Origin: Tricholomella constricta
Lineage: Eukaryota; Basidiomycota; Agaricomycetes; Agaricales; Lyophyllaceae
Assembly (NCBI GenBank): GCA_013368375.1
Contig: JAACJP010000032.1
Span: 1 to 64,000 of the forward strand
Length of the DNA stretch: 64,000 nt
Reading direction: 5' to 3'
Below, piece by piece: positions 1-64,000 of the stretch. The notes beneath the pieces are model-generated. The model made no database searches. It was not told the origin of the DNA and saw only the letters and a list, made by a program, of their open reading frames with translations. Both the position numbers and the translations under genes were made by a program. Each line of letters starts with the position of its first letter. Position 1 is the first letter of the stretch.

Positions 1-222
1 TACGGGGTTGGGGGATCCTTGCGAGACACCAGACACGTTAAGCTAGACCAATCTGTGGGATTCTGCTAAGTACGTGTACAGGGTGAAGGTGCAAAGGATT
101 ATCTAAGCATAAACTGTACAGGACATTTATATACGCATAACAAAGATGGTCGTGCATTACCAGACGGTAATGCCAAACAGGTCGCGTCTCAATATAGACA
201 TATTGTAACGCGCGTCGTTACA
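1..222 (-). mobile_element. LTR of the Gypsy B family, cut by the window edge
   Basis: This is a third copy of the 234-bp LTR seen at 17108-17341 and 38104-38337. It lacks its first bases because the window starts inside it, has a 1-bp deletion near the inner CGCCG run, and ends in CGTTACA at 222. In minus-strand orientation any internal sequence would lie to the left, outside the window. The polypurine tract seen next to the 3' LTR at 17344 is absent here, so this is either a solo LTR or a 5' LTR. Seen directly from the repeat match; the solo/5' choice is open. Confidence 0.85.
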
Positions 223-463
223 AAAAACCTCTTGTCGAAAGGCATTGTAAATCCCATCATCTCACGCTTGATTGGCACTGGTCCCTCTGTTTTTGACAAG
301 ACTCCTTGGAGCACACTGCGGACGCAGCAAGAGTCCGCGCCCGAATTCCCTACCCGAAACGAAAACACTTCGCAAGAATAAAACCAGCGATTCCGCCCGG
401 GTAAGAACAATCGCCAGAGTATCCGACCGTCCTTTTCTGCTGATTGTGTCTTCTCCAAAGTCA
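223..463. other. No gene recognised
   Basis: Sequence between the LTR and the first ATG of the split host gene. Nothing convincing is seen. It may hold the promoter or an upstream exon of the host gene, since a possible intron acceptor lies just before 464. Confidence 0.4.
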
Positions 464-721
464 TGTCCAAATTCGCTTTTGGGATGTCGCTTCTGGACCT
501 GCACGAGGATGACACGAAGCCCACATTGGAAGCCATTCTGCTGTTGGAGGTTAATGGCGGATTCGACCTCGGACGGGCTAAACGGCTCTGGGGGCCTTGA
601 AACTTGTCTTGTTGGTTCCCTTTCTTTTGATCTCCTCCTAATAAACCCTCACGCGCTCTTCATCAGCCTATCGACCCCTTACGCTGGAAGGTCTTTGAGC
701 CTGCGGGACAAACGGACATCC
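464..721 (+). pseudogene. 5' part of a host gene split by the LINE
   Basis: An ATG at 464 opens a short frame starting MSKFAFGMSLLDLHEDD. A plausible intron runs from GTTAAT near 551 to an acceptor TTCATCAG just before CCTATCGACC (about 663). The frame then reads PIDPLRWKVFEPAG up to the target-site duplication at 709-721. Joining 721 to 7235, with the LINE and one duplication removed, keeps this frame open into the ORF at 7235-7707. So the two pieces are one gene. The exon structure upstream is inferred. The protein family is not recognised. Confidence 0.5.
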
Positions 722-1190
722 TTTTTTTTTTTTTTTTTTTTTAAAAAATCCCTGTTTATCGACCTCTGGGCGTGGCCCATGTCGGTCCTCACTATCCTAA
801 GTACAAAATAATAAATCGGGGCCCCTTCGCCTTCTTTATTCCTGCACCTGCTGAGCTTGTGAATGCACACTTTGACGGGCCATGCTCGTCGCCCCCCAAA
901 GGCCCGAAACCCAACATATGGTCCCGTTTTAGACACCTTGCCCTGACGTGTGAGGTGTACCTTTTCCAGTTCTTCGTTTTTGTATGCGGTGAGTTGTTCG
1001 GCAACAATGTGCTCGGCCCCAAGGGGGTTTTGCACGAGTAGGCGGACCGCTGGAAGACGGTAACTGCAGGAGAGAAGTTAGTAAGTAAATTCCCTGGCAG
1101 GCCAAATGGCCCCCATCTCGGGACTCCTTCCTTCCCCTTTCCCTGCCTTTTGAGCCTCCTCTGTGACGAGCGAAAGTGGGTTGTGGTTCT
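722..1190 (-). other. LINE 3' UTR and poly(A) tail
   Basis: Non-coding stretch between the ORF2 stop (1191-1193) and the poly(A) tail, which appears as about 21 T residues from 722 on the plus strand. The left target duplication ends at 721, directly beside it. Confidence 0.7.
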
Positions 1191-4100
1191 TCAGGTGCCG
1201 AGGTCGTCGGCGTCGTCCCAGTCGTATTCGTAGTCGATTTCTGGCTGTGGTGCGTCATCCTCATCTCCGTGCGTGTAATTGTAAGGGGAAACATCACCGA
1301 ATGTTGCTTTAAATCTTCCTGTGTCGGCAACGTATCTCAGCAAGTATTTCGCCCCCTTCCTGGTTCCGTAGATTACTTCAGACATGTAGGCGTCGCGTCC
1401 GAGTGCGGAGCGGAAGTCCTGTCGCTCGTCGTGGAACCTGCTGCACTGATATAGGAAATGCCGTAGCGTTTCCACCACATCATCCTCGCATTGTTCACAT
1501 TTCGGGGAGTCGACGGCTTGTAGGCAGTGGAGATGTTTGTTGAGCGGGGCGTGCCCGGTTCGCAGCTGGACGAGTAGGCTGTGTTGGCGTCTCGTGAGTC
1601 CCTCCGCGACTCGTCGAAAGTTCGGGAATGGGAAGCCGTCTTTGAGATGTTCGTACTTCGCGAATCGGGGCGATTTCTGCCAGTGTTCTTGCCATTTCGC
1701 TTTGAGGTAGGCATTGTGGATCTGCTTCAGTGCTGATATGCTTGTTGGGAGTTCGCTGTTTTTCCGTATGTATGCTGGTAGTCGGTTTGATAGGCTGGTC
1801 GTGCCCTGGGCGGCGTCCTTCGCTGCTTTGTCGACAAGTTCGTTTCCGTCAGCCCCGGAGTGTCCCGATATCCACGAGATTTGAAGGTTGAAAGTTGGTC
1901 GATGCCGTTCGTTTCGTGCGATTTGTCGGGCTTGCTCGTGTATTGCATCGAAGTGGTAATGGCTTTGTCGCTGCCGGTAAATCGCTAGAGACTGAATGAC
2001 GCCTTGGTTGTCGAGAGCGAGCGAGGTCGATCGTGGTAAGGCTGTTTCGATCAGTAACTGCATACCTAGGGCCACGCCTACGGCTTCCGCTTCGAAAGTC
2101 GTGTTGCGGCTGAGGGGTCCTAAGTGGTATTGTAGTTTGATGGGCGGTTTGTTGTTGACGATGAGTATGGCTGCTGCTCCTGCTTGTCCTTTGTAGCCCC
2201 ATCCGTCCGTGTATATCTTGATGTGGGCCCGGTTGTCGAGATCTTCCTGGAGTGACGCCTCTCTCGTTTTGGCGATTTGCGTAGTGAACGGGTGTTGGTA
2301 GGTTGGCAGCTGGCGGACGGGATTTATAGTCTCGATGTCGTTCGGGTCGAGGTGATAGATGTCTGTCAAATTGTGCAATGGTGAGCGATGACGTTTAATG
2401 TTATACCTTGTGCAGTTCCGAACGTGTTTATGCAGCGGGTGTGCCTCAGGTAGAGCAGCTATTTGCATCGCCGACCGATGGCAGATCTTGTCCAGGAGGA
2501 GGTCGACGGGCGGGAGGTTGGCGTGGAGTTCGAGTGCGTCTGTCGGAGCGGATCGCATTGAGCCAGTTATTGCGATGAGTGCCAGTCGCTGTATCTTTGC
2601 CATTCGTTTAGCCGGTCCCACCGAGCCAGAGTCTCGTTTGTGTTGTGGCTGTCTCCGAATCGGTGTGTACCAACCATCGGTGGCGTAGGCGAATTTGAGG
2701 ACCGCTACTGCTGTGAATAAGCGTTCCATGAACTCGGGCTTGATACCCGTCGAAGGTCATGTGATCCGTTTGAACATAAGGGCAAATTTGGTGCCTTTCC
2801 CCAGTGCGTACTTGGCGTGTTGTTTCCATCGAAATTCGTCGTCAACCATTACACCTAAAAACCTGGCAACGTTAGTCGGTTGGATCGTTGTACCTCGCAG
2901 AATGATTGGTGGTCGCGCTCTTCGAATAGTCTTGCCTTGCCGGTTGGGGTCAGCGTCTCTTTTTTGCATGAAGTGGAGTAGTTCGAATTTGCTTGTTTCG
3001 AATTTCGAGTTGTGTTGCTCGGACCATCGGTAGGCGCCTCTTCGTCGTTCCATCATCTTCTTGAGCATACTGTTGGTTTCTTCGAAGGAGGCTCCAGAGG
3101 CGAGGTAGGCTCCGTCGTCAACGAAACCCAAAGCCATCTGGCGTCGTCCTTTTGGGATCTCTAACAAGTCAGCATTGTAGAAGAGGTATAGTATCATGGA
3201 TACCGGATCTCCTTGGCCTATTCCGTTAGTTACGTTGAACCAGTCGGAGGTGTAGTCGTCGAATTTGAGCTTGGTCCTCCTGCCCGTCAGTAGCCGTTCC
3301 GTGAAGTTGACATAAGCTTCCGGTACTTGTCGTTTTCACATGTTGTGAAGCAATCGGTCCAACACCGCGTTAGGGAAGGCTCCTTCGATGTCGAGGAAGA
3401 GGGCGGACACCACTCTCCCTTGGCGCCACTCGTGCTTAATCCAATTCGTCATCAGGTGCAGCGAGTCCGTTGTCATTCGTCCCGGTCGGCCTCCGAATTG
3501 TGTGCATGGGATCAGTTGGTGTTTCTCCATGATGTGCGTTAGGTCTTCCGCTACAATGGCTGTCAGTAGTTTTGCTAGTGTGTTGAGTAGGGCTATCAGT
3601 CGGTACGCTTTCGCTGCGTCGTAGTTTGGTTTCCCCAGCTTTCGTAGTATGACTGTAATGATGTCCCTCCATCCTGGGTAGTAGGTTTCCAGCGTGAAGA
3701 CCGCCCTGTAGATGTGCAGTAGATGGTCCTTGATAATCGGGTAGGCCTTCTTGAGGACAATATTAGGTATGCCGTCATTGCCGCATGCCTTGTATGGGCT
3801 GAGTTTTGCGACGCTCCTTCGGATCTGTTCCTCAGTAATCTGTCCGCTGGTCGGCAGGGGCTCGGGGTATGCGTAGTTAGTTGGCACCGAGGAGGCTTCC
3901 GGTGGGTCCGGAAATAGTGTGCGCGCGAAGAGCCGGCCCTTCTCCTCGTTGGTGACGGCCTCCTTCGTTCGGTTATCGTCGCCGATGTACTTCAGTGTTG
4001 GGATCCGTGTTTTGCCGCCGTCGCCTGTTGGGTCAGTAATATAACGGTTCGCGATCCAGAGTTCCCGTTCCATGGCTGTCTCCAGAAAGTCCCGCCAGTG

Positions 4101-5242
4101 TTCGGATTTCGCCTTTAGGATTTCAGCTGCGTACAGTTTCTTCGCTTCGTCCAGAAGTACACTGCTTTCGTGGTTTTCCAGTCCGCGGTATCGGTGGGCG
4201 ATGGCGCTCAATCTGTTTACTTTTTTGCGTGAGTTTTCCAAGTCCCTGCTCCACCATCAGCGCATGTGGGACGTGATCTGTGTCATCGGAACAACCTCGG
4301 CAATCGATTCCTGTAGGGCTTCCGTCAGTTGGGCTACCTGGAGTTGGAAGTCGGCCTCCGTTTGTATGGGCTGCGGTGGGGCAAAGTCGCGGGCCGTGAT
4401 CTTGGATTCCAGGTTTTCGCTGAATGCCGTCCAATCCGTCATGCGGTAGTTCCTGGTCGGTTCCGTCGGATGCTTCTTAATCGGGATGTCGAATATCGAG
4501 GCGATGGGTAGGTGGTCAGTGCACGGTCCCTGGAGCACTGGTATCGTTTCACATCTCGTGTGGTAGTCTTCCAGGTTCCCGCTACAGAAATGTTATCCGG
4601 TCTGGTCCAATTTTTTGAGCGCCTAGCCTGCAGCGTCGGCATTCCTCTGGGCAGAATCATTACCATGTCAAACTCGGCGAGCATTTCTATTAGGATCTGC
4701 GCGTCCCTCGTTGCTTGCGCTGTGAACAGGTGGTGATTGCGCGCTTCGTCCCAGAGTGGATCGTGTCGATTAAAGTCGCCTGCCCAAATCATGTAGTCGT
4801 TTCCTCGTTCGCAGTACTTGTGGCGGTTCGTTTCGATGAAGTCGTTGAGCGCGTCGAGGTTCCGGGAGTGAGTACAGTCGTTGTATATATTGAATAGTGT
4901 CAGCCGGCCAAAATCGCCTCGTAATTGGATCGCAGTTAGGTCGTTGTTATTCGGGAGTGTAATTTGTGACCATGTGTTCGTGTCGAGGTCCGTATTGACG
5001 AGCATCACGGACCTGATAGTACTATCCTTGTCAGTAAGGTGAGAAGTGGGGTATATTACTCGCCAGGCTCTGGAGGCTCGTGTTTTTCTTTCTGAGTCGA
5101 TGTATGGTTCTTGTATAATTATAATATCCCATTCTTTCGCGAGTGTGTTGGAGTTCAGGAGGTTGTATTGCGCCGTTTTCGATTTCGCCAGGTTTTGTTG
5201 TAGAATTCGCAGTCGTTTCGTTGTGGGATCTGGTTCCATCAT
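1191..5242 (-). pseudogene. LINE ORF2: endonuclease, reverse transcriptase, RNase H
   Basis: Makes the target nick and copies the RNA. From the ATG at 5242: an APE-type endonuclease (QNLAKSKTAQYNLLN, IIIQEPYID, WAGDFNRHDPLWDE), then reverse transcriptase with the catalytic motif as FVDD (about 3114-3125), then RNase H with YTDGWG, an E in FEAEAVG, LALDNQG and SGHSGADGNELVDKAA, and a Cys/His end (CEQC..HFLYQC). The frame is broken by TGA codons at 4257-4259, 3336-3338 and 2757-2759, each fitting a CGA-to-TGA change, and by a frameshift near 4550. Domain order and length are otherwise complete, so loss of function looks recent. Confidence 0.9.
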
Positions 5243-5249
5243 TAGTTAC

Positions 5250-7031
5250 TTACCGGGTTGTTCCCTCGATAATGTGGTTCCATGGATGGCGATCTAGAGG
5301 CCCTCTGACTGGCGTTCGGTCCTGTAGCTGGGGGGCTAAGCTCGAGTTGTTTTTGACCTGCATCCATTGGACGGTCTGGCTGGGGGCAGGCGTCGGTTGG
5401 CTGAGGGTCGGGACGAGACTGACTTCGCGGCTAGGTGGCGGTTCGCGACCCGTTTGTTTCTGGCGTTGGCTTTGCTGGGCTTGTACCGTTGGATTAGCGT
5501 AGGCTGGCTTGGGGGGCGTAGACCTGGGCACTGTCGCATGGGTCCATGGCTCCTCGGTGGGGAAGTAGGGCATCGCGTTCTCGGGCATTCTTGCGTTAAG
5601 CTCGTCCCGCTTCTTCTTGTAGATTGGGCAGTGTCGTCTGTCGCCGCTAATGTGTCCTCTTCGTCCACAGGGGATGCAGTAGATTTGTTCGCTGTTACAG
5701 TCGCGCGCCGAGTGACCATCGTCGCCACACCGTCCGCAGTAGGTCACGCTCCTGTGGCACGCATTTGCTAAGTGGTCCCAGTCTTGACATTTGTAGCAGC
5801 GGAGCGGTTCCTTGTGGTCCTTCTCGACGCTAATCCTTTCGCCGAGGATGAACAAACCCCTTACGGCCAGTTCGTTAGCTACCGTTTGGTCGTATAGTCG
5901 TATCGCTAAGTGGGCCGACTGTTGTCCGGGTGATCTTCTTTCCTTGGGCTTGATCCACTTCAGAGAGGCGATGGCTCCTGGTGGTATCCTGTTATTCTCA
6001 AGTACAGAATCACGATGGTCAGCAAGCGACGGGTCGAACTCGACTGACACAAATTTGGCAATCATGTTGAACGTACATCTCTGGAGCATAGCTCCAGTGC
6101 TGAGTCCATTCGAGAAGTCACTTGCATGGTCGTTGATCCATTTCGCCGCCGCCTTGGTGTTGGTCTCGAAAAGGATGCCGCCGTTTACTAGTCATCGGGC
6201 TGCGCATATGGTGTGTTTTGATGTAATGTCGACCATGGCGATGGCGGTGTTAGCTTTGTTCACGAGTTCGGCGAGGCTGCATTCTTTGAGGTTCGTGTTG
6301 TCGGCATCATAGTCCACGTCGACGAGTAGCTGTCGCATCTTGATGGCTTCTCTGGCGCGCGTTCGAGGGTCGATATTTCCGTTCATGGTGAATGGTACTT
6401 GGCTGGCGTTGGGTTTACTGGCGAGGGCGTCCCTGTAGGATGTTACTGTCTTCTCTATGGTCCGGGCTGTTTCTTGAATCTCCGAGCTGGCTTGTTTCGC
6501 TTGTTCGTGGGATGTAGTGGTAGCGTCGATCAAGTCCGTTCGAAGGTCAGCGACTGTGGATTCGATAAGCGATTTCATCTCCCTTCGGTTCTGCTCTAGC
6601 TGCTTGTTGATCTCCCGAGATACTTCGTCCTTCAGTACGTTGTGGTCCAGTGTTCCCACCAAGTAGGCGCAGGCGAGGATCGCGTTGTGGTTGTCCGGGT
6701 TGTCGACTATCCCCTCGTGGTTGGCTAGAACATGCAATATGTTCGACAGTGTCGTAGCATTGGGCTTCCCGGGCGCACGAATCATCCCTAGGGTGCGGAG
6801 GTGCTTCTCACTCAACTGTGTATTATGACGTAGGGCTTCCTCGCCGTTCTCACTGTCCTCCTTGTCCATTTCATCCGACCACGCCTGACTTCCTTTATCT
6901 GGGTTTTCTTTAGCGGGTTTTTTCAGGAGAGAGTCCTCCAGTGTGGTCTGTTTCGCGTTCGCTTTTGCTGCGGTCGCTGTTGTTCTGGTTCTAGTCATCG
7001 GTGTCGGTTTTGGGGGTTGGCTGGGCGCCAT
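5250..7031 (-). pseudogene. LINE ORF1 (gag-like, CCHC knuckles)
   Basis: Likely the nucleic-acid-binding protein of the LINE particle. The ATG at 7031 opens a Thr/Ala/Lys-rich start and a helical middle. One in-frame TGA at 6192-6194 interrupts it; the same frame then runs open to 5250, about 594 codons in all. The second half holds Cys-knuckle motifs: CYKCQDWDHLANAC, CGRCGDDGHSARDC and CIPCGRRGH. The stop is TGA followed by CTA and G, the known leaky context, so readthrough cannot be excluded, but a CGA-to-TGA mutation fits the rest of the element. ORF2 starts 8 bp downstream. Confidence 0.85.
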
Positions 7032-7221
7032 TTGCGCCTTCTTAGAGTGGGGAGGGGGGTTTAAAACTCTCTTGGTAGGCCTTAGATAGTGGTATAGTAG
7101 ATTTTACGGAGGGAGTAGTCTAGCGGAGGGCTGCTACGTCGTATTCGACGTTGCTGCCGCTGTGCCAAAATTCCGGGGTCCTAGGGGTGCCACGTGGTCC
7201 GGAGCCAAGAGAGTTTTTTTT

Positions 7222-7234
7222 CAAATGGACATCC
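7222..7234. repeat. Target-site duplication of the LINE (right copy)
   Basis: CAAATGGACATCC here matches CAAACGGACATCC at 709-721 except for one C/T change at a CpG. It marks the exact LINE 5' end at 7221. Confidence 0.8.
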
Positions 7235-7707
7235 TATCCCCTTTCACAATACACATCCTCTCAGAGTTCCATGGCTCTTTAAACGTCATTGGTGGGGCCC
7301 TTTCGACGATATTTACGACTCAAGCTGATGGCATGAAAACAGAGTCCTCTGTCTTCAAAAGCACTTGGAGGATGCGAAACATGCGTTTCAAAACACAAAC
7401 ACACCTCGCATCGGTGCGTCCTCGAGTCAACACAGTGATGCACCGCGTCCAAAAATTCGTCGAACAATCGAGTCTTGCGGAATGTTACGACCAAGCCCAG
7501 CAAGACATGCGTTCCTTGGAGTGGCGCTTCAAACAGTGGACGGCCGAGCTGTCGCTCGGGCAGCAAGTCCTTCTGGGCCTCATTGCAATCGCGATGCTCA
7601 TGCTATATCTCATCTTGACTTTTCCTGGCAAGTCTCGCCCGGCCAACGGACCCGTCAGGGTGCGTTTGGCTAAGGAGGCACTCAATGCGACAACGACAGA
7701 GGACTGA
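7235..7707 (+). pseudogene. 3' part of the LINE-split host gene, single-pass membrane protein
   Basis: The frame runs open from the duplication to a TGA at 7705-7707. It encodes a hydrophilic, helical stretch (QQDMRSLEWRFKQWTAEL) and then one strong hydrophobic segment (QVLLGLIAIAMLMLYLILTF) about 30 residues before the end. This suggests a C-terminally anchored membrane protein. An ATG at 7162 lies inside the LINE and is not the native start. The upstream coding part lies at 464-721. No family was recognised. The following 400 bp to 8130 hold no gene I can support. Confidence 0.6.
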
Positions 7708-8129
7708 TGCCTGCTTCAGCTGCTGCGAGATGGAATATGCAACATTTTACTTATATGCCCTATCACTTTCATTCTTTATGCGGCGCCTCGTGCCTGTATT
7801 ATCTCACTTATGCACCCGGTACCTACTTGGACTCTTCCTATACCCATCCTTTTGGTCCCCCAAACGTCAAACTTGTTGTACTCAATAGTTTATGTCGAAT
7901 CCAATCACCTCCCACAAAAGTCGTACTCTTAGACTCGAACCAGTATTTACCTGCGGACCTGATGTTGAAATCAAAGGGTCGTTTGATCACATACCTATTT
8001 TGCGGTAGCGTTGATCGACTGTCACTGTCGTTAACTCTCGCAACTTCTTTAGGGGCTGGTATGAGTCTATCGTAACCGGTATAGTTAGTAGTCTACAAAA
8101 TCAACTTTGGAAAAACGTTTCCTTTTATT

Positions 8130-9420
8130 CTACAGTGATTCAAACGCAGCAGCAATCACAGCCTTCTGCTGCACGGCATAAAGCTTCCCAATTCCAGACG
8201 CAGGCAGCGCGCTCTCCTTCCATCCCCGATACTCCAATGTGCCATCATAATCAATTGCCTCAAACACCGGCTGAATCCTACTCGCCACATGCGTGTACGA
8301 TCCCTGGTTCTTCGGTTCCTCTTGGAGGTAGAAGATCTCGTCAGTGCGGGTGTATCTTTGCAAAGTCTCCGTGAGTTTATTGAAGGGAAACAGCGAGAGC
8401 TCTTCGATGCAAACGAAGGCAACGTCGTCATTCAGTCCGCGTGCTTCGCGCTCCTTGATGAGGTCGTAGTAAATCTTTCTCAACACAAGAACGACGCGCT
8501 TGACCTGGCTTGCATCCGCGATGGGATCATGGGATCATCAAGGACTGGTTGGAAGCGGCTGCCCTTGCTGAGTTCCGAGATCGAGAAGCCTGGGTAGCAC
8601 AGTCAGATCGGCACGCCGTGTCATGGTAAGTGGGTGCAGCCTACCGATAAACGCAAGAGCCCCTTCCATGCAGCATCAGCAAGGGGCTTGCGGAAGTTCC
8701 TCTTGATTTGCCGCCTCAAAAGATAGAAATGCTGCGCAGGGGTGGTCGGGAAGACGACATGCATGTCAAAGTTTGGGGGTTCATTGTTGGGCTTGGGCAC
8801 ATAAGGATCATCGGACAACTGATAAAAAAGCAAATCAGCATCAGATCAGAGGCCTCGACGTTAAGGTTTCGGGCACACCTTAAGCATTCTCTCGATACGG
8901 GAGGAAGAATGTTCCAGACCGGCACCGTCCAGACCGTGAGGGAGAAGCAGAACGATTCTGCTTTGCTTAAGCCATTTCGCTGCAGACTAATTAGTCATAG
9001 ACCTAAGGATTTTGACGATACCATGTTTTACTTTCTGCAGAAACCACGTAGGTATCAATAATAACCTGCGCACCATTGAAGAAGTTGCCAAACTGAAGCC
9101 ACATTGTTAATTTGAAATATTTATTACTTGGAATGAACTGCTCCCAGATTGGCAAGATATTGGGTCGTTCCCAACTTGTGCCATATTCAAACTGGACGAC
9201 ATGGTCAATTCAACTAGAACACCGCTGTTTCTGAATAGACTTACCCTGAGTACAGCCATCTCATTCAGTAGATTAAGGGTGGTCACAAGAGACAATGAGC
9301 AATGGACAACACGAACCATATCGCTCCTCCGCAAGTGTAAACCCATCCCGGCAAAGCTGTTTTTCCCGGTTATCACTTGTGCTGACCGCCTTCTGCGACC
9401 AGTGTTCTCCTGATAAGTAA
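8130..9420 (-). pseudogene. 2-oxoglutarate dehydrogenase E1-like (DHTKD1/OGDH type), 3' portion
   Basis: The family decarboxylates 2-oxo acids with thiamine diphosphate in mitochondria. Read on the minus strand: [52 protein letters not shown], then [20 protein letters not shown], then the C-terminus with EREARGLND, FYLQEEPKNQGSYTHVASRI, ending at 8130. Introns fit at 9192-9244, 8980-9031 and 8819-8878 with GT..AG borders. The N-terminal half is missing; beyond about 9380 only a faint frameshifted trace remains. Around 8500-8640 the match is patchy. Retained introns mean a DNA-level copy or a decayed locus rather than a retrocopy. Confidence 0.8.
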
Positions 9421-9616
9421 TGAATCAGTAACTGAACCTTACACCGCGGGGGGAAGCCCAAAACATCGGAGATTTCATTTTGAATATATTTTAATAATGG
9501 ATCTAATATCAAATAAATTCAACATATATCCGAAATTTCAAAATATATCCGACGCTTATATGGGCTTATGCCCGCAGTGTTATTCATGAAATGAGGCAAC
9601 GCACTCGAGCGCGCCA

Positions 9617-9874
9617 ACTTCAATCTCTAGTAGAGATTGAAGTCAATAACATGTATGCACACACTCCAATAGTCACGTTATCGTCCGATTGCTCGGACGA
9701 CAACGTGATCAGATGGACGTACACATGCACATGACCATCCAATAGCCGATTGGTAATCATTGATAGTACCAGAATGCAGAACCAAACATCATCACTGATT
9801 ATCAAAATTGATCCAACATTTTCCCACACTGCGCTCTTGGAGTAGGAAGACCAAGTTCTATAAATAGAACTTGG
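9617..9874. repeat. Cluster of four palindromes in an AT-rich intergenic stretch
   Basis: Perfect 13-bp arms around one G at 9617-9643. Stem TCACGTT.TCGTCCGA with its complement and loop TTGC at 9673-9708. CCAAT/ATTGG at 9739-9753. CCAAGTTCTAT/ATAGAACTTGG with a 2-nt loop at 9851-9874, which contains a TATAAATA-like core. No coding sequence is seen from about 9420 to 9934. Confidence 0.8.
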
Positions 9875-9934
9875 AACACATGTACGCTATCCTGCCCTAA
9901 CGTTCTAATTCCTGTGCACAACACTAACTATGAT

Positions 9935-10531
9935 TTACTCGATCTGCCTCCAGTTCTGGACATGGCCGCCATAGTAGATGCGCATAAAGTGCACCGATGG
10001 CTTGGCATGATCACGGACCATGTCTTCCCCCGGCGCATTTCGTTTATGGGGGTAATAGACGAAGTGGGGGACCACGTGAACATTTATACGATCCACTCGC
10101 AGCTGATGACACCAGGGCATAGGAAATCCCATTAGGCCCACATCTGCACCGTTGACCAAGACATTGGCAGGTGCAATTAGAACCGGGACCGGCAGTGGAG
10201 CGTGACTGCGACCTTGGTCATGAACATCGACAAATCCTAGGGCAGGGTCGATAATCCAATCTGCTCCATTCATGACCTGTGATTGAGTGACAAGGACACC
10301 CTGGCCCAATCCAACACAAACATGAAGCAGGCGGCGGGGACCAAAGCCCTCAGGAAGGCCCATGTTGTTGAATTCAATGTCTATCTGGCGCTGTTGGTCG
10401 GTAAACAATCCAGAAGCGCCAATGAACTTCCTTGATGGCATAGGTAGAGAACCTGGAAAACTCGCAATCAGCCTCAGGTTGTCATGAGAGAAATGACCGA
10501 CACTAGTGTGACTGGAGAAGCTGACCGCCAC
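9935..10531 (-). CDS. Hypothetical protein
   Basis: A 198-codon open frame rich in hydrophobic and His residues, with no recognised domain or membrane segment. The stop is at 9935-9937. The true gene may extend upstream: the frame is open to about 10549, where a CAG acceptor and a GTGAGT 37 bp further on could mark a very short intron, followed by an exon ending TVTTTVSLN. That intron is shorter than usual, so the start is uncertain. No convincing homology. Confidence 0.4.
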   Translation of the reverse strand: MAVSFSSHTSVGHFSHDNLRLIASFPGSLPMPSRKFIGASGLFTDQQRQIDIEFNNMGLPEGFGPRRLLHVCVGLGQGVLVTQSQVMNGADWIIDPALGFVDVHDQGRSHAPLPVPVLIAPANVLVNGADVGLMGFPMPWCHQLRVDRINVHVVPHFVYYPHKRNAPGEDMVRDHAKPSVHFMRIYYGGHVQNWRQIE

Positions 10532-10606
10532 AATAACATCGACTGAAGTCTGAGGACGAATAGGACCTAGATATACGAGTACTCACGTTCAGAGAAACGG
10601 TGGTGG

Positions 10607-11258
10607 TTACTGTCTTCTTCGAAGCAAAGTCGAGAGGCTGAAGATGAAAGAAACGACACCAGATTTGCAATATTTATGCAAGGCTATTACAATAACTTGA
10701 ACGAGACAGGGCTGTTCTCGAACGGAAGCACTTGGAAAAACAAAAGATTGGAATCGATGGATGGGATGGATGGATAGAATTATGTGGCCAGCATTCCTTT
10801 GTTGTGTCAAGGTCCATTCTATCAGAACCGTGGCGTGGCAAGTCAGCAATAGTGTGGCGCGCCATCTCCGTAAGAATCACCTAAAAACAATCACCCTTCG
10901 GAGAATTCCCGGACAGGAACACAAAGGGAACAAGCAATAGTAAAAAACCTCGATCCCATTGTTCGTATTTGAAACACATTGGTTGATTTGTTATCTTTTT
11001 CTTGTCTTTTTCTGTGCCTTTAGTGCGACCAATATATCAGTGACGGTACGGCTAGCCATCGACACCTACGTGAATAGGAGCGCTTGTGTTTTCATGAATC
11101 ATGAACGGACAATCCTTGTTGCCGAGGTGCAGTGGCACAGACTAGTACAATAGTTCCCCTTCGAATCACGGCTGGGATATAAACTGTCACGTCCATGTTG
11201 ACACGCCCGGCGTATTTAAACTCTCTGCCACGCAGCTGCATCATTACCGCCTCCCACT
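10607..11258. promoter_or_regulatory. Intergenic region with the likely promoter of 11259
   Basis: No gene that I can support. GATATAAA lies near 11176 and GTATTTAAA near 11212, the latter about 45 bp before the ATG at 11259; either could be a TATA box. A CCTCC-rich stretch lies just before the ATG. Confidence 0.4.
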
Positions 11259-11974
11259 ATGGGCCATTCCAACCAACCCTCTACGTTCCAACCTCGAACC
11301 CCTCCGCGGCGTGGAGAGACTTATGAGATGACGGAGTTTCTTGAAGAGCTCGCGATTGAGGTCAAATTTTCGATAGACCGAGTCAGGAGCGTGCTCGCGA
11401 GCCAGTATGGCTCGGTCGAGAACGGTATCATAGCGGTCAAAAACACACGGGCAGAGAGCGAGAGAGCCAGGAATATCCCAGTCGCCGCGCAGATCGGAGT
11501 AGGTCGCTCGTGCTCCTGGTCAACTTTTGCGGCGGTCAACTAATTCTACATTGACAGCGTAAACCCCGCGAGGGCGAGGCCATTCAGGTGACGGAACTGG
11601 GCCCGAACCTCTCGATCCGCGTTTTTGAAGGGGACTTGGCACAATATCACTCTTACTCCCTCGACTTTGTCGACAAGAGCGGCCAATACATTCGCACTCC
11701 CGAAAACATCACTCTTTACTCAGACAGCATTGGCGGCGGCGAAGTCGTGTCCATCGAGGAAAGCTTCGAGAGACAAAAGAATGGCTCAACTGAGTTCAAG
11801 ACGTCTATGGAGCGACTGCGCAAAGGCAACCCCGATCCCAACTGGGAGACCTATATGGTTCCAGAAGGTATCCGGATCAGAATTAAACAAGAGGGCCACG
11901 ATGATCGCTTCCTTAACATTCCGACGCGGGGCCCTGCAGTCCTTCATCCCAAGTTCATGCGTTTCCAGGGCTAG
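11259..11974 (+). CDS. Hypothetical protein, two exons, apparently intact
   Basis: Exon 1 is 11259-11498, intron 11499-11557 (GTAGGT..CTAAT..GACAG), exon 2 11558-11974. The splice is in phase 0 and gives about 218 residues. The N-terminus is polar, followed by helix-forming stretches (FLEELAIEVKFSIDRVRSVL) and a charged C-terminal half. There is no signal peptide or membrane segment and no recognised domain. Canonical splice borders, a branch-point-like CTAAT and an open frame across the join make this the only intact-looking host gene here. Confidence 0.65.
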
Positions 11975-12400
11975 TTTGTTCAGAGCATAACCGAATTCAA
12001 TACCCTATTTTTCCCCCCTTTAGCTATCATTCCAGTGTATGTAGTCATCCCTGCTCTTAGTTTACTGCTGCTATGTTATATGCTTTGATTGAACGAGGGC
12101 ATGCCGGGTACGTCGAGGGACTTGCGCAACGTGTCGTCAATCCCCAGTTGTGGCATCGCTTGTCAAGGACGCGGTGTTGTTTCTGTCGCAATTTCCCTTC
12201 GGATGTGTTCCCTCCTAGCGAAGCAATTTGGGGTGCGCATGGATGATGATCCCTTTGAGAGGAGGTGCAGATCCGAGCCGGGAGTTTGTGTAAGTTGCTG
12301 AAGGGCTTCACACCAACACTTTAAAGCCCTGATACGTCCGCGTCAAGTCTCCAGCCATAACATGTCTATGTCAACCTTGTGTTCCCTTACAAGATACAAA
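11975..12400. other. Intergenic, no feature seen
   Basis: Probably the 3' flank of the two-exon gene and the 3' flank of the converging MFS remnant. No ORF with coding character was recognised. Confidence 0.4.
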
Positions 12401-13418
12401 CCCTAAGCAAGAGAATGAAAGACACAAATGCGTCCACCCGAATGTCCCCCCTCAGTCCACGCGCCACACACCCTTCGGGACAAACACCCACACCACCAGC
12501 ATCGTAACCAACATGGGCCCACCATTCTGAACACACAGTTACAACCATCAGCGTCAGTGCATTGAAATAAATGTGCGTCGAAGACCTTGAAGCGCAGTGG
12601 TTGGAGGGAGGCAGTACCAAACCGGGAGGACAAGAGTCCGGTGAGGAAGGGCAGGTCAGCGGAGCCGACCATGCCGATGCCGGTGATCCATCCTATGCAG
12701 ACGGTCAAGAGCCACCGCGAGAGGACCTTCGAGGAGTGTGAGAGCATGACCGGGAACATGGGCCTCAGAACAAGTCCAATCAGGGAGACCTGTCGCAAGA
12801 TGAGCAAGAAGCACGAAAGGAGACAGGCAGGCGCGACTTACGGCGACTGCGTTTCCGATGATGGATGGGACGAACTAGATCGTGATTTCGAGTCTACAGA
12901 CAGGATTAACAGTAGTTATCAGTTGCGAGAAGGTTACATACATGATTGCGATGGATAGTGTAGATGATTACCACTAGATGGCCACCGACCTGTGGTATCG
13001 TCAATATGTTAAGCCACATGAGACCTATGCGCCCTAGCATAAGGCCTGCCCAACGCATTGATCAGTACTGCAACACAGTTGACACAATCGAACTTACCAC
13101 CGAGAAAGCCTGACGAGTTATACCCGGCAGAGTTAGTTACACGTCTTTAGTGCTGGTAGTTCAAAATATTAGTAAAAGGAAAGTCGCACCTCCAACTGTG
13201 ACTTCGATTCCGATATAGATGACTGCAAAGATGGTTTTTATATGGACGGCCTTGAGACGGAAGAGTTGGCGGTATGTATTTTCGCGAGCATGGGGCGGGG
13301 AAGGATTGGTTGAATCTGGGGAAGCTTGGCTGCTTTCCGCGAGAAGTTCTGATTGAAAGAAGGGATTGAAATCAACAGATGCATGATTTGGCGCAGATAA
13401 GCTGTATGGCACGCTCAC
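12400..13418 (-). pseudogene. MFS transporter remnant (fucose-permease-like fungal family)
   Basis: Major facilitator proteins move small solutes across membranes. Minus-strand pieces in order: the first membrane helix region YRQLFRLKAVHIKTIFAVIY followed by GIEVTVGG (about 13,165-13,290), a poor middle piece near 13,000, FVPSIIGNAVAV ending at 12842, an intron with GTAAGT at 12836-12841 and acceptor before 12789, then LIGLVLRPMFPVM and WITGIGMVGSADLPFLTGLL. A TAG at 12875-12877 replaces a probable Trp, and much of the middle is missing. The end after LQPL is lost in frameshifted sequence. A decayed, intron-containing gene. Confidence 0.7.
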
Positions 13419-13466
13419 TACATCAACATCACAAATCTCAGGAGAAAGAAAAATTAGAGACCCACC

Positions 13467-14480
13467 TTAGATGACCTTGTACGCCAATGAGAGCGTCCTC
13501 AGCCCTCCGCTGGCAAACTCTGCTAAATGTCTCTGGTCTGCCTTCAACTCATCCGCACCCTCCTTAAGCCTCTCATAGATAACAGTATCCGCACCCTTGC
13601 ACAATAAAAACATCCACCCATCCTGCTCGTCCAACTTGCGCAACACGACACTCATCCTTTTCCGAGCGCTCGTAAACTCGAGGATGTTCAACAGCTGGTA
13701 CCGTTCCAGCTCTTCGCTGAACAGCGTCTGCAGCATCAGCACATCAACGTCGCGCCCCCGGAACACAAATCCAACATCTCGCCGCGGCCTACACGAGCAC
13801 CGCCTCATCCGAACTTTGTGCCTTGTACTCGAGTGAACCTGTCTCGGGGTCAACGCCAGTCAGGACGGTGTGGCAGAGCGCGAGCACGGAGAAGAAGCCA
13901 TTAAAGGATTGTGCGTGTGCTGCATCGGGGGAGTTGGGGTCTGCACTGGCAGAGGCTTGGAGGCCTGCGGCGAGGGTTGCGTCGGAAAAGTGATATATGA
14001 TTTGCGGGGAGAGCTTGGTGGCGCCGGGGGCAGGCGGTTCGGGGACGGCCGTTGCGAGGTCTTTCTGGTCGTCGTTGGAGCCTGCTGCGATGGAGGATTC
14101 GCCAGAGGACGACGCCGGGAGGGAGGCGGGATTCGCACCTTTCGTCAGGGGTGCGACGGGCTGCACATCTGGGTGTTTTTCGCGAACCGATTCGGGGTCC
14201 CCACGGTACACTTTTCCTGCGATAGAGCATTCGCGGAATATCATCGAGTTCTGGAGATGGTTCAGAAATGTATGTAAAATGAATACCGGAAACGACGCAC
14301 CTGAGTCAGGGTAATAACAGCCTTGTCAGAGAAGATATACTCGATCTGGCCAAGGTCATCCGATAAGTTCCATGAGCGCGCAACGATGGCTTGCCCAGCC
14401 TTGTCGTAGCAGGTGTCTGAGTCAAAGTAGATGAATGCCGCCTGACATGTGCGTACAAACTCGATGTCAATGTAGGATAA
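13467..14480 (-). pseudogene. P4-ATPase (phospholipid flippase) fragment with broken catalytic motif
   Basis: P4-ATPases flip phospholipids across membranes using an aspartyl-phosphate at DKTGT. Seen on the minus strand: IEFVRTCQAAFIYFD, SWNLSDDLGQIEYIFSDK, intron 14251-14300 (GTGCGT..TCCAG), MIFRECSIAGKVYRGD, LALCHTVLTGVDPETGSLEY and KAQSSDEA, then LLNILEFTSARKRMSVVLRK and FLLCKGADTVIYERL, ending near LSLAYKVI. At about 14305-14325 the sequence after FSDK reads AVITLTQ instead of TGTLTQ, three nucleotides longer. A TAG at 13789-13791 is followed by a frameshift. The N- and C-terminal thirds are absent. Confidence 0.85.
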
Positions 14481-14497
14481 AACTATTTGGAGACCCT

Positions 14498-14566
14498 GTT
14501 TCTCAGAGGAACCCGGGTTTCTTTTGGACGCTTGTATGGAAACCCGGGTGCAAGGATTTGAGAAAC
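14498..14566. repeat. Small fold-back element beside the flippase fragment
   Basis: Outer arms GTTTCTCA and TGAGAAAC, inner arms AACCCGGGTTTC and GAAACCCGGGT around a 17-nt centre. It sits where the flippase reading frame breaks off on its upstream side, so it may be a tiny fold-back insertion. No target duplication is evident. Confidence 0.5.
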
Positions 14567-14745
14567 AAACAAGTGACGTTGCTGAAAAGTTCTTACCTGT
14601 CCTAATGCCACTACCATCTTGATAGTGTTGCCGCGAAGTGAATTGAAGTGAAGTGAAGTGACACTTCGTTTCCACTTCACTGGAACGAACTGAAAACGAA
14701 GTGAACCGGCGAGGCCTCGCGAAGTGAGTACAAACAGTGCGCAAA

Positions 14746-14861
14746 CCAATGGAACTCAGGGCTCAGCGAAGTGAGCACGGGAAAAGTAGCACGTCGGGCG
14801 GAGGCGGCTGATTAGTCAGCCTCGGCCCGACTTTGGAAATGTATTTTGTCGCGAGGTAAAG
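14746..14861 (-). repeat. Repeat B2 of the DIRS-like element
   Basis: 116 bp, direct copy of 15789-15913 but lacking 9 bp near ATATTCGGG. On the minus strand it contains a long stem (GTCGGGC..GAGGC with GCCTC..GCCCGAC) and a second hairpin GCTCACTTCGCTGAGC close to its end. The end abuts unrelated flanking DNA at 14745. Confidence 0.85.
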
Positions 14862-15454
14862 GGGAGGACGGGGAGCCGGCGCCGGAGCCCGGGGAGGTGG
14901 TGGCGAGCATGAGGGAGGCCTTGAGGAGGGCGACACCGCCGCCGGGGAGGATACCCTCTTCGACTGCGGCGCGCGTGGCATTGAGCGCATCGTCGTAGCG
15001 GTCCTTCTTCTCACCGACCTCGACTTCGGAAGCGCCTCCAACCTTGATGACGGCGACGCCGCCCGAGAGCTTGGCGAGACGCTCTTGGAGCTTGGTGCGG
15101 TCGTATTCGGAGGTGGTAGGGTCGGCGATGATGGAGCGGATCTGCTCGCACCGCGCGACAATGCTGTCCTTGGAGCCCTCGCCGTTAAGAATGATGGTGT
15201 CTTCCTTGGTGATAGTGATGGAGCCGGTGGAGCCGAGAAGGTCCGAAGTGGCGCGCTCAAGCTTAATGTCGAGCTCGTCGGTGAAGACAGTGCCGCCGGT
15301 GAGGATGGCGAGGTCACCGAGGATGGACTTGCGGTTGTCACCGAAGCCGGGGGCTTTGACGGCGGCAACCTGGAGCTGGCCGCGGAGCTTGTTGAGCTGC
15401 GGCGACGGAGCGACAGGCAATGTACAAAATAAGATAAGGTATGTGGGTGGGCGG
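14862..15454 (-). pseudogene. HSP60 (chaperonin) gene fragment captured between A2 and B2
   Basis: A mitochondrial GroEL-type chaperonin segment. The exon starts at 15396 with [20 protein letters not shown] and runs on through [30 protein letters not shown] and [19 protein letters not shown] to a fungal [12 protein letters not shown] stretch. This matches roughly residues 270-425 of GroEL. Bases 15397-15454 look like the 3' part of an intron ending in CGCCGCAG. The exon has no stop. Both ends stop exactly at the repeats A2 and B2, so this is a captured internal fragment, not a working gene. Confidence 0.85.
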
Positions 15455-15788
15455 GCGACTGAAAACCCAAGGGCCCTGAATGGACTGTCCGGGGACAGTT
15501 GTGAGCGAATCCCTGAGGATTGCAGTAGAAAAACTCGGGCTAACCTGGAAGAGGGGGACCGTTGTGGTGAGAATCCCTGGGGATGTCTCACCGCGGTCGC
15601 CTCTACTTCAGCGAAGGTCAGACCCGAAATGCTTGGTCATGGTATAGACACCGATGACGGGTTGGCGCGGGACAGGCAAAGAGGGAGACGTGTTGTGTGC
15701 GTCTGTGTACGGTGCGCGCGTGGCACGTGCATGGCCGGGGCCCTTGGCGATTTCCATTGGACTTGCGTAAACAAATGTTTAAACTCGA
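15455..15788 (-). repeat. Repeat A2 of the DIRS-like element
   Basis: 334 bp, same length as A1 at 39089-39422 and differing at seven sites, all transitions; five are CG in A2 and TG or CA in A1. It directly abuts B1. Confidence 0.9.
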
Positions 15789-15913
15789 CCAATGGAACTC
15801 AGGGCTCAGCGAAGTGAGCACGGGATATTCGGGAAAAGTAGCACGTCGGGCGGAGGCAGCTGATTAGTCAGCCTCGGCCCGACTTTGGAAATGTATTTTG
15901 TCGCGAGGTAAAG
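15789..15913 (-). repeat. Repeat B1 of the DIRS-like element
   Basis: 125-bp direct copy of 14746-14861 with 9 extra bases. It lies between the internal region of the outer element and A2 with no spacer. Confidence 0.9.
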
Positions 15914-16182
15914 CTAAAGGGCTAGTGATGAGGAACGATGTGAGGAGCGCGAAAAATAAGAGAAAATTAGGAAAAGAAGGAGAGGGGGTTTCTAGTAATA
16001 CAAGGTAGGATTTAAGGGAAAGAGGAGGGGGGAAGGGAAGAAGAGGGCGGGAAGGGGAGGTATTAATACAAAGGAAGAAGAAGAGGATGGCGTAGCTGAA
16101 AGATTGGAAGACGTTGACAGGGGCGAAATTTAATCGTGAAAGTAGGGGTCGGGTGAGGAACGGGCAAAGAGGAGGGCTTGGA
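15914..16182. other. Non-coding part of the DIRS-like element
   Basis: Purine-rich on the plus strand (AGGAGGGGGGAAGGG type). It joins the end of the second ORF start at about 16183 to repeat B1. Probably the deletion scar that removed the RT and recombinase region. Confidence 0.4.
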
Positions 16183-17107
16183 TTAAAACGGGACTCTTGC
16201 GTCGACTTTAATAGGAGTGACGATGGCAAAGAGAGAGGGGTTCTCGGAAATAGTTTTCGACACGACAGGATTTGCTAGCTCTGACAACGGGGGCGAAGGT
16301 AAGGGAGTTGCCTTTTCAGTCCAGAGTGCAGCAGTCGGAGAAACACAATTGTCATTCCTCCATAGGTTGTAACGAAGAAATCTAGGATGTGCCCCGTGAA
16401 TCATGTCCGCCTTTGACACAGTCTCATTGGCCGTGCGCGGAGCTCCCGCATGATTTGCAGGTGTGGATGTAGCGACAAGCGGTGGACGAGAAAGGACATG
16501 ATCGACCGACGTCATTGAATCGGTGACAAATGTCCGATTTGCTTCCGTTGTTCCTTCTTGCTCTGGACCGGCCACGCGAGCTTGATCCGGACGCCATCCC
16601 GCTCCCACTCCCCGACTCGACTCTGTCGGGGGCAATGATCGCAGAGTGGAACCTGGAGAAGAGGTCGAAATCGGTAAGGAGGTGGCGTTGGCCGCCCGCG
16701 ACGAAGTTCCTGATGGCAATGTCATACAGGATGATTTTTCGGTGCGAAGGGGGCTGCTTGGCCGAAAATTCGGATCGGATATACGAACCGTACTCCTTGA
16801 GCTCCTTTGCACGGTGGGGGAATGCGATAGCCGTGGCCTCTGATACGTCATCCCATGCGGTGGTCCAGTCACTCGAGGTTTGGACACGCTTTGACGGCTC
16901 TGGGTTGCTAAATCTGATTTCAGTAGATCCCATGCGTCCAACGTCCTCTTTAGGAGGGAGAACATGGTGGACTGAGCTGAAGACGGCGTCGAGATTGACT
17001 GCTGTGCCGCGGAGGATAGCGTCCCATTCCCCAGGGAGGATTGTTGGTGGTGCGACTCCTGATATGACGACCTGTCTTCGGACCCACGAGGGATCGCGTT
17101 CATAGGT
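16183..17107 (-). pseudogene. 3' part of the DIRS-like gag ORF plus start of its next ORF
   Basis: Read from 17107 downward the frame gives YERDPSWVRRQVVI, PPTILPGEWDAILRGTAVNL and MGSTEIRFSNPEPSK, then a Cys/His module ICHRF..GRSCPF..CRYIHTCKSC near 16470-16530. It stops at 16424-16426 just after SSAHGQ, where the family usually goes on to one more Cys. A second frame (ending at 16183) reads TPLPSPPLSELANPVV and FAIVTPIKVD, which resembles the start of the RT-bearing ORF in such elements. Everything beyond is deleted. The 5' part lies at 38338-39063 across the Gypsy insertion. Confidence 0.7.
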
Positions 17108-17341
17108 TGTAACGGTTGTACGGGGTTGGAGGATCCTTGCGAGACACCAGACATGTTAAGCTAGACCAATCTGTGGGATTCTGCTAAGTACGTGTACAGG
17201 GTGAAGGTGCAAAGGATTATCTAAGCATAAACTGTACAGGACATTTATATATGCATAACAAAGATGGTCGTGCATTACCAGAAGGTAATGCCAAACAGGT
17301 CGCGTCTCAATATAGATGTATTGTAACGCGCCGTCGTTACA
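17108..17341 (-). repeat. 3' LTR of element B
   Basis: TG..CA ends on the minus strand (TGTAACGACG..CCGTTACA). Three of its five differences from the 5' LTR are CpG changed to TG or CA. The polypurine tract AAAGGGGGG lies just before it on the minus strand (17344-17352). Confidence 0.95.
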
Positions 17342-17495
17342 CACCCCCCTTTGAGATCAATGTATGATCTCAGCAGATGGATGTGCATGGTTATTATTAT
17401 AATTACAAAGCGTGAGTATACAACTCCCACTTAATTAGGGATCACGTATGTATTTCGACGACTACCATGACTGTGGCGTACACTCGACGTTGTCG
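17342..17495 (-). other. 3' UTR and polypurine tract of element B
   Basis: Contains AAAGGGGGG (minus strand, 17344-17352), the same 9-mer as in element A at 28474-28482. No ORF. Confidence 0.7.
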
Positions 17496-17693
17496 TTAAG
17501 CCTTGTCTACGACATCCATCGCATGGTCGTCAGAAGCGTTAGCCTCTGGTAGAAGGACCAGTGGTGCGGATGAATTAGGTGGAGCAGAGGGTGCTGGCGA
17601 CGTAGTGGACTCGATAGTTGGGAGCGGAGGACCTTCCACCATAGGCGGTGGCGCAGACGGGTCAGTGGTATCGTTAAACACCAGATCGCCATC
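17496..17693 (-). pseudogene. C-terminal end of the third ORF of element B
   Basis: Ser/Pro/Ala-rich tail (TTSPAPSAPPNSSAPL) ending at 17496. It is cut off at 17693 by element A; the rest is at 28706-30460. The matching region of element A's third ORF is also low-complexity. Confidence 0.75.
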
Positions 17694-17914
17694 TGTAAGG
17701 GCGCTTACTATCTTATCGACTAATTTGATCTAATCGTATCTTATCGACACGATTACGCTATTGTTTGGCAACACCGTCCAGTGTTGCCTATTTAATCCTT
17801 TACATTACATAATTAAACAGTAGACCTTGTACACCTATACGTAGCAATCGACAGACTTGTCAAGCTTACGTCTAGCGTGCACAGCAAGGTCCCCAATCTT
17901 GTAACCCCGTTACA
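17694..17914 (+). repeat. 5' LTR of element A
   Basis: TGTAAGGGCG..CCCGTTACA. It contains a hairpin GGCAACAC/GTGTTGCC at 17767-17788 that has changed, compensated equivalents in the 3' LTR and in element F. Confidence 0.97.
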
Positions 17915-17927
17915 TTTTTTTAAGCTA
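17915..17927 (+). promoter_or_regulatory. T-rich putative primer-binding region of element A
   Basis: TTTTTTTAAGCTA follows the LTR directly. The same motif stands in the same place in B (38091-38103, minus strand) and, as TTTTTTTGAGCTA, in F (60651-60663). It does not begin with TGG, as a site primed by a tRNA 3' CCA end would. Confidence 0.6.
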
Positions 17928-18022
17928 CCTTGCTTTCTATTGCTGCGTACCCATGACGTTACGCAGAACCACATTCCATTTAGAACACCCATCATCAAAA
18001 GAACCCACGAGACCCAGACCCG

Positions 18023-21000
18023 ATGACACCAACTCCCACATCTGGAAAGAGCCGAACTCCGGTCCTCGAGGATGCGCTCACAGCGCATCCTCCATCACAA
18101 CTTCCACTGCAACCAGTGGAAGTCGGATCAGTCGCTGGTGGACAAAGTCCACCAGCGCAGAATACACTAGGATTAGAATCAGAGGAACCTTGGCCGATAG
18201 CAAGCACCAATGTGCCGGGGAGCTTGGCCGACGAATTGGCCAGGTCACATCGACCTGGCCACACGGCAGGAAGCAGATGGCCAGACAGCTGTCTGTCAAG
18301 TAGAGCGTTCGGGGCGTCCACCCTGAGCATAGTCAAGATGGAGTCGGACGAAGACAACTTGTCCGACCCCGAGGCCAATGAAGAAGAAGCCATCGACAGG
18401 GAATTGCTGGCGCTAAAAGTGAAGCAATTCTGGGACACCACCGATGTTGTTAGCGAACATCGACGAAGACGACTAGAGGAACGAGCGGATAGGCTCGTTC
18501 TACGATCAACCGGAGCACAGTCCGTTGGAGAAATGGTCGCACAGGAGTATGCCGACCGATACTTGGAAGTGCTGTCCGTAGTAGTTACGGAATACAGGAA
18601 GAAGTACCCTAAGGGAACTTCGAATTCAGCAGTCAGTTCGATCGCTGGGACTCCTATACCTAAGAAAGCTCCGCTCAACAAAGGAAAAGGTCGTTGGGAT
18701 GACCTTTTCACTCCTCAAGCAGTGGCCTCTGGATTGAACCAGCCTCTTGATGAGGCTGCCATGGCAGTATCTGCGCTGCATCAAGCGCGCCAGTTAGGAG
18801 AATCTGACGACGATTATCGTCGTCGGGCCGCGGCAGCGAAACGCGAAAGAATGACTCGCGAAGAGCACCTTGCGACACCACAAGGTTCCCGATGGGCCCC
18901 TGTTAGTGAGTCTACATTTAGACCCACCCACTGAGCGTAAGGACACAAATTCGCAACCAGCTGGCACTGAAAGTGTGCCAGCTATTCAAGTACCTCCGGA
19001 GGCTAAGGATGGCCGTGTTCCATTAGCGAAAGAGTGGAACAACCGGATCGCTTACCAGCGTCTGAGAAATGCTGATCTATCACGGAGCAAGTTCACGAAT
19101 TATGACGACCAAGGAGTCGTCTTTGAAGGACATATGCCTGTGGATGAGATGGCGAGGCAATGGGCCTCGCAAACTCAAGGTTCGGATGGTGGGTTGGTAA
19201 CTGGATTGGAAGCCGTCGAAAAGAATAATTCGACGGCGATAGCTAACGGTCGTCGAGACATGCGGGTTCGAATAAGTGAACCCGCGGAATATGCGCAGCC
19301 CCGAGCTCAGACTCGAGGCTATTCAATGCCTGCTCCGATCCGCCGGAGTCAATCAATTGCGGATGGAATACATGCTGCCGGAGAGCAGCATAAAACTAAG
19401 ATGCATGAGCGATTGCATCAATTAATGCACGAGCGCTTGTCGGTACGACTGTCGCTTCCGGACGGGATGAAATCTCGGCGTGCAGACTCAAAGTCCGTAG
19501 GCACTTATAGTGGAAGTGCAAAGTTCGGCGACCTTGAAGAATGGCTGTCGAGCCTCGTCGTTATGCTGGCAGTGAGCCAGTTTGGAGGAGAAGAACGCGA
19601 CCAAGAGCGCGTTCTGATAACATCCGAGTTTCTCGATGGCGAAGCTCGAAAGTGGTACAATCGCCACGTTATACATGTGAACCGTGAGAAGCAGTTCTGG
19701 ACGTTTGAAGACGTCGTACTTGGATTGTATGACCGGTTCGTGCTACCCTCAACCATGCAAGATGCTCGTAACGACTTTAATGCCGTTACTTACTCGGCGA
19801 GCAAAGGAATACAAGGTTTATATGATGACCTTGTGGACCATGCCATGAATATGGCAGCAAGAACGGACGATTGGACGTTCTTGGAGAAATTCCTCAAGAC
19901 ACTTCCGCGTGAGATGCGGAAGGCATTATTCGATGACGGGCTATCACCCGAAATCAACACGGCCCAAGAGTTCCTAGCGGTGGGCTTAGCACACCAAGCC
20001 ACCCAGAAGACGGCTGATTACTTTGAGCGGAACATAACCGCTCAGCGAAGTCAACCGAGTCAAATGCGGAAACCAGATGGGGGGCGAGTAAACACCCCAC
20101 AAAACAATTTCAACAGGCCTCGACGTGTGTATGGCGCACTTAATGAAAAACCATACGCCAAGCCAGCGTATCAGGATCAACCGGGACGTGGAGAGCAAAA
20201 GCCCCACTTCGAAAAACCAGCGATGAAGACGGGAGATCGTCCGCGTTACAATCAAACCAAAAACCACGATCATCACAACCACCCTCCGGGGGAAGTGTGC
20301 TTTAATTGTGGAAAACTAGGGCATTTTGCAAAAGATTGCAAACAGCCCAAGAAACAGCGAGTGTTCCTACGGGCCGCACGTACAGCGGCACCTGACGCAG
20401 CAAGTGAGGCGGACGATGAAGATACTTCTCCCGAGGACCCGGACGGACGAGACAATGGACGCCCTGATACAGAGGCGGACAATGAAGACGAAGGCGATGA
20501 GTTCGTAGACATGGAGGTCTACGAAAATGAATACTATGCTCGGGACGATGAGACCGAGCGTATGTTTGCAATGACAGAAGTCATTGCATCAGAAGAACGC
20601 AATGATAAACCACCAAGTCGTAAAGTGAAAGTGCGGACGGGTAGGGACAAGATTGCTCGTCCCGTAGTTCTGATAAAGGACAAGGAGTGCCTTGTCACCT
20701 ACATTAACGTAGGTGGACATGAGGCTTGGACCCTCTGGGATTCCGGGAGTATGACTACCGGACTTACGCCGTCATTCGCTCAAGTGGCCGATATTCGAGT
20801 GTTTCCGTTGGAGGATCCATTAATCCTCCAGCTCGGAACTAAAGGAAGTCGGGCCACAGTAAATTTTGGCACGACGGTGGAAGCCGTTCTTCCAGGGTTT
20901 AAAGGCAAGGTTTACATGGACCTTGCTAACTTTGATCGATACGACGTGATTATAGGCACGCCGTTTATGCGCGCAAACAACGTCGTGCTGGACTTTAACC

Positions 21001-21110
21001 GTGACGAAGTTGTCGTCAATGGAGTCGCTACACCAGCGACTAAAGTAAAAATGGAGGATACCGATGGCCGAGTTAGACGCCATCGGTCATTGGAGAAACG
21101 AAGAGAATGA
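18023..21110 (+). CDS. Element A gag-protease
   Basis: Structural protein and protease. The leader from ATG 18023 has a domain with FWDTTDVVSEHRRRRLEERA and QEYADRYLEVLSVVV, shared with element F. At about 18920 a tandem ACCC duplication shifts the frame; the downstream frame (open from 18870) continues. The gag domain includes EFLDGEARKWYNRHVIHV and DVVLGLYDRFVLPSTMQD. A CCHC knuckle CFNCGKLGHFAKDC lies near 20300. The retropepsin has LWDSGSMTTGLTPSF (about 20730-20775) and YDVIIGTPFM. It ends at TGA 21108-21110, in the same frame as pol. Confidence 0.9.
21108..21110 (+). promoter_or_regulatory. In-frame UGA between gag-protease and pol, followed by CUA
   Basis: The stop reads GAA TGA CTA AAA. 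The same frame is open through 25010. Element B has a TGA at the homologous place (34867-34869) followed by CTC. UGA followed by CUA is the known leaky stop context. A readthrough signal is inferred. Confidence 0.55.
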
Positions 21111-24100
21111 CTAAAAGTCACAGTAGAAGATGGTGATGATCCTGATAACGAGGGTAGGCCGATAAACAGCCTACCGAAGGATCACCCAGCACTTCTATTA
21201 TCCGATGAAGAGTTTCAAGAAACTCTTAAGGAGGGGGATAAGCCACCTCCGAAGAAGAGAAAACCCCAACGACAACAGCAGAAGGCACAAAACGAGCCTT
21301 CGAACGAACGAGCACGGACTCACGAGCCATGCGAAGAACGCCAGCGCGATAATGAAGCGCGTAAGACGAGCGGGGCCGATAAGGATATGGAATCAGAGCC
21401 GTATACGAATGCGAGTAATCGATCATTTTGGGATAGACCAAATCCACACCCACAATATGAGTGGATGTTCGACCCACAGATGCCGCAAGAATGGAACGCA
21501 GTAATAGCATCAATGCGGGCTCACGAAGGAAGAAATGTAGGCACGCGAGGACAAGCATACCGAAATCCACGGCCTGAGGAAGTATCGGAGCCAACGGAAA
21601 TGAATTTTCCGGTGAATATACAACGGGCTAAATGGCCGTTGTATCGGTTACCAGTGAAGGATGAGAGTGACTTTGCTCTCGTAAAACTACGAGCTAGGTT
21701 TGATGTTAAACCTAGCAATAAAGACACAGCACACATTCGCGTTGCAAGAACGGTGAACGGAAAAGGTAAGGCACCCAATGGAGGCCTTACCGCGGAAGAT
21801 TATCCACGACTTCGCCAGCAATGGCATGACGAATTCGAAGATATGGTGGGTGGTACGAAACAACAGCTACCACCCTGGCGGGAAGTCAATCACGAGATTA
21901 CTCTCATCGACGATGAGAAACAATACCAGTACCACGCACTGAGGTGCCCATTGTCCCTTCGCGAGGAATTCTACGCGAAGGTCAATCGGTATACAGACTC
22001 TAAATGGTGGGAGCCTCGTTCGGTAAAGCAAGCAGCACCGTTGCTATGTATCCCGAAAAAAGACGGCTCCCTGAGAACACCCTTGGACGCACGGCAGCGT
22101 AACGACAACACGATCAAGGACGTTACGCCCTTGCCAGACCAAGAAATCATTCGCGAGGATGTTGCCAGAGGGAAGATACGATCAAAGATTGACTTAACGG
22201 ATGCGTACGAACAAGTACGCATCCTCGAGAAGGACGTACACAAGACCGCCTTTGCAACGATAGCGGGAACGTACGTTAGCAACATAATGCAGATCGGGGA
22301 CTGTAACGCCCCCGCAACATTTCAACGATTAATGACGTCAATTTTTCGGGACGTCATTGGGAAGTTTATGCATGTATACTTGGACGACATATTCATATTC
22401 TCGAACTCCATCGAAGAACATGAAGATCATCTTCGAGTAGTGTTCGAACGATTACGCGAACAGTCCCTTTATTTGAAGTGGAAGAAATGCGAACTATATT
22501 CGGATCGCGTCGATTGCCTTGGTCATATAATCGACGACCAAGGAATTCACCCCGACGCCGATAAATTGGCACGGATTCGCGATTGGAGGATTCCACGGAA
22601 TTACAACGATATACAGCGACTCGTTGGACTGGTTAATTATCTGGGTCAATTCCTCCCAGATATATCCGCGTACACTGGGCCACTAATGGCGATGACCGAG
22701 AATGGGTCGCCATTCTATTGGAGACCAATTCATCAACGATGCTTTGAAATGATAAAGCATATATGTTGCACGACGCCAATTATTCGGCCTATTCAACCGA
22801 AGACAGACAAACCAATTTGGATTATATGTGACGCCTCCAAGTCAGGCGCCGGTGCGATGTATGGTCAAGGACCTACATGGATCCAAGCTCAGCCGGCTGG
22901 ATTCATGTCCAAAAAATTCACGAATGCACAGCAGAATTACGCTGTGCATGAACTCGAAACCTTAGCTATCCTCGAAGCATTACTTAAGTGGGAGGATAAA
23001 CTTGTGGGTTATAAAATCCACATCATTACCGACCACAAAGCCCTCGAATTCTTTAAGACCCAGGTGAATTTATCACCTAGGCAGCGTCGATGGATGGAAT
23101 ACATGTCGCGATTTAACTTCGACATTACCTATGTGAAAGGCGAACTGAATAAAGTCGCCGATTGTCTATCGCGATACTTCGAGAGCGATAACCATCACGA
23201 TCGTTACGACGTCCACGACTTCGTAGCTGCCGATGCTAGAATCGATCCTACTGGTGAAGATCTACCAGTACCACGATACCATGAAATCGTGGAAAAAGTA
23301 GTTGAGATTCGAACGATGAAAGACGTAGAAATACGTCGAAGCAAGCGTCTTCAAGAACGCCAGGAGGATCGAGATGTCGAAGCTCAGATAATGGAGGCTG
23401 CGGCACCAAGTATCGCATCCGGACCATCGTCACACCTTCAAAAAAGCCAGAGGCCAACCGAACGGGAACGTACGGTCGGAGATATGGTCCTCGGAAGGGA
23501 CACAGTTGCCCCTCCCCCAGACAAAACGGACGAGAAGATCCGTAACGACGTTATCCTTGGATACCCAAAGGATAAACTATTTTCAGTGATTCTCACTAAC
23601 CCAACGGACTTTCGTACGTTCACCACGAAAGACAATCTTATTTGGACCACGAACACTATAAATGATAGCGTTCTATGCATACCGCGAGAACCCGAGATCA
23701 TCACGTCAATTGTTGAGCAAGCCCATAAAACTATGGGCCATTTCGGTGCCGAACGGACTACTGAATATATTCGACGATGGTATTGGTGGCCATCACTAGC
23801 CACGACCGTTCGTACGTTTTGTAAAACGTGCGAGTATTGCCAGCAGATCAAGACGTCAAATCAGAAACCGTTAGGGAAACTACATTCCCTGCCAGTACCC
23901 ACTAAGCCTTGGGACTCTATCGGAATGGACTTTATCGGTCCATTTCCAGAATCAAAGGGATATAACTATCTATGGGTAGTAATTTGTCGTATGACGAGTA
24001 TGGTGCATATGATACCCATACATACGACGATGACGGCAGCCCAATTATCATGGGTATACCTACGGGAGATCGTCAGGTTACATGGCCTGCCAAGCTCGAT

Positions 24101-25010
24101 CGTAAGCGACCGAGATTCTAAGTTTACTTCGCGCTGGTGGCGCGAACTACATAAATTATTAGGAGCTAAGCTTCTAATGTCGACATCTTTCCATCCTCAG
24201 ACGGATGGACAGACGGAGCGAGCCAATTGTAGTATTGGCCAGATATTTCGCGCCGTTGTAAGGCATGACCAAAAGGATTGGGTAGATCGTATACCCATGG
24301 CTGAGTTCGCAATAAATGCGAGCGTATCGGCTACCACCAAGTTCGCTCCATTTGAGTTGAATGGTGGATACATGCCGTCCATGTTGAAAGAGATACGCTC
24401 AGACAGCGTAATACCAAAGGGAATTCGGGAATACGCTGAACGCGCATTGCAGAACATAGCGGATGCGCATGACGCTATAATCGAAACGCGCGTATTTCAA
24501 ACGCGCGAGGCAAACAGGCGTCGATCCACTGGTCCGGAAATAAAGGGGGGTGACTTGGTATATTTATCTACCAAGAACTTGAACCTTCCCAAGGGACGCG
24601 CCCGGAAATTATGTCCGAAATTCGTCGGGCCCTACAAAGTATTGAAGGCCATGCCAGACACGTCGAACTATACGCTGGAATTACCTACGGCGCTTATGGA
24701 GCGTCGAATACATCCAACATTTCACATATCGCTGTTGCGCCCATACTACGCAACAAACGATGCAATGTTCCCTAATAGAACTCACCCGGAGCCCTATGAT
24801 TTTGGGGCGCCGGACGATCACGAATGGTTTGTCGAAGAGATTTTCGGCCATAGATGGACCCAAAATAATAAAGTGGAATACCAAGTTAGGTGGAGTCTAG
24901 GTGACACCACCTGGGAATCACACAACAATTGTAACAAGTTAGCGGCATTGGACCGCTACTTGGAATTGCAAGGGGTGGGCAGCGCATCGAGGTTGCCGCG
25001 ACGAACCTAG
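21111..25010 (+). CDS. Element A pol: RT, RNase H, integrase, chromodomain
   Basis: Copies and integrates the element. The frame is open from the UGA; the first ATG is at 21387. Counted from that ATG: reverse transcriptase with HVYLDDIFIF near residue 330; RNase H with DASKSGAGAMYG near 480, ELETLAILEAL and IITDHKALEFF; integrase zinc module HKTMGHFGAERTTEY..CKTCEYC near 780-820; catalytic region with GMDFIGPF, SDRDSKFTSRWW and TDGQTERANC near 845-945; chromodomain with EWFVEEIFGHRW and YQVRWSLGDTTWE near 1140-1200. No stop or frameshift, and all catalytic residues I looked for are present. Confidence 0.95.
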   Translation, partial: LKVTVEDGDDPDNEGRPINSLPKDHPALLLSDEEFQETLKEGDKPPPKKRKPQRQQQKAQNEPSNERARTHEPCEERQRDNEARKTSGADKDMESEPYTNASNRSFWDRPNPHPQYEWMFDPQMPQEWNAVIASMRAHEGRNVGTRGQAYRNPRPEEVSEPTEMNFPVNIQRAKWPLYRLPVKDESDFALVKLRARFDVKPSNKDTAHIRVARTVNGKGKAPNGGLTAEDYPRLRQQWHDEFEDMVGGTKQQLPPWREVNHEITLIDDEKQYQYHALRCPLSLREEFYAKVNRYTDSKWWEPRSVKQAAPLLCIPKKDGSLRTPLDARQRNDNTIKDVTPLPDQEIIREDVARGKIRSKIDLTDAYEQVRILEKDVHKTAFATIAGTYVSNIMQIGDCNAPATFQRLMTSIFRDVIGKFMHVYLDDIFIFSNSIEEHEDHLRVVFERLREQSLYLKWKKCELYSDRVDCLGHIIDDQGIHPDADKLARIRDWRIPRNYNDIQRLVGLVNYLGQFLPDISAYTGPLMAMTENGSPFYWRPIHQRCFEMIKHICCTTPIIRPIQPKTDKPIWIICDASKSGAGAMYGQGPTWIQAQPAGFMSKKFTNAQQNYAVHELETLAILEALLKWEDKLVGYKIHIITDHKALEFFKTQVNLSPRQRRWMEYMSRFNFDITYVKGELNKVADCLSRYFESDNHHDRYDVHDFVAADARIDPTGEDLPVPRYHEIVEKVVEIRTMKDVEIRRSKRLQERQEDRDVEAQIMEAAAPSIASGPSSHLQKSQRPTERERTVGDMVLGRDTVAPPPDKTDEKIRNDVILGYPKDKLFSVILTNPTDFRTFTTKDNLIWTTNTINDSVLCIPREPEIITSIVEQAHKTMGHFGAERTTEYIRRWYWWPSLATTVRTFCKTCEYCQQIKTSNQKPLGKLHSLPVPTKPWDSIGMDFIGPFPESKGYNYLWVVICRMTSMVHMIPIHTTMTAAQLSWVYLREIVRLHGLPSSIVSDRDSKFTSRWWRELHKLLGAKLLMSTSFHPQTDGQTERANCSIGQIFRAVVRHDQKDWVDRIPMAEFAINASVSATTKFAPFELNGGYMPSMLKEIRSDSVIPKGIREYAERALQNIADAHDAIIETRVFQTREANRRRSTGPEIKGGDLVYLSTKNLNLPKGRARKLCPKFVGPYKVLKAMPDTSNYTLELPTALMERRIHPTFHISLLRPYYATNDAMFPNRTHPEPYDFGAPDDHEWFVEEIFGHRWTQNNKVEYQVRWSLGDTTWESHNNCNKLAALDRYLELQGVGSASRLPRRT

Positions 25011-25210
25011 AATGTGGCGCGGTCATGTGATCACAGCGATCAGAAAAATTACATAACCATCAAAAGTTATGACAGAAGGTTAAATATGTTTTGGCGCTAG
25101 GACGCGCAACCAAATTTTCAACCAACAACCACAACATGTACCCAACCGCAGGAGCAAATTAAAGCAACGACGCGACTCGGGGCGGCGACAGCCGCACCGA
25201 CTATCAAAAT

Positions 25211-28108
25211 ATGGCCTCGGGATCGAGTCCAAAAGGGGAGGAGGTGCAGGGACGCGCGGAAAGCGCGCCCCCGCCCCCAACCTATATGGGCGTGCAGCCC
25301 CAAGCATTTCAATACCCATCGGTTGGCCACATGAGCCAACTGCCCCACCAGGGGCAACCGCCCCATCAGGGGCAACAATTATACCCTATGGTTGGCCACA
25401 TGAGCCAACCGCCCCACCAGGGGCAACAACCACAGACGGGTGGGTTCTACCCACCGTCGATGGCATATCAACATATGCCATCCATGCAGAGCTTCATGGG
25501 GTACCCACCACTGACGTGGTACCCCCAAATGCCCGCCCCAACCGTACCGCAAAATACGCGGTACAACGAGTCAGAGAAGATGGAGGTGGACGACCAAAGT
25601 CGTCAAAAAACACCTACTCCACCGGCGCAAGTGGCGCGCAGCGAACCGGCGCGGCAATATGTCGCACCATATGCAGACGAACAAAGAGGGTCGTTTGTGT
25701 CGAGTTCGCGGAGGCCGGCAGACGATCGCGCAGCGTCGTCTGCGTCAAGTTCGAGGAGACCATTTGCAGACGATGGTCTCCTTTCGTCTATCTTGGACCG
25801 ATTGGAAGACGCGGGTATTCACCGCGAGTTTTGTGATTTCTTGGACGACGGGATGGCGCAGCTGGTTGTAACCCAGCTGCTTGATGCGTACAATGGAGTT
25901 CGCGCGGACTTGAGACGCGTGAAGGCGAGAGAGTCGGCCATGGCTGAGCAACTCAGCCTGGCAAAAAAGCGACCGGCAGTGGCGTCGCCAGATCGCAGGG
26001 AGGGACCATTGTCCCGACCCATGAAAAGACTGCAGACCGAGGTGCGGCGAGAAGAACACACCTTATATGAACCCAGGCGTCAGGAACGACGCCCGGAACA
26101 AGAGTATCGGCGGTTCGACCGCCACCCCGACCAGGAAGTGTGGCGTGATGAGCGCCCACTTGATTATGGTCCTCAACGAGAGGAGCGTCGCGAGGACCGA
26201 GGGACGCGTGAAGTGCGTCCCTTACCGGCTCGAGAAGTTGAGCGAAGGGCGTCGACATCATCGACATCCGCGGTGCAGGCACCGCAACAGCAACAGATAG
26301 CGGGAGCATTACTCCCACTACTGACCCCGGGAGAAAGCCGGGTACGGAACCCGGAGAGAGGTTCCCAAAAGAAGGAACCTGTTGGCAAGTATACCTTGCC
26401 GGCACCATCCCCTGCACCACCCACTACGATGGTGCAGCCCCCATCGCCTCCGCCAAAGGGCAAAGGCAAACAAAAGGCGTCTGACCCGTACGCCGAATTT
26501 ATGGACGAGTCGGGCTACGGCGAGTCCTCCGACGACGAGAAACCCGTCAGCAAGAAGAAGGCTGCCAGGCAGAAGCAGCATCGCGAGAATATGGCTCGCA
26601 AAGCTGAGAAGGAGGCGCCGGGACGGATCCCTGAAGAGCTTGGGGTGGTCTTTATCAACGGCCACCACGAGCGGGACAACCGCTTCTGGGATATGGTGTC
26701 GCGGACGGTATATGTGTCGTCCGCCCAGAATTGTGCCTTTGCGCTAGGCACAGCAGCTCGCGTCTCAGAGAGCGAGCTAGGGACGGGACAAAACTCCCGT
26801 CCCTCAGATGGACGGCTGTATGCCGTCGCACCACGTGGGTTCCCAATGAACCCCCGTGAAGTTGATCAGCTCTATGAGCTGATCAATAACCGACGCCATG
26901 GGGTGAGGGATGAAGAGCGGGCCGAGGCCTTTATGCTCTTCAGAGAATTCCGTCGGATCACCCTGTCGGTCGCGCCTCACTTGCGCGACCGAGCCATGGC
27001 TTGTGCAGCCATGGGCGAATTCCGAAGCGTCTCACGACCGTTCAGTGAACGGTCACTCATCTGGAATGCCCCGGTCATTAGACGGCCGGATAAAGCATTC
27101 GAATATCGGCATGACAAGCCGACACGAGGAGCTGGTCTCCCCCAACCCGGCCCAGCTCATGCATTGGATGTCGATCATTGGTGTCGACATATGATTCACC
27201 ATGGGTGTATTGGTTCTAAGAACCAATATGGAGGTATCGTCATGGACTACCGGTTCCGCGTTCATCGTCACGGGACCTGGGGATACTTACTGGCGAACAT
27301 ATTGTCGCCAGTAACTCATAGTATGCGGGCATGGTTTATGCGAATCTTCGCAACCATCACCGCACGGCCATACTTCTATGCAGAAGCGGTGGCGGCCCAT
27401 AACGAGGCCAACCCTGATCGGCCGTTCACGCCGATTACCGGACCCGAGGTTATTATCCCTCAGATCCAACCTACCGCTCCCGAAGGGCGGCTGACGGAAC
27501 AAGGTGTCCTACAACACCTTATTAACTGTGGTATTCCAATTAGTTGGATAAACCACAGTTATACTTATGGTCTACACTATTTAGACCATAACTACTCTAC
27601 TGCAGGTCCTCATAAGGACCTGTTCCACAATGTTGACGACGATCGCGTGCGTCGACTCGATCAATTGGGTGTGCGACCCGCCATTCCGGAATGGGACGGG
27701 TGGTACCATCCTACCACCGACGACATCACGCGCATTCAAACGTTAATGCGCTTGGAGTTTCAGAACGAGGGGCTGGATTGTTTATCCAGTGTGGAATGGA
27801 TGTTTGTGGGTGAAGACCCACATTTCCGAGAACTCCGTGTTCGGAGAGGGGAGTTTCCCCCTCCGGACCTGCACACTCCCGCTCCATCGGGATCGACGTC
27901 TACCAACGTCGAAATGGCGGACCCGGCGGCACTCACACCTGCCCCCGCGACACCTTCCACAGTCGTGGCAGCTCCAATAGGAGCTACCGAAACCCAAGTG
28001 GACCCCGTGTCGGCCCTCACAGGGCCTCTATCACTGGCAGTGATTACCACTAGCCAGGGTCCGGTGGAATCCAACCCCACCGACCCCGACACAGTGATGG
28101 AGTCATAG
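25211..28108 (+). CDS. Element A third ORF, 965 codons, function unknown
   Basis: Lies 200 bp after pol on the same strand and inside the LTRs. The N-terminal third is Pro/Gln-rich with repeated PHQGQ blocks. Then a helical part (SILDRLEDAGIHREFCDFLD), a basic Arg/Glu stretch, and a conserved C-terminal region (WINHSYTYGLHYLDHNY, NVDDDRVRRLDQLGV, PAIPEWDGWYHPTTDDI). Element B has a homologue in the same place. There is no membrane segment or signal peptide, so it is not envelope-like, and no RT, protease or integrase motif. Function not recognised. Conservation in two diverged elements suggests a real gene. Confidence 0.85.
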   Translation: MASGSSPKGEEVQGRAESAPPPPTYMGVQPQAFQYPSVGHMSQLPHQGQPPHQGQQLYPMVGHMSQPPHQGQQPQTGGFYPPSMAYQHMPSMQSFMGYPPLTWYPQMPAPTVPQNTRYNESEKMEVDDQSRQKTPTPPAQVARSEPARQYVAPYADEQRGSFVSSSRRPADDRAASSASSSRRPFADDGLLSSILDRLEDAGIHREFCDFLDDGMAQLVVTQLLDAYNGVRADLRRVKARESAMAEQLSLAKKRPAVASPDRREGPLSRPMKRLQTEVRREEHTLYEPRRQERRPEQEYRRFDRHPDQEVWRDERPLDYGPQREERREDRGTREVRPLPAREVERRASTSSTSAVQAPQQQQIAGALLPLLTPGESRVRNPERGSQKKEPVGKYTLPAPSPAPPTTMVQPPSPPPKGKGKQKASDPYAEFMDESGYGESSDDEKPVSKKKAARQKQHRENMARKAEKEAPGRIPEELGVVFINGHHERDNRFWDMVSRTVYVSSAQNCAFALGTAARVSESELGTGQNSRPSDGRLYAVAPRGFPMNPREVDQLYELINNRRHGVRDEERAEAFMLFREFRRITLSVAPHLRDRAMACAAMGEFRSVSRPFSERSLIWNAPVIRRPDKAFEYRHDKPTRGAGLPQPGPAHALDVDHWCRHMIHHGCIGSKNQYGGIVMDYRFRVHRHGTWGYLLANILSPVTHSMRAWFMRIFATITARPYFYAEAVAAHNEANPDRPFTPITGPEVIIPQIQPTAPEGRLTEQGVLQHLINCGIPISWINHSYTYGLHYLDHNYSTAGPHKDLFHNVDDDRVRRLDQLGVRPAIPEWDGWYHPTTDDITRIQTLMRLEFQNEGLDCLSSVEWMFVGEDPHFRELRVRRGEFPPPDLHTPAPSGSTSTNVEMADPAALTPAPATPSTVVAAPIGATETQVDPVSALTGPLSLAVITTSQGPVESNPTDPDTVMES

Positions 28109-28484
28109 GTCGGGGAGACAACTTAATCCCCCCGTCAACGAACCGACCTCGACACGCAGGAGGTATCGTCGGGACGACCGCCATTGTCAGGTGCAGACCA
28201 CCTTACTCCCGAGGAGCAACCCGCAGGTCGCGTACTCAAATATACGCAACACCGGATGTCCTCAATCCCATGCCACCTCGGGCGGCACTTGGAGGCCGTG
28301 TAGTGGAACTATTGTCTCCACTATGTATTCGGTCATGAATACGTACCAGTAATACGTATTTCTTTGCAAGCGATATTGGGTGTAGGTCGCCGGGACCTAC
28401 ACCCTCCCTCTTGCCTTAATTTTATTATTACTTATTGCATTACTCCCTGGTGAAGATCGCTACTAGCGATCTTAAAGGGGGGTA
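28109..28484 (+). other. 3' UTR of element A with polypurine tract
   Basis: No ORF. AAAGGGGGG at 28474-28482 lies two bases before the 3' LTR and should prime plus-strand synthesis. Confidence 0.75.
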
Positions 28485-28705
28485 TGTAAGGGCGCTTACT
28501 ATCTTATCGACTAATTTGATCTAATCGTATCTTATCGACACGATTACGCTATTGTTTGGCAACACCGTCCGGTGTTGCCTATTTAATCCTTTACATTACA
28601 TAATTAAACAGTAGACCTTGTACACCTATACGTAGCAATCGACAGACTTGTCAAACTTACGTCTAGCGTGCACAGCAAGGTCCCCAATCTTGTAACCCCG
28701 TTACA
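28485..28705 (+). repeat. 3' LTR of element A
   Basis: 221 bp. It differs from the 5' LTR at one A/G in the hairpin (28558-28579) and one A/G near the AAGCTT motif. CCATC follows at 28706-28710. Confidence 0.97.
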
Positions 28706-30460
28706 CCATCATAGAGTACAGTAGCTTCGCGGTCACGTCCGGTGATGAATTTCATCGACGTGATGTCGTATCCTACAGGGTGTAGGCCGCGAGCGTGCGC
28801 AGTGTCCAGTCCTCGCTCTTTCTCACAGTCGAGTAGTACGTGGAGTCTAGCGATATCATCGCGGGTCGGCTGTCGCCATCCATCCCATTGAGGAATGGCC
28901 GGGGGTATCCCGTAACGACATAGCCGAACAAGTCGGTCGTCGTCCACATTGTCGTGTAGTGTACGATCAATTGTGGTTCCCGTATAATGCGCATCCAAGT
29001 AGTGGAGGCCGTAGGGATATGCATGATCAATCCAAGCGACGGGTAGTCGATTGGCAAGAAGAGTACGGATTACGTCCGTTTTGGTTAAGTTGGCGGCATG
29101 CTCCTCAGGAAGAGCTAAGCAACCAAGGCTTGCCGTGGAAGGTAAGTGGTCAGGGATGCGATCCAATGGGTGAAGGGCATTCCACGAGTCCACCAAACGC
29201 ATTGTGGCATTCGGGAGTACCATTGATGTGTAGTACGCCAATAGTATCTGGAATGCGTCCGACGAATGTCTCGAAGTTATACTTCAAGTGTTCGTTGGCT
29301 TCTCGGTCTGCAGCAAGGCGGTCGCGGCGGACTGAGGCGTTGTGCTTCATTCGTAAGCTACGCTCGTCGACGGTTTCGCTTGCTGGTTCCTCCTTTAGCG
29401 TACCGATGGTAGAGGGCTCTACAGTCTCTTGCATCGGTTCATCGGCAGGCGAGCTAGCATCGACCAATCGTACATCGTCGACGGGCATCTGCTCGGGCAC
29501 CGCAAAGGCCTGACGTATCGTAAGTACAATACGTCCAGCATCAATGTGCGGAGGTACGCCAAGAGGAAAGGGTACCTCAATAGTGGGGATCACTAGAGGT
29601 ACTTTGGCGGCGCTTGTGGGCGCAGATCCTATTTCTTGCGCTGGAGCCGTGGACTGCACCGATGTGGGTGCGGTCTGAGGACCCTGCGTCCGACTACGCT
29701 TGTCGGTATAAGGCATCGTGTTCGGCGATGCGGGGCGCTTACGTAGCGCGCGTTGCAGCTCCTCGGTGATGTGGCGTTTAGCCATAGTTTGCTGGTCAAC
29801 TTCTCGTTGAAGGCGGTCAATGGTGTCGAGTAGTTGTCCTATCACGACCCTTGCCATTCCATCATGGATAAAGTCGACTACAAAGTCGGGTGCTACTCCG
29901 ACGGTCTCGAGGCGGTTGAATATACCGTCTGGGTTTGTTCCCATATCAGCATGTGGTGCGTTGCATGGCGCAGCATGCGTACCTCGAGTATTTCCGTGAG
30001 AGTTCGAGGGAGTTCCTTCCTTCTCTTCGACGGCTCGTTCACCCCCCTTTGGGCGGTGTGGTTTGTTACCACCACGCTGTTGTGAGGGGCGTCCCATCTC
30101 GACGCTTCTGTTCTTAGCATCAGGCAGCTGTCCAGGCTCGAGTTGCCCTGCTCCATGTCCATCGACATCCATTGGAGCGTGCAGGCGCTCAACGGCGGGT
30201 CCAGGAGCAGGCGTCTCGCCTGTGTTGGAAGGATTCTGTCCTTCGAACGGCTGATAGCTCGGTACCATTGTTGGCTGGTATGCTATCGATCCAAACGACA
30301 GTGGAGACTGTGCTTGGTTTTGCGGTTGCGTAGTTTGTTGCGCATGTTGTACGCGAGGTGAATTACTCGTAGCGCTGCGGTTATTGCGACCGCGGCGTCC
30401 ACGCGTTCCTCCCCCTCTTGAGTTTCCTCGAAAACTCAGTGATTCTTGTCTGGACGACAT
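28706..30460 (-). pseudogene. Third ORF of element B (main part), deleted and frameshifted
   Basis: Homologue of the 965-codon ORF of element A. From ATG 30460: an Arg/Gly start (RGGGTRGRRGRNNRS), then NRLETVGVAPDFVVDFIHDG, KRHITEELQRALRKRP, and RIPDTIGVLHINGT, which aligns with RIPEELGVVFINGH in A. The next roughly 200 residues of A are missing here. The frame shifts near 29200-29240 and picks up at VAWIDHAYPYGLHYLDAHYT, DNVDDDRLVRLCRYGI and PAIPQWDGWRQPTRDDIARL. Element A cuts it at 28706. Confidence 0.85.
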
Positions 30461-30601
30461 TAGGTGTGATTTCTAGTGATAGTAGTAGTGCACAAGGGGG
30501 CAGAGAGAAAATTTTTTGCTCCCCCGATCGGAGCTCCACTCGATCGAAGCGATCGAGTCCAGCCACGCTGTGGCTGTGTGGCACACATTGCATGCCACAC
30601 C

Positions 30602-33600
30602 TCAGCGCAGCTTTGCGAGCTGCGAAATACGCTTCACCCCCTGGAGCTCGAGGTATCTATCGAGAGCTGCCAGGGATTCGCAGTGCTCACGCGGCTCCCA
30701 CGTAGTGTCCCCCAGGGACCATCGAACTTGAAATTCAATGGCGCCCTCGGACCACCTATGTCCCAGAATCTCCTCGACGAACCACTCGTGGTCGTCTGGT
30801 GCACCAAAGTCGTAAGGCTCTGGGTGCGCTCGATTCGGGAACAGTGCGTCCTCCGTAGCGTAATACGGTCTCAGCACGGACACATGAAACTTCGCGTGTA
30901 AGCGGCGCTGCTGAAGCGCGGAAGGCAGTTCCAACGTATAATTTGACGTTTCTGGCTCTGCCTTCAAGACACGAATAAGGCCCCACGAACTTGGGGCACA
31001 ACTTGCGTGCTCTACCCTTTGGAAGGTGTAAGTTCTTCGTAGATAGGTAAACTAAATCACCAGTGCTAATCTTAGGATCATCACTCCGGCGTTTATTCGC
31101 ATTCAGCGCTTGGAATACGCGGGCCTCGATAATAGCATCGTGGGCTTCCGCGAGATTCGAAAGGGCTTGTTCTGCGAACTGGCGAATACCCCGAGGAATC
31201 ACATTATCACTGCGAATTTCCTTGATCATGGAGGGCATGTATCCGCTGTTGAGTTCGAATGGCGCGTATTTGGTTGTCTCCGATATACTCGCATTAAGTG
31301 CGAACTCGGTCATATCTACGCGATCGACCCAGTCTTTCTGGTCGTGGCGCACCACAGTACAGAATATTTGTCCGATACTGCGGTTTGCACGCTCAGTCTG
31401 TCCATCCGTTTGAGGATGAAACGATGTGGACATGAGCAGTTTTGATCCAAGGATCTTGTGAAGTTCTCGCCACCATTTGGAGGTGAACTTCGAGTCCCTA
31501 TGATGGAACTAGGAAGACCATGCAGACGAACAACCTCGCGCATGTATATCCAGGACAATTCCGACGCGGTCATGCGCGTATGTACTGGAATTAAATGCAC
31601 CATGCTCATCATGCGGCACATAATAACCCACAGGTAATTATAGCCTTTTGATTCAGGGAACGGGCCTATAAAGTCCGTTCCAATGGAGTCCCATGGTTTA
31701 ATGGGCACTGGTAGCGAATGTATTTTGCCAGCAGGTTTTTGATTCAAACCCTTGGCTCGCTGACATGACTCACAAGTTTGACAGAACTTGCGAACTTCTG
31801 CGGTAATGGTGGGCCACCAGTACCAGCGTTGGAGGTATTCCGTGGTACGCTGGGCTCCAAAGTGTCCAACGGACGTATGTGCTTGTTCTATGAGTTGAGT
31901 GATCAATTTACGATCACGAGGAACACATAGAACTTCTACGCCGGCTGGATTCGTTGTCCAAATTAACGCATCTCGGTGTGTAAAATGCGTGAATTCACCG
32001 GGTTTGTCCATTATTACCGTGAACAATTTATCGGTTTTGTAACCTTTCTGTACTACTTCCAGGAATGAAGCATCGCCATTCCGTGGGTGTGGTTCTGGAC
32101 GCGGCGCAGGTGTGGGCTGTTGAAACAATGCCTCGCCCAACGTTTGTTCGCGTTCTGAAGGAGCCCCATCCGGTTGTTGACCGGTCGAGGATTCAGACTG
32201 TACGGTAGGTTGCTGAAACTCTTCCAGGATGGCGGCTTCGATTTCTCGATCCTCACGCCGTTCCTGGAGGCGGCGACTACGCCTCACTTCCACGTCCTGC
32301 ATGGCTCGAATTTCAATAACTCGTTCAGCCACTTCTTGCAGTCGTGAAGGTGGGAGATCCTCTCCATCTGGATCTATTCGCGCATCAGCGCGTACATAGT
32401 TGTTGACGCTCTGCACCTCATTAGGTGCGTCTCCTTCAAAGTAGCGGGATAAGCAATCAGCTACTTTGTTCAGTTCTCCTTTTACATATGTAATGTCAAA
32501 GGTGAACCGAGACATATAATCGTTCCAGTGTCGTTGACGTGGTGACAGATTTACTTGAGTTTTGAAGAACTCTAGCGCTTTATGGTCTGTGATTACATGG
32601 ATATTGTAACCAACCAATTTATCTTCCCATTTTAATAAGGCTTCTAGAATCGCAAGAGTTTCGAGCTCGTGTACAGCATAATTTTGCTGAGCGCTCGTGA
32701 ACTTCTTCGACATGAACCCAGCGGGCCGACATGTCTGCCAAGTGGGTCCTTGGCCGTACATGGCTCCGACGCCGGTCTTCGAGGCATCGCATACACGGGA
32801 GGCAAAGCTTGAGGCAGTTGAATTTCAACTGCCGCAAGAGCAGTTGGCGTGCTGCTACCATCCTTTCAGATTATGTAACATGGCCAAATATAGCCGATGT
32901 CACCTGATTAAACAGACTTGGCTGTTCAACACACCATGGGCAATAGTGGTCTTTTTACTGCAGAGGGTACACACACAGATAACTGTCGGCATAGTGGAAA
33001 GAAATGGATGGGAGCGGGTGGGAGCAGGAGCAGCAGATAATCTCTGGACTCGCAGCATCACGATTCATCGAGACAGCTACATTTGGCTATATTACATAAT
33101 CCGAGGAGTAACTGCGAGACAGCTGCGTACCGACCGCGCGCTAACTGCTCTTGCGGCAGTTGAAATTCAACTGCCGCAAGCTTTGCCTCCCGTGATATAA
33201 GCCATATAGGGTCTTTATTCTTAACGTCTATAGGCTGTATGACTGGTGTCCTACAACATATTTGTTTTATCATTTGAACACACCGATCATGGATCCGTCT
33301 CCAATGAAACGGCAACCCGTTTTGCGTCATGGACATGAGGGGTCCCGTATACGCAGTAATATCAGGTAGGAAGTTACCCAAGTAATTTACGAGTCCGACG
33401 AACCGCTGAATATCATTATATGATCGCAGTGTTCGCCATTTGCGTATGCAGCTTAGTTTATCGACATCAGGGTGTATACCGCGATCGTCGATAATGTGTC
33501 CAAGGCAATCAATGCGTTCAGCGTATAATTCGCATTTCTTCCATTTCAGATACAAAGAAGCAGCTCTGAGTCTCTCGAATACTATTCGTAGGTGTTTCTC

Positions 33601-34827
33601 ATGCTCTTCTATCGATTCCGAAAAGATAAAGATATCATCCAGGTAGACATGCATGAATCTACCAATCAAGTCTCGAAAGGTTGACGTCATGAGTCTCTGG
33701 AATGTGGCAGGTGCGTTGCAGTCACCTATCTGCATTATATTGCTGACATAGGTGCCGGCGATAGTCGCAAAGGCTGTTTTATGTACATCCTCTGGTCGTA
33801 TACGCACTTGCTCATAGGCGTCGGTTAGATCAATTTTTGATCTAATCTTCGCCCGCGCCACATCTTCCCGAATAATTTCTTGATCGGATAGTGGCGTCAC
33901 GTCTTTCACGGTGTTATCGTTCCGTTGACGTGCATCGAGTGCAGTTCGTAGCGAACCATCTTTCTTCGGTATGCACAGTAGTGGGGCTGCTTGGCTGACG
34001 GACCGTGGCTCCCACCACTTAGCATCCACATAGCGGTTTATCTTCATGTGGAATTCTTCTCTCAGCGAATTTGGGCACCGCGGTAAGTGATAGTGATACC
34101 GTGCATTCTCATCGATTAAATGAATCTCATGGTTAACTTCCCTCCACGGTGGTAACGTGTTAGGAGTTCCGTTCACCATATCTTGGAATTCATCATGCCA
34201 TTGCTGACGTAGGCGGGGATAATCTTCAGTAGTGAGTTTACTCTTGATTTTTATATTCCCATCCTTTCGTCGCTTCCCTTCCGCGGTTGGTTTCTCATAC
34301 CTATTGCGGAGGGCTTGTATCCGTTCTTCCGTCTCATCTGGTACTTCCAGTCGTACTTGTCGTGACTGTGGCATACTTCCTGTAGTACTACCAGCTATTG
34401 TCCCGACGTATACTGACAGTTTGGATATCTCGTCTGGGCGTGCATCGCGATATATCTCGCCTTGAGGCGCTTGGACTCACGTATATGCATGCATGGACGC
34501 AATTACCTTGTTCCATTCAAATGGCATTCGAGGATCGTACGCCCAATCGACGTGCGGATGTGGTACAGGTCGATCCCAAAATGTTCGCTTGGGTTTCTCC
34601 TGCGCCACTTGTGGTGACACTTGTGGTTCCGGTAGTTTTACCTTCTCCTCAGTGCTATCCAAATTATCGATTTGCGAAGATTTGGGTTCTTTGTGCTGCA
34701 TTTTGTGCGTTTTGGCTTTCTTTTCATACTCGGTTGACCCTTTCTCCCCCTGAAGAGTATCTATATACTCTTCCTCGCTCATCAGTAGACATGGCGCGTC
34801 CGACGGAAGACCATGCATTTTGTGCAC
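30602..34827 (-). pseudogene. Element B pol: RT, RNase H, integrase, chromodomain; broken
   Basis: Close homologue of element A pol. RT has HVYLDDIFIF; RNase H and integrase follow (YWWPTITAEVRKFCQTCESC, GTDFIGPFPESKGY); chromodomain EWFVEEILGHRW. Lesions: TGA at 34477-34479 near the start; a 401-bp MITE at 32794-33194 in RNase H; a deletion of about 7 bp near 31490 that removes the SD of the expected integrase SDRDSKF motif and shifts the frame; another frameshift near 30965. It ends at 30602. Upstream, 34828-34866 is open in frame to the TGA that ends gag-protease. Confidence 0.9.
32794..33194. mobile_element. MITE inside element B pol
   Basis: 401 bp with inverted ends CACGGGAGGCAAAGCTTG, continuing into GGCAGTTGAA and its complement, so each end is itself a palindrome. 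A 3-bp ATA duplication lies at 32791-32793 and 33195-33197. Removing the insert and one ATA restores the RNase H frame. CAC ends with a 3-bp duplication are reminiscent of CACTA-type elements, an inference. No ORF inside. Confidence 0.85.
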
Positions 34828-34866
34828 CTCTTCCTCCGGAACGTCTTCTACTGTGACTCGTGGGAG

Positions 34867-37414
34867 TCAATCCCGGGGTTTATCCGTGGTACAATAGCGG
34901 GGCAGCTGTCCATCAGTATCCCGGAGGTCTACCTTCGTGGCTTCGGTTGATACACCGTCGACCACAACTGTATTCGTCGCGAAATCAAGGATAACTCCAT
35001 GCTTTCGCATAAACGGTGTACCGATAATCATATCATATCGGTCAAAGTTTGCTATATCGACATACAGCATTTCTTCAGATCCGTGTGTTTTAACTAACGC
35101 ATCAGACCCAAAGTTCACTGTCGAGCGACTTCCAATCGTTCCCAATTGCAGCGTTATCGGTGCATCCAACGGATACACGTGCAGTCCCGCTACCTGGGAG
35201 AATGCCGGGGTTACGCCTGTAGTTGTACTCCCCGAGTCCCATAGCGTCCACGCGTCGTGTCCGCCTACATTGACATATGTGGCCAAACACTCCTTGTCGT
35301 CGCGCTTATGCACTGGGCGAGCCTTAGCTACTTTCGACGCGCGAAGATGTACTTTGCGCATCTTTATCTGGCGAGTTTCATCCAACGGTAATTCCGTTAT
35401 CACCCTCAGGACTTCAGTCTCGCTGTCTCGGGAGTAGTAGTCATTATCATAGACATCGACCTCAATGAGTTCATCGCTGTCGCTGTCTACCAACGACTCA
35501 GGTGGATTATCCACTTCATTAGCAGAGGTATGTCCACTCTCGTCATCAGCCTCATTCTCCTGATCCATTTCCGAATCATCGTCCTCTTCATCAACTGCGG
35601 TCCGAGCTGCTCGTATCTGAGCACGCACGGGGTACGGTTTCTGTTTACATTCTCTCGAGTAATGACCTTTCTTTCCGCATTTGTAGCAGATGACATCTGC
35701 CGCTGGTGACGGATTCGGTGTCGGAGATGAATGCAGTTGGGGGCGTTCCAACTGTCTATTGGGTGGCGCACCCGAGTTCGGGTCGGGGCATGCTTGCACT
35801 CCCACCTTTCCTCCTCGTCCACGCAGTGGCGTAGCCACCACTCTCGCGTGTAGTCCTCCTGCTAAGGCGGACTTGCGAATGAAAGTGGTACCGATTCGCC
35901 CACCTCCGCGGGGCCTCGAAGATGTTACTTCGGGATTCCGGCGCGAGCGACGGCGTGAGTTTCGAGCAAGGTAGTGCGCAGCTGTCTTAGAGGCAGACTC
36001 ATACGCCTTCGGCTCGGAGACAAACTCATCGACTGTATTTATCTCAGGTGACAATCCACCTTCCTTAATTAGGGCGACAAGCATATCTTTGGGTATACCT
36101 TCCAGGAAGGTATCACGCACGGTGTATTCGTCTGGGAACACAGCCATATTTTGTGCGTGGTCCATGAGCTCGTCATAAAACCCTTGAACTCCGATGCTCT
36201 CATTATAAGTAGCATCGTAGAAGTCCTCTCGTGCATCCTGCATTGTTGACGGCTGTACAAAGTGATCATACAATCCAAGAATGACGTCTTCAAACGTCCA
36301 ATGGCATTGACGACGGTTTACATGAACGACGTGGCGCTGGTACCATGTCTTAGCTTCTCCTCTGAGAAACTCTGGTACAACGAGCACGCGTTCATGGTCG
36401 CGTTCGTCGCCACCATACTGGCATGCAGCTAAATGAACGCACACGTCCGTTAGCCACCTTTCAAGGTCGCTAAACTTGGTTCCTCCAGCGTATGGAGTTA
36501 TAGTTTTGGACGCGTCAGATCGCCTCAATTTACTACCCTCGGGAAGTTGCAGGCGTGTACCGAGTTGTTCTTCTAGCAGCGCTTTCAAGCGTACATGCAT
36601 AGAATCTCGGTGTTGTTCCACGGCTTCAGCGACTCCAGGGTTTCGGGAAGTTGACCGCACTTGCGGAGGCATCGAGAACCCACGCCCAGGGGTTTCACTT
36701 GGTCTACCTGGGTTTCGTGATATAGGGTTCACGACGCTCATTCCCCTACCGCGTCCACGAGCATTGGTAAAATGCGTACGAACTACGGGAGTCTCATGAG
36801 GAGGTCGATCTCTAGCAAATGTTTGCTGTTGATCACGTCCCTGCAGGTGCTCATCGTAGGGGGCACTCTGCACATTATTATCCTGTTCGTGAGGTTGTCC
36901 AATCGACTCGAAATAAATGCTCTTCATTTGGTCGACGGGCTGACGTCCGATAAAGATCACTCCCTGGTTGCTGCAAGTCTCGATCCCGCTCGCGCTGGAG
37001 GGCGACTCTGTCTGCCCACGAGTCTGCCATTGGGTATCGACGGGACGCATTCCCAGGGACTTGTATCACAGGCGGTGATGTCTCAGTCGTGAACCGTAGT
37101 GTTTGAGCAGGCGCAGGCCTTTCCTCAATCGGTTTGACGCCGTCGTGTGTTTCATCCACACGATCCTCGATTTTTACAGGCGTGGTGAGCACAGGGCCGA
37201 TGCTGTCCGCTGCTTGTGTTGTTCCTACTGTTGCTTGCGGAGCTTTCGGTGTCGAAGACCTCGATGCTTCCAAGACAATGGCCATAGAATAGTTATCTAT
37301 TTCGAAGCGAATGCCTTCGATAACTAGCTTTACAAATTCGATACTGTTCGTATCAGGCTCCGTGTCCATGATCGCACAGTGTACGTAGGCGGAACCTAGC
37401 GCGTTCTCATTCAT
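34867..37414 (-). pseudogene. Element B gag-protease
   Basis: Two frames: 36878-37414 carries the leader ending near RVALQRERDRDLQQPG, and 34867-37050 carries the rest, so one frameshift lies near 36950. Gag has EFLRGEAKTWYQRHVVHV and DVILGLYDHFVQPSTMQD; a CCHC knuckle CYKCGKKGHYSREC; an acidic linker; retropepsin with TLWDSGSTTTGVTPAF and YDMIIGTPFM. It ends at TGA 34867-34869, after which the same frame stays open into pol. Confidence 0.85.
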
Positions 37415-37459
37415 CTGAGTACGTCGACTAGCGTCTGGGACTATCGACTGGTATTCTGA

Positions 37460-37987
37460 CTAGTAGAGGTGCACCTGGCGCTTAAGGAGGGGCGAGAACC
37501 TGAAGATGTTCAGGGTCCCGTTGTCCGATTCTGCCGTCGAGCTGACAGGCGATAACACCCATCGTCGAAGGTACGCACTCGTAACCGACTGGTTATCCGT
37601 ATTGGCGTGTACCGGGGCTTGTACCGAAGACTGTGGCACAGCAGTGGGGGCCGGGGAGGCAGCGTACGCGGCATACGCTTGTTGCAGAGCCAATCGTACG
37701 GGGCCATCGTCCGATGCATGTCTAAGACTCGCATCTTCAGCAGTTTCGACCCCCAGAGTGCCTAACCTTGCAGCTGGGCGCTCTGTGGCGTGCATTGATA
37801 GTAGCTCCAGGCTACTTACCGCTGTTGGTCCCTCTGCTGCTGCTACACCTTGCCCGACTTCGTCCGAACGACGTTGAGGCGGCACATAGGCTATAGGAGG
37901 TCGTGGTACTGGCGGATCGACGATAGATTGTATTGTTGGTGTGTTTTCAGAGCTGGTAGCGCTCGGTGGCGCTCGGTTTGGATCCAT
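37460..37987 (-). CDS. Element B N-terminal ORF
   Basis: A 175-codon frame rich in Ala/Pro/Ser (MDPNRAPPSATSSENTPTIQ at the start) about 115 bp inside the 5' LTR. It may be the start of the gag leader, separated from 37414 by a frameshift or stop at 37460. No domain recognised. Confidence 0.5.
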   Translation of the reverse strand: MDPNRAPPSATSSENTPTIQSIVDPPVPRPPIAYVPPQRRSDEVGQGVAAAEGPTAVSSLELLSMHATERPAARLGTLGVETAEDASLRHASDDGPVRLALQQAYAAYAASPAPTAVPQSSVQAPVHANTDNQSVTSAYLRRWVLSPVSSTAESDNGTLNIFRFSPLLKRQVHLY

Positions 37988-38090
37988 CGCAGATAGATCT
38001 TCGTTTCAGGGTTGTGGTGATGGTGATGGCGCTGATAAGCGAGTCGACGTCGAAGATAGAGAGCAGTTAAGCAGATAGCAAAGCTGGGTC

Positions 38091-38103
38091 TAGCTTAAAA
38101 AAG
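38091..38103 (-). promoter_or_regulatory. T-rich putative primer-binding region of element B
   Basis: CTTTTTTAAGCTA on the minus strand, directly inside the 5' LTR; matches the same site in elements A and F. Confidence 0.6.
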
Positions 38104-38337
38104 TGTTACGGTTGTACGGGGTTGGGGGATCCTTGCGAGACACCAGACACGTTAAGCTAGACCAATCTGTGGGATTCTGCTAAGTACGTGTACAGGGTGA
38201 AGGTGCAAAGGATTATCTAAGCATAAACTGTACAGGACATTTATATACGCATAACAAAGATGGTCGTGCATTACCAGAAGGTAATGCCAAACAGGTCGCG
38301 TCTCAATATAGACGTATTGTAACGCGCCGTCGTTACA
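38104..38337 (-). repeat. 5' LTR of element B
   Basis: 234 bp, TG..CA ends on the minus strand, next to the TAGGT duplication at 38338-38342. Confidence 0.95.
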
Positions 38338-39063
38338 TAGGTGTAGAGGAGGTTGTGTCGCTTGACAGGACGCTCTTCCATCCTGTCGAGCAGCGATCGC
38401 TTCAGTGTGCCATGGGAGGTCTGCAGTGGTGAGTTTCCTGCGTTGCCCGCTGCTCCTGAAGTCCAAGTCATCCTCTCTTCCAGAACCGGCATCTGCATCG
38501 GACGAGACGTCAGATCTCGCTCGTTTGGAGCCGACCTTTGAGGCCAGTTGGGTGAGAGCGTTGTCATGGGCCGCGTCGGCAGTGTATTCGATTCGCGGAG
38601 GGGCATTTGCAACTGCGCGGTCAAGGCCGACTTGCGCTCTATCACCACGGCGTTTCGCCGCGTCCGCGAGAATCTTGACTGAGTCAATGGTAGAGAGGAA
38701 CTCGCTGAGGGCGAACTTCCGAGTTTCGGATGTCCCCCCGTGGATTGAGTTAACGAAGTCGTGTGCTTCGAAAACGGTGTTGGCCTTAGTGTTCTTTCCA
38801 TCCCTGAACTCAGTGATGAGGGCGTCAAGTTTGTTCGCAATGGACGGTTCGAACTCAAGCCGTCCCGCCAAGTATGAGACGCCAGGTCTGACATTCTCCC
38901 GAGTAGAGACGGTGGATCCTCCATTTCCACTGGGCTCAGTCTGGGACTGTTCGCTAGTGTTCGCATCACGTCTGGACTGATCAGCGGAGAGAGTTCCCGC
39001 ATCGTGTCCGGGCTGGTTGACGGAGAAATTTCCTGCATAACTATCGGACATAGGTTGAGACAA
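38338..39063 (-). pseudogene. 5' part of the DIRS-like gag ORF
   Basis: ATG at 39063 (a second at 39051). A Ser/Thr/Gln-rich leader, then a helical region LDALITEFRDGKN, FVNSIHGGTSETRKFALSEF and DAAKRRGDRAQVGL, then a basic stretch. Element B interrupts it at 38337. The frame that continues at 17107 is not the frame of the N-terminal part, so there is also a frameshift near 38360-38420. A1 lies 25 bp upstream. Confidence 0.7.
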
Positions 39064-39088
39064 AGCGATGAATTGTTAAAATTTGTAT

Positions 39089-39422
39089 GCGACTGAAAAC
39101 CCAAGGGCCCTGAATGGACTGCCCGGGGACAGTTGTGAGCGAATCCCTGAGGATTGCAGTAGAAAAACTCGGGCTAACCTGGAAGAGGGGGACCGTTGTG
39201 GTGAGAATCCCTGGGGATGTCTCACCGCGGTTGCCCCTACTTCAGCGAAGGTCAGACCCGAAATGCTTGGTCATGGTATAGACACCGATGACGGGTTGGC
39301 GTGGGACAGGCAAAGAGGGAGACGTGTTGTGTGCATCTGTGTACAGTGCGTGCGTGGCACGTGCATGGCCGGGGCCCTTGGCGATTTCCATTGGACTTGC
39401 GTAAACAAATGTTTAAACTCGA
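39089..39422 (-). repeat. Repeat A1 of the DIRS-like element
   Basis: 334-bp partner of A2 (15455-15788). Five of its seven differences are CpG in A2 and TG or CA here. It marks the outer 5' end of the element; flanking DNA begins at 39423. Confidence 0.9.
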
Positions 39423-39559
39423 TAAATACCATCAATTACCAAAAGCGGAATGGGGGGCTCGGTGGTCAAACTCTCTCATTCGACGGCTGGTATTTGAAGG
39501 GAATTTCACAAGGTAAATCATCAATTAGATCACAGAAATAACATATTTGGACTACCGGT
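39423..39559. other. Short spacer between the two transposon nests
   Basis: Flank of repeat A1 and the end of Gypsy element D. Nothing recognised. Confidence 0.4.
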
Positions 39560-40738
39560 TCAACTGTACCTAATGCTTATACTGGCGCATCTGCATTTGA
39601 AAGAAGCTCGTTGAGCTCCAAAAGCCTCCCGGTCCGAGTCAGCTCTGCAATTGTGCTGGGTGTGACTGGTCCAGCAATGTATAATCCTCTTCCTGTGCAA
39701 GTAGGTCGTCGGTGAAGCTAAGGCGCTCTGGAAGGCTGGGTGGATGCGCTTCATGGACTGAGGCAACAGGAGGCGTTATGCGAGCGGGCCGACTCGCCTT
39801 TGCACGACGAAAGGGCCAAGGTAGTGATGCGACAATTCATGTCGTCTTTGGCCTTTGAAAGTGCCGCCTTGGCTTCCTCCTGTGCTTCCTTCATGCGCTC
39901 CACGAACTCGTTGGCCGACTCATTCATGGAAGCGCCCCGACGCGGCTCAAAGCCCATGCATGGATGCTGACCAGTGTCGAGCAGGAAGGGGGTCTGCTGC
40001 GTCGCGGAATGTACATGGTTGTTGTAACTAAATTCGGCATCGGGCAGAAGGTCCTCCCAGTCATTCTGGCACTCGTTGCAGAAGACCCGCAAGGACTGTT
40101 CCAGCTCCTGGTTGACGCGCTCAGTCTGTCCATCAGTCTGAGGGTGGTAGGCCGTCGAGGCCGACAGCTTGATACCCAGGAGTCGGTACAGTTCGCGCGT
40201 GAACTCGGCGATGAACTGTGGACCTCGATCGGAGACGAATGCGTCGGGGAGACCGTGCAGCTTCCAGACGTGGTGGCGGTAGAGGTTCGCAGCTCCCAGA
40301 GCCAAACAGGTTGTGTGCGACGTGATGAAGTGCGCGCGCTTTCCGACCGAATCCATGACGTTCATGATTGCGTCGTGGCCGTTGGACTCTGGAAATTCGG
40401 TGATGAAGTTGACCGATGACATTCCATCGGCCTTCAGGAATTGGGAGTGGCTGCAGCTGTCCGACGGGGAGTTGGCGGTGGGGTTTCGTGCGCAAGCACA
40501 TGTCGCAGGTGCTGGTGTATGAACCAATGAAGCGCGACATCTGGGGCCACCAGTAGTTGCGCGACACCAGCTCTAACGTCTTCCAGCGACCCGGGTGACC
40601 AGTGACCTTGGAGTCGTGGTGCTGTTCCACAATATGTTGGCGAAGGTCAGGAACGTTTGGGACATAGATTTGTCCACGGAACGTGAGCAGACTGCCTTCC
40701 TCCCCCCACTCGCCGAAGCGTAGGGAGCGGCCAGCGAC
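39560..40738 (-). pseudogene. Element D integrase and C-terminal tail
   Basis: The zinc module has HHDSKVTGHPGRWKT and CDMCLRTK; the catalytic core has VNFITEFPESNGHDAI, FVSDRGPQFIAEF and TDGQTERVNQELE. A frameshift near 40425 separates the two. The tail (LGPFVVQRRVGPLA, LLLPQSMKRIHPAF) is in another frame with a stop, so the end is decayed. No clear chromodomain. Confidence 0.85.
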
Positions 40739-40743
40739 CTTGG

Positions 40744-41011
40744 TGTTGAAGGAGGTTACGCGCAGCAGCAGACTGAGACCGAGACGGATCTAAAAAGGGA
40801 CGTCGAGTCGGGACATGATGATACAAAAGGACTGGGGTCCGTGTATTCGTGTAAGTGTAAGAACTAAAGTACATAGGATGTACATACCTGGGGTCCGTGT
40901 ATTCGTGTAAGTGTAAGAACTAAAGAATATACGGTGCCCCGATGGAAAGATAAGAAACGGTCACGTGAGAGAAAGGTGGTGTCCGTGGCGCTTGCAACCA
41001 CACCCGCAACA
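40744..41011 (-). repeat. 3' LTR of the Copia element, with a 56-bp internal duplication
   Basis: The stretch CTGGGGTCCGTGTATTCGTG and its downstream bases occur twice, separated by TACATAGGATGTACATAC. The 5' LTR has one copy. Confidence 0.9.
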
Positions 41012-41038
41012 CTCCCACCTGATGAAGTGCCTACGACA

Positions 41039-42967
41039 TCACACATCACCGGGTTCCTCTCTCAAAAACTCCCCGACGATGCCCATTTTCCTGCGAAGCT
41101 TGTCGACCTTTTCCTGGGGCAGAGCCTTCGTCATGAGATCTGCTGCCATATCTTCTGTGGAAATGAAAGTGGGATGGGTTTTGCCGTCGTACACGGCTTG
41201 ACGCAGCCAGAACCAGTGGCGATCAAGATGCTTGAGGTGCCCCATGTGCTCTGGGTGCTTCGAGACAGAGATCGCTGATTGGTTGTCCATGTTGAGTATC
41301 GAGGCTTTTGTCTGCGGTGTGCCAATGTCGGCTAAGAAATTCCTCAACCAGCAGAGCTCGCGGCCCGTCTCACTTGCGGCAATGAACTCGGCCTCTGTTG
41401 TGGAAAGTGCGACGACTGTCTGCAGGCGTGCAGACCAGCTGACAGCGCCACCAGCGACGGTAAGGAGCATACCGGAGGTGGAATGGCCATTGTCAACATT
41501 TCCACCATGGTCGGCATCGGCGAACGCGAGGAAGAGGGAAGAAGAGGGAGAAAGGCCGGTGATAATCGCGGAATATTCAATCTTGTAGTCCAGTGTACCG
41601 CGTATGTAGCGAAACAGGTGCTTAACTGCTTTCCAGTGTGCAGGACCGGGGAAAGCGTTAAAGCGACAAAGAACCCCGACAGCGAAAGCTATGTCAGGCC
41701 GAATGCACATGGCTAGGTAGAGAAGGGCACCGGTTGCTTGAATGTAGGGTATTTGGCGCATTTCTGCAATTTCCTCTGGGGTCTGAGGGCACTGCGCCTT
41801 GGAGAGACGGATTTGGGGGTCTAATGGTGTAGTAACTGCCTTGCAATCGAGCATGGAGAATTGTGAGAGAATCTCGATTGCATATGCGCGCTGGTCGATC
41901 CAAAGCTTTCGGTTTGGACGATCGCGTGTGACGCGAACACCTAGAAGACCAGTAGTCGGGCCAAGGTGGCGCAGTTTGAAATGTTTTCGTAGCTCAGCAA
42001 TGACATTGAGGATAGCAGGTCGGGACTTAGACACAATTGTCATGTCATCGACGTGCACGGGGATGATGATGCGAACGTCCTTACGGATGTAGACATATAC
42101 ACACGGGTCGGATGTGATTCGAACAAAGCCAAGGAGCAAAAATACCTCATGCATGCGCTTATGCCAAAGGTAGGCGCCTTGTTTGAGGCCATAGAGGCCT
42201 TTGTCGAGTACACAGACTGGGTCCCCGTCAGTGGGTAGGCGGGCGATCTCTGGAGGTATGATCTGAGAGAATCCCTCGGGGAACTTAAGATAAAGCTCTG
42301 CGTCGACGATACCATGTAGAAAAGCGGCAGAAATGTCGACAGATTCGAGATGCATGTCCTCTGAAGCAGCAAGAGCGAGGATAGTATGCACAGCATTCCA
42401 GTGTGCGGTTGGTGCAAAGGTTTCATCGAAATCTACACCTGGGCACTGGCTGAATCCTTGGTCAACAACACGAGCCTTAAAGCGTTCAATGGCACCATCG
42501 GGCAAGTGTTTGACCTTGAAAACCCATCTGGAACTGATGGCTTTCTTGCCTTCGGGGAGGTAAACAACACGCCATGTCCCGTTGGCTTGGAGCGCATTCA
42601 TCTCCTCGCACATGGCCTCATACCACTGCGCCGCATTTTCACTTGCCATCGCCTCCTTGTATGAACGAGGGTTCATATCATGTACTCCCACCTCATACGC
42701 CATCTCTGCACTGTAAGCGCAGATTGTGCCGAAGCCCCCGATGTCCAGCCCAGTCTCAACATATGCACGGCCAGCCATGAGCAGGGCTTCCGTGGAAAAG
42801 ACATTAAGCGCTAGGTTTACCTCATGCTCACCAGCGGCATCAATGTCTTCAACATGCACATCCCACAGATGGGCCTCGACAGGATTGGGGGGTGGAGGAT
42901 TAGGATCAGGGTCAGGTGGGGGAACTGGAGGACTGAGTGGCGATTCCTTTGCATCCTGGCAGCGCAC
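41039..42967 (-). CDS. Copia reverse transcriptase and RNase H
   Basis: A 642-codon open frame. RT of the RVT_2 type: SSRWVFKVKHLPDGAIERFK, ESVDISAAFLHGIVDAELYL, LYGLKQGAYLWHKRMHEVF, catalytic motif IIPVHVDDMTIV. RNase H: AFADADHGGNVDNG, LSTTEAEFIAASETGRELCW, LNMDNQSAIS and a final DLMTKALPQEKVDKL. It ends 28 bp before the 3' LTR. It is linked to integrase by a +/-1 frameshift near 42975; otherwise intact. Confidence 0.95.
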   Translation of the reverse strand: MRCQDAKESPLSPPVPPPDPDPNPPPPNPVEAHLWDVHVEDIDAAGEHEVNLALNVFSTEALLMAGRAYVETGLDIGGFGTICAYSAEMAYEVGVHDMNPRSYKEAMASENAAQWYEAMCEEMNALQANGTWRVVYLPEGKKAISSRWVFKVKHLPDGAIERFKARVVDQGFSQCPGVDFDETFAPTAHWNAVHTILALAASEDMHLESVDISAAFLHGIVDAELYLKFPEGFSQIIPPEIARLPTDGDPVCVLDKGLYGLKQGAYLWHKRMHEVFLLLGFVRITSDPCVYVYIRKDVRIIIPVHVDDMTIVSKSRPAILNVIAELRKHFKLRHLGPTTGLLGVRVTRDRPNRKLWIDQRAYAIEILSQFSMLDCKAVTTPLDPQIRLSKAQCPQTPEEIAEMRQIPYIQATGALLYLAMCIRPDIAFAVGVLCRFNAFPGPAHWKAVKHLFRYIRGTLDYKIEYSAIITGLSPSSSLFLAFADADHGGNVDNGHSTSGMLLTVAGGAVSWSARLQTVVALSTTEAEFIAASETGRELCWLRNFLADIGTPQTKASILNMDNQSAISVSKHPEHMGHLKHLDRHWFWLRQAVYDGKTHPTFISTEDMAADLMTKALPQEKVDKLRRKMGIVGEFLREEPGDV

Positions 42968-42981
42968 AGCCTCGTAGTATG

Positions 42982-45066
42982 CTAGATTAGGATTCGCTCA
43001 CGGCAAGGGCGTGGCTCAGCAGCCAGAGGTGGCGCAGGAGGAGGGACCAGATTCGCTGCCTCAGCAGGATCTGGTGGTGCTTCCACCGCTTCTGGAGCAT
43101 CTCCCACCGCTTCTGGAATGTCTCCCACCGCTTCTGGGAGCTCCTGCCTGTCTACAGTGGGCTGCACGGGCACGGGCATAGGCTCAGGCTCGGGCGTAGC
43201 AGGGTCTCCATCAGTGTCCCAAGGTACGAAGTCTTCAGGGTCTGTAAACTCGCTTGGATTAGGTGGTGAAGCAGGCGAGGAAGGGGAGAGACCGGGGAAG
43301 CTTGATTCGTCGAAGATTACATCGCGCGAAATGACGATCCTCTTTGTGCTGGGGATATAAATTTTCCATCCTGCGTGATCCCTGGGGTATCCGATAAAAA
43401 TACCATTAAGAGTGTGGCCCTGTAAACTCTTGCACTTGTCGCGACCGATGAGGACATATGCACGGCAGCCAAAGACGCAAAGGTGCCCAACCGTTGGCTT
43501 TTGTCATTTGAACGCTTCAAAGGGGGTTGTATCCTTTGGTAGTGCAGAGGTAGGTGAGTGATGGTGGACATGGCGAATGCAATTCAGCGCATGGTTCCAG
43601 AAGCTCTCAGGAAGGTTAGCTTCATGGATCATCAAGGTAATTGCCTCAGAAAGAGTGCGGTTAAGGCGCTCTGCAACACCGTTCTGCTGTGGGGTTGCCC
43701 GAGTAGTATACTCGATGCGAATGCCTTCCTCCTTGCAAAGTTGAATTAGCTTCGCGGAGGTGTACTCACCGCCCTCGTCGTTATGGAAGCATCTGATTTT
43801 CCGACCAGTCTGGCACTCCACCAATGCTTTGTAGATCAAGAAGGCTGCAAAAAGATCGCTCTTTTTCAGCATTTCATATGCTTCCATCCAACGTGTCTTG
43901 TCATCTGTGAAAGTTGCCCAGTACCTGCATCCTGTCCCATGACCGGCAACTGGCATTGGGCCATGCACATCGCTGAAAATGCGACCAAGCACTTCGTCGG
44001 CACGCTCGGCTGTCTTGGGAAATGGTAATCGGTGCTGTTTGCCATGTATACATGATTCGCAGATCTTGGGCATGCGTGCAGTAGATGTGAGTTTGAGGTC
44101 AGTGGTGAGTTCCTCATTGATTAGCTGGTTGACGCGGTCATGGCCAAGGTGACACATCCGGCGGTGGAGGAGCGTATGATCGACAACGATAGCATGGGAT
44201 GCAGACTGTGCTAATGCACAGGGAGGAATCGGTGGGGGAATGTTTGGGATTGTTCTTCCATCCAGATAGGCAGTGAGTGTCGAGTCTACCGTCGCTGCGA
44301 AGACAAGTGTATTATTCAAGTTGAAGGAAACTTTGCGGCCTCGAAAAGTCACGACGAAACCTCGGTTCGCAGTCAGGGAGAGAACAGACAGTAGATTGTT
44401 GGATAATGTGGGTACAAAAAGGACATTTGTGATTAGAACCTCCCGTAGATTCCTGTCCTTCCCAGTCCCCTTCGGTTGAAATCGCACAGATCCCTTTCCA
44501 GCAGAATAGATGATGTTGCCGTCGGCGAGGCGGATTGGGACTCTCCATGGTTTGAAGTCGCTCGAGAACCACTTGCGATGTGGGGTCATATGGGCAGTGG
44601 CCCCAGAGTCTGCATTCCAGAGAGTGTCAGACGGTGACGGGGATGGGGGGGAAGATCGACAAACAGCGGCGTCAGCCTTGACGGCAGGGCCGTCACAGCC
44701 TTCCTCTGTTTTCGCGTCGGCCTTCGCAGCATTGGCACTGCAACATCCACCCCGGTCCTTCTTCTGTGAACCTCCACCCTGTGAGTCCTTCTTTGCGTCC
44801 TTCTTCGCGTGTGTGCATGCAGATTCGAGTCGCGGGCAGTTGGTGACAGTGTGGCCTCCATCGCAGAGGTAACACTTGATGATGCATGCGGCGGCAAGGG
44901 CAATCATGGCAGCAGCGGCTTCGGCTTCCTCTTCTGCTCCACGACGTTGAACTTCCTCAGTGTGGAAGGCTTCGAGGACGGAATCCTTGGTGAGGCTAGT
45001 GAGCATAAGGATGGACGATATGAAGGAATTGAATTCATCACGGGGGAGTGCTCGAATCATCGCCAT
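42982..45066 (-). pseudogene. Copia gag end, protease and integrase
   Basis: From 45066: a CCHC knuckle CYLCDGGHTVTNC, protease WNADSGATAHM, the pre-integrase HHCC module (LLHRRMCHLGHDRVNQL..CESCIHGKQ), and integrase with FSDVHGPM, HNDEGGEYTSAKL and TPQQNGVAERLNRTLSEA. A TGA at 43504-43506 interrupts it, in the phrase EAFK-stop-QKPTVGHLC, fitting CGA to TGA. The same frame then continues to 42982 through PSTKRIVISRDV and a Pro/Glu-rich linker. Confidence 0.9.
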
Positions 45067-45584
45067 AATTGCGAGTCATCGAGGATGTCGAGCGTGTAAG
45101 TTTTGACAATGTTGCCGGAGGAGTCTAGAGTATCTGGGGGACGGAGCGACTTGACACGCTGCATAGCCCCTTCAACGCGAGTGGTGAGGTCAGTCAAAGA
45201 CTCGTCATCTCTTTTGCGGATGCTAAAGAGATTGCTGAGGGAGTTGAATCGGGCGTTTGGGGCGGACTTGCTGTGGACAAGGCGGAGCTTCTCCCACATG
45301 GTGGCGGGTTGATTCCGAATGGCATCTACATGTATCTTGTTCCCTTCATCAAGCCACTGGTAAATTTCGCCAGCAGCCTGATCACTGCGCAGGTTGAAAG
45401 CGTTGGTAGCGGCGAGGGCAGCAGCATCCAATGGATTCGGGGACGGCGCCTTCTCCTCACCCGTTACAATCTGAGATCCTCCAATGGACATGAGGCGTCC
45501 GAACATAGACTTCTCCCATTCAGTGTACTTGATCCTCCCCATCTTGGAGATCGGGGATCGAGAGGAATAAGTATCTTCCGACAT
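45057..45584 (-). CDS. Copia gag N-terminal part
   Basis: A 175-codon frame with the fungal Copia gag signature: KYTEWEKSMFGRLMSIG, AAGEIYQWLDEGNKIHVDAI, MWEKLRLVHSKSAPNARFNS and DDESLTDLTTRVEGAMQR. It ends at DDSQLWR and the next frame opens 10 bp upstream with MAMIRALPRDEF, which is the normal continuation, so one base was gained or lost (or a frameshift is used). Confidence 0.85.
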   Translation of the reverse strand: MSEDTYSSRSPISKMGRIKYTEWEKSMFGRLMSIGGSQIVTGEEKAPSPNPLDAAALAATNAFNLRSDQAAGEIYQWLDEGNKIHVDAIRNQPATMWEKLRLVHSKSAPNARFNSLSNLFSIRKRDDESLTDLTTRVEGAMQRVKSLRPPDTLDSSGNIVKTYTLDILDDSQLWR

Positions 45585-45710
45585 AGTGAGAGTTGCGAGA
45601 ATCCAAGCTGCGACAGTAAATGGAGCAGATTTTCAAGAGGGGGCTGCGACGTTGTGAAAACGGAGCGGGGTAGATTGTCGGTGGATGTCTGGGGTGCGGG
45701 GCCCATAACC

Positions 45711-45922
45711 TGTTGAAGGAGGTTACGCGCAGCGGCAGACTGAGACTGAGACGGATCTAAAAAGGGACGTCGAGTCGGGACGTGATGATACAAAAGGACT
45801 GGGGTCCGTGTATTTGTGTAAGTGTAAGAACTAAAGAATATACGGTGCCCCGATGGAAAGATAAGAAATGGTCACGTGAGAGAAAGGTGGTGTCCGTGGC
45901 GCTTGCAACCACACCCACAACA
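45711..45922 (-). repeat. 5' LTR of the Copia element
   Basis: 212 bp; ends CCTTCAACA, followed inside by GGTTATGGGCCC, which stands where the primer site is expected. Confidence 0.9.
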
Positions 45923-45927
45923 CTTGG

Positions 45928-48056
45928 AAGCCTTGACCAGTTGAGCCGCCTTAGCAACTGCATCTTCTTGTGCGCCGTCACGATTGCCCTTGCGAAATGC
46001 TTTTACCACATCGTCCTCCTCTCCGACTAGTACAAGACCCTCAGTCGCGCGAATCACGAAGAACTTGGGCTTGAGGAGCACGATGTCGGCATTGTCGCCG
46101 CTTCCATCCCCATGATCAGCGCATCGTGATAGCGCGTCGGGTTTGCCCATGCTGCGTCCAGGACGGTGGTGGAGGGCAAAGTCGAAGTTGGCGAGGTAGA
46201 GCGACCATCGGGCTTGCCGCCGATTGAGTTTCTTCGCGGTGAGGAAGTACTCAAGGTTCTTGTGGTCGGTCCAGATCTCCACCTTGTGCTTTGCGCCCTC
46301 AACGAAGTGCCGCCACTCCTCCAGAGACCAGATGATTGCTAGCATCTCCTTGTCATGGATCTCGTAGTTCCGCTCGACTGCGTTCAAGCTCTTCGAGTAG
46401 AACGCAACCGGGTGCCACTTGCCATCGGACGGTGCTCTTGCAACAGGACCGCGCCCGTCGCGAAGTCGGACGAGTCGGCTTCGATGTTGTACGGTCGGTT
46501 GTCATCGGGGAACATGAGGACTGGCCCCGACGTGATCGCAGACTTCAGAAGGGCAAAGGCCGACTGCTCCGACTCTCCCCATCGCCAGGTGACGTCTTTG
46601 CCAGTCAAGTCGAACAGGGGTCTGGCGTGGTGCGAGAAGTCCTGGATGAACCGTCGGTAGAAATTGGTGAAGCCTAGGAACACTTGCACCTCTTTCTTGT
46701 TCTTCGGCGCCAGCCATTCTGACACTCCAGCGACCTTAACTGGATCCATTTCTGCTTGCCCGTGCAAGATGATCAGCCCAAGATACTCAATCTTGGTCTG
46801 CTCGAACTCGCCTTTCTCGGGTTTAAGAACAACTGATGTTCGCGGAGTCAGTCCAATACGAGTCGCGCGACCCGACGGTGCTCCTCGAGAATCTTGGTGT
46901 AAATCAAGATGTCGTCGAGGTACACGCAAACAACACCTTCGGCGATCAGATCGCAAAAGATATCATTCATCATGGTCTGCAATGTCGCTGGGCTGTTCGT
47001 GAGGCCGAAGAACATGACAAGCGGCTCGAAGAGACCACGGTTCGTCCGAAACGCTGCCTTCCACTCGTCGTCTTCCTTGATCCGAACATTGTTGTACCCC
47101 CATCGGACGTCCAACTTGGTGAAGTACCGCGCGCCGCAAAGGTTATTCACCAATTTGCTAATGAGGGGCAGCAGGTACCGATTCTTCACCGTAAGCGCGT
47201 TGAGCGTCCGATAGTCCTGCACCAGTCAGAGCGTCCTGTCCTTCTTCTTGATGGAGAACACTGGCGATGCCATGGGCGACTTCGACAGTTGGATCCGACC
47301 CGACTCGAGGTTCTCTTTGAGGAACATGTCGAGCTCAAATTGTTCCGTGGGCAACAGGGGGTAGACCTTCGTTCCAGTTGGCAACACGCCTGGCTCCAGC
47401 TCAATCGCGTGGTCCCACTGTTTGCGATCGGGAAGTTCATCAAACACGACTTTGGAGAAGACATCTTCAAAGTCATGGAGATGGGTCGGGACTGCATCGC
47501 AGAACGACTTGGGCACAGAGTTCGCAGCATGCACTTCAGCGAGTCGCTCCGATGTCGTTTGACTGGCACGAATATGCGCTTCAGTCGGAAGGGGGTGGAT
47601 CGCAGTCGTGAAGATGCGATCGCCATTCAGGAAGGTTTTTACGAGGAAGTCGTCCAACTCTGGATCAGGTTCTTCCAAGATCTGGGTGTAGGGGAGGAAC
47701 TCGTCCATGTCAGAGTCGTCCTCGACGTAGGGGCTGGTCGGGGCACACAGATCAGGCTCTGTGGTCGGAATCCCTTCTGCCCGACAGGCCTGAATGGCAG
47801 CTCGCAATTTGGTGCACGAGCACCGCTCCTCCTTTGCCTCAACCTTGCAGGTGTCGCAATGCATTGGCACCCGACTTATTTTCACCTTTTTTGTTGCCCA
47901 ATCGATGTCAGGGTTGTGGTCGCAGAGCCAGGTAAACCCGAGGATGAGATCCTTTTTCCCGATGCCTGCGACTGCAAACACCCGCTCGGAGTGACTGTCA
48001 TAGCGCAAAACCGTGTCTACAACATATTCAATGGCACCCGCTGCATTAGGGGTTCC
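45928..48056 (-). pseudogene. Element D protease end, reverse transcriptase and RNase H
   Basis: Protease remainder (GIGKKDLILGFTWLCDHNPDID), RT with [29 protein letters not shown] and [13 protein letters not shown], then IEADSSDFATGAVL, ERNYEIHDKEMLAIIWSLEE and WTDHKNLEYFL of RNase H. Lesions: TGA at 47226-47228 and 46848-46850, both fitting CGA to TGA, and frameshifts near 46820 and 46430. It joins 40738 across the Copia element and 58175 across insertion E. Confidence 0.9.
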
Positions 48057-48378
48057 TGTCACGACCGCCCCTAAACCCTACATATTCCCACGAATCACCG
48101 TACTTAAGATGGCACCACTTCCCCTAGAGACCTCACCTCGATATTACCTATTGTTAAGACTAGTTCTCGTTCTCGTTCTCGTTTCTCTCTCTCTCTCTCA
48201 ATCTATTCGGCTTCACACTCGTATCACTTGAGCTTGTTCGTTCGAATCAGCCCCGGTGAACACCTTCGTCAACACTCACGACCTCCGAACACTCCTTCGT
48301 AGGCCGTCTTCCTTGACGAACGTCAGGCCTGTCCGCTTCGGTGGTTCCAGAATAACTCTGTAACCGGCGTGCTACACA
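48057..48378 (+). repeat. LTR-like copy X of insertion E
   Basis: 322 bp starting TGTCACGACCGCCCCTAAAC and ending GTGCTACACA. Copy Y follows after 4 bp. Confidence 0.7.
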
Positions 48379-48382
48379 GGTC

Positions 48383-48717
48383 TGTCACGACCGCCCCTAA
48401 ACTCGCAATCACTTACGCTTTCCCACGCACGTCCACCATATATATGATGGCACCACTTCTTTTCAGACTCTTTACCTCGATATTACCATTTGTTAAGACC
48501 AGTTCCCGTTCTCGTTCTCGTTTCTATCTCTCTTTCTCAATATACTTGGCTTCACACTCGTATCACCTGAACTCGTTCGATCGAATTAGCTCCGGTGAAC
48601 TCCTTCGTCAACGCTCACGACCTCTGAATCTCCTTTCGAAGGCCGTTTTCCTTGACGAACGTCAGGCCTGTCTGCTTCAGTGGTTCCAGAGTACATCTGT
48701 AACCGATGTGCTACGCA
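48383..48717 (+). repeat. LTR-like copy Y of insertion E
   Basis: 335 bp, same start, ending GTGCTACGCA. Clearly diverged from X (many substitutions and short indels), so X and Y are not a recent duplication. Y lies 51 bp before the gag ATG region and is the likelier working 5' LTR. Confidence 0.7.
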
Positions 48718-48768
48718 GAGTCCTAACAAGGTCCTAACATAATATCGAGGTCTCCCCACCCACCGGAC

Positions 48769-51569
48769 ATGTCCTCGACGATAGTGGAGCCCAACACCAC
48801 AGTCCGCTATCAAAACTTCGAAGGTCCCTCTTTCACACAAAGAAGACCTTCACCACCACCTTTCGAAACCTCCCCTGCCTCAACAGGACACATGATGCAA
48901 GGGACCTTCGGAACCAACAGGTCCAGGCTGGAACACAACATTTTCCAACCAGGCCAACACGAGGGGGACTTTTCCTCAGCCAGTCAGGACCCTCGACGAC
49001 CCCTACCCTGGACCCCCTCGAACGTATTCAACCCGTCCTACCAACTCGCCACCCCCAACTATCCCCCCTTACCACCATCCACAACGGCCTCCGGACCTCC
49101 GCCTTCAAGTAACCAGACTCCCGGGTCATACTACGAAAGGTTGAGGCACCCGGAGATGTTCCAGAGGAGGGATAGGGCTCGGGAGGAGGGACAGGGACAT
49201 TTCGCTCGTCAACAAAACCCCTTTCTACATGGTTCAGACCACGAAAGAATACTCTATGAGCTCCGCATGACGCGGGAAGAGTTTTCACGACAAGCGCATG
49301 AGCTCCTAGTCGAAACCATGGGGATGGATCATCAACCCCGAACACCGGAACAATGGGCCAACCTCGTGCTGTCAACCATGCAACTACACGAAACCCATCG
49401 ACTACCCCCACAACTGACGGTGTTGTTGCAAATGGGGGGAAACGAAAGAAGATTACATGCCCTGGCTGGAGAAATCCAGACGTCCAACGAAGGAAGAAGA
49501 TTCTCCGACCCCCAAAGCGCGGGACGATCCTTCCACATGCCAATACAGGAGCCCGTTCCCTCCAGAATCGAAACTAGATTCGAAGAGCCTCCATGAGCGA
49601 CAAGCACTGTCAATACACAGACAGCTTCAGCTCTACTCAGGAGAATGAACCAAGGGAACGCACCTCCCCAGCCAAGAAGGGTTCGAACCCATCGTCACGC
49701 TAGGGACAGACGCTCGAAGAGCTCCGACATTCGGGTTCTGGGGAACCCACAACTTACAAAGAATCCCCAAAGAGAACCCCTCTTTCGAAGGACCATTTTC
49801 CAGGCCAAATTCGGGTTTTCAGGGCCCACAGAGGACCTTCGCAAATCAAGAAGGAGTACCTCCGAGGGAACCCGAGAACATTCCCCTACCTTCGTCGGAA
49901 CAGGGAACCCCAACACCGCTATCGTACGCTCACAGCTACGAATTACGCGAAGAAAACCGGGAAGGAGGGGAGGGAACACCCCCTAGAGCACGAGAAGACT
50001 GGTGCCAAACACCACCTCACCTGGCGAATCAGAACAGGAGGTCACCGCAAGGCCCACGCCCAATCTCCCCAAGAGAACGACGTGGAATCAGAGCGGACCC
50101 CGGCCCCGGTCAAAATGTAAACATCCTCAACGGAAGGCAAGGGACCCAACAACAATTCCCCCAGTTCGAACAATACAGAACTGGCTACAACCCCGGACCA
50201 GCCCCACCCATACCCGGCGGACGACCGAACCCCCAGTACAACGGACCACCTCCACAGCCCCAACCACCTCCGGAATCTTCGGGACCATCTACCCCGAGAG
50301 GAAATCAATGGGAAAACGGCCCCGGGGGACCAGGAGAGGGAGGAGGAGGTTATGGAGGAGGAGGGGGAGGTCCTGGTGGAGGTGGAGGAGGTCCCGGATG
50401 GGGAGGAGGAGGTCACGGAGGAGGAGGAGGAGGAGGCCCACCCAGAAATCTGGGAGGAGGCCAATTCGCAAACCCTCAACGACCCCCACCTCCACCGCAA
50501 CAACTCTTAGGTCCAAACCAAAACCTGACCCCGGAACAGTACTGACACCTCCCAAACCTGGAATCGAAAATCGACATCAGGAAACCGGACCCCTTCACCG
50601 GAAAGGAACCGAGGAGATGGAAAACCTTTGTCACGGAATGCCTGGTAACGTTTCAAGCCAAGGCGATTATCTACAAACAGGACCACCTGAAAGTATCATT
50701 CGCGAGCTCCTACTTAAAGGATGGAGCCATGGACTACTTCCGCCTGCAACTCACGTACAACCCGCAACACCCAATGTTCACGAACTAGGAAGGGTTTGTA
50801 CACGAATTGGGATCATGCTTCGGCATACCGAACTCCAGGGTGGAAGCCGAGAATAACATCTCATGACTGAAAATGAAGGAATGGGAGAAATTCACAGCCT
50901 TCATCATCAAATTCGAACAAGAAGCATACGAAACAGGCTGGAACTGGGTAGCGCTACAGTTCACGCTCCGAAAAGCGCTCCCCCTGCGAATCCTCAACGT
51001 CCTGGCCATCGCACCAAGTCCCGCAACCTACGAAGGTTACAGAGATCTGGTCACTCAAATCGACCGGAGGTACTGGGAACATCGCGTAGAAAGTCCAGTC
51101 CTACAAACCTCTCTGGGCGAATAACGTGAATGCCTCCAACACCTCCGCACGACCTCCGATCGGACCTTCAGCGGGCCCCGCACACCGCACGACATCGGAA
51201 ACGACTCAAGGAAACAGGAACGCACGCTTGAACGCCGAAAGTCATGACCAGGACCCGGACACAGGTAAGGAAGGTAAGGCGCAGGATCAAGAAATCGCAT
51301 GGGACGACGAAGAAGCCCTACAAGCCAACAATTTCGGTTTCAAGAAGTCAACACGCCCCTGGGTGAAGATCGACGAAGACGTAAAGCAACAACGGATTCG
51401 GGACAAGGCTTGCATCCTATGTGGTAACCTGGAACACTGGATGCGCGACTGCCTGACAGCAAACACCATGGGCAGAGCGACCTACGTCATCGGCGACGAC
51501 ATCTTCGAATTTCACCACAAGGCAGAAGAGGGAAACACAGAGGCGATTCAGGACTTGCCCGGGCTCTGA
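48769..51569 (+). pseudogene. Insertion E gag, frameshifted
   Basis: The ATG at 48769 opens 275 codons of Pro/Ser/Gln-rich sequence with a helical part (ILYELRMTREEFSRQAHELL). Then frames change repeatedly to about 50,520, with a purine-rich Gly-repeat stretch at 50,325-50,450. The gag core is recognisable (IRKPDPFTGKEPRRWKTFV, YLKDGAMDYFRLQL, FEQEAYETGWNWVALQ), with a TAG and a TGA inside. A CCHC knuckle CILCGNLEHWMRDC ends it near 51460. Pol downstream is intact, so gag decay or several real frameshifts must be considered. Confidence 0.8.
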
Positions 51570-51627
51570 ATCGCGACGATCTAAAACCGGACTTAACTCG
51601 ACACTACGCGCAACGGCATTATCGACA

Positions 51628-54600
51628 ATGGACACCCGCACCGTAACACTCTCCTCCCACTCGTCCCTGGCATTCTTAATACACCTCACGCCAAACGGAG
51701 GAGGAGAAGAACCCGAAAATATGCTTATCGACAGCGGAGCTACCGACAACTTTGTGGACTCCGACATGGCGACATCATGCGGGCTCCACCTTGAGGAGCT
51801 CAAACCCCCAATAAACCTTTGCCTATTTGATGGAGAACTCTCCGCATCGGGCAAAATCACACACTATACCACCAACGACGTCAAATTCAGTGACGGCACC
51901 ATGCAGAGGATAAGATTCCTCCTTACGAAACTCCACGAGACAGCCGCAAAAGTGCTGGGACTATCATGGTTGAAGGAGGTCAACCCCAGAATAAACTGGA
52001 AAGACCTCTGCATCACGCTACGAAGGGGGTCAAACGGCAAAATCGAAGGATCACTAACGGACCTCCGAAGGAAAAAGGAAGTTGCCCCAATGACAACAGG
52101 CACAGGAGCTCAACGCCTACCCTCGCGATCAGCTCGCTCCTTCACAATTGAAGTACAGTTGGAAGGATCCTCAATGCGACTACGGGCACTTATTGATAGT
52201 GGGGCGGCAGGCAACTTCATAACACAATCCTCGTGTACAAAGCCGGAACCTCTCGCCAACCCCATGACCCTCCAACTGTTCGACGGAAACCCCAGCGGAG
52301 GTGGAACCATTTCACACCATAGTCCCGAAACAATCAAACTCGAGAACGGACTAGAGTATAAGGTCGACCTCCTCATATCACAATTACATCCAGCCACACC
52401 AGTAGTGCTTGGATTACCTTTATTACGGGAAGCAAATCCGGACATCGACTGGCGGGAAATGTCCATGACCATGGAACAAGGGGCAGGACTAGCCGCGATA
52501 TTGCTTTCCCAGAAGACGCAATGGGGAACCGTGACCCTTGAGGAGGAGGAAGACGTCGAAGCTCCGAAACCAGCCAACCCCCTTTTGGAGAAACAACCCC
52601 TTCTCAGGGACCTCCTGGACGATGACAACGATCAGAACGACACCCCCAGCGACAACATGAAGGAGGAAGACACCCGCCCAAACACCAACGAACCCCAAGA
52701 GGAAGTACCAACACCGACAACCGAGTCGCCAGAGGAGGTAACGGGACGGAAACGCACCCGAAAACCACCCCCACCGAACTACTTCCCTCCAAACGTTCCG
52801 AGGTCCAAATTCAAACCCCACCCCAAACGGAAATCTGCAACGTCCCCAACGACAGAAACACAGGAAGAAGAGGAAACCAACCCGCAAACGGAGGTCGAAG
52901 ACGAAACCAGAGAGGGAGAAGAGGATGTCGAAACACAAAACATCCGCCTGATCGGAGCGGCGCCATTCGCAAACCTCATCAGGGACGGAGCCACAGCGTT
53001 CCAACTACACATCTCCCCCACCGAAAAGGAAGAACACCTCCATGCCAATAACACCTCTGACGATGAACCCAAGCAACCAAAGGCAGAAAAGGAAATCTTC
53101 GAGGAAGTCGTACCTCCGGAGTACAGGGACTTTGAGGACGTATTCTCAGCGGGCGAAGCGAAAACCATCCCCCCACACCGACCTTACGATCACACAGTGG
53201 AACTCGACGAAAACACTACCCCTCCCTTCGGAAAGATATACAACATGTCCGAACTGGAGTTGAAAGCATTGAAGGATTACATCGACGAGATGCTCGGAAA
53301 AGGGTTCATCCGACCTTCGAGTTTATCAGCGGGAGCTCCGGTACTGTTCGCAAAGAAGAAGGACGGATCACTCCGGCTATGCGTGGACTATAGAGGATTA
53401 AATCGGATCACCAAGAAGAACCGTTACCCTCTACCTCTGATCGGAGACCTCATAGACCGACTTCAAAAAGCGAAAGTATACTCGAAGATCGACCTCCGAG
53501 TGGGCTACAACAACGTCCGCATAGCTCCGGGACACGAATGGAAGACAGCCTTCTGCACTCGTTATGGACTTTTCGAATACCTGGTAATGCCTTTCAGCAT
53601 GACAAACTCATCCGCGACATTCCAACACTTCATGAACGACATCTTCCACGACATGAACGATGTGTTCGTAGTGATCTATCTCGACGACATTCTGGTTTTC
53701 TCAAAGACCTTAGAGGAACATCACGGACACGTTCGGAAGGTCCTCGAGAGGCTCCGGAAACACAACCTTCATGCGAAACCGGAGAAATGCACGTTTCACA
53801 CTACGGAGATCGAATACCTAGGCGTCATCGTATCCCCCGGCGGAGTAAAGATGGATCCAGGAAAAGTCGACGCGATCCGGAAGTGGCCTAGACCGATGAA
53901 GGTCAAGGAACTCCAATCTTTCCTAGGCTTTGCAAACTTCTATCGGCGGTTTATCGACAATTACTCGGGCATAACGAAGAGGTTAAACAAACTCACGCAA
54001 AAGGACACAATCTGGAAATGGGATTCCGAATACGAAGGAGTCTTCGAGCTATTGAAGAAAGCATTCTCCTCCGCACCCATCCTACAACACTTCGATCCTC
54101 AACTACCGGTGATATTAGAGTGCGACGCTTCTGACTTCGCCATAGCGGGGATCATCTCCCAATTTGACGAGACATCACAAGACTTACGTCCTGTCGCCTT
54201 CTATGCGAGAACTATGATAGACGCGGAGCTCAACTACGACATCTATGACAAGGAGCTCCTAGCAATCGTGGAAGCGTTTAAGCAATGGAGGGCCTACCTA
54301 GAGGGATCTCCCCACCGCATTCAAGTGTACTCCGACCACAACAACCTACAGTATTTCTCTACGACCAAGCAACTCAGTCGCAGACAAGCACGATGGTCGG
54401 AATGCCTGGCGAACTTCGACTTCCAAATAAACTACAGACCCAGAAGATTAGGAGCGAAACCAGATGCCCTCACGCGACGGCCAGACGTGTATCCCAAGAA
54501 AGGGTTCGAACAGGATCATAATTCGTTCAACAACCGCATCATCATACCCCCCGAACGATTGAACGCGGCCCTAATACTGAACGAGGAGCTCCTACTAAAC

Positions 54601-56034
54601 AACATCCGGAACATACCCCGAGACGAATTCTTCGAGAGACACGCACCCAAACCCGGAGATGAGACCTCCGCGTTCTCCCTATCCGATGATGGCAAACTAC
54701 TCCTTCGCGACGGAAGAATCTACGTACCGGACCATTCCAGATTACGCCTCGACATCCTACAGCAACATCACGACCACAAACTGCGCGGACATCCAGGGAT
54801 CAGAAAGACCACACAACTCATCATGAGGACTTATTTCTGGCCCGGATTACGGAAGGAGGTCACTCGATACGTCCGAAGCTGTTATACCTGTAAAAGAGCG
54901 AAGGTCCCACGCCATAGCCCATACGGACTATTGAAACCACTCCAGATTGGGCGAAGGGCGTGGGCCTCCATATCCATGGACCACATTGTAGAACTACCGG
55001 AATCGGATGGGTACGACGCCATACTGGTCGTAGTATGCCGCCTCACCAAGCAAGGCATCTTCATACCCTGTCACACAACGGACACAGCAAAGGAACTTGC
55101 TCAACTATTCTTGGAACATGTCTTCTCCAAGCACGGACTGCCCGACGACATCATATTGGACAGGGGCACCCTCTTCGTCTCCCGTTTCTGGAGCTCGCTG
55201 TGCAAAGCCCTAGACATCAAATCGAACCTTTCGACCGCGTACCATCCGGAAACTGACGGCCAGACGGAACGAGTGAACCAGACACTGGAACAATACCTCC
55301 GGATGTACATAAATTACCTCCAGACCAATTGGCGAACACAGCTCCTACTGGCGGAATTTACGTATAACAACATGACCCATTCGACCACGGGAGTCTCCCC
55401 ATTCTTCGCGAACAAAGGCTATCACCCCCAACTGACAATCTCCATAAAAGATATACCGGCGAAGGAAGCCCAGGAGGTAGCCGTAGACCTCCGAACCCTC
55501 CAGGACTACCTCCGCCAAGAAATAGAGATCGCAAACGAAGCTTACAAACAATTTGCGGACAAGAAATGGGACCCTACACCAGACTGGGCCGTAGGAACGG
55601 AAGTATGGCTCGACTGCCGGAACATCAAAACGAAATGCCCCTCCAAAAAGCTAGACCACCGGAGACTGGGCCCGTTCAAAGTCCTACAGAAGATCTCCAG
55701 CCACGCATATCGACTGGAACTACCTCCGACACTGAAAGGAATCCACAACGTCTTCTACGTCAAATTACTCGAGAAACACGAACACGAGAACTTCCCAGGA
55801 CGATCAAAACCACCTCCGCAGACAATCGAAATTGAGGGCGAGGAACACTACGAAGTAGGACAAATCCTGCACTCCCAAACAAGAGGGAAACACGTCCTCT
55901 ACTTGGTACGATGGGAAGGGTACGGCCCCGAAGAAGACACATGGGAACCAGCGGAAAATATAGAGGGAGCAAAAGACATGGCCCTCGAATTCCACCGATT
56001 ATTCCCAAGAAAGCCACAGGACCCCACAATCTAA
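51628..56034 (+). CDS. Insertion E pol: two tandem retropepsins, RT, RNase H, integrase, chromodomain
   Basis: An intact 1468-codon frame. A first protease has MLIDSGATDNFVD (Asp at residue 35) and KVLGLSWLKEVNPRINW; a second has LRALIDSGAAGNFI (Asp at 190) and VVLGLPLLREANPDIDW. An acidic linker follows. RT has VVIYLDDILVF near residue 685; RNase H has LECDASDFAIAG, DKELLAIVEAF and VYSDHNNLQYF. Integrase has HHDHKLRGHPGIRKT..CYTCKRAK, MDHIVELPESDGY, LDRGTLFVSRFW and DGQTERVNQTLEQ. The chromodomain has YEVGQILHSQTRGKHVLYLV and EEDTWEPAENIE near 1405-1450. Catalytic residues all appear present. Confidence 0.95.
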   Translation: MDTRTVTLSSHSSLAFLIHLTPNGGGEEPENMLIDSGATDNFVDSDMATSCGLHLEELKPPINLCLFDGELSASGKITHYTTNDVKFSDGTMQRIRFLLTKLHETAAKVLGLSWLKEVNPRINWKDLCITLRRGSNGKIEGSLTDLRRKKEVAPMTTGTGAQRLPSRSARSFTIEVQLEGSSMRLRALIDSGAAGNFITQSSCTKPEPLANPMTLQLFDGNPSGGGTISHHSPETIKLENGLEYKVDLLISQLHPATPVVLGLPLLREANPDIDWREMSMTMEQGAGLAAILLSQKTQWGTVTLEEEEDVEAPKPANPLLEKQPLLRDLLDDDNDQNDTPSDNMKEEDTRPNTNEPQEEVPTPTTESPEEVTGRKRTRKPPPPNYFPPNVPRSKFKPHPKRKSATSPTTETQEEEETNPQTEVEDETREGEEDVETQNIRLIGAAPFANLIRDGATAFQLHISPTEKEEHLHANNTSDDEPKQPKAEKEIFEEVVPPEYRDFEDVFSAGEAKTIPPHRPYDHTVELDENTTPPFGKIYNMSELELKALKDYIDEMLGKGFIRPSSLSAGAPVLFAKKKDGSLRLCVDYRGLNRITKKNRYPLPLIGDLIDRLQKAKVYSKIDLRVGYNNVRIAPGHEWKTAFCTRYGLFEYLVMPFSMTNSSATFQHFMNDIFHDMNDVFVVIYLDDILVFSKTLEEHHGHVRKVLERLRKHNLHAKPEKCTFHTTEIEYLGVIVSPGGVKMDPGKVDAIRKWPRPMKVKELQSFLGFANFYRRFIDNYSGITKRLNKLTQKDTIWKWDSEYEGVFELLKKAFSSAPILQHFDPQLPVILECDASDFAIAGIISQFDETSQDLRPVAFYARTMIDAELNYDIYDKELLAIVEAFKQWRAYLEGSPHRIQVYSDHNNLQYFSTTKQLSRRQARWSECLANFDFQINYRPRRLGAKPDALTRRPDVYPKKGFEQDHNSFNNRIIIPPERLNAALILNEELLLNNIRNIPRDEFFERHAPKPGDETSAFSLSDDGKLLLRDGRIYVPDHSRLRLDILQQHHDHKLRGHPGIRKTTQLIMRTYFWPGLRKEVTRYVRSCYTCKRAKVPRHSPYGLLKPLQIGRRAWASISMDHIVELPESDGYDAILVVVCRLTKQGIFIPCHTTDTAKELAQLFLEHVFSKHGLPDDIILDRGTLFVSRFWSSLCKALDIKSNLSTAYHPETDGQTERVNQTLEQYLRMYINYLQTNWRTQLLLAEFTYNNMTHSTTGVSPFFANKGYHPQLTISIKDIPAKEAQEVAVDLRTLQDYLRQEIEIANEAYKQFADKKWDPTPDWAVGTEVWLDCRNIKTKCPSKKLDHRRLGPFKVLQKISSHAYRLELPPTLKGIHNVFYVKLLEKHEHENFPGRSKPPPQTIEIEGEEHYEVGQILHSQTRGKHVLYLVRWEGYGPEEDTWEPAENIEGAKDMALEFHRLFPRKPQDPTI

Positions 56035-56262
56035 AAAACCCTCATGATTAAAATCAAAAAGACTCAACCAACATTCACGCACATCACGAAAATTATGCAA
56101 ATTCTTTCAAGAAGACAAGTTGTGTTATATATATTCCAACCAACAGGACAACAATATTACAAAAAAGAAAAATGATATCAAGAAAAAACAAACGAACTTC
56201 AAGTGTAAATATTTCAGCAGAAAGGAAACAAATGAAGTCCAAAACACTGCCGAACGAACCGA
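56035..56262. other. A-rich spacer between pol and the antisense gene
   Basis: About 230 bp, A-rich, no ORF, no LTR match. It serves as the 3' flank of both converging genes. Confidence 0.5.
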
Positions 56263-58174
56263 CTACTCAATGCGACGACATTTGGAGGGACCTGCACTGG
56301 CAGAGGAACCGTCCTCGCGCCCAGCCCCCACCTTCCCAACCAACCCTACCTCCAGAGGACGCATCGACACGATGTCCTGCTCGCTGTCGGCAATCAGCTG
56401 GGACCGGGATACAAACTCAGCAAGAGCGTCTTCACGAGTGAGTGAGGTGCGGTGAAGAGCAAGGAAGTGCTAAAATGCAGGGAAGGGAACCTCAGGATCG
56501 ACGGGGGGGCGGAAGAGCTCGAGGAGTGAGTGCCGCTCAAGGATTTTGTAGGCGCCATCGACGATATTTCGGACTGGCGACGCCTCCAGCTCAACGAGGG
56601 CGCGACGCGGAGCACCATCTGCGATGTACGTATCGGAAGCGAAGGCGGTACGCGTGAGGTCAAGGGCTACGACAATTTTCAGAAAAAGGGAAGAGAGAAC
56701 GAAGAGAAGTAAAGGAAACTCACCATCAACGCGAATGCGAAGGTCCAAGGCATGACCACGCCAATGGTCCCGAACCTCCTGGAGATGGACGACATGCCCC
56801 TGCAGACCAGCAACCTCATCCTGAAGACCTGCAACCTCCATCCGAAGATCCTCAACCTCCGCATCACGATCAACGTCTATGACCTCCGAAGTCTGCGCCT
56901 GCAACTGAAGGACCTGCAACTGAAGGAAGCGCTCGCGCTCATCGGCGAAGTCGGACAATACGCCACGGAGATGGGCCTTGGCACGCCGACTCTCGACCTT
57001 GAGGAGCTCGACCTGGAGAGACAAAGCCTGCGCACGCACGACCTCCTGGTCATAGAGGCGCCGAAGATGAAGGTGCTCCTCAGGCGAAGGAGCAAGGAGA
57101 GTAGGAGCAGCGGGGGGGGGACAAAATCAACATAGCAGGAGGGGAAGCCGGGTGCAGAACCGGTGAGGGAGAGACCGATTCAGACGAACTCTTTGAAAAG
57201 AGAGGCTCTGGACCAACTAAAGGAGAATCCGGAGACACCGCACGCCTGGCAGCCCCCAGATGACGAACTGGAAAAGGGGAAACGGACACATTGGGGGAGG
57301 GCAAAGGAGATTGAGGCAGGGACAAAGGGCGCACCTCCTGAACGGACAGGTGCGCACCTCCACGACCGACAGGCACAGACCTCCGACCCTGTCCTCGCCT
57401 ACCGCAAAAAATGGCACGAGGGGGAGAAGCACGAGGAACGGAAATGGTGCCAAGCCCCTCAACGGACAAAGAGATGGTGGGAAGAATAGGCAGGAGAGGG
57501 GGCGGGAGCAGCAAACGCAAAGCACGATGAATACTGGTGAAAGACATCGCAACACCAGTGCGAGAAAAATTAAACCCTTCGGCACAGGATCGAAGCCACG
57601 CCAGGGGGATGCCCAACTGCCTAGCCGCTACTTCTAGGCCATGATCAAGCGAGAGCAAACACAACACGTGCGTTGCGCGGCAATCAACACAAGGCAGGGT
57701 CCCCCGAAGACGAACCTCCTGAAAATGACAAAGAAGCCGACGCGTCCGACAACGATCGCACTAACGAAAATCAGATCAGCTAAAATAATTGGGGCTAGAT
57801 AAGAAGAACGAGACCCACCGGCCCATGGGCCTCACACCACGCCAAGGAAGGAGGAACATGCACGGCAGTACGCAACACCTCTGCAAAAAGCGCATCCGTC
57901 ATTAAGGATCCCCAGGACAACGAAGTCGCAGCAGGACGCGACACAGGATTGCTAGCAGCCTCGAATTCGGCCTCAGGAGTGGACGGACGAGGTCGCCGGA
58001 TCAGTTGAGATCGGATTGGGAGGCGAATGACCAATCGAGGAGCGGGAGGCATGGGAGGAGGGGAAGAAAGGTTGGGAGGAATCTTGACGCCCCCATCGGG
58101 AAGGATAGCGATCCCAGGAAGCGACGGTGCCGGGGAAACGGGTTGAGAGATGTCCGAAGACGAGGCACGCGACA
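56263..58174 (-). pseudogene. Zn2Cys6 plus coiled-coil protein gene, antisense inside insertion E
   Basis: Exon 1 (57819-58174) is Pro/Ser-rich and ends SLAWCEAHGP. An intron at 57771-57818 (GTGGGT..GTTAG) joins to CDRCRTRRLLC, then 12 residues, then CVDCRATHVLC: spacing C-x2-C-x6-C-x12-C-x2-C-x6-C, the Gal4-type zinc cluster. Next SLDHGLEVAARQLGI and FNFSRTGVAMSFTSIHRAL, a Pro/Ser linker, then a long coiled coil (LQVELLKVESRRAKAHL onward). Damage: a slip in a run of nine C near 57115 and a TAG at 56470-56472 in place of a probable CAG. The final stop is at 56263. The 5' end coincides with the end of insertion E, so the native start may be lost. Confidence 0.65.
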
Positions 58175-58910
58175 GTTCCATCGACATTATAGGCTAGCGT
58201 TGGTCGGTTTAGCTGTTGGGGCTTCAGCTTGTGCTTCTCAACAAAGGCGGTGTTGATGAAACATCCTGAGGCCCCGCTGTCGACAAGGGCGACGAGCGAA
58301 AGTGTCTCCTGGGTATCGGTGGTCTCGAGCTTGACCTTCAGGGACAGAGACAAGGAGTCGGAGGAGGCAGCGATCATGAAGCGACGGGGCAGTCGCTTTT
58401 CCCAGCGCAGAAGTCCGCGACACGACGGCGCGTTCGGCTTGGTCGGAGTGACCAGCGACGAGGGCAGCTGGTCGGGAGAGGATCGTACGTCTTCGTCGAT
58501 GGGTTCACCCGTAGAAGTAGCAGCAATATTAAGTATATTGGGGTACTCTACAGATAGGGGGGCGAACCGATTACGACTAGACAACGGGGGCGTACTTTTC
58601 ACCCGTTGTGCGACTAAAAATCCTCTTCCGTGTCCAACGCAGTAGGGTCGGCCGACACAGGGGTCAGGTCAGCCGGAATCGCATCCTTGCGCGCCATCAG
58701 CTGCATGATCAGCTCGTCCAGCTCCTCTGGCATGATGTGGCGCATGTCAAAGCGCAATGGGCAGTCACGCCAGCAGTGCCCCGGTTGTTGGCACCGGCGG
58801 CAGTTGTTGTCTTGGGCAGGGTGGCCGCGAAACTGATCGACATCCATAGGGACACCGGGAGGGAGAGTTGGCACCCTGGGGGGGTGTGCGACATGTGTCA
58901 GAGCCGACAC
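58175..58910 (-). pseudogene. Element D gag knuckle and start of protease
   Basis: A frame from 58910 has CRRCQQPGHCWRDC and ends at 58614 because one T is missing from a run; the next frame (from about 58602) goes on with LVALVDSGASGCFINTAFVE, the retropepsin active site, up to LAYNVDGT where insertion E interrupts at the duplicated GTTCC. The rest of the protease is at 48056 and below. Confidence 0.85.
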
Positions 58911-59261
58911 ACGAGTGGGGGCGATTGGTGGCGCAGCGGGTCACCAGTGGGGGGCGGGCGCTACCACAGGCACCGGAATGGGAGCTGTCAGGTGACTAGC
59001 CGTCAGGATGGACGGAGGCGCCCGGTGGTGGAACACATACAGACACTACAATGTAGCGTGTCCCACTGTCCAGCGGGGCAATACATTGTAGCGTACTTGA
59101 CGGCACCAGCGGGGCCACTGCAACGCCAGCGGGGCCCTTACATGTAGCCGTGTGGCACGGTGCCAGCGGGGCCCCTACATGTAGCCGTGTGGCACTGTAC
59201 CAGCGGGCCCGCTGGTGCTGCAGCGGGCCTATACAGTGCTGTGAGGGGGGGGGGGGGGCAG
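58911..59261. other. Degenerate GC-rich repeats upstream of element D gag
   Basis: Contains two near-identical copies of TACATGTAGCCGTGTGGCAC with CCAGCGGG blocks (about 59139-59220) and several CAGCGGGGC blocks. No gene seen. Confidence 0.5.
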
Positions 59262-59838
59262 GGTGGCAGGGATCTGCGGACCCCCGCGGATCGTTGTCCA
59301 GCACTGTATATGCGTTGGGGTGGGGGGCAGTGGGGTGGCTAGCGGGGGATCTGTGGACCTCCGCGGATTGTTGTCCGTGGGCACACCCAGCACTGTATAT
59401 GCGTTGGGGTGGGGGGCAGCGGGGTGGCTAGCGGGGGACCTACGGACCTCCGCGGATCGTTGTCCAGCACTGTATATACGTTGGGGTGGGGGGCAGCGGG
59501 GTGGCTAGCGGGGGATGTGCGGACCTCCGCAGATCGTTGTCCAGCACTGTATATGCGTTGGGGTGGGGGGCAGTGGGGTGGCCAGTGGGGGGATCTGCGG
59601 ACCTCCGCGGATCGTTGTCCCTGGGCACACCCAGCACTGTATATGCGTTGGGGTGGGGGGCAGCGGGGTGGCTAGCGGGGGACCTGCGGACCTCCGCGGA
59701 TCGTTGTCCAGCACTGTATATACGTTGGGGGGGCAGTGAGGTGGCTAGCGGGGGATCTGCGGACCTCCGCGGATCGTTGTCTGTGGGCACACCCAGCACT
59801 GTATATGCGTTGGGGTGGGGGGGTGGCTAGCGGGGGGC
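59262..59838. repeat. Minisatellite, about seven copies
   Basis: Tandem units of about 78 bp (core CGGACCTCCGCGGATCGTTG and AGCACTGTATATGCGTTGGG), some with an extra 12-bp GTGGGCACACCC giving about 90 bp. The core AGCACTGTATA occurs seven times. Both strands stay open by chance, producing repetitive ORFs that I do not treat as genes. Confidence 0.9.
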
Positions 59839-60075
59839 TTGAGGTATGTCCGCGGACATACTCATACAAGCCCGCGGGCCATCCACAGCCTAGTTCTGAT
59901 AGCAATTCTGGGTTGCCTATCCCGAGCACTTGCAGAATGTGCGCAGTTGCACTGATAAAGCTCTCAAAACTGACCAATTTTGCATGTCCGCGGGACCCGT
60001 GGGAATAAAGTATGCACACGTCGGGCTTGCAACAGTCTTTTATCTTAAAAGCTATTGAAGTACACACAACCATGT
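59839..60075. other. No gene recognised
   Basis: GC-rich repeats give way to unique sequence. TGTCCGCGGACA near 59850 is a perfect palindrome. A possible 3' flank of the small minus-strand gene. Confidence 0.4.
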
Positions 60076-60369
60076 CTATACATTGTCCTCCTCAGGCTCA
60101 TCAATTTCTTTGCGTACTGTGCGGAAAGCATTCAGAGCAACTTGCTTGCTTTGGAGCTTGGCAACCTCCGCCAGGTAAAGCTGACGAGCCGCGGAGGCAT
60201 AGGTTACATTGTGAATTTGCTGAAAGGCTTTAATCTCGGCATGGAGACTAAGTAGCTCGCGCTGAGTCATTGGCTGATAAGTTGTTGAGTAATGTCCCAC
60301 AAATGTTGAGCTCAAATATTGTACCGGGTCTGGAGGGATCGTAACAGAGCCGAGGCTAAATTCAGGCAA
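60076..60369 (-). CDS. Small hypothetical protein (97 residues)
   Basis: An open frame from MPEFSLGSVTIPPDP to an acidic end EIDEPEEDNV. The second half looks helical (LLSLHAEIKAFQQIHNVTYA, LAEVAKLQSKQVALNAF). Composition is protein-like and there is no repeat signature. No family recognised. It could be the last exon of a larger gene or an orphan from a transposon. Confidence 0.45.
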   Translation of the reverse strand: MPEFSLGSVTIPPDPVQYLSSTFVGHYSTTYQPMTQRELLSLHAEIKAFQQIHNVTYASAARQLYLAEVAKLQSKQVALNAFRTVRKEIDEPEEDNV

Positions 60370-60455
60370 TTCCCATCTAGGTGCTTGTTTGGCTAAAAAA
60401 TTATTTTAGCGGAGCCTACAATGACAAATGCTTCACTTACACCAGGAAGTGTCTT

Positions 60456-60650
60456 TGTAAGGACGCAGGTCCATACTGGTCACCTGTGTTGGCATTGTTT
60501 GGCAACGCCTTCGGCGTTGCCTATATCTATTGTTTATATCTATTATTTTAAGTAGATCGTCGCAACTTCATGTACAACTAGCAGAAAAATGACATCTGGT
60601 CAAGCTCGGTTGTAGTGTGATTCGCAAGGTCGTCCTGTAGCACCGCTACA
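60456..60650 (+). repeat. 5' LTR of element F
   Basis: 195 bp, TGTAAGGACG..CCGCTACA. Contains GGCAACGCC/GGCGTTGCC at 60501-60521, at the same place as the hairpin of the element A LTR but with paired base changes. Confidence 0.75.
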
Positions 60651-60663
60651 TTTTTTTGAGCTA
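60651..60663 (+). promoter_or_regulatory. T-rich putative primer-binding region of element F
   Basis: TTTTTTTGAGCTA immediately after the LTR, matching elements A and B at 12 or 11 of 13 positions. Confidence 0.55.
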
Positions 60664-60771
60664 TCCAGCTCTACTGCTATACACAGCTATATCCCGCTAT
60701 ATCCCGCTATATCTGCTTCTTTTCTCAATCTGGCCAATCAAACCCCTTTTGGCTACCATCAACATCTCGAC

Positions 60772-63504
60772 ATGACACCGAGAACCACCCAGGACCATGC
60801 GACACGCGTATGGACACACGAGGCCGCGGACACGCGGCCACGTCACTCGTCGGAACCGCAGCTTGCGGCTCCGAGAGACTTTTCGATGCTCGAAGCATCA
60901 AAATTGATGCCACGTCACACGGCAGAACCGCCGGCGGCGGCTCCCTCGAGCAAACTCGAGCCGTTTCTTTGGAACGGCACAGGCGAATCTTCGTCGCCTG
61001 TGCACGAAGATTGGATCGAGCTCGCCCTTTTACGGCGTGAGCTCCAGCTATTTTGGTCGGCTTCTAAGATAACCGATGAAAATCAACGACGTAGGCTCGA
61101 AGCGTGCGCCGAACACGTTGTATCAAGGTACTATGGACCAGTATACATGGATGTAGGACATACCGAGTACCTACGACAATATATGGACGTGCTACGCGTA
61201 TTCTATCAAGAATGGTGCGGTCAAAAAACTGCACCGACTGTGAACACTGCACCTTCGATTTGGGAGGTGAAACTCGAAGCATTCTGGGCGACAACTGATG
61301 TCCAGAGCGAGTACCGGCGTCGGAGGTTGCTCGAGACCACCGACAAAATGTACAGGAAGTACGGGGCAGCGTACCTGCACCGTATAGTAGTCGGTGAATC
61401 GTACGCTGATAAGACGATAACGACACTTAGTGAGGTCGTTAAAAACTATAGGAAGCGGCGTCCGAAAGACGCAAAACGAGGAGCATCGCAATCGTGCGAT
61501 GCAAGTATGATGGTGCCGCAGGCGCCATCGCCAATGAAGTCGACGAGACCATCAACTAATGGTCTTAAAAACGAACGCTCGGACGGCTTGAGTGCCGCCC
61601 CCTTCCGTTCCATCGTGAAGCGTTCCGAAAGACGCGAGGGTAATGGCCTCGCATCGGTGAACGTCACATATAGTGGCGGACACGACGACCGCAACTGGCG
61701 AGTACCGTCGCCCACGCAAGAGCAAAGTATGCGACGGAGGTCACAGATCAGGCAGGAGGCCCTCCAATTGGGCAACGTAGAGGGTATCGCAGAGCATCGG
61801 AGAATGCTCAAGGAGACACGAACCAAGGAGAACGCCGTATCCGAACGACGTTCTGGTGGAGGGGAGAGGTATCAGAATACCAGCCGCCACTCCACAGACG
61901 AGACGATGAAGGAAACGTCGCAGAGCGACGTGTTACGAACGAGGTTGCCCAGTAAAGGCGCAACAACCGCTGGCGAGAGAAGCGCCAGCGACACGATGTC
62001 GGAGGGGTCGAAGGTACGACCTCCGACCGTTGAGACGCGTCGGGAGGGCGCAAGGAACGAGTACCGACGCAGTATGGTTCAGATAGACCATACTATAGTC
62101 GATGGCGCGCGGCAAGGTCGTGCGCATCGAATCGAATCACACCGAGAAGGTGTACCGGAGGACAGCAAGCGTCCTCCCACCAAGCCTAGGGATAGGCTTG
62201 TATCAGCGCGTTCAGTAGCACGCGCTTATTCATCATCTAGGTATGATACACCTAGATCCTATAGTGGCGCTATGGCCGCCACATCGGTGTCGGAGAGCGC
62301 CAGCATGCGCCCTCAACCGGAACGACCACGGAGGCACCCAAGAAGAGGTGCCGTCATCGATGGCGGAGAAGCGACCGCGAACGCATCCCAGATTACGGGG
62401 AGGCACACGAACGGACCAAGGAGCTCACTTGGTCTGCAAAACGCTGGGCAGAGCCCAGCAGTAAATGCGAGCACAGCACGTCCAGTTAAAGACGTACGAG
62501 ACAAGCATCCGGCACTACCGGAGGTGCGGACAAACGTCCGCAAGGGAGGAGATGAGGGTGGTGAACGCCCATCGAAGAAGAGTGAACGCCACGGGACGAC
62601 GACCGCAAAAGTGTCGACGCCAGCATACCCGGAGGCGGACTTCCACATTGCGTGGTGGATAGCACGACGCATAGACGACGGAAGCGACTGGAACGAGACG
62701 TTCCGGGAGCTAATGCACGATCGGCCGGAAGACGATGTGCGCCGGGTCTGGAGGTGGGTGAGGTACCACCTCCGGCATCACAGAGAGGAACTCTGTGCGG
62801 ACACGGGGTTAATGGGCGTCAAGCCTGTTGCGGAGACGGCGTCAAGCGCTGTATCCGATGGAGGATCTGGTGACCGACCCAGTGAAACGGGAAGGTCAAG
62901 ATCGAGTTCGCAAATTGGACAGGAGCGAACACGTACCCCCGACCATGTCCTAGACTGGGTAGAGGGTAATTCGAGAACCTACTCGCGCAGTATGAGCGCG
63001 ATTAGGGGCAATTACGACATGGTGGTATCGACACCATCGGCAGCTCGGAATGAAATGTCCACCGAGCGATTGGCGTGTATGCGCCAAATTGTTCATCGCA
63101 CATATGGCGATGAACCGGAAGGGGAAGACGACGGGAATGGTGAGCGGTCCGAAGGTCATTCGGAATGCTCAGAAGCATGGCATGTCCAAACATATGAATG
63201 TGAGGACGCATGCCACGAGTACCAGTACCTCGATGAAGACGGGAAGGAAATTCACGTCTACGAAGTGGAGAGCGATGGGGAAACCAACGCTCTCGAGGCG
63301 GAATATGATAGCTACCGTGAACGTGGTAGCTATCAAGAGGAGGAGGAGAGTGGCGCTGAGCATAGCGGCTCGGAAGACGCTCGGTCTAACGACGAGCAGG
63401 AGAATGGCGCTGCACATAGCGGCCCAGAAGACGCTCGTTCGAACGACGAGCAAAGCGACGAAAGCGCTCGTTATGATGATAATGAGTGCACCGACTCCGA
63501 TTGA
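60772..63504 (+). CDS. Element F first ORF, 910 codons, duplicated leader domain and acidic tail
   Basis: Two copies of the leader domain occur in tandem: LFWSASKITDENQRRRLEAC (about residues 100-150) and AFWATTDVQSEYRRRRLLET with KTITTLSEVVKNYRKRRPK (about 165-235); element A has one. A long Arg/Ser-rich middle follows, then a Trp-rich segment FHIAWWIARRIDDGSDWNET and RVWRWVRYHLRHHREEL (about 617-670), somewhat like a SANT/Myb helix bundle, then an Asp/Glu-rich tail with a 54-bp tandem duplication (63353-63460). No gag, protease or RT motif. Intact. Function unknown. Confidence 0.8.
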   Translation: MTPRTTQDHATRVWTHEAADTRPRHSSEPQLAAPRDFSMLEASKLMPRHTAEPPAAAPSSKLEPFLWNGTGESSSPVHEDWIELALLRRELQLFWSASKITDENQRRRLEACAEHVVSRYYGPVYMDVGHTEYLRQYMDVLRVFYQEWCGQKTAPTVNTAPSIWEVKLEAFWATTDVQSEYRRRRLLETTDKMYRKYGAAYLHRIVVGESYADKTITTLSEVVKNYRKRRPKDAKRGASQSCDASMMVPQAPSPMKSTRPSTNGLKNERSDGLSAAPFRSIVKRSERREGNGLASVNVTYSGGHDDRNWRVPSPTQEQSMRRRSQIRQEALQLGNVEGIAEHRRMLKETRTKENAVSERRSGGGERYQNTSRHSTDETMKETSQSDVLRTRLPSKGATTAGERSASDTMSEGSKVRPPTVETRREGARNEYRRSMVQIDHTIVDGARQGRAHRIESHREGVPEDSKRPPTKPRDRLVSARSVARAYSSSRYDTPRSYSGAMAATSVSESASMRPQPERPRRHPRRGAVIDGGEATANASQITGRHTNGPRSSLGLQNAGQSPAVNASTARPVKDVRDKHPALPEVRTNVRKGGDEGGERPSKKSERHGTTTAKVSTPAYPEADFHIAWWIARRIDDGSDWNETFRELMHDRPEDDVRRVWRWVRYHLRHHREELCADTGLMGVKPVAETASSAVSDGGSGDRPSETGRSRSSSQIGQERTRTPDHVLDWVEGNSRTYSRSMSAIRGNYDMVVSTPSAARNEMSTERLACMRQIVHRTYGDEPEGEDDGNGERSEGHSECSEAWHVQTYECEDACHEYQYLDEDGKEIHVYEVESDGETNALEAEYDSYRERGSYQEEEESGAEHSGSEDARSNDEQENGAAHSGPEDARSNDEQSDESARYDDNECTDSD

Positions 63505-64000
63505 GCGTGTTGGGCTCGTTGTGCCCAACAGTTCCTATCCAGGTCTTTGAGATGCAATATGAGACGCATCAGTCCGGCAGCCGTATCGGTTATGTGTCGA
63601 CGTTGATAAACGTCGAGGTGGCAGCCTACGCGACTTTAACCACAGTCGCAGCGATATCCATCGCTGAAATCCTTGTGGCGTATACGTCGGCGCGATAAAT
63701 AGCGCCTCAGTCTTCTGCGGTGGTTCAACCAGCCCTGGTCTGGCAGTTGCAATAGCTGTCGACGAGGAGTCGAAGACGGAGCCAAAAAATCGATGAAGCC
63801 ATAAATCACCGGCTAACGACTCGATTGGCGACTATCAAACCAACTCAGGCGCGAAAGTCATCGTTGGGCATTATGTGTCCAACCCTAGCCAGTACGTCCG
63901 CGGAACATGGACGCCAATCTCTCAGAGACTGGAGGAACAAGTCGCGGTCGACAGAATCGACACTATGTTAGGGCCATGACCTAACATTATCATTATTCCA
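63505..64000 (+). other. Element F downstream sequence, no confident ORF
   Basis: A 70-codon frame at 63486-63698 overlaps the end of the large ORF and is unconvincing. The region may lead into gag beyond the window. Confidence 0.4.

Follow-up and report, generated by a model that had tools for sequence, protein, structure and literature searches.

Two elements in the window (the whole 64,000-nt stretch analysed here, positions 1-64000 of its contig in a genome of 44 Mb and 118 contigs), the Ty3/gypsy LTR retrotransposon A and its partner F, are studded with very small perfect hairpins, roughly one per hundred bases, that rest largely on silent codon choice and have been lost and re-formed time and again, a pattern indicative of some unexplained force on genomes of this kind. 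Our preferred reading, adopted tentatively and with considerable reserve, is that selection of a diffuse kind favours hairpins that are short and strong in the single-stranded intermediates.

Element A lies on the forward strand (17694..28705) and was recognised by its LTR pair, Pfam domains and hairpin count. The LTRs (17694-17914 and 28485-28705) are 99.1% identical, begin with TG and end with CA (TGTAAGG...GTTACA), and the internal 10,570 nt hold 98 perfect short hairpins, or 9.3 per kb. Four ORFs were found on the same strand. The first two are parts of gag: one at 18023..18934, the densest, with 11 hairpins in the 846 nt scored, and one at 18870..21110, with a zinc knuckle (CCHC Pfam match) and 21 hairpins in the 2,175 nt scored (18936-21110). 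The pol ORF (21387..25010; 28 hairpins, 3.3 expected) encodes, in the order of its Pfam matches, reverse transcriptase (RT), RNase H and integrase, and a Tf2-1-like SH3 domain (SH3_Tf2-1) is also present. The last, ORF3 (25211..28108), encodes 965 amino acids and holds 30 hairpins when scored in pieces and 31 when scored whole, against 4.0 expected. Gene content is that of Ty3/gypsy elements with a Tf2-1-like integrase SH3 domain, from which A departs in its hairpin saturation, in the additional 965-residue ORF and in having no visible TGG-type tRNA site. No Pfam protease match was obtained for an aspartic protease in the four ORFs.

Hairpins were defined as perfect inverted repeats with arms of at least 7 bp and loops of 2-15 nt. 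By this measure the coding span of A (18023-28108) contains 93, and the five 2-kb windows of 18001-28000 contain 21, 19, 17, 14 and 22, against 2.0, 1.4, 1.3, 2.1 and 1.0 in dinucleotide shuffles. Codon shuffles that preserve both protein and codon usage (100 for each ORF, made in pieces of 250 codons) yield 10.7 for the four ORFs of A, where 90 are observed (91 vs 10.5 in the phage comparison below); the ratios of observed to expected are, in ORF order, 11/0.88, 21/2.6, 28/3.3 and 30/4.0. The hairpin excess in A is real and strong, and the claim of a first-pass annotation that A is saturated with short perfect inverted repeats is borne out. All ten hairpins that it cited exist with the same centres, six with the arm lengths given there and four with longer ones (18100-18123, arm 10; 18237-18261, arm 10; 20809-20830, arm 8; 25459-25482, arm 10).

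The single ORF of F reaches 23/3.1 under the same codon shuffles. Other coding sequences in the window lie near expectation, including another Ty3 pol (0/2.1), two copia ORFs (2/1.4 and 3/1.9) and a LINE (0/0.9); a 1.2-kb ORF at 46836-48074 gives 3/0.6 and one at 48769-49596 gives 0/0.6. The three ORF pieces of element B, a broken relative of the sister family A', give 4/1.5, 3/0.7 and 2/1.4, summing to 9 vs 3.6. Stems of 9 bp with one mismatch are nonetheless raised in B (18 vs 5.4) and in A' (33 vs 9, four pieces summed). B and A' are thus not entirely devoid of the trait, a correction to the annotation's view that the pol of B shows no such density by eye; its expectation of an excess over shuffles in A and F only agrees with the large excess found in both, except for the weak excess in B and A'. 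Over the genome loci fetched, A carried 1911 hairpins in 206 kb (9.28 per kb), F 364 in 45 kb (8.07), B 33 in 14.6 kb (2.27) and the remaining sequence, with the hairpin-bearing satellite L063 among it, 143 in 83 kb (1.72), values that demonstrate uniformity among related copies rather than independent support. Copies of the window (L001, L011 and L039) were omitted from these densities, and the overlap of L049 with the window was kept.

An artefactual origin, whether through base composition, codon usage, local repeats or the assembly, has a negligible probability. Matches by complement without reversal are mildly raised in A (14 vs 6.3), as such an origin might require, but it is ruled out by the codon and dinucleotide shuffles, equally sized direct repeats (8 vs 10.1) and mirror repeats (9 vs 7.6) show no enrichment in A, and copies of A on many contigs have a similar hairpin density.

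The inverted repeats of A and F behave as hairpins, as indicated by an enrichment that jumps at 3-nt loops and fades beyond a total length of about 33 nt. In counts pooled from A, F and another F lineage, loops of 0, 1 and 2 nt occur at 0.98, 1.8 and 1.6 times expectation and loops of 3-8 nt at 5.5-9.6 times, and the excess vanishes at loops above about 15 nt; it grows with arm length, being 1.1 for 4-bp arms and 75 for 11-bp arms. The longest arm seen is 12 bp, and arms of at least 9 bp have loops of up to 11 nt, except for two with loops of 19-24 nt (0.4 expected). The total length of the hairpins in excess ranges from 16 to 33 nt and peaks at 20-27 nt. Loops are A-rich (0.363 vs 0.297 in chance hairpins), and arm composition equals that of chance hairpins. 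Hairpins are not regularly spaced but close to randomly placed (coefficient of variation 0.92), and the 45 four-base loops show no marked tetraloop motifs (GNRA 3 vs 1.8, UNCG 0 vs 0.7). An analysis of loop-closing pairs was discarded, as truncated stems were mixed in.

In the ORFs, the hairpins rest largely on synonymous choice, as had been proposed from the sequence at first reading. This follows from the roughly 8-fold excess over codon shuffles and from the lack of a surplus of amino-acid changes in the arms of pol: in conserved pol columns, changes specific to A are not more frequent in arms (4/77) than outside (45/656). Changes specific to A' in the same columns number 5/78 and 28/639, respectively. 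An arm pair of A at 22199-22224 differs from A' at third codon positions on both sides. The trait is, however, not confined to coding sequence, to which the annotation had assigned it: besides the four ORFs, untranslated parts carry hairpins at ORF-like density, namely the 3' untranslated region (UTR) of A (28109..28484; 4 in 376 nt), that of F (7 in 656 nt) and the A LTR. No hairpins occur in the 200-nt gap between pol and ORF3 of A or in the 132-nt leader of F.

Element F (60456..64000, forward strand) is a gag-like, single-ORF element with A-like ends that is cut by the end of the window; its 3' LTR starts at about position 64162 (in L049), giving a length of about 3.9 kb from LTR to LTR. 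Its ORF (60772..63504, 910 amino acids) is 41% identical to the first ORF of A over 88 residues, and F and A have the LTR start, the leader and the polypurine tract in common; F is plausibly mobilised by A-type proteins. Among the 103 RT-related places scored genome-wide, 69 at 93-100% amino-acid identity constitute family A, and 34 at 83-86% belong to A' (represented by L066 and L067), a multi-copy family that has retained numerous open frames. A' resembles A in its homologous pol (72% amino-acid identity) and in having an LTR hairpin and a leader fold-back at the same places, but it contains 2.1-2.6 perfect repeats per kb compared with 9.3 in A, only a weak excess of imperfect stems and a sense-biased folding gain. 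Element B (28701..38100, reverse strand; 20 repeats in 9.4 kb, a weak excess) aligns to A where A' does, and near-identical strings are common to B and A'.

Comparison of copies showed that individual hairpins turn over at near-constant density. In four F lineages that are 84-91% identical, 46 hairpin centres were found, 19 of them in one lineage, 13 in two, 10 in three and 4 in all, and yet each lineage holds 20-24 hairpins. Covariation was examined in 14 directed comparisons (10 of F, 2 of A ORF3 and 2 of A pol; homologous and hence not independent, with L062 kept), in which 32 of 53 two-sided changes of stem pairs remain Watson-Crick, compared with 4-8 of 32-37 when the partner was slid by 1-2 bases. 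One-sided states in these stems comprised 117 G.U, 118 A.C and 86 others. A null of random re-placement gave 6.6 hairpins where 24 were observed between L039 and L047, and 7.9 where 42 were observed in ORF3; such nulls favour selection but are compatible with a decaying relic and were not used as proof.

In a polarised test, changes on terminal branches were taken regardless of hairpins. Among 264 such changes in F, hairpin losses numbered 13 vs 30.7 expected (0.42-fold) and gains 13 vs 3.8 (3.4-fold), so that loss and gain balance. Neither effect was seen among 81 recent changes in A pol (losses 8 vs 9.7, gains 1 vs 1.2), and the force is thus not visible among young A copies. Of the 15 stem-completing changes in F, 11 affect codon position 1 or 2; as to the arm, 11 lie on the 3' side and 4 on the 5' side, a difference that is not significant. 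Two-sided changes on F branches numbered 3 at arms of at least 7 bp and 7 at arms of at least 6 bp. Stems with two differences had them on the same arm in 17 cases and on both arms in 13, those with three differences in 2 and 6, respectively (5 more stems, in which a difference was two-sided, were excluded); no clustering of changes on one arm was seen among them.

When ascertainment bias is avoided, arms prove modestly conserved. With arms defined in a third lineage, divergence in F was 0.097 in arms vs 0.138 outside at all positions and 0.144 vs 0.173 at third positions; in A pol, third-position divergence was 0.071 in arms, 0.104 outside and 0.065 in loops. Defining arms in one of the compared copies was rejected, as this drops changes on the defining copy's own branch and biases the contrast. 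When arms were required to occur in at least 30% of copies, common variants affected 50 of the 1680 sites in arms and 460 of the 8321 sites outside, and singletons 33 and 226, a count that is partly biased; the noncoding satellite L063 was dropped from it and L061, L062, L064 and L065 were mostly masked as too divergent.

Some hairpins are kept in place by eye although their arms have changed on both sides: those in the LTR and just after it in A, F and A', and the one before the polypurine tract in A and F. The LTR hairpin of A (17767-17788, in the 5' LTR at 17694..17914) has the counterparts GGCAACGCC TTC GGCGTTGCC in F and GCATTACC TTTT GGTAATGC in A', and the last hairpin of the A 3' UTR (28453-28473), whose arms are changed in the F counterpart, directly abuts the polypurine tract at 28474-28482, which precedes the 3' LTR (28485..28705). 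This lineage thus uses hairpins at its control points, and in A and F they occur throughout.

In RNA viruses, the pervasive folding of coding sequence has long been a puzzle, and the RNA phages MS2 and fr were analysed as controls under the same measures, with folding computed in 120-nt units in overlapping windows. The likeness to these genome-scale structured, positive-strand RNA genomes is that the coding sequence is far more stable than its codon shuffles over the full length, with folding gains, in kcal/mol per 120 nt, of -7.3 in A, -8.4 in F, -9.3 in MS2 and -7.1 in fr. This similarity in gain speaks for ordinary, genome-wide secondary structure of the sense transcript as the cause. MS2 and fr, however, reach it with mostly imperfect stems and few perfect repeats, about twofold over expectation (5 vs 2.7 and 4 vs 1.7), compared with 7- to 9-fold in A and F. 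Perfect 8-bp stems relate to stems with one internal G.U as 96:14 in A and F together, 3:13 in MS2 and fr and 1:6 in A' (overlap of the windows makes nominal p-values too small). A and F are strand-neutral, their sense minus antisense differences in gain being 0.08 ± 0.80 and 0.10 ± 1.29, respectively, whereas the sense strand gains more in fr (-2.66 ± 1.26, clearly), in A' (-2.19 ± 0.99) and, with less certainty, in MS2 (-1.59 ± 1.61). Single defects in otherwise complete stems (L030 left out) comprise 57 G.U, 65 A.C and 32 others and hence no surplus of G.U, although the cross-state count of G.U is weak in MS2 and fr as well (22 vs 17). Polarised changes are divided: F repairs A.C over G.U defects 10:3 and its new defects lean to G.U over A.C (28:20), as selection on RNA predicts, while new defects in A pol lean the other way (A.C over G.U, 12:5). 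The GNRA and UNCG counts given above also speak against this cause. The pattern of A and F is unlike ordinary RNA structure, and we consider this explanation quite improbable; the part of the first-pass annotation that invoked selection for RNA structure fits badly in its sense-strand version, with no strand asymmetry and no G.U surplus.

Two forces can yield exact, strand-neutral, local hairpins at a steady density, namely diffuse selection and self-templated correction by reverse transcriptase. According to the latter, the A-element enzyme, while copying, lets the nascent strand fold back and template its own extension across a near-palindrome, turning stem mismatches into exact complements, after which purifying selection on the protein would leave mostly silent changes in pol. 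In favour of such correction, pairing is exact irrespective of the type of mismatch (one-sided states as listed above) or the strand, F gains fall mostly at codon positions 1 or 2, strong hairpins occur only in A and F with their common LTR start, leader and polypurine tract, density is equal in ORFs and most untranslated parts, turnover is rapid, and the 3-nt minimum loop and limited total length suit a fold-back intermediate. Quasi-palindrome correction and short template-switch mutation are known as single events, and share with A and F the conversion of near-palindromes into exact ones locally and blindly to mismatch type; A and F would require saturation of a whole genome by this process, and patches of change on one arm are absent. 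Further evidence speaks against it: there is no surplus of multiple changes on the same arm, symmetrical correction predicts about 9 two-sided changes in F (estimated from the deficit of losses) where 3 or 7 are seen depending on arm length, losses at 0.42-fold are unexpected if correction runs either way, A-rich loops are not predicted, and the 3'-arm bias of completing changes is not significant. Gain of exact repeats above chance, as template switching would produce, was seen in F and not in A pol. We regard mutational drive, the main rival of selection, as doubtful, and, slightly more so, its full form in which the A-type enzyme steadily rewrites near-palindromes into exact ones in its own genome and that of F, the hairpins being the steady state of a templated drive rather than conventional RNA structure. 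Of the two causes offered in the annotation, template switching thus accounts for exact Watson-Crick pairing but lacks its expected signature of several changes on one arm, and the cause has been narrowed, the annotation's interpretation as a whole being partly supported. A slim possibility, ranked below ordinary RNA structure, is that the hairpins are armour against silencing, in which small RNAs cut from either strand of a hairpin of about 20-27 nt would fold on themselves, with the target sites closed as well. The peak of total length at 20-27 nt and strand neutrality agree with this, but A', which resides alongside A in multiple copies with numerous open frames, has few hairpins, and defects other than G.U and A.C, at 21% of single defects, are no scarcer than the spectrum of changes outside arms suggests (22-31%).

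Selection is favoured over drive, and ordinary RNA structure and silencing armour are rated less likely than either. A and F carry an element-wide array of local hairpins with arms of 6-11 bp, loops mostly of 3-12 nt and total lengths of about 16-33 nt, which in the selection reading would be maintained much as codon bias is, with single hairpins expendable and turning over while their number is held. The selection would act on packaged RNA, on cDNA or on both, possibly through proteins common to A and F, for instance in compaction by Gag or during passage through reverse transcription, and A' would escape the requirement by using its own proteins. This reading is supported by the excess and hairpin geometry, by covariation, by turnover at near-constant density, by the depletion of losses and enrichment of gains in F, and by the lack of an amino-acid cost in pol arms, the A-rich loops, the position-conserved hairpins and the absence of one-arm patches. 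It is opposed by the null gain and loss test in A pol, by arm conservation that is modest and in A pol equally low in loops, by strand symmetry and the missing G.U surplus, both contrary to selection at the RNA level, and by the near absence of hairpins from A' in the same nucleus.

Pervasive structure appears in A and F in a cleaner form than in RNA viruses, as discrete, perfect and countable hairpins, and the presence in one genome of many related copies, of the partner F and of the hairpin-poor sister A' makes function and mutational drive directly testable. Either outcome would be surprising: if selection is the cause, a cis-requirement is written in silent sites along 10 kb; if drive is, a polymerase imprints palindromes on whatever it copies, and the copying habit of an enzyme sculpts the silent sites of a whole genome. 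No description of such a hairpin-saturated retrotransposon appears among the literature titles listed, a limited survey that does not establish absence from print.

Several features of A and its surroundings were recorded besides the hairpin array. By eye, no TGG-type tRNA primer-binding site was seen after the 5' LTR in the leaders of A, F and A', which have a T6-7 tract there instead, followed by a fold-back (AAGC..GCTT in A, 17915-17945; GAGCT..AGCTC in F, 60651 onward; AAGCT..AGCTT in A', L067 at about 365-400). Primers other than tRNAs pairing with TGG are known in some Ty3/gypsy families, and the leader with its T tract and fold-back suggests an unusual primer for minus-strand synthesis. 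A second AAAGGGGGG tract, identical in its nine bases to the 3' polypurine tract, lies at 24542-24550, at the integrase end of A pol; it recurs in L022, an A2 copy, and may serve as a central polypurine tract. Divergence between the A1 and A2 subfamilies is uneven, at 10-12% in pol at 22.3-22.9 kb, about 5% on either side and 17% in ORF3, which suggests recombination between lineages. ORF3 matched no Pfam family and no PDB relative at E up to 1, its predicted structure was unusable (mean pLDDT 31.8), and the candidates scored included two relatives, one from Lyophyllum atratum at 60% identity and one from L. shimeji at 42%, the latter annotated as fused to a tannase; the host is accordingly taken to be a lyophylloid mushroom. 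In IMG/VR, 4 stretches fitted a pattern, none of them a relative.

Polarised substitutions in the F lineages L039, L044 and L047 are A+T-biased (C>T 76 and G>A 66 vs T>C 22 and A>G 30), and a tandem array of repeat units, detected by self-matches of the window, lies upstream of F at 59245-59856. Positions 1-3701 of L063 form a noncoding satellite array, unrelated to A and F, that has strong inverted repeats of its own. Within the window, positions 8001-10000 contain 7 inverted repeats against 1.7 expected, and two long perfect hairpins at 9617-9643 (arm 12) and 9851-9874 (arm 11) lie in a stretch without a self-match in the window.
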